This document shows, piece after piece, positions 1 through 64,000 of a stretch of DNA of 64,000 bases. The notes under the pieces were generated by a model. The model made no database searches, was not told where the DNA came from, and saw nothing but the letters and a program-made list of their open reading frames with translations. The number at the start of each line of letters is the position of its first letter. Position 1 is the first letter of the stretch. Source of the stretch: Erythrobacter sp. (GTDB lineage: Bacteria > Pseudomonadota > Alphaproteobacteria > Sphingomonadales > Sphingomonadaceae); contig JAPYPR010000008.1 of the NCBI GenBank assembly GCA_029937545.1, forward strand, positions 45,333 to 109,332, read 5' to 3'. The translations under genes were made by a program, and so were the position numbers.

Positions 1-108
1 CAGGCCAGGGGCTCTCCCACGACACCACGCGGATCAACAACCAGCCAACCAGCAGCAAGCCAAGGAAAAGCACCGGCTGGCCACGGCGTGCCTCTATCAT
101 CCCCTCGT

Positions 109-1491
109 TCACGCGTGCGCCTCAGCCCTCGAAGCCAAGGCCGGGTGATCCTGGTGGTCCGTTTTGTCCCAAATTACAGGCGCGCCACGAAGCGTACCGA
201 GATAGGCCGCCAGAGCACGACGTGCGGCCATGATAGCGATGATATTCGACACGATCAGCCGTGGCATCGACAGTAGCCCCTGTCGCCATCCGTACTCACG
301 GGCAGTGAAAAGCGCCCGCATCGCAAAACGCCAGCCGAGCCCAACGAGATTGAGCAGCAATAACCAACCCAGCAGTCCGGAATAATCGGGTGCAGCGATC
401 GCGCCGCTACTCACCAGCAAGTAGAGTAATCCACTCAGCCCGATAAGCAGGTAGGCAAGCGAAAGCAGTATGGCGGCAAGCGGTCCGCGGCGATCGCGCA
501 GCTGCATCCAGACATCCGCAGCCGAGCCCTGCCAACCGAGCCGGTCCCAGCCCTGCAGCGCGATACCATGCATCCAGCGCGTCTTCTGCCGGACAGCCTG
601 ACCGAGGCGTGCGGGAAAGAAGGCCCGCGTTGCGATCAAGCGGCCGTCGGCAGTGCGGCAGCGCAGGAAACGACCCCTTCCGCCTGCCTCGGCGATCCGC
701 AGGCCAAGCTCGTAATCCTCGGTCAGCGATTGCCGCGCAAATGGCTCGTCGCCGAAGCGGCCCAGCATGTCGCGTGAAATCGCGAGACCCACGCCCGCAC
801 CCGGAATAGCTGCGCCCAGAGCGTCGCGAACGAGAAGCGCCTTGGCATGGGATTCTGCGAACTCGTCCGCGTAGTGGCTGCCGATCAGAGCGGACCCACG
901 CTGCGGGAGCGCCATTACCGGAAGTTGGGCGAAATCCGCCGCGTCCATCGCATCGTCCAGCAGAGCGAGAGCTGCGGGATCGACCATATCCTCCGCATCA
1001 TGCAACACCACCATCCGGGCGACCCTTCCGCTGCGCGCCTCGTCTACGCGCAAGGCAGCGTAGAGACGGTTGAGGCAGTCGGCCTTGCTCGTCGGGCCGT
1101 CTTCGCCGTGCAACACGATCCGCACTCTCGGATCGCTACGCGCAGCCGCCATGGCCGAAGCCATCGTTGGCGGGTCGTTGTGGTAGCAACCGACGTAGAT
1201 CCACAGGTCGCGATAGGGCCAGACTTCGAGCATGTGATAGATCGTCGGGCCAATCACGGCGGCTTCCTGCCATGCCGGAACGAATACCGCAGCGCGGCCC
1301 GCCAGCGGGTTTTCGGTCAGCTGCGATTCGTCGATCTTCGGGGTTGCGATCCGGCCGCGCAGCCGCATCCAGACATAGGACAAGTCGACCGCGAATTCGT
1401 CTATCACGCCGATTGCGAAAAAGGCCGCGCAAAACAGCAGCAGCTCTCGATGGACGAGCAAAAACCATTGCGCGACAGTGAATTCGCCCAT
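109..1491 (-). CDS. Glycosyltransferase family 2 membrane protein (NfrB-like)
   Basis: ORF with GT2-like FVPAWQEAAVIGPTI...VLHDAEDMVDPAAL and C-terminal TM segments; likely start at internal MGEFTV. Confidence 0.75.
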   Translation of the reverse strand: MGEFTVAQWFLLVHRELLLFCAAFFAIGVIDEFAVDLSYVWMRLRGRIATPKIDESQLTENPLAGRAAVFVPAWQEAAVIGPTIYHMLEVWPYRDLWIYVGCYHNDPPTMASAMAAARSDPRVRIVLHGEDGPTSKADCLNRLYAALRVDEARSGRVARMVVLHDAEDMVDPAALALLDDAMDAADFAQLPVMALPQRGSALIGSHYADEFAESHAKALLVRDALGAAIPGAGVGLAISRDMLGRFGDEPFARQSLTEDYELGLRIAEAGGRGRFLRCRTADGRLIATRAFFPARLGQAVRQKTRWMHGIALQGWDRLGWQGSAADVWMQLRDRRGPLAAILLSLAYLLIGLSGLLYLLVSSGAIAAPDYSGLLGWLLLLNLVGLGWRFAMRALFTAREYGWRQGLLSMPRLIVSNIIAIMAARRALAAYLGTLRGAPVIWDKTDHQDHPALASRAEAHA

Positions 1492-1581
1492 GAACACGAC
1501 CCGTTTCCCCCCGCCAAGGCGTCTAGCGAAACGATGACCCCCTTGCAACGCGGTGCGGTTTGTTCAAAGGACCCCCTCGAC

Positions 1582-2802
1582 ATGACCGAACGCCCTTCAG
1601 CTTTCCGCCTCATTTTCGCCCCCGTCCGCGCATTGTTCGTGAGCGATGCCTCGGCCGGCATCCTGCTCATATTCGTGGCGGTTGCAGCGATGCTGGCCGC
1701 GAATTCGCCCTTCGCTGCCGAATACCAGCAACTGTTCTACGGAAAGCTGCCCTGGACCCCGATCCCCAAGCTGTACGACCTCCATCTGTGGATCAACGAT
1801 GGCTTGATGGCGATATTCTTCTTCGTCGTCGGGCTGGAGGTGAAGCGCGAGTGGATCGAGGGGCAACTGTCTAGCGCCCAGCAGCGACGCCTGCCGATCA
1901 TGGCGGCGGCTGCCGGCATGGTCGTCCCGGCTCTGTTCTATGTCGGCGTCGTCGGCGGTGACAGCACCTTGCTGCGCGGCTGGGCGATTCCGGCCGCGAC
2001 CGACATCGCATTCGCGATGGGTGTGCTCGGCCTGCTCGGCAATCGGTGCCCGGCCTCGCTCCGCCTGTTCTTGCTGACCGTCGCTATCGTGGACGACATC
2101 GGTGCGGTGCTCGTGATCGCAGCCTTTTATACCGAGAACATCAAGCTGGAATGGCTTGCCGCCTCCGCAGTAATCGTCGGAACGATGCTAGCGATGAACA
2201 AGGCGCGTGTCTCCGCCTACTGGCCCTTCATCCTGCTGGCGCTGGTGCTGTGGTTCTTCGTCCTCAATTCCGGCATCCACGCGACGATCGCGGGTGTCGT
2301 AGGCGCGCTGTGCATCCCGATGCGCGGCAAGGACGACGAGACCATGGTCGAAACCATGGAACACGCGCTGGCCCCGTGGAGCGCCTATCTGGTCGTCCCC
2401 GTCTTCGGCTTTGCTAATGCCGGCGTGCCCTTGGCCGGTCTCGGCATGGAGCAGCTGCTAGCCCCGCTGCCGGTCGCGATCATCGCAGGGCTGTTCCTAG
2501 GCAAGCAGATCGGCATCTTCTCGGCCATCTGGCTGGCGGACCGACTGGGTATCGCCCCGCGTCCCGACCAGGCGAGCTGGCAGGAGATCTGGGGCATCAC
2601 CCTATTGTGCGGGATCGGTTTCACGATGTCGCTGTTCATCAGCGGGCTGGCCTTTGCCGGACAGGAACTGCTAATCAACGAAGCGAAGATCGGGATCCTG
2701 CTCGGGTCGTTGCTGTCGGCGATCGTCGGCTACACCGTAATCCGTCTCTCGGCCGCTCACCCCGACGATGTGAGCTCGCCTTACGTCGAAAAGAAGGGCT
2801 GA
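1582..2802 (+). CDS. nhaA: Na+/H+ antiporter NhaA
   Basis: NhaA signatures (NDGLMAIFFFVVGLEVKREW, PAATDIAFAMGVLGLLG, GIGFTMSLFI); start at MTERPSAF inside the longer ORF. Confidence 0.95.
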   Translation: MTERPSAFRLIFAPVRALFVSDASAGILLIFVAVAAMLAANSPFAAEYQQLFYGKLPWTPIPKLYDLHLWINDGLMAIFFFVVGLEVKREWIEGQLSSAQQRRLPIMAAAAGMVVPALFYVGVVGGDSTLLRGWAIPAATDIAFAMGVLGLLGNRCPASLRLFLLTVAIVDDIGAVLVIAAFYTENIKLEWLAASAVIVGTMLAMNKARVSAYWPFILLALVLWFFVLNSGIHATIAGVVGALCIPMRGKDDETMVETMEHALAPWSAYLVVPVFGFANAGVPLAGLGMEQLLAPLPVAIIAGLFLGKQIGIFSAIWLADRLGIAPRPDQASWQEIWGITLLCGIGFTMSLFISGLAFAGQELLINEAKIGILLGSLLSAIVGYTVIRLSAAHPDDVSSPYVEKKG

Positions 2803-3240
2803 CTACCAGCTACCGCTATTGGGCATGCTCGCCCACGGCTCCTGCGGCTCGAGATAGCCCTCTTGAAGAAGTTCTAGCGAAATGCCGTCGGGTGTGCGCA
2901 CGAAAGCCATATGCCCATCGCGCGGCGGGCGGTTGATCGTGTGGCCCGCATCCATCAGGCGCTGGCAGGTCGCGTAGATATCGTCGACGCGATAGGCGAG
3001 GTGCCCGAAATTCCGTCCGCCATCGTAGGTTTCCGGCGCGCTGCCATCCTCCGGCGGCCAGTTGTAGGTCAGTTCGACCTCCGCCGTGCCTTCCTGACCC
3101 GGCGCGGCAAGGAACACGAGCGTGAAGCGCCCCTTCTCGTTGTCGAAGCGGCGCACTTCCTTCAGCCCGATGAGATCGAAGAAGGCGACCGTCGTGTCGA
3201 TATCGGTGACGCGGATCATGGTGTGGAGGAACTTGGTCAT
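2803..3240 (-). CDS. gloA: Lactoylglutathione lyase / VOC family glyoxalase I
   Basis: MIRVTDIDTTVAFF...FVRTPDGISLELLQEG. Confidence 0.85.
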   Translation of the reverse strand: MTKFLHTMIRVTDIDTTVAFFDLIGLKEVRRFDNEKGRFTLVFLAAPGQEGTAEVELTYNWPPEDGSAPETYDGGRNFGHLAYRVDDIYATCQRLMDAGHTINRPPRDGHMAFVRTPDGISLELLQEGYLEPQEPWASMPNSGSW

Positions 3241-3364
3241 TCCGCGCAGATGGTGCGAATTTTCCAGGATACAAACGAAAATGCGCCGCAGCGGGTGCGG
3301 CGCATTCGAATACTCTAGCGGGAGAGGGGACGAGCGCCTGCCCGCACCCTGACCGGCTGGTCAC

Positions 3365-4141
3365 TCAGAAACTGGCGGAAATCGTGCCCACGATCGCGTC
3401 GTCGGTGGAGCCGTCTATGGACGGACCTTCGACGCCGACATAGGAAACGCCGACCTCGAACATGCCGGCCGATGCGGTCGCCCCGATCGCCCAGTCCAGT
3501 CCCGTGTCGTCTGCGGTACCGGCGAGCAGCGGCGGTGCCAGCGGCCCGTCGGTGTAGCCGAGGTGTCCGGTCAGGGTGATCGGCGTGTTCGGAATGCCTA
3601 CTCCGAGGTCGGTATAGACATAGAGGTTGTCGTCATTGCCGAGCGAATCCTGGCTCGGTGCCCAGGCGACGCCGACCGTGGCTTCCGCCGGGCCGAGGTT
3701 GAAGCCGAGCGAGGCGTATGGCTCCCAGTAGTCGGTATCGAGCCCGAGGTCTTCGGTCGGATAGAGATAATAAAGCACGCCGACGTCGAAGCTGACGGCG
3801 TCGCTCAGCTGGCCGCTATAGCCGGCATAGATATCGACTTCGAGCTCACCAAAGGCGGGGCCGCCGTCGATCGACGATGCCCAGGTGCCGACATAGAAGC
3901 CGCTGTCATGCGCGATGTCGATGCCGCCCTGGATGGCGGGATCGCCACCCGACAGCGACACGCCGCGGAAACGATAGTCCGTGGTCAGTGCGACGTTGGC
4001 GGAGACGGTCACCGGACCGGCATCGACGCCGTCCTCGACCTCTTCAGCCGGATTGGAGACCTGCGCCATCACGGGCGCGGCGGAAATCAGGCTCACGGAT
4101 GCGAGCGAAACGGCCATCAGGCCGCGAAAGGACGTTAGCAT
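3365..4141 (-). CDS. TorF family putative porin
   Basis: Signal peptide, then VSANVALTTDYRFRGVSLSGGDPAIQGGIDI typical of the TorF/Gcw_chp family. Confidence 0.8.
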   Translation of the reverse strand: MLTSFRGLMAVSLASVSLISAAPVMAQVSNPAEEVEDGVDAGPVTVSANVALTTDYRFRGVSLSGGDPAIQGGIDIAHDSGFYVGTWASSIDGGPAFGELEVDIYAGYSGQLSDAVSFDVGVLYYLYPTEDLGLDTDYWEPYASLGFNLGPAEATVGVAWAPSQDSLGNDDNLYVYTDLGVGIPNTPITLTGHLGYTDGPLAPPLLAGTADDTGLDWAIGATASAGMFEVGVSYVGVEGPSIDGSTDDAIVGTISASF

Positions 4142-4414
4142 TACAAACTCCTATACGAGTGTCGCTTCGTCCCACCTGCGAATCCGTCGGGGCCTTTTTG
4201 GTGGCTCCTCGTCCGGATACGGCAACTTTTGTGAACGTCGCTGCTCCTTTACGCAAGATATGGCCCGAAAACTTTTTGCACATGCAGCAAAACCTGTGAT
4301 GTTATCGCAACTGCACAACACGCCATTCAGCGAAGGTTGTCCCGTGGCGGACTAGGCCCTATCTGGTCGGCCGACGGCATGGTCCGCATCCCATATATCG
4401 AGAACTCACGACCA

Positions 4415-5218
4415 ATGCTTCGATCCCTTCGCCAATTGTTCAAGGAACGTCCCACCGCGCGGCGCGTGGCGCAGGTGCCGGATGGCGAACGCTATTACGT
4501 GATCGGCGATATCCATGGTCGCCTCGACCTGTTCGAGGAATTGATCGAAGCGATCGAAGCCGACGATGCGGACAACGAAGCGGCAGACACAACGGTCATT
4601 CTGCTCGGCGACCTGATCGACCGTGGTCCGGATAGCTGCGGCGTGATCGAGCGCGCCCGCGACTGGGGTAAGACGCGCAAGGTGCGCTACATCGCCGGCA
4701 ATCACGAGGAGATGTTCCTCGAGAGTTTCGACGACAAGGAAATGCTGCGCCACTTCGTCAAGCATGGCGGGCGCGAGACGATCCTGAGCTACGGTATCAA
4801 GCGCAAGCGCTACAACGAGCTCACGATGAAGGATCTGCAGACTGAAATGGTCGGTCTGATCCCGCAGGACCATCGCGAATTTCTCGCTTCATTCGAGGAT
4901 CTGATCATCGCCGGCGACTATGTTTTCGTTCATGCCGGACTCAATCCGAAGCGCCCGATCGAAGAGCAAAAACAGAGCGACTTGCGCTGGATCCGCGAGC
5001 GCTTTCTCAAGCATCCCGAGCCGTTCAGCCATGTCGTCGTGCATGGCCACACGATCTTCGAGGATATCGAGCGGACCGACCATCGCATTGGCATCGATAC
5101 GGGCGCGTTTCGTACCGGCCGGTTAACCGCGCTCGTCCTTGAAGGCGAGACGCGGCGCACCATCCAGGCGGTCGAGACCGACGGGTCGATCGCGATCCGG
5201 GCAGACACGCTCGACTGA
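4415..5218 (+). CDS. Metallophosphoesterase (serine/threonine phosphatase family)
   Basis: GDIHGR, GDLIDRGPDS, GNHEE motifs. Confidence 0.85.
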   Translation: MLRSLRQLFKERPTARRVAQVPDGERYYVIGDIHGRLDLFEELIEAIEADDADNEAADTTVILLGDLIDRGPDSCGVIERARDWGKTRKVRYIAGNHEEMFLESFDDKEMLRHFVKHGGRETILSYGIKRKRYNELTMKDLQTEMVGLIPQDHREFLASFEDLIIAGDYVFVHAGLNPKRPIEEQKQSDLRWIRERFLKHPEPFSHVVVHGHTIFEDIERTDHRIGIDTGAFRTGRLTALVLEGETRRTIQAVETDGSIAIRADTLD

Positions 5219-5264
5219 AGCGTGGCAGGCTCCTGGTCGATCCGGAAGCCCGCCATCACGTGCG

Positions 5265-7307
5265 CTACTCGCCCGCCAATTCCTGAACCAGTGCAGGCGC
5301 GGGATAGATCGTCTCCAGCGCTTCCTGCACCGCATCGGTCGACACCGCCACGGTGCGGTTGAGCGTGCCGTCATAGCCGTAGTTACCGCCCAGCGAGTGG
5401 ATGTTGCCGTCGAAGGCCGCGCCGATCACCGTGCCGGCGCGGTCGATCACCGGAGAGCCGGAATTGCCGCCGATGATGTCGTTGGTGGTCACGAAGTCGA
5501 AAGCGGTATCGGGATCGATATCGGCCTGGTTCGCGGCGAAGGCCTCGGCCACGTCGAACGGCGGCGCGCCGGTCGCGCGCTCGAAAGTCCCGCCCATGGT
5601 AGTTAGGATCGGGACCTGCTGGCCGCGTTCCTCCCAGCCCTTCACCTGGCCATAGCTGATACGCAGCGTGAAGGTCGCGTCGGGATAGAGGCTGTCGCCA
5701 TAGGCTGCGAAGCGTGCATCGGCGAGCTTGCCACCGGCGATGGCGAGCGGGCCCGAATAGCTCTCGTTCACCGCATCGCGCAGCGCCCGCTGGCGATCGG
5801 CGAGGCGCAGGGCGTACTGGATCATCGGATCGTCCGATGCCTCGATCGCAGCCAAACCGCCGTCCCACAGCGCCTTGCGCACCGCCGGATCGGCCAGCTG
5901 TGTGCCTTCGACCAGCCGCTCGGCCAGTGCTTCGGGGCTTTCCTGGCCCAGCAGCAGGCGGCTGTCCGCATCGTCCACGCCGAGATACTCGCGCGCCTTC
6001 GACAGGCTCCACCCCATCATCAGCTCGTCGAGCCAGGGATAGACGGGCCGCTCGTCGAGCAGGCGCTTCTCTGTCAGCGGCAGCGCGCTATCGGTGTAGC
6101 CGGGCAGGCGCTCGCCATTGGGCTTAGCGCGCTCCTGCGCGGCGAAGACCAGCGTGGACGCATATCCGAACAGGTCGCCCGACGGGCTGATGAACCGCGA
6201 CGGCAGGTACAGCGCACGATAGGCTTCGGTCGCCTCGTCCACCGCGGTCCACGGATCGCCGATCTCGGCACTGCCGGCGCTGCGCTGGCGTAGTTCGGCT
6301 TCGGCTTCGGCCAGCTGGGCGGTGAAGTCCGGATCGTTCAGCGCCCTGGTGCGACCGATGTAGACCTTGAGGCCGTTCTCGACGCCATTGAGCGTATCGA
6401 GGCCTTGCCGTTCTTTCTCCGGGCTCTCGTCCATCGCGGTGATCAGGCGGCCGCGCAGTTCGGATAGCGTCGTAAGCGTAACAGGCAGGCGCACCTCGCG
6501 TTCGAAAGCAAGCTGGCTCTGCGTATATAGGCGGCTGGTCGAGCCGGGATTGCCGACCACGAAGGTAACTTCGCCCTCTTGCGGAGCGCGCGGGTTCCAC
6601 CGAAGGTGCTGCGGCGTCGCGACCGGCTGGCCGTTCTCGTAGGCGCGCAGGAAGCTCGCATCGAGCGAGTAGCGCGGGAAGTTGAAGTTGTCGGGATCGC
6701 CGCCGAAGGTCGAGGCGCGGTCTTCCGGGGCCCAGGCGAGGCGGATGTCGGAGTATTTGCGATAGGTGTAGAGCTTGTACTGCCCGCCGCCGAACAGCGT
6801 CACCACCTGGCAGCGGGTCGTGTCGGTATCCGGGCAACCGGCCGATTCGAGTTCCGCGATCTTGGCATCGCGTGCCTTGGTGAGGGCTTCGCCTGCGAGC
6901 CCGGCGAAGGAGTCCTTCACCTCTTCGGTCACATCCGCAATAGAGGTCACGACCTCGGCTTGCTGGCCGGGGCATTCGAGCTCCTCCTCGCGGTTCTGAG
7001 CGACGAAGCCGGCGTCGAGATAGTCCATCGCGTCCGACGAATTGTCGAACAGGCAGCTGGCGATGCAGTGGTGGTTGGTGAGGATCAGGCCCGAAGCCGA
7101 AACGAAGCTGGCCGAGCACCCGCCGGTCAGGCGCACGGCGGCGGCCTGCACGCGGTCGAGCCACGCCTGGTCCGGCGCCCAGCCATAGGTCTCTTCCATC
7201 CGTTCGGTCGGGAAACCGTCGAAGGTCCACATGCCCTCGTCGGCCTGCGCTGCGGTGGAAGTGAAGGCGACGGCGGCGCTGGCCGCATAAAGCGCGAAAC
7301 GTTTCAT
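5265..7307 (-). CDS. S46 family peptidase (dipeptidyl-peptidase 7/11-like)
   Basis: Signal peptide; GGCSASFVSASGLILTNHHC and NDIIGGNSGSPVID. Confidence 0.9.
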   Translation of the reverse strand: MKRFALYAASAAVAFTSTAAQADEGMWTFDGFPTERMEETYGWAPDQAWLDRVQAAAVRLTGGCSASFVSASGLILTNHHCIASCLFDNSSDAMDYLDAGFVAQNREEELECPGQQAEVVTSIADVTEEVKDSFAGLAGEALTKARDAKIAELESAGCPDTDTTRCQVVTLFGGGQYKLYTYRKYSDIRLAWAPEDRASTFGGDPDNFNFPRYSLDASFLRAYENGQPVATPQHLRWNPRAPQEGEVTFVVGNPGSTSRLYTQSQLAFEREVRLPVTLTTLSELRGRLITAMDESPEKERQGLDTLNGVENGLKVYIGRTRALNDPDFTAQLAEAEAELRQRSAGSAEIGDPWTAVDEATEAYRALYLPSRFISPSGDLFGYASTLVFAAQERAKPNGERLPGYTDSALPLTEKRLLDERPVYPWLDELMMGWSLSKAREYLGVDDADSRLLLGQESPEALAERLVEGTQLADPAVRKALWDGGLAAIEASDDPMIQYALRLADRQRALRDAVNESYSGPLAIAGGKLADARFAAYGDSLYPDATFTLRISYGQVKGWEERGQQVPILTTMGGTFERATGAPPFDVAEAFAANQADIDPDTAFDFVTTNDIIGGNSGSPVIDRAGTVIGAAFDGNIHSLGGNYGYDGTLNRTVAVSTDAVQEALETIYPAPALVQELAGE

Positions 7308-7402
7308 GGATTGACCCTCTTCATAACTCTCGTTGCGCGCCATTTTTCGCCTTTCGGCGGCGATTGTCCAGCCCCGGTACGGGGGCGATTGCCGGGAAAG
7401 AT

Positions 7403-7803
<401 letters not shown>

Positions 7804-8148
7804 GAGCGGGGAAATAGGGCGCGGCGATGGTTTCGCCAAGTCGAAACGGAGAGGTGGACCACTGACAGGCGTGTTTTGAAAAACTCCGGCGCGCCGTTTT
7901 TGTCTGATAATTGAGTTCCTTGGAATGGATTTTATCGGTCGCTGTGTCACCTTCCGCTGATGCCGGTTCGGGGCTACGAGCCGTGCTTTTCGTTATCATC
8001 CCACGCGTTTTCGCCAGTGCCGCTGCGCTTCGGAGGCTTCCGTGTTTCGAAGTGCGATGTCGGGAAAAAGGGAGGCACTGACCGCTCATCCCGCTACCAT
8101 GCCTTCGCTTGGTGCAAGTAGGAAAGGCCAATGTCGGCGAACGACCCG

Positions 8149-8304
8149 ATTGTGTTGAAAAAGTCGACCCCGCCACGTCGGAGGTCAAATTCGGGCAACA
8201 ATGATTCAAAGTGAATTCGCCGCTTGAATCATTGAAACGATAAGCAACGCATCAAAGCTCTATTATTGCCGGCCAAAACGGGCGGCGGAGTTTTTCAACA
8301 CAAT
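8149..8304. mobile_element. Candidate MITE / IS remnant with 14-bp terminal inverted repeats
   Basis: ATTGTGTTGAAAAA at 8149-8162 and its reverse complement TTTTTCAACACAAT at 8291-8304; internal inverted repeat CAATGATTCAA...TTGAATCATTG; GACCC near both ends. Confidence 0.5.
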
Positions 8305-8341
8305 AGACCCCATTGCGGACGTTCCATGTTCCGGCTCGGGT

Positions 8342-9268
8342 TCAGTTTTCCAAATCTTCTCGTGCGCAATCGGGGGGCGTGAAATTGATCTCGGCGAGGC
8401 GCCAGCCGGGATCGCTTCCCATGAGCTCGTCCAGCGAAGGAACGATCGCAGGGACCTCGATCCCGCGCAGATCAGCGATCATATAGCGCCCGGATTCCCT
8501 CACGCGAACCCGCGCGGACGGGTAGTGCCTCTCCAGCCGCTCTCGGAGGCGGACCGCCTCGGGCGATAGCCCCGAGCCCTTCAATTTTCGCGGCGCGCCG
8601 TCGAGCAGTTCGGCCGAGGCGATACGGACGTTCTTGACGCCGTCGAACAGGATCGACAGCGAGATGAACGCCGCCGCCGCCGCATCTGCCCACCAGAAGC
8701 CCAGGCCGATGCCGATTATCCCTAGAATCCCGGCCAGTCCGGTTTGCCAGTCGGCTTTCTGCATCTGGGCATCGGTATGCAGAACCTTGTCGCGCAGGTT
8801 CTCCGCGATCGGTTTCTTATGCCGGCCGAGAATCGTGGGAATGACGACCGAATAGGCCAGTGCAGCTATCATGACCCACCCGAGCCAGATAGTATGACCG
8901 AAGACCGTGATCGGACCGATCGTGGGGTGCTCCTGCTTGAGAAGAGCGGTAACCCCGCTGTAGAACAGCCACAGGCCCATTGTCGCCAGCACCACGGCAG
9001 AGGTCAGGAACGCGAGACTGTTGACGCGCACGAAGCCGAAGGGATGGCGTTCGGTGGGATTTTTGCTTTCGAGCCGGGTGGCAAAGAGAAAAGTCGCCGC
9101 GGGAACGAGGCCGAGCAGGTCCTCGAGGAAGGCGGTCTTCATCGCCTGGCTGCTGCCCATGGCGAAATACATAACGACGACCACACTCGCCATGCCGATT
9201 AGCGTCCACCATTCGAGGCGCTTCGCCTTATGCATGTCGCCGGCGATGGCTTCGGGCAAACCGCTCAT
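8342..9268 (-). CDS. Cation diffusion facilitator family transporter
   Basis: Multi-TM with ESKNPTERHPFGFVRVNSLAFL; start at MSGLPEAI. Confidence 0.8.
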   Translation of the reverse strand: MSGLPEAIAGDMHKAKRLEWWTLIGMASVVVVMYFAMGSSQAMKTAFLEDLLGLVPAATFLFATRLESKNPTERHPFGFVRVNSLAFLTSAVVLATMGLWLFYSGVTALLKQEHPTIGPITVFGHTIWLGWVMIAALAYSVVIPTILGRHKKPIAENLRDKVLHTDAQMQKADWQTGLAGILGIIGIGLGFWWADAAAAAFISLSILFDGVKNVRIASAELLDGAPRKLKGSGLSPEAVRLRERLERHYPSARVRVRESGRYMIADLRGIEVPAIVPSLDELMGSDPGWRLAEINFTPPDCAREDLEN

Positions 9269-9690
9269 GGCCGAGCGGCCTTCTCGACCGTCATGATCCA
9301 GCCATTCTCCCCATGGCGCATGGCAAAGCGCTGGACCGATTCGTGCTTGGGAGGTTTGGCGCGCCAGCCGATCGCGCGACCGAAATGGACTTCCTTGCTC
9401 CACGGACTATCCATCGCGAAATTGCCGTAGGCCAGATCGATCTTGCCCTCGGCCAATTCGGCGAGAATCTCTTCGCTGTCGCCGCGGCGGATCTGCAAAT
9501 CGGCGCCAGTTGTCTCCTGCAATTCGGCCAACGCATCGCAAACATGGCCGTCGGCCTGAGCGTTCTCGATCCAGCCGAGCCGGATCGTTCCGGTCTCGCC
9601 AACAAGTGATGTCGTTCGTTCGGGATCACGCGGCATATCGCAGCTTGCCAAGATCAGGCCAGTCAGACCGGTCAGCGCCCATCGCCACAT
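9265..9690 (-). CDS. Small lipoprotein with solute-binding-protein-like fold
   Basis: Lipobox-like LILASC; SBP-like LAEGKIDLAYGNFA; overlaps the CDF gene by 4 bp. Confidence 0.55.
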   Translation of the reverse strand: MWRWALTGLTGLILASCDMPRDPERTTSLVGETGTIRLGWIENAQADGHVCDALAELQETTGADLQIRRGDSEEILAELAEGKIDLAYGNFAMDSPWSKEVHFGRAIGWRAKPPKHESVQRFAMRHGENGWIMTVEKAARP

Positions 9691-9833
9691 CGTCTTCGCT
9701 CTCCCCGCGATACTACCTTGTCAATATAACCGTTGGGTTGGCTAAAGGTTGCATATGGCACTACGGGCGTAGGGTTCCGGTTTCTCTTCTGGCGAGCAGT
9801 CCGGCAGCTCCCCACCCGAACAAGACCTTACCC

Positions 9834-10598
9834 CTACCGCGTATTCCCCCGGTCGCGATCCAGTAGCAGCTGGAACAGGATCGCGCGCACTTCGCCGTCG
9901 ATTTCGCCGTTGATCTTCTCGGGGCGCCAGCGGCGCTGGAAGGCTTCGACGGCCTTGTGCCCGTCGGTGATGTCGTAGCCGTAGCGCTCCAGCGCGAGGT
10001 AGAAGGCTGCGTCGTTGTCGAACGGGTCGCCGCGTTCGAGCTTTTCGGGGCGCGGCAGGCACAGGCCGTATTCGGCGAGGCGGTCCCACGGGAACAGCTC
10101 GCCCGGATCGATCTTGCGGGCGGGCGCGACGTCGGAATGGCCCACCACATTGGCGCGCGGGATGTCGTATTGCTTCACGATCCGCGCGACCAGCGGCACG
10201 AGCTTTTCGAACTGCGCCTCGTTGAATTCGCGATAGCCGTATTTGTGGCCCGGGTGGTCGAGCTCGATGCCGACGCTGATGCCGTTCACGTCCTTGTGGC
10301 CGCGCCAGTAGGAGACGCCGGCGTGCCAGGCGCGCTTGTCTTCCGGCACCAGCCGCACGACCTCGCCCTGTTCGCCGATCAGGTAATGCGCAGAGACCTT
10401 GGCTTCGGGATCGCATAGCCGTTCGATGGCGAAGCCCTTGTCCTCCATCTCGGTGTAGTGGATCACCACCATGGAGATGGGTCCGCTGCGCTCGTCGTGA
10501 TTGGGCGAGAGGACTTCGCGGTCGACCAGCTCGTCCTTGCTGGCGGGCAGGCCTTCGCCCAATTTCCCGAAGTCCGATTTGCCGAAGTCCGACTTCAC
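9834..10598 (-). CDS. N-acetylmuramoyl-L-alanine amidase (amidase_2 family)
   Basis: VVIHYTEM, VSAHYLIGEQGEVVRLV, AWHAG, VVGHSDVAPARKIDPGELFPW. Confidence 0.9.
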   Translation of the reverse strand: MKSDFGKSDFGKLGEGLPASKDELVDREVLSPNHDERSGPISMVVIHYTEMEDKGFAIERLCDPEAKVSAHYLIGEQGEVVRLVPEDKRAWHAGVSYWRGHKDVNGISVGIELDHPGHKYGYREFNEAQFEKLVPLVARIVKQYDIPRANVVGHSDVAPARKIDPGELFPWDRLAEYGLCLPRPEKLERGDPFDNDAAFYLALERYGYDITDGHKAVEAFQRRWRPEKINGEIDGEVRAILFQLLLDRDRGNTR

Positions 10599-11254
10599 CC
10601 GATCAGGCCTTCGCCCTGGGGCAGCACGGCGCCCAGCACCAGCGCGTCGGCGGATTTATGATACTGCAACCCGCCTCCGCTTTCCTGCGCGAGGAGGTGG
10701 ATCATATGCGCCGCCGCCGTGCGGCTCGACAGCTCGCGCCGGTCGAGACTGCCGTCGAGCGCCTTGCCGATGGTCTCGTCGAAAGCCACCTTCCGCCCGC
10801 TGGCGCGCACCACGATCTCGCACGCTCCGTCACGCGTTTCGGCGCCGACATCCAGCGTACCGCCGCGCACCAGCGCGTCGATTGCGATCTGCGCGAAGTT
10901 GAGCAGCACCTTTACCGCCGGCTTACCGAGCGAGGCATCCGCCAGCGCCCAATTGACCTCGACCTTGTCCTTGTCGGCGACCAGCGCCTGGATCAGGGCC
11001 TTGGGCTCTTCCACGGCCACGCGCTCGCCGAAGCCGCCCGCCGCACCGAAGGCGAGGCGAAAGAACTTGAGCTTGTTGGTCGAGATCGACGCGCTCTGCT
11101 CTAGCAATTGCATGACGTTGGCACGCATTTCCGGGTCGGTTTCCAGCGCGAGCAGTTCCAGCCCGTTGGACAATGCCCCCACGGGGCTGAGCATGTCATG
11201 GCACAGCCGCGAGCAGAGCATGGCGGCAAGGTCGATCGATTGGCGGTCGTCCAT
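10595..11254 (-). CDS. chpT: Histidine phosphotransferase ChpT
   Basis: LAAMLCSRLCHDMLSPVGALSNGLELL plus degenerate ATPase-like C-terminus. Confidence 0.85.
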   Translation of the reverse strand: MDDRQSIDLAAMLCSRLCHDMLSPVGALSNGLELLALETDPEMRANVMQLLEQSASISTNKLKFFRLAFGAAGGFGERVAVEEPKALIQALVADKDKVEVNWALADASLGKPAVKVLLNFAQIAIDALVRGGTLDVGAETRDGACEIVVRASGRKVAFDETIGKALDGSLDRRELSSRTAAAHMIHLLAQESGGGLQYHKSADALVLGAVLPQGEGLIG

Positions 11255-11288
11255 CGTGATCCCGGTAATGAAAAATTGAGGATGTGTC

Positions 11289-11684
11289 TTAGCGAGGCGA
11301 GGTCACATAGGGAAGCGCTTCGAACCCCGCATCCCCCGAACGCCAGAACGCGACTCGGCCTGCCGCGACGATGGCCCAGACCATCCCGTCGCCCGCCGCC
11401 ATGGCGACATCGGTGGCGGAAGGTTCGGCGCGGCCATTGGGGTGGGAGTGATAATAGCCGACGACCTGCGGGCCGCCCCGGCGCGCGGCGCGATGGGCGT
11501 CGATGAGGGTTTGCGGGTCGATTTCGAAATGGATTGCGGGGTCGGAATGGACGTTGGCGGCGGGGAGGATGGTGCCGATGCGGGCGCCTTCGCCGAGGAG
11601 GATGCCGCAGCATTCGTGGGGATGCGAGGTCTTCGCCTCGGCGAGGAGGTGGTCCAATAGCGCGCTTGAGATGTCCACTGTCAT
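11289..11684 (-). CDS. M67 family (JAB/MPN) metallopeptidase
   Basis: HPHECCGILLG and VVGYYHSHPNGRAEPSATD. Confidence 0.85.
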   Translation of the reverse strand: MTVDISSALLDHLLAEAKTSHPHECCGILLGEGARIGTILPAANVHSDPAIHFEIDPQTLIDAHRAARRGGPQVVGYYHSHPNGRAEPSATDVAMAAGDGMVWAIVAAGRVAFWRSGDAGFEALPYVTSPR

Positions 11685-11700
11685 CGCGCATGGCCCTAGC

Positions 11701-12657
11701 ATGGCCCTGCCGGAAATCATAAGCGGATCGCTCGCCACCAGTGGCCGCCTGGACAAGGCGCTGGCCGAGGCGAGCGGGTTGTCGCGCGAGCGGGTGAAGG
11801 GGCTCATCGCGGATGGCTCGGTCGAGGTCGGCGGAAAGCCGGTGGCGAGTGGCTCCGCCAAGGTCGCGGCAGGTGCACACTTCACTATCGCCCTCCCCCC
11901 ACCCGAACCGCTCGCCGCAGAACCGCAGGATATCCCGCTGGAGATCGTCTTCGAAGACGCTGACCTGCTGGTAGTGAACAAGCCCGCGGGCATGGTGGTC
12001 CACCCTGCGGCGGGCAATCCCGACGGGACGCTTGTCAATGCCCTGCTGCATCACTGCGCGGGGCGGCTGTCCGGCATCAACGGCGTCGCGCGGCCCGGGA
12101 TCGTCCACCGGATCGACAAGGATACCTCCGGCCTGCTGGTCGTCGCCAAGTCCGATGCCGCGCATGAGAGGCTGGCGAAGCAATTCGCCGACCATTCGAT
12201 TGCGCGCCGCTATCTCGCCGTCTGCGCGGGGCACCCGAACCCGGCGGCGGGCACCGTCGCGGGCCGCATCGGCCGCTCAGACAAGGATCGCAAGAAGATG
12301 GCCGTGCTCCCCGACGAAGCCACGCGCGGCAAGCATGCGGTCACGCATTACGCGACGAAGCAGCGCCTCGACCATGCCGCGCTGATCGAATGCAGGCTCG
12401 AAACCGGGCGGACCCACCAGGTGCGCGTTCACTGTGCGTCAATCGGCCATCCGCTATTAGGAGACCCTGTCTATGGACGCACTCCCAAGCCGCTCCGCGC
12501 GACGCTTCAGCAGCTGCAATTCGCCCGCCAGGCGCTCCACGCAGCCAGCCTCGGATTCATCCATCCTGTCAGCGGCGAAAGCTTGGATTTCCGCGCCGAA
12601 TTGCCCCCCGATATGAGCGAACTCATGCGGGAACTTATCGACGAAACCGCACGTTGA
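11701..12657 (+). CDS. rluD: RluA/RluD family pseudouridine synthase
   Basis: S4-like N-terminus; GIVHRIDKDTSGLLVVAKSD catalytic motif. Confidence 0.9.
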   Translation: MALPEIISGSLATSGRLDKALAEASGLSRERVKGLIADGSVEVGGKPVASGSAKVAAGAHFTIALPPPEPLAAEPQDIPLEIVFEDADLLVVNKPAGMVVHPAAGNPDGTLVNALLHHCAGRLSGINGVARPGIVHRIDKDTSGLLVVAKSDAAHERLAKQFADHSIARRYLAVCAGHPNPAAGTVAGRIGRSDKDRKKMAVLPDEATRGKHAVTHYATKQRLDHAALIECRLETGRTHQVRVHCASIGHPLLGDPVYGRTPKPLRATLQQLQFARQALHAASLGFIHPVSGESLDFRAELPPDMSELMRELIDETAR

Positions 12658-12778
12658 AATCGATGAAAAGCAACACAGTCGCGGGCAATATCTGTTATAA
12701 ATAACTTCAGTGGCCCGAGAGTCGAATGCCCAGCAGGGGTTCGGCGCGCGAGGTCGACGCTAGAAAGGTCAGGGTTAC

Positions 12779-13684
12779 GTGAGCAATACCAAAGCATTGA
12801 GCGTCCCGGCGCTCGGCGGTGAGCAGAGCCTCAACCGCTATCTCTCCGAAATCAAGAAATTCCCCGTGCTGACGCAAGAGCAGGAATACATGCTCGCCAA
12901 GCGTTACGAAGAGCATGAGGACTCAGAAGCTGCGGCGCAGCTCGTCACCTCGCACCTGCGCCTCGTGGCGAAGATCGCCATGGGCTATCGCGGCTACGGC
13001 CTGCCGGTTTCGGACCTCATTTCCGAAGGCAATGTCGGCCTGATGCAGGGCGTGAAGAAGTTCGAGGCCGATCGCGGCTTCCGCCTCGCCACCTATGCCA
13101 TGTGGTGGATCAAGGCGAGCATCCAGGAATACATCCTGCGTTCTTGGAGCCTCGTGAAGATGGGCACCACCGCCGCGCAGAAGAAGCTGTTCTTCAACCT
13201 GCGCCGGATGAAGAAGAACCTCGACGCCTACGAGGACACCGATCTGCATCCGGATGACGTAGCGAAGATCGCGACCGATCTCGGCGTGCCCGAGCAGGAA
13301 GTGGTTAATATGAACCGCCGCATGCTGATGGGCGGCGACGGTTCGCTCAACGTGCCGATGCGCAATGGCGAAGACGGTAGCGGCGAATGGATGGACTGGT
13401 TGAAGGACGATGGTCCGCTCCAGGACGAACTGGTCGCCGATGCCGAGGAAGCCGAAGTGCGCCACGACATGCTGGTGGAGGCGATGGACAACCTCAACGA
13501 TCGCGAAAAGCACATTTTCCGCGAGCGGCGCCTGACGGAAAACCCGCAGACGCTGGAGGAACTGAGCCAGGTCTACAGCGTAAGCCGCGAACGCATCCGC
13601 CAGATCGAAGTCCGCGCTTTCGAGAAAGTGCAGAAGGCGATGAAGGCGATTGCCGGCGAGAGGTTGCTACCGGGCGTGGCGTAA
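12779..13684 (+). CDS. rpoH: RNA polymerase sigma-32 factor
   Basis: Region 2/4 signatures (HLRLVAKIAMGYRGYGLPVSDLISEGNVGLMQGVKKFE; SRERIRQIEVRAFEKVQ); GTG start. Confidence 0.95.
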   Translation: MSNTKALSVPALGGEQSLNRYLSEIKKFPVLTQEQEYMLAKRYEEHEDSEAAAQLVTSHLRLVAKIAMGYRGYGLPVSDLISEGNVGLMQGVKKFEADRGFRLATYAMWWIKASIQEYILRSWSLVKMGTTAAQKKLFFNLRRMKKNLDAYEDTDLHPDDVAKIATDLGVPEQEVVNMNRRMLMGGDGSLNVPMRNGEDGSGEWMDWLKDDGPLQDELVADAEEAEVRHDMLVEAMDNLNDREKHIFRERRLTENPQTLEELSQVYSVSRERIRQIEVRAFEKVQKAMKAIAGERLLPGVA

Positions 13685-13705
13685 TTGCGCCGGTCGCTAG
13701 ACAAT

Positions 13706-13753
13706 AGAGAGGGCCGCCGTTCCGATGGGATCGGCGGCCCTCTCTCTTTTGCG
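13706..13753 (+). terminator. Rho-independent terminator after rpoH
   Basis: AGAGAGGGCCGCCG ... CGGCGGCCCTCTCT followed by CTTTT. Confidence 0.85.
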
Positions 13754-13761
13754 TCTGACGA

Positions 13762-15081
13762 TTAGCTCCCCGCCAGATCCAGCACCGCCGCCACCATCGC
13801 CCGCGTGCCCAGCGTCACGCTTTCGCGCGGGGCGATCTTGAACAGGGGGGAGTGGTGCGAGGGGACGGCAGGACCGCCGTTGGCTTCGGCTTCGAAGGCT
13901 TCTGGCGGGGTGCCGCCGACGGCGAAGTAATAGCCAGGCACCCCGAGATCCTCGGCCACGAAATAGGAGAAGTCCTCCGCCCCCATGCCGCGCTGTTCGA
14001 AAGGCTGGAAGCCTGCCTCGCCGAAGGTCGTGCGCATCACGCCGTTCAGGCGGCGGGCGAGTTCGGGGTCGTTATAGGTGACCGGAGTGCCCTCGCTCAC
14101 CGTGACCTTCACCGGCAGCTCGTCGGGCAGGCCATGTGCCTTGCCGATGCCGACTGCCACGCGTTCGATGGCGGCGAGAAGCTGCGCGCGCGTATCCTCG
14201 TCGTTCGCGCGCACGGTCAGCTGCAGATCGGCGCGTTCGGAGATGATGTTGTGCTTCGTACCGGCCTGGAACGCGCCAACCGTGATGACCGCGGGCGAGA
14301 GCGGCTCGATCTCGCGGCTGACGATCGATTGCAGCGCGGTGACGATCTGCGAGGCGATATAGACCGGATCGCGGCCCATATGCGGGCTGGCCCCGTGCGC
14401 GCCGACGCCCGGCACCATGATGTCGACCGAATCGGCGCTCGAATACTGGATCCCCTCGGCCGCCGAGATCATGCCCGTCGGCAAAATCGAGGCAACATGG
14501 AAGGCGAGCGCATAGTCCGGCGTTCCGAAGCGGTCGTAGAGCCCGTCCTCCAGCATGGCCTTTGCTCCGCCGACGCGTTCTTCCGCCGGTTGCACCACGA
14601 ACATCAGCGTGCCCGACCAATCGTCCTTCATTGCCATCAGGCGCCGCGCCGTACCGACCATCGAGGTGATATGCACATCGTGCCCGCAAGCATGCATCAC
14701 CGGATAGGTCTCGCCATCCTGCCCGACCTGCGTGGCGGTAGAGGCGTATTCGAGGCCAGAGCGCTCCTCCACCGGCAGCCCGTCCATATCGGCACGCAGC
14801 ATGATCAGCGGGCCGTCGCCATTCTCCAGCATGCCGACCACGCCGGTGCCCCCGACATTCTCGGTCACCGTCAGTCCGGCGGCGCGCAATTCGGCGGCCA
14901 TGCGCTTGGCGGTATCGGTCTCGAGGAAGGAAAGTTCGGGGTTCTGATGGAAGTGGACGAAGAGGTCTTCGAGATGGCTGTCGTAATCCGTCGCCACCGC
15001 ATCGGCGACCTCCGCGCTGTCCGCCAGCGCCGGCGTCGCAGCGAAAGCGGCCAGCGCCGCGGCCAGAATGAGATTGTGCAT
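13762..15081 (-). CDS. M20 family amidohydrolase, exported
   Basis: Signal peptide; FHQNPELSFLE, LRADMDGLPVEE, MHACGHDVH. Confidence 0.9.
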   Translation of the reverse strand: MHNLILAAALAAFAATPALADSAEVADAVATDYDSHLEDLFVHFHQNPELSFLETDTAKRMAAELRAAGLTVTENVGGTGVVGMLENGDGPLIMLRADMDGLPVEERSGLEYASTATQVGQDGETYPVMHACGHDVHITSMVGTARRLMAMKDDWSGTLMFVVQPAEERVGGAKAMLEDGLYDRFGTPDYALAFHVASILPTGMISAAEGIQYSSADSVDIMVPGVGAHGASPHMGRDPVYIASQIVTALQSIVSREIEPLSPAVITVGAFQAGTKHNIISERADLQLTVRANDEDTRAQLLAAIERVAVGIGKAHGLPDELPVKVTVSEGTPVTYNDPELARRLNGVMRTTFGEAGFQPFEQRGMGAEDFSYFVAEDLGVPGYYFAVGGTPPEAFEAEANGGPAVPSHHSPLFKIAPRESVTLGTRAMVAAVLDLAGS

Positions 15082-15132
15082 CGATCGTCCCCTTGTCTTC
15101 GTTCGTGGTGACAGAAAGCACGGGCGCGCCCC

Positions 15133-15855
15133 ATGAGCAAGTGCCGCCGATTGCAAGCGCTCTCCATGGCCGCTAGCAGCAATGCCATGCGCTGGTTCGT
15201 CCGCTTTCTTTTCAAGGCCCTGTTCGGCCTGCTGGCGCTGAGCCTGCTGTTGGTGCTCGCGTTCAAATTCATATCTGTGCCCGTCACCGCCACCATGGTG
15301 ATGGACGGCAACGGCATCACCAAGGACTGGACCAGCCTCAACAATATCGACCGCAACATGGTGGGCGCAGTGATCGCGGCGGAGGATGGCAAGTTCTGCA
15401 CGCATGACGGCTTCGACCGCGAGGCGATCGAGCAGGCCATGCGCGAGAATGCGCAGGGCGGGCGCATCCGTGGCGGCTCGACGATCAGCCAGCAGACCGC
15501 CAAGAACGTATTCCTGTGGCAGGGCGGCGGCTATTTCCGTAAAGGGCTGGAGGCCTATTTCACGTTGCTGATCGAGCAGATCTGGGGCAAGCGGCGGATC
15601 ATGGAAGTCTACCTCAACGTCGCCGAGACCGGTATCGGCACCTATGGCGTGGAAGCAGGGGCGGAACGCTATTTCAACAAGTCCGCCGCCAGCCTGACCC
15701 CCACCGAAGCGGCCCGCATGGCCGCGGCGCTACCGCTACCGAAAGAGCGCTCGGTCGTGAACCCACGCGGTTGGCTGCGCAGGCATGGCAATACGATTGC
15801 CGCGCGCATCGGCGTAGTCGGTCGTGACGGCCTCGACGCCTGCGTGTACGACTGA
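15133..15855 (+). CDS. mtgA: Monofunctional biosynthetic peptidoglycan transglycosylase
   Basis: AEDGKFCTHDGFD...GGSTISQQTAKNVFLW; YLNVAETGIGTYGVEAGAERYF. Confidence 0.93.
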   Translation: MSKCRRLQALSMAASSNAMRWFVRFLFKALFGLLALSLLLVLAFKFISVPVTATMVMDGNGITKDWTSLNNIDRNMVGAVIAAEDGKFCTHDGFDREAIEQAMRENAQGGRIRGGSTISQQTAKNVFLWQGGGYFRKGLEAYFTLLIEQIWGKRRIMEVYLNVAETGIGTYGVEAGAERYFNKSAASLTPTEAARMAAALPLPKERSVVNPRGWLRRHGNTIAARIGVVGRDGLDACVYD

Positions 15856-15860
15856 TCGCG

Positions 15861-16772
15861 ATGGGCGCAGGGCACGATCACGCACATGGCAGCGATCACG
15901 CGGGACATAGCCATGCTCCGGCCGATTTCGGCCGCGCCTTCCTGATCGGCATCATCCTCAATACCGGTTTCGTGATTGTCGAGGCGGCCTATGGCTGGAT
16001 CTCGGGATCGATGGCGCTGATCGCCGATGCAGGCCATAATCTGTCCGACGTACTGGCGCTGATGGTGGCCTGGGGTGCGAGCGTCGCGGCGAAAAAAGCG
16101 CCGACCGACCGCTTCACCTATGGCTACAAGAGCTCGACCATCCTCGCGGCGCTCGCCAATGCCGGGTTGTTGCTGGTCGCCATCGGAGCGATCCTGTTCG
16201 AGACGCTGCATCGCATGGCAGAGCCCGCCGAAGTCCAGGGCGAAACAATGGCGATCGTCGCCGGGATCGGAATCCTAATCAACGCCGGCACCGCGGCGCT
16301 CTTCCTGCGCGGTCAGCACGACATCAATATCCGCGGGGCCTTCCTGCACATGGCCGCCGATGCGCTCGTCAGCCTCGGCGTGGTGATCGCCGGGCTGGCG
16401 ATCCTGTGGACCGGCGAAACCTGGATCGACCCGGCGGTGAGCTTGCTGATCGTCCTCGTCATCGCCTGGGGCACTTGGGGCCTACTGAAAGACAGCGTTG
16501 CGATGAGCCTGCTGGCTGTGCCCAAAGGCATATCGGAGAGAGCCGTGCGCGACTACTTGACTGCGCTACCGGGTGTGGACGCAGTCCACGACCTCCATAT
16601 CTGGCCGATGAGCACCACCGAAACCGCGCTGACCGCGCATCTCGTCATGCCGCAGGGCCACCCGGGCGACGCTTTCCTCAGCGGGATTTCGCACGAGCTG
16701 GAGCACCACTACCGTATCGGCCACGCGACCATCCAGATCGAGCGCACGCCCCATTGCGCGGGCGGCTGCTGA
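15861..16772 (+). CDS. Cation diffusion facilitator transporter (CzcD/ZitB-like)
   Basis: His-rich N-terminus, ALIADAGHNLSDVLAL, HDLHIWPMSTTETALTAHL. Confidence 0.92.
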   Translation: MGAGHDHAHGSDHAGHSHAPADFGRAFLIGIILNTGFVIVEAAYGWISGSMALIADAGHNLSDVLALMVAWGASVAAKKAPTDRFTYGYKSSTILAALANAGLLLVAIGAILFETLHRMAEPAEVQGETMAIVAGIGILINAGTAALFLRGQHDINIRGAFLHMAADALVSLGVVIAGLAILWTGETWIDPAVSLLIVLVIAWGTWGLLKDSVAMSLLAVPKGISERAVRDYLTALPGVDAVHDLHIWPMSTTETALTAHLVMPQGHPGDAFLSGISHELEHHYRIGHATIQIERTPHCAGGC

Positions 16773-16816
16773 CGCAGCGCGCGAGCAAGGCCGCGCGGGA
16801 CAAGCTGAAAGCGGCG

Positions 16817-17340
16817 ATGAACCGTTTGGCGCGCGGCGATAAAGCCGCTCTGGAGGACGTCTACCGCGCTACCTTGGCGAAACTTTTCGGCATTTGCCTG
16901 CGTATCTTGGGAGACGAAAAAGAAGCCGAGGACGCATTGCAGGACGTCTATCTGACATTGTGGCGACGGGCCGATCGGTACGATCCGGAGCGAGCGCGAT
17001 CGCGTGGCTGGCGACCTTTGCGCGCAATCGCGCGATCGATCGCCTGCGCACCGGCAAGGTCAGGGGTGGCGCAGTGCCCGAGGACAAGGCTGCTTCCGCG
17101 TCCGATGGCAACCCAGTGGCCGATGCCATGCTGATAGACGCGGAACGCGAGGCGCGCGTGCACACCTGTCTCGAAGAGCTAGACGAAACGCCGCGCGATG
17201 CGATTCGCAGCGCTTTCTTCGAAGGCCGCACCTATGCCGATCCGGCCGAACAGCAGGACGTCCCGCTAGGCACGATGAAAAGCTGGATCAGCCGCGAGCT
17301 GGCGAAGCGGAAAGCCTGTATGGAGGCGGGAGAATTAGCG
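16817..17340 (+). pseudogene. ECF sigma factor, disrupted (frame break near 16990; no stop at expected end)
   Basis: Region 2 (LGDEKEAEDALQDVYLTLWRRADRYDPER) and region 4 (SAIAWLATFARNRAIDRL...TMKSWISRELAKRK) lie in different frames; no in-frame stop at about 17335. Confidence 0.7.
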
Positions 17341-18062
17341 ACGACAAGCGCCCCGACAGCGTCCTGGCGGCCGAATATGCGCTCGGCCTGCTGGAAGGCG
17401 AAGAGTTGCTCGCGGCGCGCGCTCGTGAAGCATCCGGCGGCGCTTTCGCCGCAGAAGTCGCGCAGTGGCAGGATCGCCTCGCCCCGCTGGCCGACGACAT
17501 CGACCCGCGCATCCCGCGTGTCGAAGTGTGGCAGAGGATCGAGGCGGCGATGGGCGAGGATGCCGGAACGGCGGAGGTCGTCGTCCTGCGGCGCAAGGTC
17601 CGCCGCTGGCAGTGGATAGGCGGGGTCAGCGCGGCTGCAGCCGTTGCGCTGGCGGTTTTCGCTTTGCCGATGCGGCAGGTGCCCGACGGTCCATCCGGAA
17701 ATATCGACAGCGGCCCTGCCCTTACACAGCCACCGCTCGCTGCGAACATGCCGATCGAAGGCACGCCACTTCGGCTCGACCTGACCTATCTCCCCGATGC
17801 GCATAGCCTCCTGGTGACGGCCGTGGGGCTCTCAGCCGACGGCGTTCACGACCACGAAATCTGGCTCGTTCCCGACGATGGCGAACTGATTTCGCCCGGT
17901 GTGGTGACTCCGGGCAAAGTTACCGCGCACGAGGTGCCCATCGAGGTTGCGCCACGAATTCGCGGCGGCTCCCAGCTGCTGCTAACGCGCGAGCCGCTGG
18001 GCGGGAAACCGCCGCAAGACGAGGCCGGACCGGTCGTTGCAGAGGCACGCTTCGCCGCAATC
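17334..18062 (+). pseudogene. Anti-sigma factor (RskA/ChrR-like), no canonical start and no stop before the fasciclin gene
   Basis: ISDDKRPDSVLAAEYALGLLEGEE...RRWQWIGGVSAAAAVALAV..TREPLGGKPPQDEAGPVVAEARFAAI; ATT at the expected start position; reads in frame into the downstream gene. Confidence 0.65.
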
Positions 18063-18155
18063 TGGGCATTTTTTCGGCTTGGGCGTGCATCTGCCCGGTC
18101 AAACGATCCGTATCTCCTACACAAGCTGGACGGGGCTTGGGAAAAGGAGACTACG

Positions 18156-18725
18156 ATGAATATTTCGAAGAAACTCAAGGCCGCCGCCCTCGCGTCCATC
18201 GCCGCGACCGGCGCATTCGCGCTTTCCGCAGGCACTCCGGCACTGGCCGACCATCACGGCATGAAGGCCGAGAAGGCACAGCCGAACATCGTCGAAGCCG
18301 CGCAGGGCACCGGAGTTCATACCACACTGGTTGCCGCCGTGCAGGCCGCCGGGCTCGTCGACACGCTGACCAGTCCCGGACCCTTCACCGTCTTTGCGCC
18401 GACCGACGATGCGTTCGCGGCACTGCCGGACGGCACGGTCGATACGCTGCTGATGCCGGAGAACCGCGATCAGCTGACCAATATCCTCACCTACCACGTC
18501 GTCGAAGGCCGCATTCCGGCGGCACAGCTGACGCAGGCAATCCGCCAGGCCGGCGGGACCTACGAATTCGAGACGGTCGCCGGCGAGACGCTCAGCGCCA
18601 GCTTCAGCGGCGACGATATCGTGATCACCGATGCAGCCGGCGGGACCAGCACCGTGATCATGGCCGATGTGAAGACCACGAATGGCGTGATCCATGTCAC
18701 CGACGGCGTTTTCCTGCCCGATTGA
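18156..18725 (+). CDS. Fasciclin domain-containing secreted protein
   Basis: Signal peptide; TVFAPTDDAFAALP, ILTYHVVEG, NGVIHVTDGVFLP. Confidence 0.92.
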   Translation: MNISKKLKAAALASIAATGAFALSAGTPALADHHGMKAEKAQPNIVEAAQGTGVHTTLVAAVQAAGLVDTLTSPGPFTVFAPTDDAFAALPDGTVDTLLMPENRDQLTNILTYHVVEGRIPAAQLTQAIRQAGGTYEFETVAGETLSASFSGDDIVITDAAGGTSTVIMADVKTTNGVIHVTDGVFLPD

Positions 18726-18777
18726 CAGACTTTCCCCGGTGCCGCGGAGTCCAACCCATAATGCGCGGTACCAAACG

Positions 18778-18815
18778 ACCCCGCCCGGCGCTCACAGGAG
18801 GCCGGGCGGGGTTTA
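18778..18815. terminator. Bidirectional hairpin terminator between fasciclin gene and clpX
   Basis: ACCCCGCCCGGC...GCCGGGCGGGGTTT. Confidence 0.75.
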
Positions 18816-18855
18816 CCTTTGAATTTTCGGTGACGTCGGGAGGGCTGGCTGCCTC

Positions 18856-20121
18856 CTAGGCGGCCTCTTCCTCTTCCGTCTTGCCGCCATGGACCTGCAC
18901 CGGTTCCTTGCGGCCGTCGACCACGTCCTTGTCGATCACGATCTCGCTCACGCCTTCCATGTCGGGCAGGTCGAACATCGTGTCGAGCAGGATTCCCTCG
19001 ACGATCGAGCGCAGGCCGCGCGCGCCGGTCTTGCGCTCGATCGCCTTCTCGGCGATTTCGCGCAGCGCTTCGTCCTTGAAGGTCAGTTCGACATCCTCGA
19101 GCTCGAACAGCTTGTTGTACTGCTTGACGATGGCGTTCTTCGGCTCGGTCAGGATCGTCACCAGCGCATCGACATCGAGGTCGTTGAGCGTGGCGATGAC
19201 CGGCAGGCGGCCGACGAATTCGGGGATCAGGCCGAACTTGAGCAGGTCCTCCGGCTCGCTCTTTTCGAGCAGTTCGCCCACGCGGCGCTTGTCCGGATCG
19301 GCAACATGCGCGCCGAAACCGATGCTGCGCTTCTGCAGGCGGTCGGCGATGATCTTGTCGAGGCCGGCGAAGGCGCCGCCGCAGATGAACAGGATGTTCG
19401 TGGTGTCGACCTGCAGGAATTCCTGCTGCGGATGCTTGCGGCCACCCTGCGGCGGGACGCTGGCGGTGGTCCCTTCCATCAGCTTGAGCAACGCCTGCTG
19501 CACGCCCTCGCCCGAAACATCGCGCGTGATCGAGGGGTTTTCCGCCTTGCGCGTGATCTTGTCGATCTCGTCGATATAGACGATGCCGTGCTGCGCCTTC
19601 TCGACATTGTAGTCGCTGGCCTGCAGCAGCTTGAGGATGATGTTCTCCACGTCTTCGCCCACGTAACCCGCTTCGGTCAGCGTGGTGGCGTCGGCCATGG
19701 TGAAGGGCACGTCGAAGGTGCGCGCCAGCGTCTGCGCCAGCAGCGTCTTGCCGGTGCCCGTCGGGCCGACCAGCAGTATGTTCGACTTCGCGAGCTCGAC
19801 ATCGCCGGACTTGCCGCTGTGCTTCAGGCGCTTGTAGTGATTGTGCACGGCCACCGAGAGCACGCGCTTGGCGCGATCCTGGCCGATTACATAGTCGTTC
19901 AGCGTCTGGAAGATTTCGGACGGCGTCGGAACGTCGCCTTCCTTCTTGCCGGTGAGGCCAGCCTTGGTTTCTTCGCGAATGATGTCGTTGCACAGCTCGA
20001 CGCATTCGTCGCAGATGAACACGGTCGGGCCCGCGATGAGCTTCCTCACCTCGTGCTGCGACTTGCCGCAGAAGCTGCAATACAGCGTGCTCTTGCTATC
20101 GGTTCCGCTCAACTTGGTCAT
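18856..20121 (-). CDS. clpX: ATP-dependent Clp protease ATP-binding subunit ClpX
   Basis: Zinc-binding N-terminus [26 protein letters not shown]. Confidence 0.98.
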
Positions 20122-20310
20122 ATCCTAATCGTCTTCTCCGGCCCTGTCGGCAGATGTGCGACTCTAGGGGACACGGGATTTGGGTCAATATCGTAGGTAC
20201 AATCATCCCCTTGCCACAAGCTGAAGCGGCCAGGTTGCTGGAATCCTACAGCAATCGTGCAACAGTCCCGCGCAGGCACAGTGGCTGCGCGGAACCTTAC
20301 GGCTGTCCGA

Positions 20311-21018
20311 TCACTCGGGTGCGCCACCCGAACCTTCGGCTTCAGCCTCGCCGTTTTCCGGACGGGTTTCGAAGACCTTGTCCACGATCCCGAACTTCAT
20401 CGCTTCCTCGGCTTCGAGGAAGGTGTCGCGGTCCATCGCCTGCTCGATGTCCGAAAGACTCTGGCCGGTATATTTCACATAAAGATCGTTCATTCGCTTG
20501 CGAATGCGCAGGATTTCGCGGGCCTGGATCTCGATATCGCTCGCCATGCCGCGCGCGCCGCCGGACGGCTGGTGGACCATGATGCGCGCATTGGGCAGCG
20601 CGATGCGCATGCCCGGCTCGCCCGCCGCCAGCAGGAAGCTGCCCATGGAGGCGGCCTGCCCGACGCATACGGTCGAAACCCGCGGTTTGATGTACTGCAT
20701 CGTGTCATGGATGCCCATGCCGGCCGTCACCACGCCGCCGGGCGAATTGATGTACATGCTGATCGGCTTCGAGGGGTTCTCGCTTTCGAGGAACAGCAGC
20801 TGGGCGATGATCAGCGACGCCATCCCGTCTTCCACCTGGCCGGTAACGAAAACGATGCGCTCGCGCAGCAGGCGGCTGAAGATGTCGAAGCTGCGTTCGC
20901 CGCGGCTGGTCTGTTCTACCACCACCGGGACAAGCGCACCGGTTACGGGGTCGCGCGTGAACTGGCCCTGTGTGCCATAGCTGGTGGAATGGGCATCGCT
21001 GCCGAACAGGTCGATCAT
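20311..21018 (-). CDS. clpP: ATP-dependent Clp protease proteolytic subunit
   Basis: [42 protein letters not shown]. Confidence 0.98.
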
Positions 21019-21317
21019 GAAAATTCCTCTCGTCGGATCGGTTGAGCGCCTATGTCGCGAGTACCCCGGCGATGTTCAAGTGGCTTAACCCTTATGCCGT
21101 CCAGATATGTCGCCCGACGCCGAATTGCCGGTGGAAAATCGGTTGCAGGCTGCAATCCATGTAATTCGTCCGTCTCAATGTGCCGTTGGCAGAGACGCCG
21201 GACTCATTTGTCGGATGCGATATCGCCATGGTCGATGGGCCGGTGGCCTTTTCGCTTACAGACGTAGACGACAACACCGAGACCAGGACCGAGACCAGGA
21301 GGGGGAGCCCCGATTCA

Positions 21318-23414
21318 ATGAGTTGCCGCCGCGACATAACGGTCGTATCCGTAATAGCTGCGCTGACGGTTTGCGCATCACCGGCCCACGCCTCCGCCGC
21401 GCAGGACGATCCCGGCGAGCCTGCCGGCGAAGGCGATCCGCCAACCGAAGGTGCGCAAGTCTATACGCCCGACTATTTCGAGCGCTACGCACCGCGCAAT
21501 GCGCTCGACATGCTGGCCCAGGTGCCGGGCTTCGTTATCGACGATGGCGACAACAATTCGCGCGGCCTCGGCCAGGCGACTGCCAATGTGCTCGTCAATG
21601 GCGAGCGGTTTTCGAGCAAGTCCGACAGCGTGCGCGACCAGCTTAGCCGTATCCCGGCAGGCGACGTCGTCCGGATCGAGATCGTGGACGGGACGACGCT
21701 CGACATTCCGGGGCTCAACGGTCAGGTCGCTAACGTCATTGTCAACAAGACCGGCGCGTCGGGGCAGTTCAGCTGGACCACCGGCTTTCGCCCGTACAAC
21801 ACCGGGGCGCAGCTGTTCGGCGGCGAGGTGTCGTCGACCGGCAATGCCGGGAAGCTGGACTACACGGTCTCACTCAGCAACGAGAACAACCGCTTCGGGA
21901 CCGATGGCCCCATCACCGTCATCGATGGCGTGGGTGATCTGATAGAGACGCAGGATACCAAGTTTTCCGGCAAGTTCGACAATCCAACGCTGGCAACCAA
22001 CTTCACCTATACCTTCTCGCCCGATGTCATCGCCCATCTCAACCTGCAATACGGCGAGGATTTCTGGTCGGAGCGCATCACCGAACTGGCCGATGTCGTT
22101 GGCGGCCCCGATCGTGATCGCCTGCTGCTCAACGACGAGGACGGCCCTGAATACGAGATCGGCGGCGACATCGAATTTCCGCTCGGCCACGGTAAGCTCA
22201 GGCTGATCGGGCTGGAGCGCTTCGAACGCGATAATTTCCGCAGCGTGCTGGTCGACAGCTTCGCGGACGGGTCGCCCGACACCGGCTCGCGCTTCCGCCA
22301 GACCAATGCGGCGGGCGAGCGGATCGGACGTTTCGAATACGGCTGGACCATGTTCAAGGCCGACTGGCAGCTTTCGGGCGAGGCCGCGTTCAACCGGCTC
22401 GACCGGCGCTCCTCGATCGAAATCCTGGACGAGGATGGCGAGTTCTTTTTCATCCCCTTTCCCCCCGGCAATGGCGGCGTGACGGAGGATCGCTACGAAG
22501 GCATCCTCAGCTTCAGCAAGCAGCTGACGCCGAAGCTGTCGCTGCAGGCCACGGCGGGCGCGGAATATTCGAAAATCCAGCAGACCGGCTCGGCCGCAAA
22601 TTCGCGGGTGTTCAAGCGCCCCAAGGGCTCGCTCTCCCTCGCTTGGAAGCCGGCCAGCGATTTCGACGTGTCGGTCGAACTGCGCCGCCGGGTCGGCCAG
22701 CTCAGCTTCGGCAATTTCCTCGCCAGCATCAATCTCGACAACGACAACGGGAACGGCGGCAATAACGAACTGGTGCCCGACCAGAGCTGGAACCTGGAGG
22801 CGGAGATTAACAAGAGCTTCGGCGCCTGGGGCTCGGCGAAGCTACAGGTCCGCCAGGCGTGGTTCGAGGATTTCATCGACTATTTCCCGCTCGCCAACGG
22901 CGGCGAGGCGCGCGGCAATATCGGCGATGCCCAGCGTCTGCATATCGAACTGTCCGGCACGGTGAAATTCGATCCGATCGGCTGGAAAGGCGCGCAGCTC
23001 AATTTTGCTGCCGTCCAGCGCTACATGGACATCGTCGATCCGTTTACCGGGGAGAAACGCGCATTCTCCAACGATCTCTACAACCGGCTGGAGGCCGATT
23101 TCCGCCACGATATCCCGAGCAGCGACTGGGCTTACGGCGCCAGCCTGTTCACCTTCAGCCCGGTCGAATATTCGCGCCGCTACGAAGAAGGGCGCTTCTG
23201 GGAAGGGCCGGGTTTCGTGGACGTCTTCGTGGAGCACAAGGACATCCTCGGCATGACGGGACGACTGCGGGTAGGCAACGTGCTGTCGGCGCATAACAGG
23301 GGTTTCCGCACCGTCTATGACGGATCGCGCCCGGACGGCGACGTGCTGTTCACCGAGACGCTGGACCGCCGCATCGGCCCGATCGTGCGCTTCACCTTGA
23401 GCGGGAATTTCTAA
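21318..23414 (+). CDS. TonB-dependent receptor
   Basis: Signal peptide, plug domain (ALDMLAQVPGFVIDDGDNNSRGLGQATANVLVNGERF), long beta-barrel. Confidence 0.85.
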   Translation: MSCRRDITVVSVIAALTVCASPAHASAAQDDPGEPAGEGDPPTEGAQVYTPDYFERYAPRNALDMLAQVPGFVIDDGDNNSRGLGQATANVLVNGERFSSKSDSVRDQLSRIPAGDVVRIEIVDGTTLDIPGLNGQVANVIVNKTGASGQFSWTTGFRPYNTGAQLFGGEVSSTGNAGKLDYTVSLSNENNRFGTDGPITVIDGVGDLIETQDTKFSGKFDNPTLATNFTYTFSPDVIAHLNLQYGEDFWSERITELADVVGGPDRDRLLLNDEDGPEYEIGGDIEFPLGHGKLRLIGLERFERDNFRSVLVDSFADGSPDTGSRFRQTNAAGERIGRFEYGWTMFKADWQLSGEAAFNRLDRRSSIEILDEDGEFFFIPFPPGNGGVTEDRYEGILSFSKQLTPKLSLQATAGAEYSKIQQTGSAANSRVFKRPKGSLSLAWKPASDFDVSVELRRRVGQLSFGNFLASINLDNDNGNGGNNELVPDQSWNLEAEINKSFGAWGSAKLQVRQAWFEDFIDYFPLANGGEARGNIGDAQRLHIELSGTVKFDPIGWKGAQLNFAAVQRYMDIVDPFTGEKRAFSNDLYNRLEADFRHDIPSSDWAYGASLFTFSPVEYSRRYEEGRFWEGPGFVDVFVEHKDILGMTGRLRVGNVLSAHNRGFRTVYDGSRPDGDVLFTETLDRRIGPIVRFTLSGNF

Positions 23415-23454
23415 GCACGCTTGCATTGCGCTTCGGCGGTGGCAGGGTGGTGCG

Positions 23455-25020
23455 ATGAAGCATATTGCCCTGTCGTTCGCTCTCCTTGCAACCGCATCGC
23501 CGCTCGCAGCGCAGGAGAGGCAAGATGAACGGCCGACAGTGCGCTTGGAAATGCCCGGTCCACCACCCGGAATGGAGGCTCCGCAGGACGAAGCGGAGCG
23601 GCGCACGCTCCTCTATGCCATTCGCGCTCGAAATCTCGACAACGGGCCGAATGGGCTGAATTCGATCATCGCTTTAGCGCCCGACATCACAGCTCAGACG
23701 CGCGCGGCGCGAGCGCAGCCAACATTGCTCGCCGGTCGACCAGTACTGGTGAAGGACAATATCGAAACACGGGAGTTACCGACCTCCGCCGGCAGCCTTG
23801 CCTTGGCAGAGACTATGCCCGGACGCGATGCGCCGCTGATTGCGCGCCTGCGCGCAGCCGGCGGTGTAATGATGGGCAAGACCAACCTGTCCGAATGGGC
23901 GAATATCCGCGACGACAATTCCACCAGCGGCTGGAGCGCGGTGGGCGGCCTCACCCGCAATCCGCATGCGATCGACCGCAACCCCTGCGGCTCTTCCTCG
24001 GGCAGCGGCGCGGCGGTGGCGGCGGAATTTTCCTGGGCGGCTATCGGTACGGAAACCGACGGATCGATTACCTGCCCCGCCAGCGTCAACGGCATTGTCG
24101 GCTTCAAGCCCACGGTCGGCATGGTCAGCCGCACGCATGTCGTGCCGATCAGCCATTCGCAGGACACCGCGGGACCGATGGCGCGCGTCGTTTACGACGC
24201 AGCCCTGCTGCTCGAAGCCCTCGCGGGTAGCGATACCGCCGATCCCGCCACCGCAGAAGCGGACGCGCGCAAGACTGCGTTTTCGCAAGGTCTGCGCGAT
24301 GCTTCGCTCCAAGGCGTGCGGATCGGCGTGCTGGTCAACCAGATCGGCAGCAGAGACGACGTGCGCGCGGTGTTCGAGCAGGCGCTGGACGACATGCGGC
24401 GCGCAGGCGCGGAACTGGTCGAGATCGAATATGGCCCGCAGGGCGAAATGTTCGACGCGGAGCTGACCGTACTGCTCTATGAATTGCGCACCGACATGGA
24501 CGCCTATCTCGGCTCGCGCCCGGGCACCGACGGTCCGCGCAGCCTTGCCGACCTTGTCGCTTTCAACGAGGCGAATGCCGATACCGAGATGCGCTGGTTC
24601 GGCCAGTCGCTGTTCGAACGCGCGCTCGAGACGACGGATCAGGCGGCTTACGAGGAAGCTCGCGCGACATCGCTACGGCTGGCCGGCGAGGAAGGGATCG
24701 ACCGCCTGCTGCGGGAGAACGACGTCAGCCTGCTGGTCGCGCCGACGCGCGGTCCGGCGTGGGTCAGCGATCTCGTCAATGGCGACAATTTCAACGGTAG
24801 CATCGGCGCAGGCTCGCTTGCGGCGATCGCAGGCTATCCGCACCTGACCGTGCCGATGGGTGCCGTCGAGCGCCTGCCGGTGGGGATCAGCTTCATGGGC
24901 GCGAAGTGGCAGGACCACGCGGTGCTCAAGGTAGGGGCCGCGTTCGAGCGGGCGCGGACCGCCGAAATTCCGAAGCCCGATTTCCAGCGCTGGGAACCCG
25001 AAGCCCTGCCCGAGGACTGA
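23455..25020 (+). CDS. Amidase (amidase signature family), exported
   Basis: GGLTRNPHAIDRNPCGSSSGSGAAVAAEF...GTETDGSITCPAS. Confidence 0.93.
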   Translation: MKHIALSFALLATASPLAAQERQDERPTVRLEMPGPPPGMEAPQDEAERRTLLYAIRARNLDNGPNGLNSIIALAPDITAQTRAARAQPTLLAGRPVLVKDNIETRELPTSAGSLALAETMPGRDAPLIARLRAAGGVMMGKTNLSEWANIRDDNSTSGWSAVGGLTRNPHAIDRNPCGSSSGSGAAVAAEFSWAAIGTETDGSITCPASVNGIVGFKPTVGMVSRTHVVPISHSQDTAGPMARVVYDAALLLEALAGSDTADPATAEADARKTAFSQGLRDASLQGVRIGVLVNQIGSRDDVRAVFEQALDDMRRAGAELVEIEYGPQGEMFDAELTVLLYELRTDMDAYLGSRPGTDGPRSLADLVAFNEANADTEMRWFGQSLFERALETTDQAAYEEARATSLRLAGEEGIDRLLRENDVSLLVAPTRGPAWVSDLVNGDNFNGSIGAGSLAAIAGYPHLTVPMGAVERLPVGISFMGAKWQDHAVLKVGAAFERARTAEIPKPDFQRWEPEALPED

Positions 25021-25026
25021 TAGGCG

Positions 25027-26394
25027 ATGGAATACGAACCGCGCATCTTCCTCTTCGTCGTCATGGGCCTGGGGCTGATGGTGGCGGTTTCGCTGGAGCG
25101 ATTTCTCGCCAAGTTCTGGCTGTCGCTGCCAATCCTCTATGTCGCGGCGGGCTTTGCGATCTTCTCGCTCCCGCTCGATTTGCCGAACATTAATCCGACC
25201 TATGACGGCTTCGATGCGGTAACCCTGGAATACACGACCGAATTCATCGTCATTGCATCGCTGATGGCGGCGGGCATAGCGATCGACCGTCCGGTCAGCT
25301 GGGCCAACTGGCGGCAGATCTGGCCGCTGCTGGTAATTGCCATGCCGCTGACTGTTGCCTCGGTGGCCCTGCTTGGCTGGTGGGCCATCGGGCTGACCCC
25401 GGCGTCTGCGATCCTCCTTGGCGCCGCGCTTGCGCCGACCGATCCGGTCTTGGCGCGCAGCGTGCAGGTCGGCCCACCGGGCGAAAACAAGCGGCATGAC
25501 GTCCGCTTCAGCCTGACTGTCGAGGCGGGCCTCAACGACGGGCTGGCCTTTCCCTTCACCTATCTGGCCATCGCGGCGGTCGGCATGGCCACACTCGGCT
25601 CATGGACGCTGGACTGGCTGTGGTTCGACCTCGTGTGGCGCATCCTCGTCGGCTGCGTCGTTGGTTGGGCGGTCGGACGGCTGGGCGCCTGGTGGGTGTT
25701 CGAGCGCGAAGCGGATTCGCCGATGAAGGAGATCGACGAGGAGAGCGAGAGCGCCGACCGGCCGAAGTACTCGACCAGCGAAGGGCTGATCGTTCTCGGG
25801 ACATTGCTGCTAGCGTACGGACTGGCGGAAATATTCGCAGGCTACGGCTTCCTCGCCGTGTTCGTCGGCGCGGTCACGGCGCGTCAGCGGGAGAACCGCA
25901 GCCGCTATCACAAGATCAGCCACCACTTTATCGACCAGATCGAGCAGATCGTGCTTGTCGCCGTGCTCTTCGGCTTCGGAGCCATGCTGGCGAGCGGCGT
26001 GTTGCGACCGCTCACCTGGACTGCCGCGCTGGTCTGCCTCGCGCTGATTTTCGTCATCCGGCCGCTGTCCGGCCTGCTGGCGGAATCGCGCTCCAAGCTG
26101 CCGCTTGCGGGCAAGCTGGCGATCGCCTTCCTCGGTGTGCGCGGGATGGGCTCGATCTACTACCTCGCTTACGGCCAGAACCATGCGGAGTTCATCCAGA
26201 TAGATTTGTTGTGGGCCTGCATAAGCTTCACCATCCTCGTATCGATCCTGGTGCACGGCATCGTCTCCGGCCCGCTGATCCGTCAGGTCGAGCGCCGCCG
26301 CGCGCATATTCACGCCGGCACGGACGAAGAAATGCTCAGCCATAGTCCCGATGGCGATCCGATCGCAGTCGAGCTGGCCGACAAGCCCTGCTGA
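25027..26394 (+). CDS. Cation:proton antiporter (CPA1 family)
   Basis: Multi-TM; GAALAPTDPVLARSVQVGPPGE, LNDGLAFPFTYLAI. Confidence 0.88.
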   Translation: MEYEPRIFLFVVMGLGLMVAVSLERFLAKFWLSLPILYVAAGFAIFSLPLDLPNINPTYDGFDAVTLEYTTEFIVIASLMAAGIAIDRPVSWANWRQIWPLLVIAMPLTVASVALLGWWAIGLTPASAILLGAALAPTDPVLARSVQVGPPGENKRHDVRFSLTVEAGLNDGLAFPFTYLAIAAVGMATLGSWTLDWLWFDLVWRILVGCVVGWAVGRLGAWWVFEREADSPMKEIDEESESADRPKYSTSEGLIVLGTLLLAYGLAEIFAGYGFLAVFVGAVTARQRENRSRYHKISHHFIDQIEQIVLVAVLFGFGAMLASGVLRPLTWTAALVCLALIFVIRPLSGLLAESRSKLPLAGKLAIAFLGVRGMGSIYYLAYGQNHAEFIQIDLLWACISFTILVSILVHGIVSGPLIRQVERRRAHIHAGTDEEMLSHSPDGDPIAVELADKPC

Positions 26395-26465
26395 TACAGC
26401 GCAAGCAAAAGGGCGACCGGATCCGATCCGGCCGCCCGTTGCGAAAACATGCGATAGCGTAAGGC

Positions 26466-28076
26466 TTACTTCTTGGCAGCAGCCTTCTTCGCCGGTGCCT
26501 TCTTTGCAGCAGGCTTCTTGTCGGCTGCTTTCCTGGCCGGTGCCTTCTTGGCGGCAGGTTTCTTGTCGTCGGCTTTCTTGTCGTCGGCCTTTTTGGCCGC
26601 GGCTTTCTTTGCCGGAGCCCTTTTCGCGGCGGGCTTCTTGTCGGCAGCCTTCTCGTCCGATTTGGCGTCGTCCTTCTTCTCAGCAGCCTTTTTCGCCGGA
26701 GCTTTCTTCTTCGCCGCAGCCTTCTTCTTGGGCTTCTCTTCGGTGGTATCCTCGGCCTCGATCGCGGCTTCGAGTTCCTCGCGCGTCACTTCGCGGTCGG
26801 TGATCTCGGCCTTGTCGAACAGGAAGTCGACGACCTTGTCCTCATAGAGCGGGGCGCGCAGCTGGGCGGCTGCCATCGGCTCGGTGCGGACATACTCCAT
26901 GAACCGCTCGCGGTCTTCAGCGCGGTACTGCTGGGCAGCCTGCTGGATCAGCATCTGCATCTCGTTGGCGTTGACTTCGACGCCGTTCGCCTGGCCGATT
27001 TCCGAGAGCAGGAGGCCGAGGCGCACGCGGCGTTCGGCGATCTTGCGGTAATCGTCCTTCTCGTCCTCGATTTCCTTCAGCATGGCTTCGGGATCCTCGG
27101 ACTGCGCGGCTTCCTGCTGCAACTGGGCCCAGATCTGGTCGAATTCCGCATCGACCATGCCCTGCGGCACGGCGAAATCGTGACCGGCAGCCAGCTTGTC
27201 GAGCAGCTGGCGCTTCATCTGCGTGCGGGTCAGGCCGGAGGTTTCCTGTTCAAGCTGGCCGCGGACCAGTTCCTTGAGCTTGTCGATGCTGTCGAGGCCG
27301 AGGTTCTTGGCAAACTCGTCATCGACCTTGGTCTCGGTAGCAACCTTCACCTGCTGCACGGTCACATCGAATTCGGCTTCCTTGCCGGCGAGATGCTCTG
27401 CCGGATAATCGTCCGGGAAAGTCACGGTGATGGTTTTTTCGTCACCGGTCTTCACGCCCGTCAGCTGTTCTTCGAAGCCGGGGATGAACTGGCCCGAGCC
27501 GATCACCAGCGGGGTGTTTTCCGCCTTGCCGCCTTCGAATTCGGTGCCGTCCACGCGGCCCGCGAAATTGATGATCAGCTGATCGCCCTCGCCTGCCTTC
27601 CTGGTCTTGGCGGCGTCCTTGTAGCTCTTGTTCTGGTCGGCGATGTTCTGGACGGCTTCGTCCACTGCCTCGTCCTTCACCGGAACCGTCAGGCGCTCCA
27701 GCTCGAGATCCGTGATCTCCGGTGCTTCGATCTCGGGCAGGATTTCCAGCTCGACGGTGAGCTCGGCGTCCTTGCCTTCCTCGTAGCCCTCGCCGAATTC
27801 GACCTTGGGCTGCATCGCGGGGCGCAGCTTGTTGTCGGCCATCACCTTGTCGACCGATTCGCGGATCATGTCGTTGACCGCCTGCGCGTGAAGCTGTTCG
27901 CCATGCATCTTGCGCACGAGGTTGGCGGGCACCTTGCCGGGACGGAAACCGGGCATGCGGACCTGCGGGGCGATCTTCTTCACTTCGCTGCCGACGCGCT
28001 CGTCGATGTCCTTCGCCGGAATGGTGACGGCGTAGGCGCGCTTCAGGCCTTCATTGGCGGTTTCTTTGATCTGCAT
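26466..28076 (-). CDS. tig: Trigger factor with long Lys/Ala/Pro-rich C-terminal tail
   Basis: MQIKETANEGLKRAYAVTIPAKDID...VRMPGFRPGKVP; ~90-aa low-complexity KPAAKKAPAKKAAAKK tail. Confidence 0.93.
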   Translation of the reverse strand: MQIKETANEGLKRAYAVTIPAKDIDERVGSEVKKIAPQVRMPGFRPGKVPANLVRKMHGEQLHAQAVNDMIRESVDKVMADNKLRPAMQPKVEFGEGYEEGKDAELTVELEILPEIEAPEITDLELERLTVPVKDEAVDEAVQNIADQNKSYKDAAKTRKAGEGDQLIINFAGRVDGTEFEGGKAENTPLVIGSGQFIPGFEEQLTGVKTGDEKTITVTFPDDYPAEHLAGKEAEFDVTVQQVKVATETKVDDEFAKNLGLDSIDKLKELVRGQLEQETSGLTRTQMKRQLLDKLAAGHDFAVPQGMVDAEFDQIWAQLQQEAAQSEDPEAMLKEIEDEKDDYRKIAERRVRLGLLLSEIGQANGVEVNANEMQMLIQQAAQQYRAEDRERFMEYVRTEPMAAAQLRAPLYEDKVVDFLFDKAEITDREVTREELEAAIEAEDTTEEKPKKKAAAKKKAPAKKAAEKKDDAKSDEKAADKKPAAKRAPAKKAAAKKADDKKADDKKPAAKKAPARKAADKKPAAKKAPAKKAAAKK

Positions 28077-28139
28077 GGTTGAAACTCGTGACTTTCGAAA
28101 ATGCGATAGTGATGACGGGGTCTCACGCAGCGGCGGCAC

Positions 28140-28224
28140 TGGTGCGGGCGAAGGGACTCGAACCCCCACATCTTTCGATACTGGTACCTAAAACCAGCGC
28201 GTCTACCAGTTCCGCCACGCCCGC
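28140..28224 (-). tRNA. tRNA-Leu(TAG)
   Basis: Reverse complement GCGGGCGTGGCGGAACTGGTAGACGCGCTGGTTTTAGGTACCAG...GGTTCGAGTCCCTTCGCCCGCACCA; long variable arm, anticodon TAG. Confidence 0.95.
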
Positions 28225-28373
28225 TAACCCGAACGATGCCGCGCGAAGGGGCGGGCCCTCCACGTGTAGGCGCGTGCCTCTAGAGCGATGCGACGACAAG
28301 CGCAAGCGTGGCGACGGATGGGGGAACGCGAGCGTGCGGCGGGCCGTTGTTACCTTCGAAAGGAGCCATCCCC

Positions 28374-28631
28374 ATGGCCGATTACGAAACACCCCATATC
28401 CCGCCGACGACGCCCCCGGTCGTCAATCCCGATGTGAAGCCCAAGGCCTCCGCAGAAATGGAAGAAGACGGCGAAGCGGAAGGCGAAACGCTCGATCAAC
28501 GCGACACGCCGGACGAGATCGACATCGAAACCGAGAAGGCGCTCAAGCCTGCCATGGATGGCGGGCGCGACGGCAAGGGTGAGCAAGGGCTCGATACCGC
28601 CCGAGCCGAAACCCTGCTCCCCCCGGATTGA
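28374..28631 (+). CDS. Small acidic hypothetical protein
   Basis: 85-aa ORF starting MADYETPHIPP after GAAAGGAGCC. Confidence 0.5.
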   Translation: MADYETPHIPPTTPPVVNPDVKPKASAEMEEDGEAEGETLDQRDTPDEIDIETEKALKPAMDGGRDGKGEQGLDTARAETLLPPD

Positions 28632-28643
28632 AGGAGAACGACC

Positions 28644-28823
28644 ATGGCAACACAGCCCGACCCATCGCCCGATACGATCGATCCCGGCGCGCCGCAGGAA
28701 ATGCCGCCCGACAGCCCGCCGAACGAGGCCCCGATGGAGGAGCCCCCCGGCGTCGAACCGGTCTCCCCCGACCACGACAATCCGGGTCGCGGCCCGATCG
28801 AAACGCCTCCGCCGCCCGATTGA
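28644..28823 (+). CDS. Small Pro/Asp-rich hypothetical protein (59 aa)
   Basis: ATG after GAAGGAGAACGACC; MATQPDPSPDTIDPGAPQEMPPDSPPNEAPMEEPPGVEP...; absent from the supplied ORF track. Confidence 0.45.
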   Translation: MATQPDPSPDTIDPGAPQEMPPDSPPNEAPMEEPPGVEPVSPDHDNPGRGPIETPPPPD

Positions 28824-28879
28824 ATGCCGTGCCGGATTGAACTTGCGGGTCGGGGCGGGGCGCATTATCGGCGCATCGC

Positions 28880-29164
28880 ATGAGCGAAGACACGAAGAAC
28901 GACACCCCGCCCGACCGCCTCTCGGTCAATCCGAAGAGCGAGCATTTCAGCACCGAGGTGCTGCAGCGCGGCGTCGGCATCCGCTTCAAGGGCAAGCAGC
29001 GCACCGACATCGAGGAATATTCGATTTCGGAAGGTTGGGTGCGCGTTCAGGCCGGCAAGACGATGGATCGCAAGGGCAATCCCCTCACGCTCAAGCTCAA
29101 TGGCCCGGTCGAAGCCTGGTACGAGGACCTCGGCGAGGACGCGCCGGTCGCAAAGGCCGGTTGA
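28880..29164 (+). CDS. DUF3297 family protein
   Basis: PPDRLSVNPKSEHFSTEVLQRGVGIRFKGKQRTDIEEYSISEGWVRV. Confidence 0.8.
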   Translation: MSEDTKNDTPPDRLSVNPKSEHFSTEVLQRGVGIRFKGKQRTDIEEYSISEGWVRVQAGKTMDRKGNPLTLKLNGPVEAWYEDLGEDAPVAKAG

Positions 29165-29770
29165 TCAGCGAAAGTCGGCGAAGGCGCTGAGGAAGCGCCT
29201 CGAGGTTTTCTTGCGCGCCGGTGCCTCGGATTGCGCAATTCGCACGCGCTGCTGCGCAACGCCGTCGCCATAGATAAACCCTTCGACCGGCCATGCGGTC
29301 TTACCGACCGCGCCCAGCGGGGCATACCAGACCTGCACCTCGCTCCAGTCGTTGGCCGGCGATACATCGACCGCAAGCACGTCTTTCTCGACCTGGCCGC
29401 GTCGCCCGTTGATCGGCGACCAGTTTGCATGGTCGAGCAGCACGCGGCGCGAGTCCACCACCCTGCTGACGGCAGCCACATGGCCGAGGCGCATGCTGCG
29501 ATGGGGCTTGAATGCCATGACGGTGCCGACGCGCGGAGTCGACCCGGTCGCATAGCGCCCTTGCGCCTGGTCCCACCACGTATGCGCATCTCCGTAGATC
29601 TCGATGCCGCTGACCTTGCGGGCGTAGGGCACGCATTGCAGGTAGGGCGCAAGTTCGCTCCCCGAGGACGAGAAGTCGCTATCCATACGGAAATCCCGGC
29701 TGTCGTCGGCGAGCGCCGGAGCGGAAAGGCCGAGCGCGGCCATGGCGATAAGAGCGTGTTTCATGGCCAT
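29165..29770 (-). CDS. CHAP domain-containing exported protein
   Basis: CVPYARKVSGIEIYGDAHTWWDQA...GHVAAVSRVVDSRRVLLDHANW. Confidence 0.8.
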   Translation of the reverse strand: MAMKHALIAMAALGLSAPALADDSRDFRMDSDFSSSGSELAPYLQCVPYARKVSGIEIYGDAHTWWDQAQGRYATGSTPRVGTVMAFKPHRSMRLGHVAAVSRVVDSRRVLLDHANWSPINGRRGQVEKDVLAVDVSPANDWSEVQVWYAPLGAVGKTAWPVEGFIYGDGVAQQRVRIAQSEAPARKKTSRRFLSAFADFR

Positions 29771-29885
29771 GGTGCCTAACCCGTTAACCTTACGGCACGC
29801 CTGCCCGTTGTGGTTAACGGCATTTAACCCTCCCGCGCACATCCGCTTGCAATGCGGAGGCTAAAGGGCCACTTGCCGCGCCATC

Positions 29886-31319
29886 ATGCTTGCATCCCCA
29901 TCCAAGCCCACGGTGATCATCATCGGCCGCCCGAACGTCGGCAAGTCGACGCTGTTCAACCGGCTCGTCGGCAAACGGCTGGCGCTGGTCGACGACCAGC
30001 CCGGCGTCACGCGCGACCGGCGCTTCGGCGAGGCGGAGATCGCGGGGCTGGAGTTCCAGATCGTCGATACCGCCGGCTGGGAAGACGAGGATCCCGACAG
30101 CCTGCCCGGCCGGATGCGCAAGCAGACCGAAGTCAGCCTGGAAGGCGCGGACGCGGCGATGTTCGTGTTCGATTCGCGTGTCGGCCTGACCCCGCTCGAC
30201 GAGGAGATTGCCCGCTGGCTGCGCAGCCAGAAGGTGCCGGTGGTGCTGGTCGCCAACAAGGCGGAAGGCAACCAGGGCGACGCGGGCATTTACGAAAGCT
30301 TCTCGCTCGGTTTCGGCGAACCGGCCGCAGTCAGCGCGGAGCATGGCGAAGGCATCGCCGACCTGTTCGACCACCTCTGGCCGATCATCGGCGTCAAGGC
30401 CGAAGCCGCCGAAATCGAGGCCGAGATCGACGAGGAGGACGAGGAGGCGCTGCTCGCCGGGCCGCTCCAGCTCGCCATCGTCGGCCGGCCCAATGCAGGC
30501 AAGTCCACGCTGATCAACCGTCTGCTGGGCGAAGACCGGCTGCTGACCGGTCCGGAAGCCGGGATCACGCGCGATTCGATTGCGATCGACTGGGAATGGA
30601 CCGATCCGAAAACCGCCGACGCGCGCGAGATCAAGCTGATCGACACCGCCGGCATGCGCAAGAAGGCGCAGGTCACGGACAAGCTAGAGAAGCTCTCGGT
30701 CGCCGATGCCCGCCGGGCGGTCGATTTCGCCGAAGTCGTCGTGCTGCTGCTCGATGCGACACGCGGGCTGGAGGCGCAGGACCTCAAGATCGCCAATCTC
30801 GTGCTCGAGGAAGGCCGAGCGCTGATGATCGCGATCAACAAATGGGACGTGGCTGATAACGCCAGCAGCCTGTTCAACGGCATTCGCGAGGCGCTGAACG
30901 AAGGGCTGGCGCAGGTGCGCGGCGTGCCGCTGTTCGCGGTCAGCGCTAAGACGGGCAAGGGGCTCGACCAGATGCTCGGCGCGGCATTCGAACTGCGGGA
31001 GGCATGGAGCCGCCGCGTGCCGACTGCCGCTCTCAACCGCTGGTTCGACGATGCGCTGGAGGCCAACCCGCCGCCCGCGCCCAAGGGTCGGCGGATCAAG
31101 CTGCGCTATATCACGCAGGCGAGCATCCGGCCGCCGCGGTTCGTCGTGTTCGGCACGCGGCTGGAGGCGCTTCCCAAGAGCTACGAGCGCTATTTGATCA
31201 ACGGAATTCGCGACAAGCTCGGCTTCGAAGCCGTGCCGGTGCGCGTGGTACTGAAGAGTCCCAAGAACCCCTACAACGCCAATAAGGGTGGGGGCGGAAA
31301 CTACAGCGGGAAGCGGTGA
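29886..31319 (+). CDS. der: Ribosome biogenesis GTPase Der (EngA)
   Basis: Two G domains: GRPNVGKSTLFNRL and GRPNAGKSTLINRLLGEDRLLTGPEAGITRD. Confidence 0.97.
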   Translation: MLASPSKPTVIIIGRPNVGKSTLFNRLVGKRLALVDDQPGVTRDRRFGEAEIAGLEFQIVDTAGWEDEDPDSLPGRMRKQTEVSLEGADAAMFVFDSRVGLTPLDEEIARWLRSQKVPVVLVANKAEGNQGDAGIYESFSLGFGEPAAVSAEHGEGIADLFDHLWPIIGVKAEAAEIEAEIDEEDEEALLAGPLQLAIVGRPNAGKSTLINRLLGEDRLLTGPEAGITRDSIAIDWEWTDPKTADAREIKLIDTAGMRKKAQVTDKLEKLSVADARRAVDFAEVVVLLLDATRGLEAQDLKIANLVLEEGRALMIAINKWDVADNASSLFNGIREALNEGLAQVRGVPLFAVSAKTGKGLDQMLGAAFELREAWSRRVPTAALNRWFDDALEANPPPAPKGRRIKLRYITQASIRPPRFVVFGTRLEALPKSYERYLINGIRDKLGFEAVPVRVVLKSPKNPYNANKGGGGNYSGKR

Positions 31320-31810
31320 TGCTGCTCGATTTGCTAGCCAGCGTCCCCGGCATCGAATTACTGGAACGCACCAGCTCGTCGCTGCGCGTCCAGAACGTCG
31401 TCCAACTGAGCCTTGCCCCTGCTTTTTTGCTCGCCGGGATCGGGGCGATCATGAACGTGATGACCAACCGCCTGATCTGGGTGGCCAACAAGATCGAAAA
31501 AATCATGGCCGCAGACGAGGAAGGGCGCGCCGGCGTATCGCTGGACGAGCTGCCCGCGCTCGAGAAGCGCCGGATTTACGCCCAGCGCGCGGTGATGCTG
31601 AGCACCGCATCGGCCCTGTCGATCAGCATCGTGATTGCGCTGCTTTTCGTCAGCGCCTTCGTCACCGCACCGATGGGTACGCTGGTGGCCTTTACCTGGT
31701 TCACGACCATGGGCTTCCTGGTGGCCGGACTCGCCAGTTTCCTGCTCGAGACGCGCACCGCGGCGAAGCGCAATCGCGAGCGTATGAAGCGGCATTTGCG
31801 CGGCGACTGA
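31319..31810 (+). CDS. DUF2721 domain-containing membrane protein
   Basis: TM segments; ATG overlaps the der stop; RRIYAQRAVMLSTASALSISIVIALLFVSAF. Confidence 0.65.
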   Translation: MLLDLLASVPGIELLERTSSSLRVQNVVQLSLAPAFLLAGIGAIMNVMTNRLIWVANKIEKIMAADEEGRAGVSLDELPALEKRRIYAQRAVMLSTASALSISIVIALLFVSAFVTAPMGTLVAFTWFTTMGFLVAGLASFLLETRTAAKRNRERMKRHLRGD

Positions 31811-31928
31811 TCGCGTTTCCCGGACCGATGTCGGCCAATTGACGCTACGGCACGGCAAGCCAACATGTCGTTATCCGGCGTTCATCTCGAGCGGCGCAGC
31901 ACGCGATCTCCCATCGAGGAGACACGAC

Positions 31929-32141
31929 ATGCACCGGATCCAGATCGCAATCCTGTCACGCGGAGAGCATGAACTGCACCACGTGAAGCTCGACACTCTC
32001 GATCTCGGGACGGCCCTGCTTGTGACGGATATCAATCTCGCGGAGGGCTCGGCCGAGCTTTGGGAAGGCGAACGTCGCCTGGCGCGCCTGATCAAGCACA
32101 GCGGGCCGCATGCCACGTTCTGGGAGGTCGGCTGCTGTTGA
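31929..32141 (+). CDS. Hypothetical protein, 70 aa
   Basis: MHRIQIAILSRGEHELHHVKLDTLDLGTALLVTDIN after AGGAGACACGAC. Confidence 0.5.
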   Translation: MHRIQIAILSRGEHELHHVKLDTLDLGTALLVTDINLAEGSAELWEGERRLARLIKHSGPHATFWEVGCC

Positions 32142-32148
32142 GCTTTGC

Positions 32149-32640
32149 TCAGCCGGCCTCGCCGTCGCCCGCCGGCTTGCTTTGCAGCTGGACGTAGTTC
32201 TCCAGCCCCATCCGGGCGATCATGTCGAATTGCGTTTCGAGGAAGTCGACATGCTCTTCCTCGCTGGCGAGGATGTCTTCGAAAATCTGGCCCGAGGTGA
32301 AGTCGCGCACGCTCTGGCAATGCTCGGCTGCTTCCTTGAGCAGCGGAATCGCTTCCATCTCCATGGCCAGGTCGGCCTTGAGGATCTCTTCCACCGTCTC
32401 GCCGACCTTGAGCTTGTGGATCGCCTGGAAATTCGGGAGGCCGTTGAGGAACAGGATACGCTCGGCGAGGATGTCGGCGTGCTTCATCTCGTCGATCGAT
32501 TCATGCCGCTCGTATTCGGCCAGCTTGTACACGCCCCAGTCGGCCAGCACGCGGTAATGCAGCCAGTACTGGTTGATCGCCGTCAGCTCGTTGGTCAGCG
32601 CCTTGTTGAGGAATTCGATGACCTTGGGATCGCCTTGCAC
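32149..32640 (-). CDS. bfr: Bacterioferritin
   Basis: MQGDPKVIEFLNKALTNELTAINQYWLHYRVLADWG...LASEEEHVDFLETQ. Confidence 0.96.
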   Translation of the reverse strand: MQGDPKVIEFLNKALTNELTAINQYWLHYRVLADWGVYKLAEYERHESIDEMKHADILAERILFLNGLPNFQAIHKLKVGETVEEILKADLAMEMEAIPLLKEAAEHCQSVRDFTSGQIFEDILASEEEHVDFLETQFDMIARMGLENYVQLQSKPAGDGEAG

Positions 32641-32762
32641 GTGCCTGCTCCTGTTGCGGGGGTCTGCGATCCTATGCTCCTGTCATGCGGGAATTGGCAA
32701 GGGGAACCCACGAAAAAATGCCGGAATTCCGCCAGTTGCAAGCGATTTTCAGTAGCGAAAAA

Positions 32763-32951
32763 TCAGGCGGCGGCGGGGACCAAACCCAGCTCGCGCTCTT
32801 CCTCGATAATTGCATCCGCCTCGACCAGACACTGGCCGCAATTGGGCTGCTTACCCATGGCCGCGTAGCACGCTTCGGCATCGCCCGAGACGTGGTGCGC
32901 CTTGCGTCGCAGCTCGTTCTCCCGAATGGCGTTGCAGATGCAGATGTACAT
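32763..32951 (-). CDS. bfd: Bacterioferritin-associated ferredoxin
   Basis: MYICICNAIRENELR...GKQPNCGQCLVEA. Confidence 0.88.
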   Translation of the reverse strand: MYICICNAIRENELRRKAHHVSGDAEACYAAMGKQPNCGQCLVEADAIIEEERELGLVPAAA

Positions 32952-33030
32952 AGACGCGGATCCCTTGCGATTGATTCGCAAGAGCAGATGTAATGCGAGT
33001 CATTCGCAGTAGCAACCCCGCCTGAGAGTT

Positions 33031-34311
33031 TCACCTTCGCAGGGGGAATAGCCGCCAGTAGGTCAGGCAGCGCCACAGCCATTCGAGCGGACCGAAGCGG
33101 AACCGCTCGAGCCAGGGCTTGGACCACAGCAGCATGAGCGCCCATGTCGCGGCAGCCACGAGGTAGAGCTCCGTCCGCCCGAGCTGGCCGAACAGGCCGC
33201 CCGCCCAGCCGTGGAACACCAACATCATCAGGACCGATGTCCCGAGGTAGTTGGTAAAGGCCGCCCGCCCGGCCGCTGATACCCGTTGCGCCAGCGGTCC
33301 GGCGACGTGCTGCCCCCACAGGGCCAGCAATGCGAGCAGGCCGAGGATGGCGAACAGGCGCGGCACCATCGACCACGCGCTCATCGCGGCGAGCGTGCCG
33401 TAGTAGGTAAGCCCGCCGGCTTTCGCCCACAGCGCCACCGGGGTTGTGAGCGCCGTGCCGACGATCCACAGACCCCAACCCCATTTGTGCTGCCGCCCCG
33501 GGTCGACACCGCCATCGAACAGGCCGTAGCGATAGGCCGCCATGCCGACGAGCATCAGCGGCAGCGTCTCGAACCAGAACAGCAGCAGGACGAAACCGAT
33601 TTCGGGGCCGTGCTCGGTCATGTTGTGGTTCACCCAGGCACCGTAATCGCCATCGCCGATCAGCTGCGTCTCGTAACGCCCGTCGGCGAGGTCGGCCTGC
33701 TTCTCCCTTTCGAGATCCTCGGCCATCTCGACAAAGGCCGCCTCTTGCGAGCCCTCCATCATAGGGAGGAAGCCAAGGATTCCGGTATAGAACAGCGCGC
33801 CGCCGAAATAGCCGATGAGCCCCAGCACCAGCAGCTTGCGGCGCGAGAGGCCGACGAACAGCAAAGCTGCGAGGCCCGCGCAGGCGTAAAGGAACAGGAT
33901 GTCGCCGCGCCAGATGAAGAAGAAATGCACCAACCCGATCACGCCGAGCCAGAACAGGCGCCGCACTTGCAGCCATTTGCCCTGCCCGCGCGCCGCCGCG
34001 CGTTCGAGGAACAGAACCATGCCCGCCCCGAACAGCAACGTGAAAAGCCCGCGCATCTTGCTGTCGATGAGGACGAACTGTGCGACCCACATCCAGTCCT
34101 CTGCCGCGCTGTGCGGGACGGTGAAGGCGTCTGGGTACATATAGGCCGTCATCGGCTGGCCGAAGGCGACGATATTGGCGGCAAGAATGCCCATCACCGC
34201 CAGCCCGCGGATGAAATCGAGGCTTGCGATACGGTTCGCGCCGCCGGTAGGCCTGGCCTGCCCCGGTGTCGCCTGTTCTGCCTGTTCCGTCACGTCTTTC
34301 TCCCTGTCCAC
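33031..34311 (-). CDS. DUF418 domain-containing membrane protein
   Basis: RIASLDFIRGLAVMGILAANIVAFGQP; AAFTNYLGTSVLMM. Confidence 0.85.
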   Translation of the reverse strand: MDREKDVTEQAEQATPGQARPTGGANRIASLDFIRGLAVMGILAANIVAFGQPMTAYMYPDAFTVPHSAAEDWMWVAQFVLIDSKMRGLFTLLFGAGMVLFLERAAARGQGKWLQVRRLFWLGVIGLVHFFFIWRGDILFLYACAGLAALLFVGLSRRKLLVLGLIGYFGGALFYTGILGFLPMMEGSQEAAFVEMAEDLEREKQADLADGRYETQLIGDGDYGAWVNHNMTEHGPEIGFVLLLFWFETLPLMLVGMAAYRYGLFDGGVDPGRQHKWGWGLWIVGTALTTPVALWAKAGGLTYYGTLAAMSAWSMVPRLFAILGLLALLALWGQHVAGPLAQRVSAAGRAAFTNYLGTSVLMMLVFHGWAGGLFGQLGRTELYLVAAATWALMLLWSKPWLERFRFGPLEWLWRCLTYWRLFPLRR

Positions 34312-34369
34312 CGCCCTACCTAACGGCAGGCGGGAAAAGGGAAAGCGGGCAGATAATCTGGTCCGGGGA

Positions 34370-35416
34370 TCAGCGGGTCACGAGACAGTCGTAGCCGCCG
34401 CGTTTCAGCTGCGCGCAGGCCGACGTTGCCACATCGCGCGATTCGAAACCGCCGGCGAGAAGCTTGGTGAGCCGTCCTGCGGGTTCTTTTAGCTTCGCAC
34501 GTCCGGCGAGCGCGGGAGTCTGCGAGACCTTCTCCCACAGCCGGTCGGCATTGCCCGCCACCCCGAAGGCACCGAGCTGCAGCTTCCACGGGCCTTGGGA
34601 CCGAGCGACCTGAGGCGGCGGAGCGCTTGCAGGTGTTGGCGAAGTCGCCGTTGCGGATACGGTCGGCTCGGCCCGCGCAACCGTGACCGGCTGAGGCGTT
34701 TGGGTCGGAGTCCGGGCGAAATCCGCCCCGCTCGTGTCGCGTGCCGGAGCCGGGCGAGCGGCTGCCGGAGGTGGGGGAGCCGAGTCGGGAGTGCCAACCG
34801 CCAGGTCGACAGCGGCCAACTCGCGAGCGCGCGCCGCTTCGGCTTCGGACTTCAGCTGCGTCGCCAGAACCTGTGCAGCTTGCCGGTCGCCCAGCGGAAT
34901 ATACTCGTCCATCTGCGCAAGAGCGCCCTTGGCTTGCGGCAGCCCCGTCGAATTGGCCAGCGTCAGCAGGGCATAGGCCCGCTGCCAGTCCTTCGCGACG
35001 AGGTCGCCGTTGAAATGGGCGATGCCCAGTATGTACTGCGCGCGCGGATCGCCGCGTGTCGCTGCGGCTTCTATATAGGGGAGCGCTTGTTCGCGCTGCT
35101 CGCGCTGGAACAGCAATAAGCCGTAATTGTCCGCTGCTTGCACATGGCCTTGAGCCGTTGCGCGAGCATAAAGCGCCTCTGCCTGCGCCAGGTCGGTATC
35201 GACCCCGCGACCCAGCCGATAGGCCTGCGCCAGATTGAATTGCGCATCGGCATCGCCCGCCTGCGCCGGGACAACCCATTCGCGCACGGCGGCGGCATAA
35301 TCGCCGCGGCTCCAGGCATCGACGCCGTCCTTCACATCGGCCGACGCAGGCGTGGCGAGACCTACCGCCATGGCACCGCAAAGCGCCATGCCCACGTGTT
35401 TGCTGTTTCCGATCAT
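34370..35416 (-). CDS. Sel1-repeat and SPOR domain protein
   Basis: Sel1-type repeats (GDADAQFNLAQAYRLGRGVDTDLAQAEALYARA) and C-terminal SPOR-like WKLQLGAFG. Confidence 0.8.
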   Translation of the reverse strand: MIGNSKHVGMALCGAMAVGLATPASADVKDGVDAWSRGDYAAAVREWVVPAQAGDADAQFNLAQAYRLGRGVDTDLAQAEALYARATAQGHVQAADNYGLLLFQREQREQALPYIEAAATRGDPRAQYILGIAHFNGDLVAKDWQRAYALLTLANSTGLPQAKGALAQMDEYIPLGDRQAAQVLATQLKSEAEAARARELAAVDLAVGTPDSAPPPPAAARPAPARDTSGADFARTPTQTPQPVTVARAEPTVSATATSPTPASAPPPQVARSQGPWKLQLGAFGVAGNADRLWEKVSQTPALAGRAKLKEPAGRLTKLLAGGFESRDVATSACAQLKRGGYDCLVTR

Positions 35417-35542
35417 CCGTTCCGTCCTCGGCACTGTCGACCGCACACCTGCGGCGGTCGGCCCCATCCTATAGTAAATCGCCCGTTAGCAAAGCGTTGC
35501 GCCGCATGCCGCTTTCGCAGCGGTGACCTAATCGGCCCGATG

Positions 35543-35557
35543 TTAACCCTAAATTAG
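35543..35557. promoter_or_regulatory. Candidate CtrA site (TTAA-N7-TTAG) upstream of the ParA-family gene
   Basis: TTAACCCTAAATTAG compared with consensus TTAA-N7-TTAA. Confidence 0.35.
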
Positions 35558-35641
35558 GGGTAGTCTGCGATTTCCGTTTTCGAACAGTCGCAATTGATGC
35601 GGCATTTGATTGACTAGAGGCTCAAACCAGGGGGATCAGCC

Positions 35642-36358
35642 TTGCGTGTACTGGCATTGGCATCGCAGAAGGGCGGATCGGGTAAAACCACGCTCTCCGG
35701 ACATCTCGCCGTACAGGCCCAGCGCGCCGGCGCCGGGCCCGTCGTTCTGATCGATATCGACCCGCAGGGTTCGCTCGCCGACTGGTGGAACGAGCGCGAG
35801 GACGAATATCCCGCTTTCGCACAGACCACGGTCGCTCGCCTGGCGAACGATCTGGCTATCCTGCGCCAGCAGGGCTTCAAGCTGGCCGTGCTCGACACGC
35901 CGCCCGCCATCACCATGGCCATCCAGTCGGTGATTTCTGTTGCCGAGTTGATCGTCGTCCCGACCCGCCCCAGCCCGCACGACCTGCGCGCCGTGGGTGC
36001 CACGGTCGATCTGTGCGAACGGGCCGGCAAGCCGCTGGTCTTCGTGGTCAATGCCGCGACGCCGAAAGCCAAGATCACTTCGGAAGCCGCCGTCGCGCTG
36101 TCGCAGCACGGCACGGTCGCCCCGATCACCCTGCACCACCGCACCGATTTCGCTGCCTCGATGATCGATGGCCGCACCGTGATGGAAGTGGACCCCGAAA
36201 GCCGTTCGGCTGCCGAGGTCACCGCGCTGTGGAAATATATCGCCGACCGGCTGGAGAAAAACTTCCGCCGCACGGTCTTCGCCGCACCGAACACGCAAGC
36301 CGCTGTTCCCGGTGCCCATCGCCCCGCTGGCGGCTTCGGCCGCCGGGTGGCACAGTAA
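35642..36358 (+). CDS. ParA/MinD-family ATPase
   Basis: ASQKGGSGKTTLSGHLA, LIDIDPQGSLADWW; TTG start. Confidence 0.88.
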   Translation: MRVLALASQKGGSGKTTLSGHLAVQAQRAGAGPVVLIDIDPQGSLADWWNEREDEYPAFAQTTVARLANDLAILRQQGFKLAVLDTPPAITMAIQSVISVAELIVVPTRPSPHDLRAVGATVDLCERAGKPLVFVVNAATPKAKITSEAAVALSQHGTVAPITLHHRTDFAASMIDGRTVMEVDPESRSAAEVTALWKYIADRLEKNFRRTVFAAPNTQAAVPGAHRPAGGFGRRVAQ

Positions 36359-36382
36359 GAACTCGAGGGCGGAGACTGCCGG

Positions 36383-36922
36383 ATGTCTGACGCCAATTTC
36401 GCCTCGCTCACCCCGACGCTCCTGGCGCGCAAGGGCGGTGCCAAGCCCGCCATGCGCCCGCAGTCCGGGATCCCCGGCCCTGTCGACGGCAAGGAAGCCG
36501 CCGCCAACCTGGAAGATCTCGGCTGGAACGACATGGGTGACGATAGCAGCACGCCGCTCGTGGCCGAAAAGCCGACTGCAGAAAAAGTCGTGCCGATCGC
36601 GCCCAGACAAGCCGCAAACGGAACCGAAGCGGAGCCCGCGCCCAACCAGGTGCGCGAATCGCTGACCAAGATCGCCGCCCAGCTGGACAAGCCGGCCGCG
36701 GCCAACACCAAGCCGGTCGTCCGCAAGTCCGCCGCTTCGCGCGGCAAGCGGGCAGCCTTTACGCTGCGGCTCGACCACGAGCGGCACCTGATGCTGCGGC
36801 TCGCCTGCACCGTTCGCGGTCGCAGCGCACAGCAGCTGGTGACCGCCGCACTGGACGATCTGCTGGCCGAAATGCCGGAAATCGCGAGCCTCGCCGCACA
36901 AGTCCAGCAGTCGGAAAAATAA
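36383..36922 (+). CDS. Hypothetical protein with C-terminal RHH-like DNA-binding segment
   Basis: Immediately downstream of parA-like gene; KRAAFTLRLDHERHLMLRLACTVRGRSAQQLVTAALDDLL. Confidence 0.6.
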   Translation: MSDANFASLTPTLLARKGGAKPAMRPQSGIPGPVDGKEAAANLEDLGWNDMGDDSSTPLVAEKPTAEKVVPIAPRQAANGTEAEPAPNQVRESLTKIAAQLDKPAAANTKPVVRKSAASRGKRAAFTLRLDHERHLMLRLACTVRGRSAQQLVTAALDDLLAEMPEIASLAAQVQQSEK

Positions 36923-36954
36923 CGGTTCGAAGACGTGGGATCGCCTTCAGGGGA

Positions 36955-38316
36955 ATGACAATGAGCACCGAGAGCAAAGCCAAAACCACCCGGTTCATCC
37001 GGCTCGCCGTAACCACGGCCCTGGCCACGACCGCGCTGGCCGGTTGCACCGGCACGGGCGCTCCCTCGCACAACTATTCCGCCGCCAAGGCGGAAAAGGC
37101 GCTGGCGAAGGGCCAGCAGGGTGAGGCGATCGAGCATGCGGAAGCCGCGGTTCTAGCCGCGCCGCGCGATGCGCAGACCCGCACGCTGCTCGCCAATGCC
37201 TATCTCCAGTCGGGTCGTTTCGCTTCAGCTGCGACCACTTTCGGCGAAGCCGTCGAGCTCGGCGATACGGCCGCGCGGACGATCATCAGCTATTCGCTGG
37301 CGCTGACCGCAATCGGCGACATCCCCGGCGCGCACGAGCTGCTGCGCCAGCACCAGAATGCAATCGACCCGGCGGATTTCGGCCTTGCCCTGGCGCTGGC
37401 CGGGCAGCCGCAGCAGGGCGTTCACATCCTCGACAATGCGCTGCGGGGGGGGCAGAATACGCCCAAGGTTCGCCAGAACCTCGCCTATGCCTTCGCCCTG
37501 TCGGGCGACTGGCGCAATGCACGCATCCTCGCCTCGCAGGACGTTCCCGGCGACAAGCTGAACGAGCGCCTCCAGGAATGGGCGCAGCTTGTACAGGCCA
37601 GACACCCGACCGTTCTGGTTGCCCGCCTGCTCGACGTGCAGCCGGTGGAAGATCCCGGCCAGCCAGCCATGCTGGCGCTCGCCAACCACGCGGCGCATAG
37701 CCAGCTTGCAGTCGAATCCGCCGATCAGGCAGAGCCGGTCGATGCCGCCGCTCCGGCCAGCGATTTCGCGCTCGCGGAAGAACTGCCTGCCGTCAATGCG
37801 ATCCCGTCGATGGATCCGAATGTCGGCGAGGCGCAATTCGAGGACAGCGGCGAAGCGCTACTGGCCGATGCCGGTCTCGAGACCGTCGGCGGCCCGCGTT
37901 TCGTCAGCCGCGAAGTGGTCCAGTCGGTTCCGGTTTCGCAGCGCGCCAAGCCTGCAGCCGCCCCGCGTGCGGCCAAACCCGCTCCGGCGAAGGCTGCTCC
38001 GGTCGCGATGACCTCCGGCGATTACAACATCCAGCTCGGCTCGTATTTCTCGATGTCCGATGCCCAGGCCGCGTGGAAGGTCTTCCAGAACCGCCATCCC
38101 GAGCTTGCCGATGCCGAACGCGTCATCACCAAGGCCCGCGTGAACGGCAAGATCTACTACCGCGTCGCGGCAGCCGGTTTCGCAAAAGCCTCGGCCCAGT
38201 CGATATGCCGCTCGGTCAAGAGCTCGGGCGCGGGCTGCATCGCCTATGCCGCATCGTCTCCGCTTCCCGGCGCTCTGAACGTCGTTCGTGACGGAGTTCG
38301 GGTCGCTGCGCGGTAA
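36955..38316 (+). CDS. TPR and SPOR domain lipoprotein
   Basis: Lipobox LAGC; TPR-like repeats; SPOR NIQLGSYFSMSDAQAAWKVFQNRHPEL. Confidence 0.85.
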   Translation: MTMSTESKAKTTRFIRLAVTTALATTALAGCTGTGAPSHNYSAAKAEKALAKGQQGEAIEHAEAAVLAAPRDAQTRTLLANAYLQSGRFASAATTFGEAVELGDTAARTIISYSLALTAIGDIPGAHELLRQHQNAIDPADFGLALALAGQPQQGVHILDNALRGGQNTPKVRQNLAYAFALSGDWRNARILASQDVPGDKLNERLQEWAQLVQARHPTVLVARLLDVQPVEDPGQPAMLALANHAAHSQLAVESADQAEPVDAAAPASDFALAEELPAVNAIPSMDPNVGEAQFEDSGEALLADAGLETVGGPRFVSREVVQSVPVSQRAKPAAAPRAAKPAPAKAAPVAMTSGDYNIQLGSYFSMSDAQAAWKVFQNRHPELADAERVITKARVNGKIYYRVAAAGFAKASAQSICRSVKSSGAGCIAYAASSPLPGALNVVRDGVRVAAR

Positions 38317-38342
38317 CAACCGCACTCCATCAAACTTTGCCA

Positions 38343-38375
38343 GCCCCGTCCGGAGCACTCCGGGCGGGGCTTTTT
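38343..38375 (+). terminator. Rho-independent terminator
   Basis: GCCCCGTCCGGAGCACTCCGGGCGGGGCTTTTT. Confidence 0.8.
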
Positions 38376-38383
38376 CCAGGGCG

Positions 38384-39616
38384 CTAGAGGTCTATGGCGA
38401 CGCCGCCCTTGTAGAGCGCGGTCACGCGGCCCTGCGTCGGCTGTCCGTCGAACGGGGTGTTGCCGGCGGTCGCTGCCATCTTCTCGCTCTGGATGATCCA
38501 GGGCTTATCGACATCGACGATCACGATGTCGGCTTCCTGGCCCACTTCCAGAATGCCGGCCTCGACGCCGAGAATCCTCGCGGGGGCCGTGCACAGCATG
38601 GTTATGGCACGCGGCAGGTCGATCACCTCGTCGCGCACCAGCGACAGCGTCATGGCGAGCAGGGTTTCCGCTCCGGCCATGCCCGGTTCGGCATCGGCGA
38701 ACGGCAGGCGCTTGTCTTCCGGCCCGCGCGGATCGTGCCCGCTGGCGATGACGTCAATCGTGCCGTCGGCAATCGCTTCGCGCACGGCCTGCCGGTCGTC
38801 CTCGCTTCGTAGCGGCGGCGAAAGGCGGGCGAAGGTGCGGAAATCGACGGTCGCCAGGTCGGACAGCATGAAGTGCGCAGGCGTCACGCCGCAGGTCACC
38901 GCCGCTCCGCGCGTCTTGGCCTTGCGGACCAGCTCAAGCCCCGCCCGCGTGGTCACCTGCCGGAAATGCAGCCGCGCTCCGGCCATCTCGGCCAGCGCGA
39001 GGTCGCGCGCGATGGCGATGGCTTCGGCTTGCGGCGGCGCGCTCGGCAAGCCGCGGCGGGTCGCAACCTCGCCAGAGGTCGCCACGCCGCTCCCGACGAG
39101 CGCGGCATCTTCGGCATGGGCGATCACGACCATGTCGAGCATGGCGGCATATTGCAGCAGCCGTAGCATCGCGCCGGAGTCCGCAATCCACCCCCGCCCG
39201 GTCGCGACGGCACGCGCGCCCGCTTCGCGCATCAAGGCGATCTCGGCGATTTCGGACCCGGCGAGGTCGCGTGTCGCAGCGGCGAGCGGGTGGACCCACA
39301 GGTCGGGCTTGCCGCTCTTGGCGATATAGGACACCCGGCTCGGCAGATCGAGCGGCGGGGACTGGTCGGGCATCAGCGCCGCGCGGGTGATCCCGCCGAA
39401 ATGGAAGGCGGGCTTGTCGATCGCGAAAACGCCAAGATCGACAAGGCCGGGTGCGACCAGCCTGCCGCGCGCATCGATGGTCTCGTCGCCATCCTGCGCC
39501 CCGACGTCGCCGACTGCCTCGATCAGGCCGTCGACCAACCTGACCGAGCCGTCCTCGATGCCTTCGCGAGTGGCGATCCGACCGTTCGTGATCGTTAGGG
39601 GACGCACCTGCTTCAT
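38384..39616 (-). CDS. pyrC: Dihydroorotase
   Basis: TITNGRIA...[42 protein letters not shown]; overlaps pyrB by 4 bp. Confidence 0.9.
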
Positions 39617-40647
39617 GCCGCCGCTCCCCAACCCTCGACCCCGCGCCCGCGGCGGGTAAGCACATCGAGCGCGGCCATGCGGATCGCAACACCCATCTCG
39701 ACCTGCCGCGTGATGATCGATCGGTCGATCATGTCGGCGACCTCGCTGTCGATCTCGACCCCGCGGTTCATCGGGCCAGGATGCATCACCAACGCATCGG
39801 GGTTGGCATTCGCCAGCCGCTGCTTCGTCAGGCCGTAGAGATGGTGATATTCGCGCGCCGAGGGGATGAACTGGCCGCTCATTCGCTCGGTCTGGAGCCG
39901 CAGCATCATCACCACGTCCGCTCCGTCCAGCGCAGCGTCGAAATCGTGGTAGACCTCGGCCCCCATCCCCTCGATGCCGGTCGGCATCAACGCAGGCGGC
40001 GCACAAAGGCGCACGGTAGCGCCAAGCGCTTGCAGGCACAGCAGATTGGATCGCGCTACCCGGCTGTGGAGAATATCGCCGCAGATAACGATTACGAGGC
40101 CGGTAAAGTCGTCCGCCGCCTCGCCCCGCTCGCGCAGGGCATGGCGCAGTGCCAGCGCATCGAGCAGGCCTTGCGTCGGATGCTCGTGCTGCCCGTCGCC
40201 CGCATTGAGCACCGGGCAGTCGACCTTGTCCGCGATCAGTTGCGTCGCTCCGCTCGATCCATGGCGGATCACGATCGCATCCGCGCGCATCGCGTTCAAA
40301 GTGATCGCCGTATCGATCAGGGTCTCGCCCTTTTTCACGCTCGAGGTCGCGGCGTGCATGTTGACGACATCCGCGCCCAGCCGCTTGCCCGCGATTTCGA
40401 AGCTCAGCAGCGTGCGCGTGCTGTTCTCGAAAAAGGCGTTGATGACCGTGAGGCCGGCCAGCAGGTCGTTATGCTTGGTCGGCTGGCGGTTCAGCGTCAC
40501 CCATTGCTCCGCCTCGTCCAGCAGGAAGAGGATTTCGTGCCGCTCGAGCTGGCCGATGCCGATCAGGTCGCGGTGCGGGAAAGCCTGCGCGCCCGCCGGA
40601 TAGCGGGGCGCGTGGGGCGAAGTTTCCGTCGATGCCATTGAAGCCAC
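39613..40647 (-). CDS. pyrB: Aspartate carbamoyltransferase catalytic subunit
   Basis: [38 protein letters not shown]. Confidence 0.97.
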
Positions 40648-40741
40648 GCCCTTAGTCGAGGCTTATCGCGCGCTCAAGCGCTTATCGCTGGCGAAGCGCG
40701 CTCCGCACGCCTAGCTAGGGCGGAACAGGAGAACGGTTTCG

Positions 40742-42619
40742 ATGGGTTTCGCAGGCAAGGTGTGGAAGTTTCTGGTCGGGGTGAAGGACGCGCTCGTGCT
40801 CGTCTTCATGCTGCTGTTTTTCGCCGCCCTCTTCGCCATCCTCACTGCCCGGCCGAGCCCTGCTGCGGTGCGCGACGGGGCGCTGGTGCTCGACCTCGAC
40901 GGTGTGATCGTGGAGGAACGCTCCGAGGTCGATCCCATCGCCGCCCTGCTCGCCACCAGCGCGCCCATTGCCGAATACCAGGCCCGCGATCTCGTGCGCG
41001 GCCTCGATGCCGCTGCCACGGACGACCGGATTACTGCCGTCGTCCTCGATCTCGACCGCTTCCTTGGCGCAGGGCAGGTCCATCTTCAGGAAATCGGCGC
41101 GGCGCTCGACCGGGTGCGCGCGGCGGAGAAGCCGGTGCTGGCCTTCGCCACCGCCTATACCGACGACTCGATGCTACTGGCCGCCCATGCGAGCGAGGTC
41201 TGGGTCGATCCGCTCGGCGGCGCCGTGATCGCCGGTCCGGGCGGGGAGCGGCTCTATTACGGCAATCTTCTCGGCCGGCTCGAGGTCAACGCCCGCGTCT
41301 ACAAGGTCGGCGAATACAAGAGCGCGGTCGAGCCTTATTCCCGCTCCGACATGTCTGAAGCCGCGCGACAGAACTACAGCGAGCTTTACGGGGCTCTGTG
41401 GGAGGAATATCTCGCCAATGTGAAGAAGGCGCGCCCCGCCGCCGATATCGCGCGGATCACCGGCGATCCCGTCGGCTGGATCGAAGCCGCCGGCGGCGAT
41501 CTCGCCACCGCTGCCGAACAGGCGGGACTGGTCGACCGGCTCGGCACGCGGCAGGAATTCGAGGAACGCGTGGTCGAACTGGTCGGCGCGGACGGCTGGA
41601 GCGACGAATCCGGCGCCTTCCCCTCGACCGAGATGGCGGCATGGCTGGAGGACAATCCGCTCGACACACCCGGCAAGTCCATCGGTGTCGTGACCATCGC
41701 TGGCGAAATCGTCGATGGCGAGGCCGGGCCCGGCACGGCCGGCGGAGACCGGATCGCGGACCTGCTCGACGAAGCGCTGGCCTATGACCTCGCGGGTCTG
41801 GTAGTGCGCGTGGACTCTCCCGGCGGATCGGTGCTGGCCTCCGAGCGTATTCGCAACGCGATCCTGCGCCACAAGGCGAACGATATCCCGATCGCGGTTT
41901 CCATGGCCAACCTTGCAGCGAGTGGCGGATACTGGGTCTCGACGCCCGCAGACCGTATTTTCGCCGAACCGGAAACGATCACCGGTTCGATCGGCATATT
42001 CGCGGTCATCCCCACCTTCGAGCGGGCCGCAGCCAGCCTCGGCGTGAACAGCGACGGCGTGCGCACCAGCCCCCTGTCAGGCCAGCCGGACATCATCGGC
42101 GGCTTCACGCCAGAGGTCGACGCGCTGATCCAGGCGAATGTCGAGAACGGCTACGAGGACTTCCTCGACCGCGTGACCGCCGCACGCGGGCTGACGCGCG
42201 AGCAGGCCGATCGCATCGGCCAGGGCCGCGTGTGGGACGGCGGCACGGCGCGCCAGATCGGGCTGGTCGACCAGTATGGCGGGATGGACGAAGCCTTGGC
42301 GTGGGTCGCGCAGCAGGCCGAACTCGGCGACGACTGGCATGCGCGCTATCTCGGATCGCAGCCGACGGGCTACGACACGCTACTGCGCAGCCTGCTGACC
42401 GACGATGCCGAGACCGGCCAGGGCAACGATGTGGTGGCGACGTTCGCGCTGCGCCGCGCGGCTGTCCTCGGCCGTATCGAAGGCGACATCGATCGCCTGA
42501 TGGGAACGCGCGGAATGCAGGCCTACTGCCTCGATTGCCCTGCCCAGATGACTGCGGCGCGCGAGCGAGACGCCTCCACCGGCTGGCTTTCCTCGCTGTT
42601 CGGCCTGCTCCCACTCTAG
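40742..42619 (+). CDS. sppA: Signal peptide peptidase SppA, 67 kDa type
   Basis: VRVDSPGGSVLASERIRNAI; SMANLAASGGYWVSTPADRIFAEPETITGSIGI. Confidence 0.95.
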   Translation: MGFAGKVWKFLVGVKDALVLVFMLLFFAALFAILTARPSPAAVRDGALVLDLDGVIVEERSEVDPIAALLATSAPIAEYQARDLVRGLDAAATDDRITAVVLDLDRFLGAGQVHLQEIGAALDRVRAAEKPVLAFATAYTDDSMLLAAHASEVWVDPLGGAVIAGPGGERLYYGNLLGRLEVNARVYKVGEYKSAVEPYSRSDMSEAARQNYSELYGALWEEYLANVKKARPAADIARITGDPVGWIEAAGGDLATAAEQAGLVDRLGTRQEFEERVVELVGADGWSDESGAFPSTEMAAWLEDNPLDTPGKSIGVVTIAGEIVDGEAGPGTAGGDRIADLLDEALAYDLAGLVVRVDSPGGSVLASERIRNAILRHKANDIPIAVSMANLAASGGYWVSTPADRIFAEPETITGSIGIFAVIPTFERAAASLGVNSDGVRTSPLSGQPDIIGGFTPEVDALIQANVENGYEDFLDRVTAARGLTREQADRIGQGRVWDGGTARQIGLVDQYGGMDEALAWVAQQAELGDDWHARYLGSQPTGYDTLLRSLLTDDAETGQGNDVVATFALRRAAVLGRIEGDIDRLMGTRGMQAYCLDCPAQMTAARERDASTGWLSSLFGLLPL

Positions 42620-42691
42620 CAGGCGCTTGCCAGCAAGCGATTCGCCGCGTAATGGCGCGCCCCTGCCCGGCGATCATCGCCGCGAACGGGC

Positions 42692-42766
42692 GGGCGCGTA
42701 GCTCAGTGGTAGAGCACACCCTTCACACGGGTGGGGTCGCAAGTTCAATCCTTGCCGCGCCCACCA
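42692..42766 (+). tRNA. tRNA-Val(CAC), island attachment site
   Basis: GGGCGCGTAGCTCAGTGGTAGAGCACACCCTTCACACGGGTGGGGTCGCAAGTTCAATCCTTGCCGCGCCCACCA folds as cloverleaf; anticodon CAC. Confidence 0.95.
42722..42766 (+). repeat. attL: 45-bp direct repeat, 3' part of tRNA-Val
   Basis: TTCACACGGGTGGGGTCGCAAGTTCAATCCTTGCCGCGCCCACCA, identical to 63837-63881. Confidence 0.95.
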
Positions 42767-42799
42767 CTTTTCAAAGACTTACGGCGCGGCTCGTCATTT

Positions 42800-42820
42800 G
42801 TATGAAACGAGTATGAAAAA
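42800..42820 (+). repeat. Candidate integrase arm-type site, left
   Basis: GTATGAAACGAGTATGAAAAA, identical to 63719-63739 beside attR. Confidence 0.7.
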
Positions 42821-43027
42821 ACACGTCGGGCAATCTTCCGTACCCGGGACCCACACACAATAGGCCTCGTTCGCGGTCCGAACATCCACGCTGCGCTAGA
42901 ATCTCGAAGCGGGGGACTTTGCAGGCTGCGCGAGGCTTGCGTAGCGATTCCTGCTAATGGCTTTTCATGGGCCGGAAACGGACTGACTGCTATCAGCGGT
43001 CGAATTGCGAAAAAGCTGCCATTCGAT

Positions 43028-46000
43028 TTATCCTCCCACCAGGAAGAAGTTGGCGGGTGCCTTCTCACCGAACAGCTTGTCGGAGCGCTTTTTCTTCCAC
43101 TTTCCAATGCGCCTTTCGATTTCTCGCCAGATGCTCGGCTCGAAGTTCTCCATTGGCTCACCACATGGTTTTTCACTCCGCTCCCAAGTCTGATAACGCC
43201 CGTCGACAACCTTCAAGAACAAAACACTGAAGCGCCAAAAGTCCTCATTAGATTGTGCAACCCGCACCAACTCATACCAGTGGATCGCCCATAGATTACG
43301 ATTGTACGCATAGCGTGCCGCCTCTGCTGCTTTTCCAATTATGCCTGTAAGACCCTCATGGTTTGCTATGATCGCCTCGCGATCTTCATTTGCGTGAGCA
43401 AAGCCGCAAACCATGAGTGCTCTCGAAACGTTTACAGGTTCCTCGCAGTTAAGCTTCTTCTCGACATAGGCATCCAAAACCGCTGACTTGCCTGCTGAGA
43501 GAGCCGCTAAGACCTCTTGAGCAATATCATGGTCAGTTGCCGCCTCATCCAGTCTGATTTCTCGCAATTTGTTGATTGCGCTGTGGTCGGCAGCCTCCCA
43601 GATCGAAAGACTCTCTAATCCTAGTGCTGCGGGCCCTTGAACTATGTTCACGAAGCCTCGATTGCCTCTCAGGTGCTGAAAGAGGCGGGCTGCAAATTCG
43701 GGATTGTTATGTGAGAGCACCTCCGCAACCCGAAGGCCGAAGTTGCATATATGGCGAACTTTTCGGCCTGAGTTCTCAAGAAACGCTGTCGCCCATTCTT
43801 CCAGCAAGTTCGGGTTGGATCGCGCGCAGGCTCGAAGTGTAGCCAATGCCGTGTCATCAATGATTTGCCTTGCGTCATTCCTGCTGAGCGTATCTTCAAA
43901 CGACTCAAACGCTTTTCTTCCGCGCTCTTGGCGAGCGTCAAACTCCTCCTCGGTCTCTGAGAGTCGCTTGGAAAAGTCTTCCGGGCTCAATTCATTCTGC
44001 GGTTCCTCAACAGACCGAAGGGGGGTGTGAAAAGCCTTGCGCTGGTCACCGTTGGACTGCGTTATCGTTGGTCCGACGAGCGGCAGGTCTAACTCAAGCA
44101 TCTTTGCGACAGACGCATTTAACCGATTTGGGATTTCCGAAAGGTCCGCGTTGTCAGCTGCAAGCGCTAGTAGATGATAGTGCTCTCGCGAAACTCGGCT
44201 GACCGCCGATTGTTCGGACAGAAGACCGTGGCGATAGGCCCTAGCAATTGCTTTTGCTCCATCCCATCGTTCGAAATGGCACTCTCGTGCATTCAGGACA
44301 TTCGCATCCCACTGACTATTCGCAAACGTTTGGATGAATTCAGCATCATCCAATTCGACAAGCGTTCCGATTGCAATCGAGCGAACACTGCTTTTGTCAT
44401 CGTTTGCGAGCTTGCGGAGCGAGACCACAGATCGCTCCGTCATCTCAGTTGCAGAGTAACGCGCAACCATCAGTATCGTCATTTTGAAATCTGGATCATC
44501 TGACTGAACGCATCGATCTAGCGCTCTCTCAAGAGCCAATGGCGTAGCCTCCTTGAGTACATCAGCCAAATCGAGCAACGGCGGCCCATAGGAATTTAGC
44601 GAAAGCAGAGCCTCCAATTGCTCATCCCCATCCAGATGAGGGAAGCTCATCAACAAGCCATATTGCGCGAGAATCCAATCGTCGCGGCTATCACTGTCGT
44701 CGCGGTATGGGCGACTTTTTTGCCGAGCTAGATTGAGCAGGCGCTCCCGAGCAGTACCCGTAACCAAAGCCGTTTCTTCTCTCAGGCCCAGAAGACGATG
44801 CTTTGTTGAGTTTGTAGCTGATGCACTGAACTTCTCGACTACAGAGCGGTGGACTTCAATTGCGGTTTCAGGATCGAAACGCGCCAGTCCAAAGCTTGCG
44901 TCCTGTAGAAAATGATCTTCAGCGGTCATTCCTAAGGATATGCGTAGATTATCCAGATCAATCGCTCGGTAGTCTGTCGCTGTTTGATTGATGTTCTCAG
45001 GGCGCTCCGAACTTGGATCACACGGATCGGTAGCGCAGTACTTTTCTATGAGCCGCCACCCCTCGAAGCGTTCTCGATCCTTTGTCAGTTCTTCGACTAA
45101 CTGGAGGCAAATCTGCCCGTCTTCAAAGGTACTCGTGGCACGCAAGACGTGGACGTAAGCCCACTTACCGGCTTTCGATGTATCTTTTTTTGAAAGCGGC
45201 TCGGCATGCTGCAGGAGCGCTTCTCGTGTCCGCGCCCAATCAATGGTATTGAACCGAACGAGATACATATACTCGTCATAGGGACGGTGCAGGTCTGAGT
45301 TGATTGCTTGCCCAAAGGCCCAGGCAACAAGGCTCTCTGTGAAGTCCTCGAGAGCCATGCCTGCGAGCAGCCGAAAAACTTTTGCTGCTATCTGGCTACT
45401 CGCTAAAGCGTCATCGCGCGTCATTTGCGTCGTGAAGAACGCTCTTTCATCGTCAGACAAATCATCTAGCCGGGTCGAGAGGACTTGCTCTCGTTCCGCA
45501 ACCTTCACCTCGTATGCTTCCTCTCCCTTACTGCTATCTTTGAAGACGCCAATTTTCGGATCAAGCGAGTAGCACCTAAGCCAATTATGAATGTGGCCGC
45601 TCATCGCGCTCCACGCATTGGCGTCACCACGCAATTCGCGCAGCGAATGAGTCAACCAGTCTTCGTTGCTTACGTGAGCACTTGTTACCGCTAGTTCCCG
45701 CAAGGCTTCCATAGCAGCGTTGGTTCGAGTTCGGATTACCGCCTCAAAGGCTGGGTAAGAGTCCTCGTCGATGTTTTGGAGGCGAAGGTATGCAGCAATC
45801 AGAGCTGCAACCGTACTGTCACTCGCTGTCTCATCGATTGAAGAAATGACCATAGCGGCATTTACGGCTTCTGCCGTCAAATCAAGAGCGCTAATCGGCT
45901 CTAACATTGCATCCAACGCTTCGTCAGCTGGAGTTTTGTTCCGCAAGCTGCTGCGCATTGCGTCCAGTACCGCAAATCCCAGCGCCACAATCAGCCCGTC

Positions 46001-47653
46001 ATCGGTAAGTTCATAGAAGTAGGGATCATCCGGCAGCGCGTGAAAAAACCTACCCTCAGAAACCGCAAGGAGGTTCTGTGTTAGCGCAAAAGTTTTCTCT
46101 GAACCGAGATCTGCGCTCTCGAAAACCCTGGTATCGTCGCTTTGCTGGGAACTTACGCGTGCCAGGACATCCTTTGCGTGAGCCGAAAGGCGCTTCGTGA
46201 AAATCAAAGGGTCTTCGCTTGCAGTCTGATCTTGGCTACTTTTGCGTACATGCTCAAAGAGAAGTCGTTCGATGCTTAGCTCATCGAAGTTTTGGATACT
46301 CCCACTCTCTAGTAAATCGAAGGCAATCCCAAGCACTCGGGGGTTGCGAAGCGTCTTGATCACCCGCGAACTGAGATTGCCATGTGGGACGCCGTTTTGC
46401 TCAAGGATGCTTCTGAGCTCTGGCTCCGACCATTCAGGGATCGGGATGAGCTGCTGCTTCGTCAAAAGTGCGGAGCGTAAACGACCATCGAAGTAGCTAT
46501 TTCGCACTGAAACGACCAGCCGCCCTCCGAGACCAGAAAGTTCCTTAGCCATGCCGTCAAGCCTGTCTGCCCATCGGTAATCAGGATATTGATTAAGACC
46601 GTCGACGAATACCACGAGGTTCGGCGTTGTGCCGTGTGTCTCAGTGGACCATTGCTCCATGACATTTCGCCACCGCCTTAGAGCATGTTCATTTGGGATG
46701 CTGGAGGTTTGCTTGATTATTTGCTGAGTGAGAAATTCTCGCTCATTCGCATCGGCCATCCCCTTCGGGAACTCTGATGCCGGAATTACGAGTGTGATTG
46801 GCGGATTGTCTTGTTCGGCCCAGCTCTGAGCAAAAAGCCATGTTTTACCGCGCCCCTCACCTCCAATCAGAACGACAACCTCGTCTGCAAGAGAACTGAA
46901 AACTCGAGTGCCAATCTGGGTTGATAGCGGCTGGCGTGAAACAACCGGTAAAGGGTTGATGGCAAGTGGGGATACCTGTTGACCGAACTGCTGCCTTGCT
47001 TGCCTCGGATCGGAAAATGCTCCTCGCAACCATTGCGAATTGGCATCTTGAGCTATCGATGGCCCGAGGACTGGGTTACGAAGGAACGCTAAGATTTGCT
47101 GCGAGCAATGTTCGAAGCTCGGATGATCTTGGATTTTTGCCAGTGCCGCTTCTGCGAGATTTGCCTGATGCTTATCTTTCAGTTTGTCTTCTAGAAATGC
47201 GACTGTCGCATCTTTGCCAAGCGCGCAAAGAACCGCAAGTTCAGGGATAGAAGACGTCGGCGACCAGTCGAGGAGCAGGAGGTTGATGCCCATTTTCTGG
47301 GTTGCGCGCTCCAAAGGATCAGCAATCTGCGTTTTCATCTCTATGGTCGCGCCGAGTACCCACAGGTCAGGCATCGGGTGGCTTGCAAGTATCTCCGTAA
47401 GCTTGCTGAGAACTTCGTTCTTTTTGATAGCGCCAGTGTACAACTTCGCTTCAAATGCAATCGCCCCGGTCGAAGCAGTTCCGCTACCATCCTTGCCATG
47501 TTGCGAGCCCGAGCCCGCAAGCCGAAAAGTTCGCTTTGTGATGGCACTGAATATCGATGCGAGCAGGCCCTCAAAGCCGTCATGACCGCTGTGCTTGAGC
47601 GCAGTCAGTGCTGCCCGAATATCACTCAGTTCTTTTTCTATCGACTTGTCCAT
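43028..47653 (-). CDS. Mrr-like nuclease / STAND-type NTPase / HEAT-like repeat protein, Avs-like defence candidate
   Basis: N-terminal PD-(D/E)xK pattern HGKDGSG...IAFEAKLY; Walker A GGEGRGKTW; Walker B-like LVVFVDGLNQ; long alpha-helical C-terminus. Confidence 0.7.
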   Translation of the reverse strand: MDKSIEKELSDIRAALTALKHSGHDGFEGLLASIFSAITKRTFRLAGSGSQHGKDGSGTASTGAIAFEAKLYTGAIKKNEVLSKLTEILASHPMPDLWVLGATIEMKTQIADPLERATQKMGINLLLLDWSPTSSIPELAVLCALGKDATVAFLEDKLKDKHQANLAEAALAKIQDHPSFEHCSQQILAFLRNPVLGPSIAQDANSQWLRGAFSDPRQARQQFGQQVSPLAINPLPVVSRQPLSTQIGTRVFSSLADEVVVLIGGEGRGKTWLFAQSWAEQDNPPITLVIPASEFPKGMADANEREFLTQQIIKQTSSIPNEHALRRWRNVMEQWSTETHGTTPNLVVFVDGLNQYPDYRWADRLDGMAKELSGLGGRLVVSVRNSYFDGRLRSALLTKQQLIPIPEWSEPELRSILEQNGVPHGNLSSRVIKTLRNPRVLGIAFDLLESGSIQNFDELSIERLLFEHVRKSSQDQTASEDPLIFTKRLSAHAKDVLARVSSQQSDDTRVFESADLGSEKTFALTQNLLAVSEGRFFHALPDDPYFYELTDDGLIVALGFAVLDAMRSSLRNKTPADEALDAMLEPISALDLTAEAVNAAMVISSIDETASDSTVAALIAAYLRLQNIDEDSYPAFEAVIRTRTNAAMEALRELAVTSAHVSNEDWLTHSLRELRGDANAWSAMSGHIHNWLRCYSLDPKIGVFKDSSKGEEAYEVKVAEREQVLSTRLDDLSDDERAFFTTQMTRDDALASSQIAAKVFRLLAGMALEDFTESLVAWAFGQAINSDLHRPYDEYMYLVRFNTIDWARTREALLQHAEPLSKKDTSKAGKWAYVHVLRATSTFEDGQICLQLVEELTKDRERFEGWRLIEKYCATDPCDPSSERPENINQTATDYRAIDLDNLRISLGMTAEDHFLQDASFGLARFDPETAIEVHRSVVEKFSASATNSTKHRLLGLREETALVTGTARERLLNLARQKSRPYRDDSDSRDDWILAQYGLLMSFPHLDGDEQLEALLSLNSYGPPLLDLADVLKEATPLALERALDRCVQSDDPDFKMTILMVARYSATEMTERSVVSLRKLANDDKSSVRSIAIGTLVELDDAEFIQTFANSQWDANVLNARECHFERWDGAKAIARAYRHGLLSEQSAVSRVSREHYHLLALAADNADLSEIPNRLNASVAKMLELDLPLVGPTITQSNGDQRKAFHTPLRSVEEPQNELSPEDFSKRLSETEEEFDARQERGRKAFESFEDTLSRNDARQIIDDTALATLRACARSNPNLLEEWATAFLENSGRKVRHICNFGLRVAEVLSHNNPEFAARLFQHLRGNRGFVNIVQGPAALGLESLSIWEAADHSAINKLREIRLDEAATDHDIAQEVLAALSAGKSAVLDAYVEKKLNCEEPVNVSRALMVCGFAHANEDREAIIANHEGLTGIIGKAAEAARYAYNRNLWAIHWYELVRVAQSNEDFWRFSVLFLKVVDGRYQTWERSEKPCGEPMENFEPSIWREIERRIGKWKKKRSDKLFGEKAPANFFLVGG

Positions 47654-47760
47654 ATCGCGTTTTTTATACCCGGTTGCGGTGCTCGGCTAACATGTAACAT
47701 GCACTGACTCAGAATGCTTAAATGAGCGACGGCTTTTGGGAAGTTCGCTCGGAAAAAGTA

Positions 47761-47780
47761 GCGACCGACATTGGGGCGCA
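47761..47780 (+). repeat. Direct repeat, left flank of CBASS cassette
   Basis: GCGACCGACATTGGGGCGCA; one mismatch to 51104-51123. Confidence 0.75.
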
Positions 47781-48039
47781 ATTGAGCCATTAGACCTGAT
47801 GGTTGGGAGGTACCGACTGGCAGGAGGTGGTGTCATTCGACCGCTGAGCTTTGCCGATCTGTCGAGCGTAGCTTGCGCGAACTCGACGGAGTTGGAAGAT
47901 AGTGAATTGCAAGCCATTCAAAGTGGGGATGAAAGAGCGGGCAGGCTTGATCAGGTTTAATATTATACTGCAGTTTTGAATGTCTTAAAGATCAAACAAA
48001 AAGTGGGGCATCCTTTGCAGTCGCTTTCTAACTCTGAGG

Positions 48040-48996
48040 ATGATTCTAGTGGCTGCGAAATCTGAACGATCGGGTGAGCATTACTTGAAGGTGCTCAGCC
48101 TAGATGGTGGAGGGGCCAAGGGATTTTACACGCTCGGTGCTCTCTTCGAGATTGAAGCAATAGCGGGGCGCAGACTCTGCGATGAGTTTGATCTAATTTA
48201 TGGGACTTCGACCGGAGCCATTATTGCTGCGCTGTTGGGCCTAGGCCACTCAGTTGAGGAGGTTGAAGCTCTATATCGAAGTCATGTTGTCAAAATCATG
48301 GGTCGGTGGCTTCCGCGTTCCCGGAGCGCAGAGCTGGAAATGCTTGCCCAGGAGGTCTTTGGTGACCGCAAATTTGAGGCTTTCAAGACGCACGTGGGAA
48401 TTGTGGGGACGCGATGGGAGGAAGAACGACCGATAATCTTCAAAACTAGCAAAGATCAGGCCTTCGCCGGTGCGGCAACCTTTACCCCAGGCTTCGGATG
48501 CGAAATTCGGGATGCGGTTGTTGGCTCGTGCTCAGCTTACCCCATGTTCAATCGAAAGGTAGTCAAGACAGCGCGAGGTGAGATCATCGACGTTCGCGAT
48601 GGCGGTTTCGTTGCAAACAATCCTACTCTGTATGCAATTGCTGATGCGACCGAAACTTTTGGATATTCTCGCGACAGAGTCCGAGTTTTCAGCATTGGCG
48701 TAGGTGAGTACCCGTCACCAAAGTTGCCGGCTTGGAATATTCGAAAGTGGTTTAGCAGACTTCCCAGCATGCGCTTCCTGCAGAAGACCATGGAGATCAG
48801 TACACAATCGATGGATCAATTCAGGCGGGTTCTGTTTCGCGAGGTCGAGACGCTCCGCATCAACGAGCGATACACGAACCCGGAGATGGCTACGGACTTG
48901 CTCGAGTCGGACCTGAAGAAGCTGAGCTTGCTCTGGCAGCGCGGACGCGACTCAGCTCGCGAGCAGGAAGAAAGAATTAAGCAGCTACTGACCTGA
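48040..48996 (+). CDS. Patatin-like phospholipase, CapV-type CBASS effector
   Basis: LSLDGGGAKGFYTLGALFEIE, YGTSTGAI (GxSxG), DGGFVANNP; 10 bp upstream of CD-NTase. Confidence 0.9.
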   Translation: MILVAAKSERSGEHYLKVLSLDGGGAKGFYTLGALFEIEAIAGRRLCDEFDLIYGTSTGAIIAALLGLGHSVEEVEALYRSHVVKIMGRWLPRSRSAELEMLAQEVFGDRKFEAFKTHVGIVGTRWEEERPIIFKTSKDQAFAGAATFTPGFGCEIRDAVVGSCSAYPMFNRKVVKTARGEIIDVRDGGFVANNPTLYAIADATETFGYSRDRVRVFSIGVGEYPSPKLPAWNIRKWFSRLPSMRFLQKTMEISTQSMDQFRRVLFREVETLRINERYTNPEMATDLLESDLKKLSLLWQRGRDSAREQEERIKQLLT

Positions 48997-49006
48997 AAGA
49001 CAAAGA

Positions 49007-49888
49007 ATGGCGATCTCAGAGAATCAACTCGAAACCTGGTCTAACCAAGGGCCTACCGGACAGTTCACAGATACCTACAATGCCATCCGAAATAGGTTGC
49101 TCGACAACAACGCCCCGTACCCATCGTCCAAGGTCGACGTGTATCTCCAAGGTTCGTATCGGAACAACACGAACGTCTGGGGCGATAGCGATGTTGATAT
49201 AGTCCTCTGTCACACGGGCGCATTCTTCTACGATATTGATGCGCTCAATGAGGGAGGTAAGGCCGCATTCAAAGCCGACTATCCCAATGACGCTGCATAC
49301 GGATACACCCAATTCAAGAAGGACGCAGAGGACTATATTCTATCACTCTACGCTGGGGTAACCACCGGCGGGAAAGCCCTAAAAATTCCTGCCGGCGGAA
49401 ACCGTCGCGATGCAGACGTTATTGTTTGCCAATCCGTCCGGCGATACGTGTCGTATGGACCTGCCCCGGGAACCAAGCACGAAGGCATCGCGTTTTTCGC
49501 AGACGGGACACGTATCGATAACTTCCCGAAGCAGCACGCCGAAAATTGCACCTTGAAGCACCAGGCGACAGAACAGCGCTTCAAGCGCATGGTTCGAGTG
49601 TTCAAGAACATGCGCAATTCGCTCATCGACAGCGGACATCTCACCGATGACGTTGCCCCGTCCTATTTCATTGAAGGAATGCTCTTCAATGTTCCGAATG
49701 ACCGCTTCGTTGGAAGCTATCAGGATATGTGGGTAAATTGCTTCAACTGGCTAATTGAAGCTGACCCAGATCGATTGACGACCGGCAGCCAACTACATTG
49801 GTTGGTCCGTGACAAAGAGTCAGTCTGTTGGCCGAGCAACCACTTCCATGAGTTTCTGGCGGCGTTGAGAGGCGCCTGGGAAGCATAG
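49007..49888 (+). CDS. CD-NTase (cGAS/DncV-like nucleotidyltransferase) of CBASS
   Basis: VYLQGSYRNNTNVWGDSDVDIVL (GS...DxD) and downstream RDADVIV; C-terminal helical region. Confidence 0.88.
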   Translation: MAISENQLETWSNQGPTGQFTDTYNAIRNRLLDNNAPYPSSKVDVYLQGSYRNNTNVWGDSDVDIVLCHTGAFFYDIDALNEGGKAAFKADYPNDAAYGYTQFKKDAEDYILSLYAGVTTGGKALKIPAGGNRRDADVIVCQSVRRYVSYGPAPGTKHEGIAFFADGTRIDNFPKQHAENCTLKHQATEQRFKRMVRVFKNMRNSLIDSGHLTDDVAPSYFIEGMLFNVPNDRFVGSYQDMWVNCFNWLIEADPDRLTTGSQLHWLVRDKESVCWPSNHFHEFLAALRGAWEA

Positions 49889-49958
49889 CGAAAAAATGAC
49901 TGCTCAAGCTCGCAAGCAACTGCTCCTCGATGATCGGGTCACCGACGCGATCCTCAGC

Positions 49959-50429
49959 TCACTTGTCGCTCGCTACGCCTGTGCGGAAGAACGAGATGCC
50001 CTCTTTCGACAGGATAGAACATAGATCAACGTTTGGCGCCGCAGACAAAGCATGGGCACTGTTGAATGCGGAGCCGTGGTTTGCCTCCGGGGCGACGGGA
50101 GGCGCGGTGCTCACAATTCGCATCGACCACGCTTCCAGCCTGTATTCTTCCGGCTCATGGCGACGTGAGAACAGTACCGCACCATCGTGAATACTTGGAT
50201 TCAGATCATAGGCTGTGTGTAAAACATGACAAAAGTCTTCACAAAATGGAGCACCAGTGGGTGGAGTGGGGTCTCGTTTCATTGCCACACAATCTCGCTC
50301 AGTGATTGAGCCTGTGGCAAAAACAAGAATTAGAGGATAATAGGGCAATTCTCGCAGCAAGAGCTTCCTGAGCGTTTCCTCAAGATAGCCAGCTTGATCA
50401 GAGGGCAAATTGCTTACACGAGTTTCCAT
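49959..50429 (-). CDS. Candidate DisA_N/DAC-like nucleotide-binding (sensor) protein
   Basis: IHDGAVLFSRR...(DGA kept)...NHGSAFNSAHALSAAPNVDLCSILSKEGISFFRTG resembles the GTRHRAA..S..TDA..IVVSEE block of DAC domains but lacks RHR; start METRVS chosen. Confidence 0.45.
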   Translation of the reverse strand: METRVSNLPSDQAGYLEETLRKLLLRELPYYPLILVFATGSITERDCVAMKRDPTPPTGAPFCEDFCHVLHTAYDLNPSIHDGAVLFSRRHEPEEYRLEAWSMRIVSTAPPVAPEANHGSAFNSAHALSAAPNVDLCSILSKEGISFFRTGVASDK

Positions 50430-51054
50430 ATCGACACTGCTTATCATCGCGGTCACCGTGTGGGGAGTTTTTCTATGGTTTCTGGGCATTGAGCTCAGTT
50501 GGGATCACGCGAAGCCGTACACATTTACGCTAGGCTTTCTTACTGCTCTTGTTTGGCTGTTTGATAAGTATCTGTGGCAATTTGGGTTTTTTTCATTTCT
50601 CGACACGAGACCGTCTTTGCAGGGAACCTGGCGTGTAGAACTGAACTCCACCTATCGTAACCCAAATAATGGAGAGCCATCAAAAACCGTGGAAGCGTTT
50701 GCAGTGATCCGGCAAACGTATTCAATGCTTTCCATACGGATCATGTCTGAGGAATCGGAATCTTTTCTCGTAGCCAGTCGCGTTGAAAAGAATGAGGACG
50801 GGACTTTCTACATCTATGGTGTTTATCAGAGCGACCCCAAGATCCATAAGCGTGGGCAAGCTGCTCAACACGGAAAGGTCAGCGAGATCCACTATGGAAG
50901 CTTCAAGTACAAGCTCATTGGTACACCTGTTGAACAAATTGATGGGCATTATTGGACCGACCGCCATACAAATGGTTCGATAAAGTTCGTCGACCGAAGG
51001 AAAGCGCTTTTTGACAGCTATGAGAAAGCCAAGGCGGAGTACGCCGAACCATAG
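50410..51054 (+). CDS. Cap15-like (S-2TM-beta) membrane effector
   Basis: Two N-terminal TM helices, then PSLQGTWRVEL...VIRQTYSMLSIRIMSEESES...DGHYWTDRHTNGSIKF; TTG start. Confidence 0.75.
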   Translation: MLTRVSISTLLIIAVTVWGVFLWFLGIELSWDHAKPYTFTLGFLTALVWLFDKYLWQFGFFSFLDTRPSLQGTWRVELNSTYRNPNNGEPSKTVEAFAVIRQTYSMLSIRIMSEESESFLVASRVEKNEDGTFYIYGVYQSDPKIHKRGQAAQHGKVSEIHYGSFKYKLIGTPVEQIDGHYWTDRHTNGSIKFVDRRKALFDSYEKAKAEYAEP

Positions 51055-51103
51055 CTTTAATGAAGCGAATGTCCGCTTTGAGTAACTAGCGAGTTGGGTG
51101 CCA

Positions 51104-51123
51104 GCGTCCGACATTGGGGCGCA
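51104..51123 (+). repeat. Direct repeat, right flank of CBASS cassette
   Basis: GCGTCCGACATTGGGGCGCA; one mismatch to 47761-47780. Confidence 0.75.
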
Positions 51124-51162
51124 TTTCTGCCGGGCAGCTTCCCGAACTTCAGCACATCCCTC

Positions 51163-54063
51163 TTAAATTCCCAATCCCCTCCCTCGCCCAAGATCGAGCC
51201 TATGGTGAAACGCGAGCTCGCCGCCAAGCGAGCGACCGCTGCCGGTGCTGATACCCAACTCGGTCTTGCGATTGGCGAGGAGCGATTCGAGCTGGGGGTC
51301 GCGCTGAAGGCTCTTGGCCATACTCGCCATCTCAGACCGAGTTGAACGGTAGCTGCTCATCTCCCCATGCACGTAATTGTGCTGGCTCTTTCGCTCAAGC
51401 TTGTGCCAGCGGGCAACAAATTGGTCGGCTCGCTCCTGCCCAGTTTCCCGAATTTTCTGCTCGGCTTTCATGGCAAGAATGGCGCGGCGCACCCGTCCAC
51501 TTGCGGCTTCGTGCGCGAGCGGCTGATCCGTGAGGTAGGCACGCTCGATATCGCGTGAATAGTTTGCGCCAAAGCCGTCCAGCTCGTTGCGGGCAGCCAC
51601 GAGCTCCTGCCTCAGCGCCGCATGACCGCCCTGCTCAAAAGGCTGATCGAGTGTCGCGCCGTTTTCCTGCGCGAGGAACAGATGGCTGACAGCCCGGGCA
51701 TGACGCTGAACAGCTGCCTGCGCCTTGATCTGCCGATCTGTTTCCGGCGCTGGCGAGTGCGGCAACTGCAGACCATTCAAAAGGCCGCGCACCTTTTCAG
51801 GGACCTTGCGGACGATCTCGGCGACCCGCTCGCGGAAGCTGATACCGCGCCGCTCGGCAAAGCGACATTCCACGCCTTCGCTCCGGCCATAGTCGGAAGC
51901 CATATCCTTGGTGCGTTCGCGAGAAAGGGTGCGGACAAGTTTTTCGGCATCCGCGAAGTCATCTTTGCCATAGTGCAGCGAGACGGACTCGCGGTGACGC
52001 GACAGCGCGACATAGGCGCTGTGCTGATCCATTCCCGGCGTGGCCAAGACATGGGTACGGTCCACGGTCACGCCTTGCGACTTGTGGATGGTCGCGGCGT
52101 AACCGTGATCGATATGGGCATAGTCCTTTGTGTCGAATGCTACGCTTCGACCATCGTCGAGCAACACAGCCATACGCTGCGCGCTGACCGATTGCACCGT
52201 GCCAAGGCTCCCGTTCTTGACGCCCAGCTCGCGGTCGTTGCGCAGAAACATCAACCGATCGCCGGTTGCAAAGTCTCGCGTGCCGCGCTCGGCGTTTATG
52301 GACACGTCCGCACCAAGCGCGCTGTCCTCGCGCAGCTTGCCGCGCGCCAGAACATTGAGCGCGCGCACCTCATCATTGGTGTGCGTCAGAATCATCCGCG
52401 AGTGCTCGGGATCGGCGGCGCGTTCGCGGTTCCAGCTCTCAATCAGTTCCTCACGCGCAGCGTCGCGCGTCTCGGCAGTGTGCACCATACCGTTCGCGGA
52501 ATACGCATCCACTGCATCGGCGGTGCGTCCGGTCGCCAAATGCCGCGTGGCATCGCGCTGCCAGTCAACCTGCTGCCGCCTGATCTCGGTGATCTCGACA
52601 TGGCCATGCCGCTCGGCAATCGACCGGAACGCCGCACCCGCTTCGATGGCCTGCAACTGCTGCGGATCGCCGACCAGAACGACCTTCGCTCCGGCATCAT
52701 TCGCGACAGAAAGAACCCGCTCCATCTGGCGCGAACCGATCATCCCGGCCTCGTCGATCACGAGCACGTCACTCGCGGTAAGCAAGTCACGGCCCTGCGC
52801 CCACTGATGCTCAAGGCTGGCGATGGTGCGCGAGGCGATACCCGATCCGCCTTCGAGATTTTCAGCGGCAATGCCGGAAAGCGCTGCGCCGCGCACCGAA
52901 AGGCCAGCATGCTCCCACGCCTCGCGCGCAACGCCCAGCATCGCGCTCTTCCCCGTCCCGGCATAGCCGACGACGATCCCAAGGTCTCCGCCAGCAGTTA
53001 CATGATCGAAGGCCGCGCGCTGCTCGCCTGAAAGGACAAGTCCCCGCACTTCGGCGGCGGAAAGCGCACGCTCGCATGGCTGCCCCCGAAGGCGAAATTG
53101 CTCGCGCCTGGCGATCAAAGCGGAAGCGCGTTCCATTCGCGCTTCCACCTCGATCATGTCGCGCGACGTAAAACGTTCGTTCCCGCGACCATCCTTGCCC
53201 AACGCGACCAGATTAGGGGAGGACTGCACTGTACTCAATGCGCGATCGAACTGTTCTTTGCCATCCGAATGACGGTGCACAAACTTCGCAAGGTCGCGGC
53301 GCGTAAATGTCGCCTGGCCCTTGGTAATCGCGTCGAGGGCAATGTCGGGATTGGCGATGATCCGCTCGCCGTTTTCGCGGGCGATGGCGTGATGTTCGAT
53401 CAGCCGGTCCGCGTCCGGCCCCATGCGGAGCGAGGGCGCACCGATCTTGGTCTGAGGCTCAAGGTCAATCCCCTGCACCTCCAGACTGCGATGATCGATC
53501 CGCGCGTCGATATCGAGCGATGCCAGCCGCTCGTTGACATGATCGGCCCAGCGCTCGCGCCATGCGCTGATCAGCTCGGTGCGGTTCCAGTCGCGGACCT
53601 TCGGGCCGAAGCCGTCCTCGCTCACTTCCCGCATCGTAAGCATGACATGGGCATGCGGTTTGGCGAGACGGTCCGCTCCGATGTCCCAATGCACGTTGAG
53701 GTCGGCGACCATCCCGCGCTCGACAAACTCTTGCCTTACAAAATCGCGGGCCAGTTCGACTCCTTGCTGCTGGTTCAGCTCGCGCGGAATGGCGAATTCG
53801 ATCTCGCGCGAGAGCTGCGCGTCCTTGCGCAGTTCCGTCGCCTCGACCTCATTCCACAGGGTCGAGCGGTCGCCCAGCCGTTCGGGCGCAGCGTCGGGCA
53901 GCATCACTTCGGAATGGACGACGCCAGCCTTGTTCGTGAAGTCATGCGAACGATCGAGCCGGTCATCATGAAGCCGCTCAGCGGAACGGTAGGCAGCGGA
54001 GGCGACCGCGCTCGATCCCGCGCTGCGGGAAATGACTTTTGCCGAGAAATGGTAGATCGCCAT
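51163..54063 (-). CDS. traA: Ti-type conjugative relaxase TraA (relaxase + RecD-like helicase)
   Basis: MAIYHFSAKVISRSAGSSAVASAAYRS, HAHVMLTMREV, GYAGTGKSAMLGVA, VLIDEAGMIGSRQ; start at internal MAIYHFS. Confidence 0.93.
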   Translation of the reverse strand: MAIYHFSAKVISRSAGSSAVASAAYRSAERLHDDRLDRSHDFTNKAGVVHSEVMLPDAAPERLGDRSTLWNEVEATELRKDAQLSREIEFAIPRELNQQQGVELARDFVRQEFVERGMVADLNVHWDIGADRLAKPHAHVMLTMREVSEDGFGPKVRDWNRTELISAWRERWADHVNERLASLDIDARIDHRSLEVQGIDLEPQTKIGAPSLRMGPDADRLIEHHAIARENGERIIANPDIALDAITKGQATFTRRDLAKFVHRHSDGKEQFDRALSTVQSSPNLVALGKDGRGNERFTSRDMIEVEARMERASALIARREQFRLRGQPCERALSAAEVRGLVLSGEQRAAFDHVTAGGDLGIVVGYAGTGKSAMLGVAREAWEHAGLSVRGAALSGIAAENLEGGSGIASRTIASLEHQWAQGRDLLTASDVLVIDEAGMIGSRQMERVLSVANDAGAKVVLVGDPQQLQAIEAGAAFRSIAERHGHVEITEIRRQQVDWQRDATRHLATGRTADAVDAYSANGMVHTAETRDAAREELIESWNRERAADPEHSRMILTHTNDEVRALNVLARGKLREDSALGADVSINAERGTRDFATGDRLMFLRNDRELGVKNGSLGTVQSVSAQRMAVLLDDGRSVAFDTKDYAHIDHGYAATIHKSQGVTVDRTHVLATPGMDQHSAYVALSRHRESVSLHYGKDDFADAEKLVRTLSRERTKDMASDYGRSEGVECRFAERRGISFRERVAEIVRKVPEKVRGLLNGLQLPHSPAPETDRQIKAQAAVQRHARAVSHLFLAQENGATLDQPFEQGGHAALRQELVAARNELDGFGANYSRDIERAYLTDQPLAHEAASGRVRRAILAMKAEQKIRETGQERADQFVARWHKLERKSQHNYVHGEMSSYRSTRSEMASMAKSLQRDPQLESLLANRKTELGISTGSGRSLGGELAFHHRLDLGRGRGLGI

Positions 54064-54090
54064 AGCGGCAATCCAGTTACTGCAAACAAG

Positions 54091-54120
54091 CGACGTCGGC
54101 ACGACGTATAAGCGCGCCCT
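54091..54120. promoter_or_regulatory. Candidate oriT / nic region of Ti/RSF1010 (MOBQ) type
   Basis: CGACGTCGGCACGACGTATAAGCGCGCCCT between divergent traA and traC/D-like genes; resembles TAAGTGCGCCCT-type nic and the Ti oriT ATACGTCG core. Confidence 0.65.
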
Positions 54121-54234
54121 CACATGATAAAATCCTGTTCGGGATCGGCCCGTGCCAGCCCGTCCCGGCAACACTGCAGCAATCGGAAGCGAAGCGCTTT
54201 AAGATGTTCCCATCACCCAATGACGGAGACAATC

Positions 54235-54540
54235 ATGCGCAAACCCAGAGATTTCGATGCCGAGCTCAAGGCCCTCAATGAGAAGGCCGCGATGCTCAAA
54301 AGCCGCAAGGTGCAGCAGTTTGGCGATCTGGTGATTGCGACCGGTGCCGACACGCTCAGCATCGAGGAACTAACCGGCGCACTCGTCGCAATCGCCACGA
54401 CGCAGGAACCCCAAAAGCGGGAGGCGTGGGCGACGAAGGGACAGGCATTCTTTCAAGGGAAGACGCGGAACACAGGCAAGCGCACTCAAGGCAACAATGA
54501 AGGCGCTCCGAAAGGTCCGGACAGCGATCCTGCGCGTTGA
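54235..54540 (+). CDS. Conjugal transfer accessory protein (TraC/TraD-like)
   Basis: MRKPRDFDAELKALNEKAAMLKSRKVQQFGDLVIATGADTLSIEELTGALVAI, divergent from traA. Confidence 0.75.
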   Translation: MRKPRDFDAELKALNEKAAMLKSRKVQQFGDLVIATGADTLSIEELTGALVAIATTQEPQKREAWATKGQAFFQGKTRNTGKRTQGNNEGAPKGPDSDPAR

Positions 54541-54781
54541 AGCCAGCCAGCGCCGCACCGACACAAGAGCCTGGGCCATGAAACGACGCGAACGGACGCG
54601 CCACCTGATCGAACTCGGGGGGCTGGTCCGGAAGGCAGGGCTGATTGAACTGACCGAAGATGACCGCGCGGTACTGCTCGGTGCGTTTCTCGCGGTCGCG
54701 GCCAAGCTTCAAAGCGAAGAACGCGAAGCGGCACTGACCTTGTGGAGGCGGCGCGGTAGCCGCGCGTTCAAACAGGAATGA
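54497..54781 (+). CDS. traD: Conjugal transfer protein TraD
   Basis: RRERTRHLIELGGLVRKAGLIELTEDDRAVLLGAFLAVAAKL. Confidence 0.8.
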   Translation: MKALRKVRTAILRVEASQRRTDTRAWAMKRRERTRHLIELGGLVRKAGLIELTEDDRAVLLGAFLAVAAKLQSEEREAALTLWRRRGSRAFKQE

Positions 54782-54829
54782 AGCGAATACAGGGTGCAGG
54801 CCGAGTCCGGTTTTGCTAGACTGAAACAA

Positions 54830-55768
54830 ATGCGAAACGATCTCGATCATCTGCCACCACAGAAACAACGCGAACTGGAACGCGTGGTGCAGCTTGTGTT
54901 CGAAGAGTTCGACGACGCCTTCGCGCTCTCCAAACACGAATGGAAGAAGGCGGGACGCATCCTGAAGGTCATTCTTTACGGCAGCTATGCGCGGGGCACT
55001 TGGGTCGACGAACCTCACACCGCCAAGGGCTATCAGTCGGATTACGATCTGCTCATCATCGTCAATGACACGCGGTTGACCGACAGGGTCAAATACTGGG
55101 CAAGGCTGGATGACCGGCTGATGCGCGAATATGGCGTTACCGGCACGCTCAAGACCCCCGTCAACTTCATCGTTCACACGCTTCAAGAGGTGAACGACGG
55201 GCTGGCCCATGGTCGCTACTTCTTCATGGATGTGAAGCAGGATGGAATCGCGCTCTACCAGTCAGACGACACCGAGCTGTACACGCCCAAGCCCAAGACA
55301 CCCGAGCAGGCACACTGCATGGCGCAGGAATACTTCGAAGACTGGATGCCCAGCGCGTCAGATTTCTTTGATGGGTATCTCGACGCCAAAGCGCGAGGGA
55401 AGTTCAAAAAAGCTGTCTTCGATTTGCATCAGTCCGCTGAGCGAATGTATCATACCGCATTGCTGGTCTGCACTTTCTACACCCCGCACGTGCACAACCT
55501 CGGGTTCCTTCGCACTCAGGCCGAGCGCATCGATCCGCGCCTGACCTATGTCTGGCCGCGCGAAACGAGGCGCGATCGCGCGCGCTTCGAGAAGCTCAAA
55601 GAGGCCTATGTGAAGGCGCGCTACTCAAAGCACTATCGCATCACGAAGGAAGAACTCGAATGGCTCGGCGAACAGGTCGAGGAGCTGGGACGCGTCGTCC
55701 ACGAGGTTTGCACCGAGCGCCTCGAAAAGCTCAAAGCTGACGCCAGGGCGCGAACGGATAACCAGTGA
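54830..55768 (+). CDS. Nucleotidyltransferase + HEPN domain protein
   Basis: NT motif LYGSYARGTW...GYQSDYDLLIIV; C-terminal HEPN-like helices (FKKAVFDLHQSAERMYHTALLVCTFYTPHVHNLGFL). Confidence 0.85.
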   Translation: MRNDLDHLPPQKQRELERVVQLVFEEFDDAFALSKHEWKKAGRILKVILYGSYARGTWVDEPHTAKGYQSDYDLLIIVNDTRLTDRVKYWARLDDRLMREYGVTGTLKTPVNFIVHTLQEVNDGLAHGRYFFMDVKQDGIALYQSDDTELYTPKPKTPEQAHCMAQEYFEDWMPSASDFFDGYLDAKARGKFKKAVFDLHQSAERMYHTALLVCTFYTPHVHNLGFLRTQAERIDPRLTYVWPRETRRDRARFEKLKEAYVKARYSKHYRITKEELEWLGEQVEELGRVVHEVCTERLEKLKADARARTDNQ

Positions 55769-55956
55769 AGCCTTCGCTCGCAGCGCGTCAGCTTAACGTG
55801 ATGGCGTGCCGAAAGCGGCCTTTCCGCTTACGACCTAAATGCGTTCATTCACCAAAACTCGATTTTGTGTCAGCTTTGCGCCCCAACCTCTGGCGTTCGG
55901 TCGCGTGGCAGTTTATCCCAAAAGTTGTCATAGGTAAGCTTTGGTTTGCTATTCGA

Positions 55957-57741
55957 TTAACTCTTAGGCCGTGTATCGCTCCAAGGTAAAATCGGCCGCC
56001 GTCGCGAATATTCGGTCCACGTGTCCAGATCAAGAATCAGCCGATATTTGTCGCGCAGGCGTTCGAACAATAGTCGGTCGCGCGGCTCTGGTTTACCTGG
56101 CCCCGCAGGTTTTGATTTGAGATATCTGCCCAAAACTCCCAGTAGGAAATCTGGCGCGCTAATTCCAAAGTGGGGCTTTGAGACAATTTGTATTCCGAAA
56201 GCTAACGGACGGCGATCATCGTGGGCCTTGAGGTGATCGAAGACGCTTTGAACGAGTGCTTCGGTTTTCGCAGCTGAGACTTTGCTGTTCTGCTCAAAAT
56301 AAAGAAAGGCAAATTGGCTCTCGGCGGCCTTTAACCGTCGTTCGATCAGCGCGCCGAGCAACCGGAGATAAGTTTTCTCATAGTGTGGCGGCCCGTCGTA
56401 TTCGGCAAAAGCGACGTAACCTTCAAAACGCATGCCAGCGAGACGCTTGATGTATTGGATGCGAAGGTCCTCGGTTGCGTCCGCAAAATGAAGTCCCCGC
56501 TTGCGCAACGCTTCGACATTTCCATCCAAGTAGATGTCGTTCAAAGCTGCTGATAAAACTTGGCCTGCCTCTGTGGCCATTCGCGGACCATGCTGGCTCA
56601 CGGTCATGCCAAGCGCGAGGATCGTTTTGCCTTCATTCTGAAACTCTGCCTCGTCGACGAAGAGATAGAAAGGAGATCTGTGTTGGCCGCGCGGCACGAA
56701 ACTTGGTTTCATGCCTTCAGCCTGTAATGCCCCACGCCAATCCGTCTTCAGACGCGCGGCCAGCGCAGGTTCGTGGTGCGCGACGAACCGGACTGTTCCA
56801 TCCAGACGATTGACTTCTTGCTGGATCACACTGCCATCATTGATACCAAGATGCCGAAAATGGTCTCCTAAACCAAACTTGCCAGCGTAATAGAGCTCCT
56901 GCCGCAAGCGGCGTTTCAGCTTGCGTGGAACATGTGGTTGAGCTGGATCGCTGATGCTAAGACCCGTTACGTAATGCGCTTGGCCAATTTTGGAGCGGCG
57001 TGTTTTCTGCTCCGCAAGCACGAAGCCTCGCTCCTCGACGAGACGACGAAGGATTCCAAGGTCCGGTAGATTGCCAATGCCAGAGAAAGTCAGATCGTCG
57101 GCATATCGCGTGTAGGTAGTATCTGTAGCCTTGGCCAGCGCTTCACAGGCAAGGTCAAGCGGTAGCGCAACTGCATTCGAGATGACCGGGCTAGTCGGCA
57201 AACCGAGCGGTAGCCCGCCGCCGATGGTTACAAACTCTGCAAGTAGATCGGCCACTTCGGAGCCAATCCCCAGAGTTTTGAATAATCGCCCGATGCGGTC
57301 CTCTGAAATTGAGGGGAAGAACTCTCGCAGATCGACCGTGAGCAAGCCTTCGTGGCCTGTATGGACAGCGGCGTTCTCACGAATGTTGCGTCCCTGACGG
57401 TAGCCATAAACGGCGTCATGCGGATACCCTGGAAGCAGGATTTGAAAGAAGGTCTCAAGTCGCCGCGCCAACGCTTTATATTCAAGCTTCGCGAGTAAGG
57501 GTTCCCATACGGTGCGATACCCGCGACGCCGGTTACGTTTTGGAATATCGTGTCGAAAGAACATCGGAATCGAGAGAGCTGACGTGGGGCCCACGACGCT
57601 TTCTGATCTTTCGGTCGTCTCTTCGCGCTTTAAAGGCGGATCGAAAGCAAGAACGGCATCGAAAGTAGCTTCGTCGGTTCCAATGGCAACGATGAGCGCT
57701 TCGCGGCTTGTTATGCGACGCAAATCCCCAGGGAACGTCAT
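55957..57741 (-). CDS. Retron-type reverse transcriptase with C-terminal DUF3800-like domain
   Basis: RT YTRYADDLTFSG; retron hallmarks NAAVH (NAxxH) and HYVTGLSISDP (VTG); C-terminal SPFYLFVDEAEFQNEGKTILALGMTVS resembles DUF3800. Confidence 0.75.
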   Translation of the reverse strand: MTFPGDLRRITSREALIVAIGTDEATFDAVLAFDPPLKREETTERSESVVGPTSALSIPMFFRHDIPKRNRRRGYRTVWEPLLAKLEYKALARRLETFFQILLPGYPHDAVYGYRQGRNIRENAAVHTGHEGLLTVDLREFFPSISEDRIGRLFKTLGIGSEVADLLAEFVTIGGGLPLGLPTSPVISNAVALPLDLACEALAKATDTTYTRYADDLTFSGIGNLPDLGILRRLVEERGFVLAEQKTRRSKIGQAHYVTGLSISDPAQPHVPRKLKRRLRQELYYAGKFGLGDHFRHLGINDGSVIQQEVNRLDGTVRFVAHHEPALAARLKTDWRGALQAEGMKPSFVPRGQHRSPFYLFVDEAEFQNEGKTILALGMTVSQHGPRMATEAGQVLSAALNDIYLDGNVEALRKRGLHFADATEDLRIQYIKRLAGMRFEGYVAFAEYDGPPHYEKTYLRLLGALIERRLKAAESQFAFLYFEQNSKVSAAKTEALVQSVFDHLKAHDDRRPLAFGIQIVSKPHFGISAPDFLLGVLGRYLKSKPAGPGKPEPRDRLLFERLRDKYRLILDLDTWTEYSRRRPILPWSDTRPKS

Positions 57742-57783
57742 CGAACCGGAGCTTGCTGTGAGGCGGCATGAGATACGAAGCAA

Positions 57784-57895
57784 GTGGTGCTGAAATCAGC
57801 AGACGCGACTCGCGCCTTGAACCTTATAACCATACCGCCCCCACGCGCCTTATACTGCAAATTGAAGGAGTTTAAAGAAAAGAAGGTTCGGTGAC
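57784..57895 (-). ncRNA. Candidate retron msr-msd-containing leader
   Basis: Upstream of RT: inverted repeats GAACCTT/AAGGTTC (57819-57825, 57883-57889), GCTGA-N2-TCAGC and CGCGA-N-TCGCG. Confidence 0.3.
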
Positions 57896-58055
57896 CATAC
57901 GCCATCCTTGCTATTTCGGCATTTGTGACCCAGCGTCGTCATTCCGCTCCCGGCCTAAAAGCTACCGTTTGAATCACATGCTCAGAATGTCTGCTTCCTA
58001 CTCCAAACTCAGGCGTTCGCAGTCGCGTGAACGGCCCCCTGAAGTGGAAAGGCAG

Positions 58056-58244
58056 CTATCGTGCCCGCGCTCCGCGATCTTCGCAAATCAGCACAAGCGC
58101 TCCAAAATCCTCGCGCTCGCCAAGCCGGTCGGCGATGCCGCGCACACATTCCAGCGGCAGGCCGTTGTCATGCGCCAGCGAGCGCAGATAATCGTCGCGT
58201 GTTTCCGCCCCGCACGCCCGATAGAGCAACAGCAAGTCCGTCAT
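58056..58244 (-). CDS. Small hypothetical protein (62 aa)
   Basis: MTDLLLLYRACGAETRDDYLRSLAHDNGLPLECVRGIADRLGEREDFGALVLICEDRGARAR; protein-like composition. Confidence 0.4.
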   Translation of the reverse strand: MTDLLLLYRACGAETRDDYLRSLAHDNGLPLECVRGIADRLGEREDFGALVLICEDRGARAR

Positions 58245-58862
58245 GTCCCTCTTCCCTCCGGCTGAAAGCCGCACTGCCTGCGGCATGCGGCTCTGCCTTC
58301 CGGCGAGGATGGGAGGGGGAGGGAAAGCCGGAACCGATGCCCTGGCGCGGGCCAGCGGGCACAGCCCGCCACACGGGGGTGTCTGTTCCGGTTTGGGAAC
58401 GAGAGGGCAAAGCCCCTTGGCGTTCCCTTCAATCAAACATCTGCGCCGTCAGGCGCTGCCCCGAGCCGCGTCAGCGGCTCACAGAAACGGCGCCCTCGCG
58501 CGGCGCGACGCAGACGGGCGATGTGTCGGCAAGCCGAGTGCGCGGCAAGGCTGTTGCATCGCAGATGCAGCGCCGCTGACGCAATCGAGCGCGCGACCGG
58601 CGCTCGCCCGGCAAGAAGAGAGGCGAGAGCGCCTGCGGGTCAGCACAAAGACGCCGCGCCCGCAGGAGCGCAGAATGCGCGGGACCGAGCGCGTCCTCCG
58701 GAAACTCCCGCTCAACTTGAACTGCTCCCGATCGTAACCCGGATGGGCCGGGACTACAGGCCCGGTCCGCGCAGCGGACAGAGCGGGTCGCCCGCAGGGC
58801 AGCCCAAAGTGGCACACGCGAAAGTACCTTGCCAGTTGTCCCCGGATACGCCATTGAATGTG

Positions 58863-58881
58863 AGAACATAAATAGAACATA
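58863..58881 (+). promoter_or_regulatory. Candidate operator of the R-M operon
   Basis: AGAACATAAATAGAACATA: AGAACATA repeated with 11-bp period, ~57 bp before the MTase start. Confidence 0.35.
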
Positions 58882-58937
58882 TGCTTGCCAAAAGGGTCTG
58901 ATTCCGACAATGTGTCATAAATTGTCCCAGAGGTAAC

Positions 58938-60158
58938 ATGCTCAACGAATTCGCCACACTCCGCGTCCGTGCCGGTCTTTCACTTGAAGACGCAGCAGGT
59001 CTCACAGGCTATAGTGTGCGCCAGCTGCAGCGCTGGGAAGCAGGCGTCGGAAAGCCGAGAGATGCAGCGGCGCGGGTGCTGGCATCACTGGCCGGAACAG
59101 AGCCTGCTGCAGTCGGCACCCGGTTCAATTTCGTCGACCTGTTCGCCGGGATCGGCGGGATTCGTAAAGGCTTCGACGCTATCGGCGGGCATTGCGTGTT
59201 CACGTCCGAATGGAACAAGTTCGCGCAGGAAACCTATGCTGCAAACTTCCGCGACAATCACCCGCCCCACGGTGACATCACGCAGATTCCCGCTGATGAA
59301 ATTCCTGACCATGATGTGTTGCTCGCGGGCTTTCCCTGCCAGCCCTTCTCGATCGCAGGCGTTTCCAAGAAGAACTCGCTCGGACGCCGGCATGGCTTCC
59401 TCGATGAGACGCAGGGCACACTGTTCTTCGATGTCGCCCGGATCATCCGCGCGAAACGGCCTGCAGCCTTCCTGCTCGAGAACGTCAAGAATCTCACCGG
59501 TCATGACAAGGGCCGCACCTTCGAGGTTATCCTCCGGACGCTGACCGAGGAACTGGGCTACAAGGTCTGGCATAAGGTGATCGACGCGCAGCACTTCGTG
59601 CCGCAACACCGCGAGCGGATTGTGATTGTCGGGTTTCGCGAGAACGTGCCCTTCGACTGGGACGATCTGACGCTGCTCCCGAAGGGCAACGTGCGGCTCG
59701 CAAGCATCCTGCATCCGGAGAACGGCTCCGAGAATGCCGAAGAGCCCTACACGCTTGGCTCCGGTGCGAAGGTCAACGGCAAGTATACATTGTCCGACAA
59801 GCTCTGGCAGTACCTGCAAGGCTATGCCGCAAAGCACAAGGCAGCCGGGAACGGATTCGGCTTCGGGCTGGTGACGCCCGACGATGTCGCGCGGACGCTC
59901 TCGGCGCGCTATTACAAGGACGGTTCGGAAATTCTGGTGAGTCAGGGAAGCCGGAAGAACCCGCGCCGTCTCACTCCGCGCGAATGCGCGCGGCTGATGG
60001 GTTATGGTGATGACTTCCGCATCCCGGTGTCAGATACGCAGGCTTACAAGCAGTTCGGCAACTCGGTTGCGGTTCCGGTGTTCGAGGCGGTGGCAAAGGT
60101 AATGCAGCCGCACATTCAGGCTCTTGTTCAACCGGCGAGGCAGCGCAAAGCTGCCTGA
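58938..60158 (+). CDS. DNA (cytosine-5) methyltransferase with N-terminal HTH domain
   Basis: [33 protein letters not shown]-terminal [39 protein letters not shown]. Confidence 0.95.
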
Positions 60159-60161
60159 GGC

Positions 60162-60614
60162 GTGACCGACGTTCATGACCCGGCAACGCGCAGCCGCAAT
60201 ATGGCGGCGATCAGAGCGCGCGACACGAAGCCCGAACTGTTGATCCGCACGGCTCTGCACGCGGCGGGCTTTCGCTACCGGCTCGATGTCCGCAACCTGC
60301 CCGGAAGGCCGGATATCGTCCTGCCCCGGTTTCGGGCGGTCGTCTTCGTACATGGCTGCTTCTGGCACCGGCACGAGTGCGATCTCTTCCGTTGGCCGGA
60401 AACCAGACCAGAGTTCTGGCACGAGAAGCTCAACACCAACGCAGACCGTGATCAAAAGGCCGCCGAAGCTCTCGCCAAAGCGGGATGGCGGCAGGCGGTG
60501 ATCTGGGAATGCGCGCTGAAGGGCAGAAACAAGCGCGATTTTCAGGACACTATGCAGCGACTGATCGGCTGGATACAGTCGGACAGGAAGGCGATTACTA
60601 TCAGGGGCGAATAA
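60162..60614 (+). CDS. vsr: Very short patch repair endonuclease Vsr
   Basis: RSRNMAAIRARDTKPELLIRTALHAAGFRYRLD..LPGRPDIVLPRFRAVVFVHGCFWHRHEC. Confidence 0.95.
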   Translation: MTDVHDPATRSRNMAAIRARDTKPELLIRTALHAAGFRYRLDVRNLPGRPDIVLPRFRAVVFVHGCFWHRHECDLFRWPETRPEFWHEKLNTNADRDQKAAEALAKAGWRQAVIWECALKGRNKRDFQDTMQRLIGWIQSDRKAITIRGE

Positions 60615-61934
60615 TTGGTCGCATCACTTGCGCAGCTGCTGGATCTTATGCGGCATCACGGTGCAACCCGCATCTACGCCAAGAATCTCGCGCCCAACGA
60701 TAATTCCAAGAACCAGGTCTATCTCGGCGGTGACTTCTCGGCGCTGAACATCATTCCGCACGGCGAAATCTTCAGTGACGACACGGCAGTTGCCGGTGCG
60801 GTCCGCGACCGCGCCAAGGCAAGTGTGAACTTCTTCTGGGTCGATGAGGCAGGAAAACATCATGCACCTGACGCGGGGCTGATCCTCTATCCGAAGTACC
60901 CGGAGGTCCGAATGTCGGGCTTTCTCAAAGGCTGCCGTCAAGCACCCTCGGAAATCATGCGCGTGCGCGATGAAGGACGCCTGCTCGTCTTCGGCATCAC
61001 ACCTGATGGGGTTGTCCTGGGTTTTGCGGCTGAAGCGGCCCATCCCGTCGCTGTCGAAGTCCGCAATTACCAGTGGCCGATGATCGGGGTCTTTCTGGAA
61101 CTGCCGCTCCATGCCGGTCAGGCCGACAGCCCGAAAGACCGCCTGCTGAACGAATTGCGCCGCATCTGGCGGCTCAACTGGATCGCTTCACAGAAACTCG
61201 CAGCCGACGGCCAAAAGCAGCCGTATTCTGCGCGCAACGGCGGGGGCTATACGCTTGAGGCCGAGCTCGGCATTTCCCCTAACAGCTATGCAGAGCCCGA
61301 TTTCATGGGCTGGGAGGTCAAGCAGTACGGCGTGCGCGACTTCGTGCGCTTCGCCCCGAAATCGCCGGTCACACTGATGACGCCCGAACCAACCGGCGGC
61401 ATCTATCGGGACGAGGGTGTTGCCGAATTCATGAAACGGTTCGGCTATGAGGACCAGTCCGGGAAGGCCGACCGCATCAACTTCGGTGGCAGATATGACT
61501 GCACGAAAGACCTGCACCACCTCACCGACCTGCGGATGGTGATGTCCGGATATGATGCACAGTCAGGCAAGATCACCGATCTCGACGGTGCGCTCAGCAT
61601 TGTAAACAGCGATGACGAGATCGCGGCTTCATGGTCGTTCAAGGGAATGATGGCGCACTGGAACCGCAAGCACGCTCAGGCCGCTTACGTACCGTCGTTG
61701 TTCCGGACGCCGCCGCCGGAATACAGTTACGGGCCGAGCATCCTCCTCTGCGAGCAGACTGATTTCCTGCTCTTTCTGAAAGCCTTTGCGTCCGGGTCCA
61801 TCTACTACGATCCGGCCATCAAGGTCGAAGAGGCGTCATCGGAAAAACCGAAGATCAAAAGGCGAAGTCAATTCCGCGTGGCTCATGCCGATCTTCCTCG
61901 CCTTTATGAAAGGCACGAGGTCGTCGCTCTGTAG
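60615..61934 (+). CDS. MvaI/BcnI family type II restriction endonuclease
   Basis: Third gene of MTase-Vsr-REase operon; YTLEAELGISPNSYAEPDFMGWEVKQYG (ExK motif). Confidence 0.85.
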   Translation: MVASLAQLLDLMRHHGATRIYAKNLAPNDNSKNQVYLGGDFSALNIIPHGEIFSDDTAVAGAVRDRAKASVNFFWVDEAGKHHAPDAGLILYPKYPEVRMSGFLKGCRQAPSEIMRVRDEGRLLVFGITPDGVVLGFAAEAAHPVAVEVRNYQWPMIGVFLELPLHAGQADSPKDRLLNELRRIWRLNWIASQKLAADGQKQPYSARNGGGYTLEAELGISPNSYAEPDFMGWEVKQYGVRDFVRFAPKSPVTLMTPEPTGGIYRDEGVAEFMKRFGYEDQSGKADRINFGGRYDCTKDLHHLTDLRMVMSGYDAQSGKITDLDGALSIVNSDDEIAASWSFKGMMAHWNRKHAQAAYVPSLFRTPPPEYSYGPSILLCEQTDFLLFLKAFASGSIYYDPAIKVEEASSEKPKIKRRSQFRVAHADLPRLYERHEVVAL

Positions 61935-62164
61935 AAACTGATGCTCCGCAGGGCGCAGCCTCGTTCTCGTACCGATGGATGCGAAATTCCATGGATCTGT
62001 TCTTCGTGGCGAACCTGACCAGTCACTGGTGACACGATACTACCACCCGCCGTCATGACTTGTTTTTTCTTCGCTGCAATTCGCCGGACTGGAGAAACGC
62101 TTTTCTCCCCGAAGAAAGCGGGCAATTTCATCACAGGGGGTGTCAGCGACCACCAAGGAATGGA

Positions 62165-62395
62165 ATGCCGAACATGCCAGAACCAGACCGTATCATTCGC
62201 CTCAAGACCGTTCTTCATCGCACAGGGCTGTCGCGATCGACGGTCTATCGCAAGATCGCCGAAGGGACGTTCCCGCCTCAGATACCGATCAGCGTTCACG
62301 GCGCGGGCTGGAGCGAAGCCGAGATCAACCGCTGGGTGGCCGACCCGCCCGGCTACAGGGTCGCCGATAGCCGGAACCAATCCGGGATCGATTAA
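62165..62395 (+). CDS. AlpA family transcriptional regulator
   Basis: IIRLKTVLHRTGLSRSTVYRKIAEGTFPPQIPISVHGAGWSEAEINRWV. Confidence 0.9.
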   Translation: MPNMPEPDRIIRLKTVLHRTGLSRSTVYRKIAEGTFPPQIPISVHGAGWSEAEINRWVADPPGYRVADSRNQSGID

Positions 62396-62524
62396 GCCAG
62401 CGCCACCCTGACTGCGTTGTCGAAGATATTCCGGCTTGTTGAGAAACAGAGAGGAACTAGCCTGCCGATCAGCACCTTGTTGCCAATACCAGGCTTCGCA
62501 GAAGACGCGAAAGGATCCCCGACC

Positions 62525-63694
62525 TCAAAGCACCAATTGGGCGAGCGCATACTCCGCATCGTTGCGCACCAGATGCCCATAATGTTTTTCGATCATGGCG
62601 ACGCTCGTATCGGAAAGCTGAGCGACCGTAAGAATTGGCAGGCCGGCGCGCACCAGGTCGGTAATCACGCTATGGCGCAATGTGTATGCCGAAGTCGCCG
62701 AATGGAGGTTTGCAGCGGATACCGCATTCTTGATGGGACCTTTCCATTTATCTTTCGACCATGGCGAACCGTCAGCACGCTGGAACATCCGATCGCCGGG
62801 CGACCTGCCCTTGCTTTGTTCGGCAAGGAAGTCTGCGATGGTTTCAGGAACTCCTATCTGTCTTGGAACGCCATTCTTGTCAGTGCCGATTGTGAGAGTT
62901 CTGGTTCTGATGTCGAAGTCGCTGACTTTCACCGCTGCAAGGGCGCCAGGACGCAATGGCAAAAGACAAAGACCGCGAACAAAGGGCTCTATATCTTCAG
63001 AAAGTGCCGCCAGCAGCTTCTTGCGCTCCGAACGATCCAGGTAGACTTCACGACGTCGGTCGGCACCCTTGATGGGTTTCAAAGCCTCTTGCCATGCAGC
63101 GGAGGTATTTGGAGCTCCCGGAGACAGGACACGTCGCAGCGCCGCGCGAAGTGGGACCATGTCGCGGTTTACTGTGGAGGCAGCTCGCTCCTTGAAACGA
63201 GGTTCACCCAGCTTGCTTCGGCTGATCAATGCCGGTGCTTTCTCCAGCCTTTTCCGCCATGCCTGCAACTGATGCTTTCGCAGCTTGTCTAATTTAACTC
63301 TGGCAATCGCGTCATCGTAAACGTGCCGGCGAAAGACGCCTTCGGCGATTGAGCCTGGCCTTTCCTCAAGATAAGCCCTGCATGCGTCTGCAACTGTTTC
63401 CAGTCTCTCCGATCGCAACCCTCCAGTCTCGACCGATTCCGCGAATGACTCGGCATCCTTCTTGGCAGTTGAAAAAACTTCATGACCTGAGACAGTCCCA
63501 AATGCACCAAGATTCTTCCGTCGATACTTTCGTGCATCATCATCGTACACACGAGCAAACCAAGTGCCCTTCCCGCCCCGTTGTGAAGGCCGGTATCCAA
63601 CATACCACCCAGCTTGTAGACGCTGCCAGTGGGGCTCTTTGTCCCCTCGCGGCTTAAGCTTTTCGCGCGCACCAATCTTGCTAAGGTCGGGCAT
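62525..63694 (-). CDS. int: Tyrosine-type site-specific integrase
   Basis: GLCLLPLRPGALAAVKVSDFD, YTLRHSVITDLVRAGLPILTVAQLSDTSVAMIEKHYGHL; start at internal MPDLSKIGAREKLKP. Confidence 0.92.
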   Translation of the reverse strand: MPDLSKIGAREKLKPRGDKEPHWQRLQAGWYVGYRPSQRGGKGTWFARVYDDDARKYRRKNLGAFGTVSGHEVFSTAKKDAESFAESVETGGLRSERLETVADACRAYLEERPGSIAEGVFRRHVYDDAIARVKLDKLRKHQLQAWRKRLEKAPALISRSKLGEPRFKERAASTVNRDMVPLRAALRRVLSPGAPNTSAAWQEALKPIKGADRRREVYLDRSERKKLLAALSEDIEPFVRGLCLLPLRPGALAAVKVSDFDIRTRTLTIGTDKNGVPRQIGVPETIADFLAEQSKGRSPGDRMFQRADGSPWSKDKWKGPIKNAVSAANLHSATSAYTLRHSVITDLVRAGLPILTVAQLSDTSVAMIEKHYGHLVRNDAEYALAQLVL

Positions 63695-63718
63695 TCGTTC
63701 AGTGCCTTCGTATGAAAA

Positions 63719-63739
63719 GTATGAAACGAGTATGAAAAA
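63719..63739 (+). repeat. Candidate integrase arm-type site, right
   Basis: GTATGAAACGAGTATGAAAAA, identical to 42800-42820; an extra GTATGAAAA at 63710. Confidence 0.7.
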
Positions 63740-63836
63740 CGTGGGGAGACTGCCTGACATCAGTTTAGACATATGCCACTGTTTTTCAAGTGCTTTAAGA
63801 GTCCCAGAAAATCCCAGTTTGTCGTGAAACCCATCT

Positions 63837-63881
63837 TTCACACGGGTGGGGTCGCAAGTTCAATCCTTGCCGCGCCCACCA
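63837..63881 (+). repeat. attR: 45-bp direct repeat, 3' fragment of tRNA-Val
   Basis: Identical to 42722-42766; no 5' half of a tRNA present. Confidence 0.95.
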
Positions 63882-63903
63882 TCGCGTTCATTAGGCCAGA
63901 CGC

Positions 63904-63934
63904 AAGAAAGCCGCCCCGTCGGGCGGCTTTTTCG
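63904..63934 (+). terminator. Rho-independent terminator right of attR
   Basis: AAAGCCGCCCCGTCGGGCGGCTTTTT. Confidence 0.8.
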
Positions 63935-64000
63935 ATATATCAAAATTAGGGTCCGGACCCATAAATAGGATTCACAGCGCGATGAGGATGTGATTCACGT

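Follow-up and report, generated by a model that had tools for sequence, protein, structure and literature searches.

The gene and its mobile element

The analysed window is a 64,000-nucleotide stretch of Erythrobacter sp. contig JAPYPR010000008.1. The gene under study lies on its minus strand, with the ATG at 47653 and the stop codon ending at 43028, and encodes a protein of 1541 aa, which agreed exactly with the coordinates, strand and length given in the original prediction. The gene is intact, and comparison with its homologue in Blastomonas aquatica (87% identity) gave a dN/dS of 0.13, revealing purifying selection. It sits within a 21.1-kb element integrated in tRNA-Val, which is bounded by 45-bp perfect repeats and carries an integrase, an AlpA-type regulator and a relaxase. 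The features of the locus are as follows:

42692..42766, plus strand: tRNA-Val (CAC), integration site
42722..42766, plus strand: attL, 45-bp perfect direct repeat corresponding to the tRNA 3′ end
43028..47653, minus strand: predicted Mrr-nuclease/STAND (NACHT-like) NTPase/helical-sensor protein (ORF, family alignment, dN/dS)
48040..48996, plus strand: CBASS patatin-like phospholipase effector (PADLOC, 4.3e-141)
49007..49888, plus strand: CBASS CD-NTase cyclase (PADLOC, 5.4e-104)
50410..51054, plus strand: CBASS 2TM-type effector (PADLOC, 4.3e-60)
51163..54174, minus strand: MobA/TraA-type relaxase-helicase (Pfam MobA_MobL, 8.1e-70)
55957..57783, minus strand: retron VII-A1-type RT-DUF3800 (PADLOC, 3.5e-249)
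58938..61934, plus strand: type II restriction-modification (RM) system with C5 methylase, Vsr and MvaI/BcnI-family restriction enzyme (Pfam)
62060..62395, plus strand: AlpA-type regulator (Pfam, 1.5e-17)
62525..63841, minus strand: tyrosine integrase of the element (Pfam Phage_integrase, 5.6e-12)
63837..63881, plus strand: attR, identical 45 bp

The presence of CBASS, retron and RM genes in the same element supports a defence-island setting for the gene. A search for an empty, uninterrupted site of the 21.1-kb element found none. Within the genus, tRNA-Val serves as a hotspot for integration. Around the Blastomonas homologue, the sequence shared with the locus covers only about 128 bp on the upstream side and 60 bp on the downstream side, so that the 1541-aa protein gene moves as a one-gene unit.

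Nuclease and NTPase modules

A family alignment of 17 members was built from Alphaproteobacteria, one other class of the same phylum and Nitrospirota. The following features were delineated in the first part of the protein:

47204..47653, minus strand: predicted Mrr-type PD-(D/E)xK nuclease domain, residues 1-150 (hhalign; PADLOC match in relative L020)
47438..47491, minus strand: putative catalytic motif D55...E68-x-K70-x-Y72 (17-member alignment)
46274..46936, minus strand: predicted STAND/NACHT-like NTPase, residues 240-460 (Pfam matches in sister proteins; predicted structure)
46838..46864, minus strand: P-loop GGEGRGKTW, residues 264-272 (G264, G267, G269, K270 and W272 invariant in 17 members)
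46589..46618, minus strand: Walker B LVVFVDGLNQ, residues 346-355 (D351, G352 and N354 invariant in 17 members)

The motif GKDG...FEAKLY, quoted in the original prediction together with the P-loop and Walker B, corresponds to residues 53-72. All 17 members share residues E28, Q51, G53, D55, E68 and Y72, while K70 is present in 16 of them, the sole loss being in L036 (EARRY). The invariance of the key residues showed that the quoted motifs had not been picked out by chance. Alignment of the N-terminus with Mrr_cat homologues by hhalign gave 80.9% (P 1.2e-5, 102 columns), against 0.1-2.1% for the controls. Residue conservation, this alignment and the strand/helix order of the model together indicated a restriction-endonuclease-like core with an active site of the D...(D/E/Q)xK type, and the N-terminal domain is supported as a predicted Mrr-type PD-(D/E)xK nuclease. 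Residues 23-156 of L020 weakly matched the PADLOC REase domain of short prokaryotic Argonaute (pAgo) systems (E 6e-4). This is the likeness to the REase effectors of those systems, from which our locus differs in having no pAgo, TIR or PNTD parts.

The NTPase was recognized mainly through sister proteins. Pfam NACHT scored 28.4 bits in L017, above the cut-off of 26.7, and 26.6 bits in L018, 0.1 bit under it; L022 matched nSTAND1 (E 0.0018), and in the remaining members NACHT was sub-threshold or absent, the Pfam scan of the 1541-aa protein itself being among those without it. An alternating strand/helix order was predicted for this region by a low-confidence model. The Walker B of the family takes the form DGxN(Q/E), unlike the usual NACHT Walker B, which ends D-E. 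The profile matches and invariant motifs support a STAND/NACHT-type NTPase in the middle region. The architecture originally read from the letters, namely an Mrr-type nuclease, a STAND/NACHT NTPase and a helical repeat region, was supported by residue conservation, the Mrr_cat alignment and the NACHT and nSTAND1 matches of sister proteins, and the two outcomes that had been named as counting against it, a placement outside the STAND NTPases and a nuclease motif foreign to the restriction-endonuclease fold, did not come about.

The Mrr-type nuclease and the type II RM system in the same element would also suit a type IV-like restriction enzyme that depends on NTP and joins Mrr to an ATPase; it would read modified or foreign DNA directly and use the helical region only as a structural part. 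However, profile scans indicated an NTPase that is NACHT/STAND-like rather than McrB-like, and a search for a DNA-reading domain by profile scans found none, so that we consider this explanation hardly credible.

The helical C-terminal region and comparison with Avs proteins

Three features were delineated in the C-terminal region:

43031..45736, minus strand: proposed sensor region at the C-terminus, helical throughout, residues 640-1541 (AF2 secondary structure, low confidence)
44114..44566, minus strand: possible HEAT-like repeats, residues about 1030-1180 (four lines of evidence, each weak alone)
43196..43222, minus strand: C-terminal element LxxxxxDxR (L1478, D1484, R1486), invariant in 17/17 members

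The AF2 models were built on three alignment rows each and reached mean pLDDT values of 56 for the N-terminal 640 aa and 50 for the C-terminal part; because of this poor quality, the fold matches are merely suggestive. The description of this part as about 1000 aa of helical repeats was right as to helix, which runs throughout the model of residues 601-1541 (about the last 900 residues). The term HEAT-like found support for about residues 1030-1180 and for no other part of the helical region. This stretch gave a HEAT_2 match that stayed below the threshold (residues 1044-1112, E 0.08), a match to the designed alphaREP at profile positions 1029-1146 (E 0.3) and a local pLDDT of about 65-89, and the weak top fold matches of the C-terminal model were the HEAT proteins transportin, CAND1 and importin-beta (E ~1e-3). 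The best 50 fold matches of this model were HEAT solenoids, and the Avs4 structure 8dgf was not among them. Mean pairwise identity was 20-26% in the sensor region versus 32-35% in the nuclease.

As for the N-terminal part, the structural check proposed in the original prediction did point to Avs4, although at low model confidence: the best PDB fold match of residues 1-640 was Avs4 with phage portal (8dgf, E 2.8e-6, 664 columns), and plant NLR resistosomes were also among the matches. The protein shares with Avs4 an N-terminal Mrr-like nuclease with conserved catalytic residues, a central STAND NTPase with invariant Walker A and B, a long helical C-terminus, a single-gene organization and a size of about 1.5 kaa. 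In contrast, profile searches of the kind proposed in the original prediction assigned the family to none of Avs1-Avs4. The PADLOC Avs4 profile PDLC02169 (1570 positions) matched nothing in the source genome or in the other members scanned. The Avs models of NCBIfam likewise gave no match to the 1541-aa protein or to the members scanned. Neither PADLOC nor NCBIfam scans of the family showed Avs1, the Avs3a and Avs3b profiles were absent from it, and Avs2 matched one relative weakly (L018, E 0.029, 52 residues of the NTPase). A sequence hunt for Avs4 in 369 genomes of another class returned weak matches only, mostly to the AAA region. Searching the PDB with the family profile retrieved no Avs chain. 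As a single-sequence query, the 1541-aa protein gave nothing significant in Pfam, NCBIfam, PADLOC or PDB; its matches to JukA and O-acetylserine lyase were dismissed as chance.

These data bear on whether the protein is a very divergent true Avs4 of the same lineage, with a TPR-like sensor reading the phage portal protein. The top structural match, the similar length (1541 versus 1570 model positions) and the same domain order in a single gene speak for it, whereas the absence of PDLC02169 matches, the lack of an Avs chain in the PDB search and the HEAT solenoids in place of 8dgf at the C-terminus speak against it, and we regard it as unlikely. The best reading is that the family resembles Avs4 and is distinct from the catalogued Avs clades. 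More tentatively, it could form an undescribed nuclease-STAND receptor clade alongside Avs1-5. The sensor of such a clade would be of the HEAT type, its target would be neither terminase nor portal, and the invariant LxxxxxDxR would have a part in activation.

Distribution and proposed role in defence

No match to the family was found among 50,697 phage genomes, and the IMG/VR viral contigs held one relative only. Plasmids also carry members, most annotated plasmid records there reading "hypothetical protein". The neighbours of the relatives include CBASS SAVED, RM, HamA (Hachiman), RloB, GajA (Gabija), a ThsA-like SIR2 protein and PDC-S37. As judged by profile scans, the family is unannotated and escapes the public defence-gene models. 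Carriage on plasmids and a mobilisable element, as well as the tRNA-Val hotspot, would fit a mobile-element competition protein acting against plasmids or in island maintenance rather than in phage defence; yet the neighbours are mainly antiphage systems and the architectural relatives act on phages, which makes this role quite improbable.

The family shows the tripartite effector-NACHT-sensor layout of bNACHT and NLR-related proteins. Clade 6 bNACHT25/32 likewise combine a PD-(D/E)XK effector, NACHT and a C-terminal helical sensor (PMC12169576), and several members of our family match NACHT, whereas the 1541-aa protein has no NACHT match, a DGxN(Q/E) Walker B and no NCH1 or SNaCT model match. 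Another likeness is to the Mrr_cat-STAND-repeat proteins from the hotspots of P4 satellites (Rousset 2022, PMC9122126). Compared by description, these share Mrr_cat, STAND, C-terminal repeats and a mobile element, but theirs are P4 satellites of enterobacteria, whereas ours is a mobilisable element of a sphingomonad. Defence by PD-(D/E)XK bNACHT proteins depends on the nuclease, and DNA is degraded (PMC12169576). The nuclease effectors of Avs1-4 are triggered by terminase or portal (PMC12931631), and bNACHT25 is activated via DnaJ without binding coat protein (PMC12169576).

We propose that the 1541-aa protein is probably a nuclease-STAND immune protein against phages, encoded by a single gene and working on its own. 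This reading draws on the invariant nuclease and NTPase residues, the Mrr_cat link, NACHT in sister proteins and the Avs4 fold match, together with purifying selection, one-gene mobility, the tRNA-Val defence element, the defence neighbours of relatives and the published precedents. Against it stand the lack of a significant database match for the protein, the poor models and the unusual Walker B. By analogy with Avs and bNACHT, the resting protein would be an inactive nucleotide-bound monomer, whose helical, partly HEAT-like C-terminal region would bind a product of the infecting phage or mobile element. ATP at the P-loop would then drive oligomerisation through the NACHT/STAND module, and the oligomer would gather the N-terminal Mrr-type nuclease domains to cut host and phage DNA. 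Such cutting would most likely kill or stall phage-infected cells, ending the infection by abortive death or arrest.

Rather than a phage product, the sensor might watch a host process or chaperone upset by infection and then fire the nuclease. NACHT as the closest domain model, the DnaJ precedent of bNACHT25 and the invariant L1478, D1484 and R1486, which would suit a conserved host target over a varying phage ligand, favour such a guard, and the lower conservation of the sensor region than of the nuclease argues against it, leaving it somewhat unlikely.

If the nuclease-STAND antiphage reading is true, it would add a coherent receptor family missed by public defence-gene models. With D55, E68, K70, K270 and D351, the 1541-aa protein offers defined sites for point mutants, alongside a natural homologue of 87% identity. 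The family would also serve for asking what a HEAT-type sensor responds to, be it a feature of the phage or of the host, and bacterial NLR-like immunity would gain in breadth among environmental Alphaproteobacteria and Nitrospirota.

A conserved protein family and its spread

The STAND gene (43028–47653, minus strand) runs from ATG through stop and encodes 1541 aa. The nuclease, P-loop and Walker B motifs that the original prediction had picked out by eye were all present in this ORF where it had placed them. Comparison with a homologue from Blastomonas aquatica (87% identical) gave a dN/dS of 0.13, which indicated a maintained protein-coding gene. Upstream the two genes share only about 128 bp of flank, downstream only 60 bp, and the Blastomonas copy adjoins a different integrase, which argues for a one-gene system. 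Fourfold-site divergence between the window gene and the Blastomonas gene (L002:4045–8667) fell from 0.43 in codons 1–700 to 0.16 in codons 1001–1541 (Fisher p 6e-11), which marks the gene as a mosaic whose effector/NTPase part and far C-terminal sensor part differ in recent history.

Protein searches revealed relatives in 9 of the 401 genomes of the order (own genome counted), in 14 plasmid records, in further genomes of the class and phylum samples, including one from another class of the phylum, and in one viral contig, and in none of 50,697 phage genomes. Relatives on Candidatus Manganitrophus plasmids (Nitrospirota) share 36% identity across the full length, and the Nitrospirota copy groups with an Ensifer copy in a maximum-likelihood tree, which points to horizontal transfer. 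An Azospirillum homologue (L019:4544–9751) is preceded, 117 bp upstream, by an unannotated 1735-aa protein, raising the possibility that a large partner accompanies the family in one clade. Defence genes adjoining the relatives include CBASS SAVED with restriction-modification (RM), HamA, RloB, GajA, a ThsA-like SIR2 protein and PDC-S37.

Domains of the STAND protein and relation to Avs4

End-to-end alignment of 17 near-full-length members showed that invariant residues cluster in the nuclease (E28, Q51, G53, D55, E68, Y72), the P-loop (G264, G267, G269, K270, W272) and Walker B (D351, G352, N354; family form DGxN(Q/E)), with a few more at the C-terminus; K70 is kept in all but one member. L1478, D1484 and R1486 (43196–43222) are invariant in 17/17 within the otherwise least conserved, sensor region.

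Single-sequence searches gave no Mrr match for family members. Profile-profile alignment of residues 1–160 with eight Mrr_cat homologues from related genomes gave a probability of 80.9% (P 1.2e-5, 102 aligned columns), matching up FE and the active-site region as well as the ExK-x-Y strand, against 0.1–2.1% for four control segments taken from elsewhere in the family. One relative (L020) also matched the PADLOC model for the short-pAgo REase domain. In the NTPase, homologues L017 and L018 matched Pfam NACHT over nearly the full model length (28.4 and 26.6 bits, cut-off 26.7), L022 weakly matched nSTAND1, and the remaining members matched other AAA models. The window protein itself scored with none of these models in the domain-model scan, and its STAND assignment is based on the matches of its homologues and the conserved motifs.

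AF2 models, built from three sequences only, were poor (mean pLDDT 56 for residues 1–640 and 50 for residues 601–1541). In the former, the E68-x-K70 strand comes out as a strand, and the top PDB fold match is Avs4 with phage portal (8dgf; E 2.8e-6, 664 columns), a lead that rests on a weak model with low TM-scores (0.23). The C-terminal model is helical throughout, with transportin, CAND1 and importin-beta as top fold matches (E about 1e-3). Its best-modelled stretch, at about residues 1030–1180, overlaps sub-threshold HEAT_2 and alphaREP matches; the HEAT-like repeats originally proposed are plausible there, but unproven for the rest.

Profile scans did not support identification as an Avs4: the PADLOC Avs4 model PDLC02169 had no match in the window genome, nor in any scanned member, and NCBIfam gave no Avs-type match in scans of the family. 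An Avs4-like manner of functioning is supported as a prediction. Proteins of P4 satellite hotspots resemble the window protein in combining Mrr_cat, STAND and repeats (PMC9122126), so the general kind is already known. The present proteins are best read as a family of their own, which current libraries miss.

A defence island in tRNA-Val

The STAND gene lies at the left end of an integrated, mobilisable 21.1-kb element in tRNA-Val (CAC). The gene has a G+C content of 52%, compared with 64% for window sequence to the left of the element. The element is a compact defence island with the following features:

42692–63881: tRNA-Val and element
42722–42766 and 63837–63881: perfect 45-bp tRNA-Val 3'-end copies at its ends
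Mobility genes: integrase, AlpA, MobA/TraA relaxase
CBASS: patatin, CD-NTase, 2TM effector
RT-DUF3800 retron, type VII-A1
Type II RM (BcnI/MvaI-type) with Vsr
54794–55768: MNT-type nucleotidyltransferase-HEPN fusion adjoining the relaxase; may be a defence or toxin-antitoxin gene of an unclassified type

An Rfam search around the retron RT (upstream 57784–58060) matched no family and did not reveal the RT-DUF3800 non-coding RNA. Among 60 other genomes of the genus, at least 10 carry a second tRNA-Val 3'-end copy on the contig that holds the tRNA, at a distance of 9–70 kb, which suggests that the site is a hotspot of repeated integration in the genus. The final ~54 bp of the window (63946–64000) recur at several other contig ends in this genome and probably mark the border of an insertion sequence where the contig breaks.

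Proposed mode of action

Nucleases of Avs1–4 cut DNA once terminase or portal is recognised (PMC12931631), and nuclease bNACHT proteins degrade DNA on infection, for which the active-site aspartate is required (PMC12169576). By analogy with both, the sensor would most likely be engaged by a phage protein or as guard of a host factor, followed by NTP-dependent oligomerisation, nuclease activation and DNA cleavage, and then abortive infection, every step being inferred. Directly established here is the parts list of the protein. The family is real and well conserved, and its Erythrobacter member is very probably, by prediction, an antiphage nuclease-STAND receptor.
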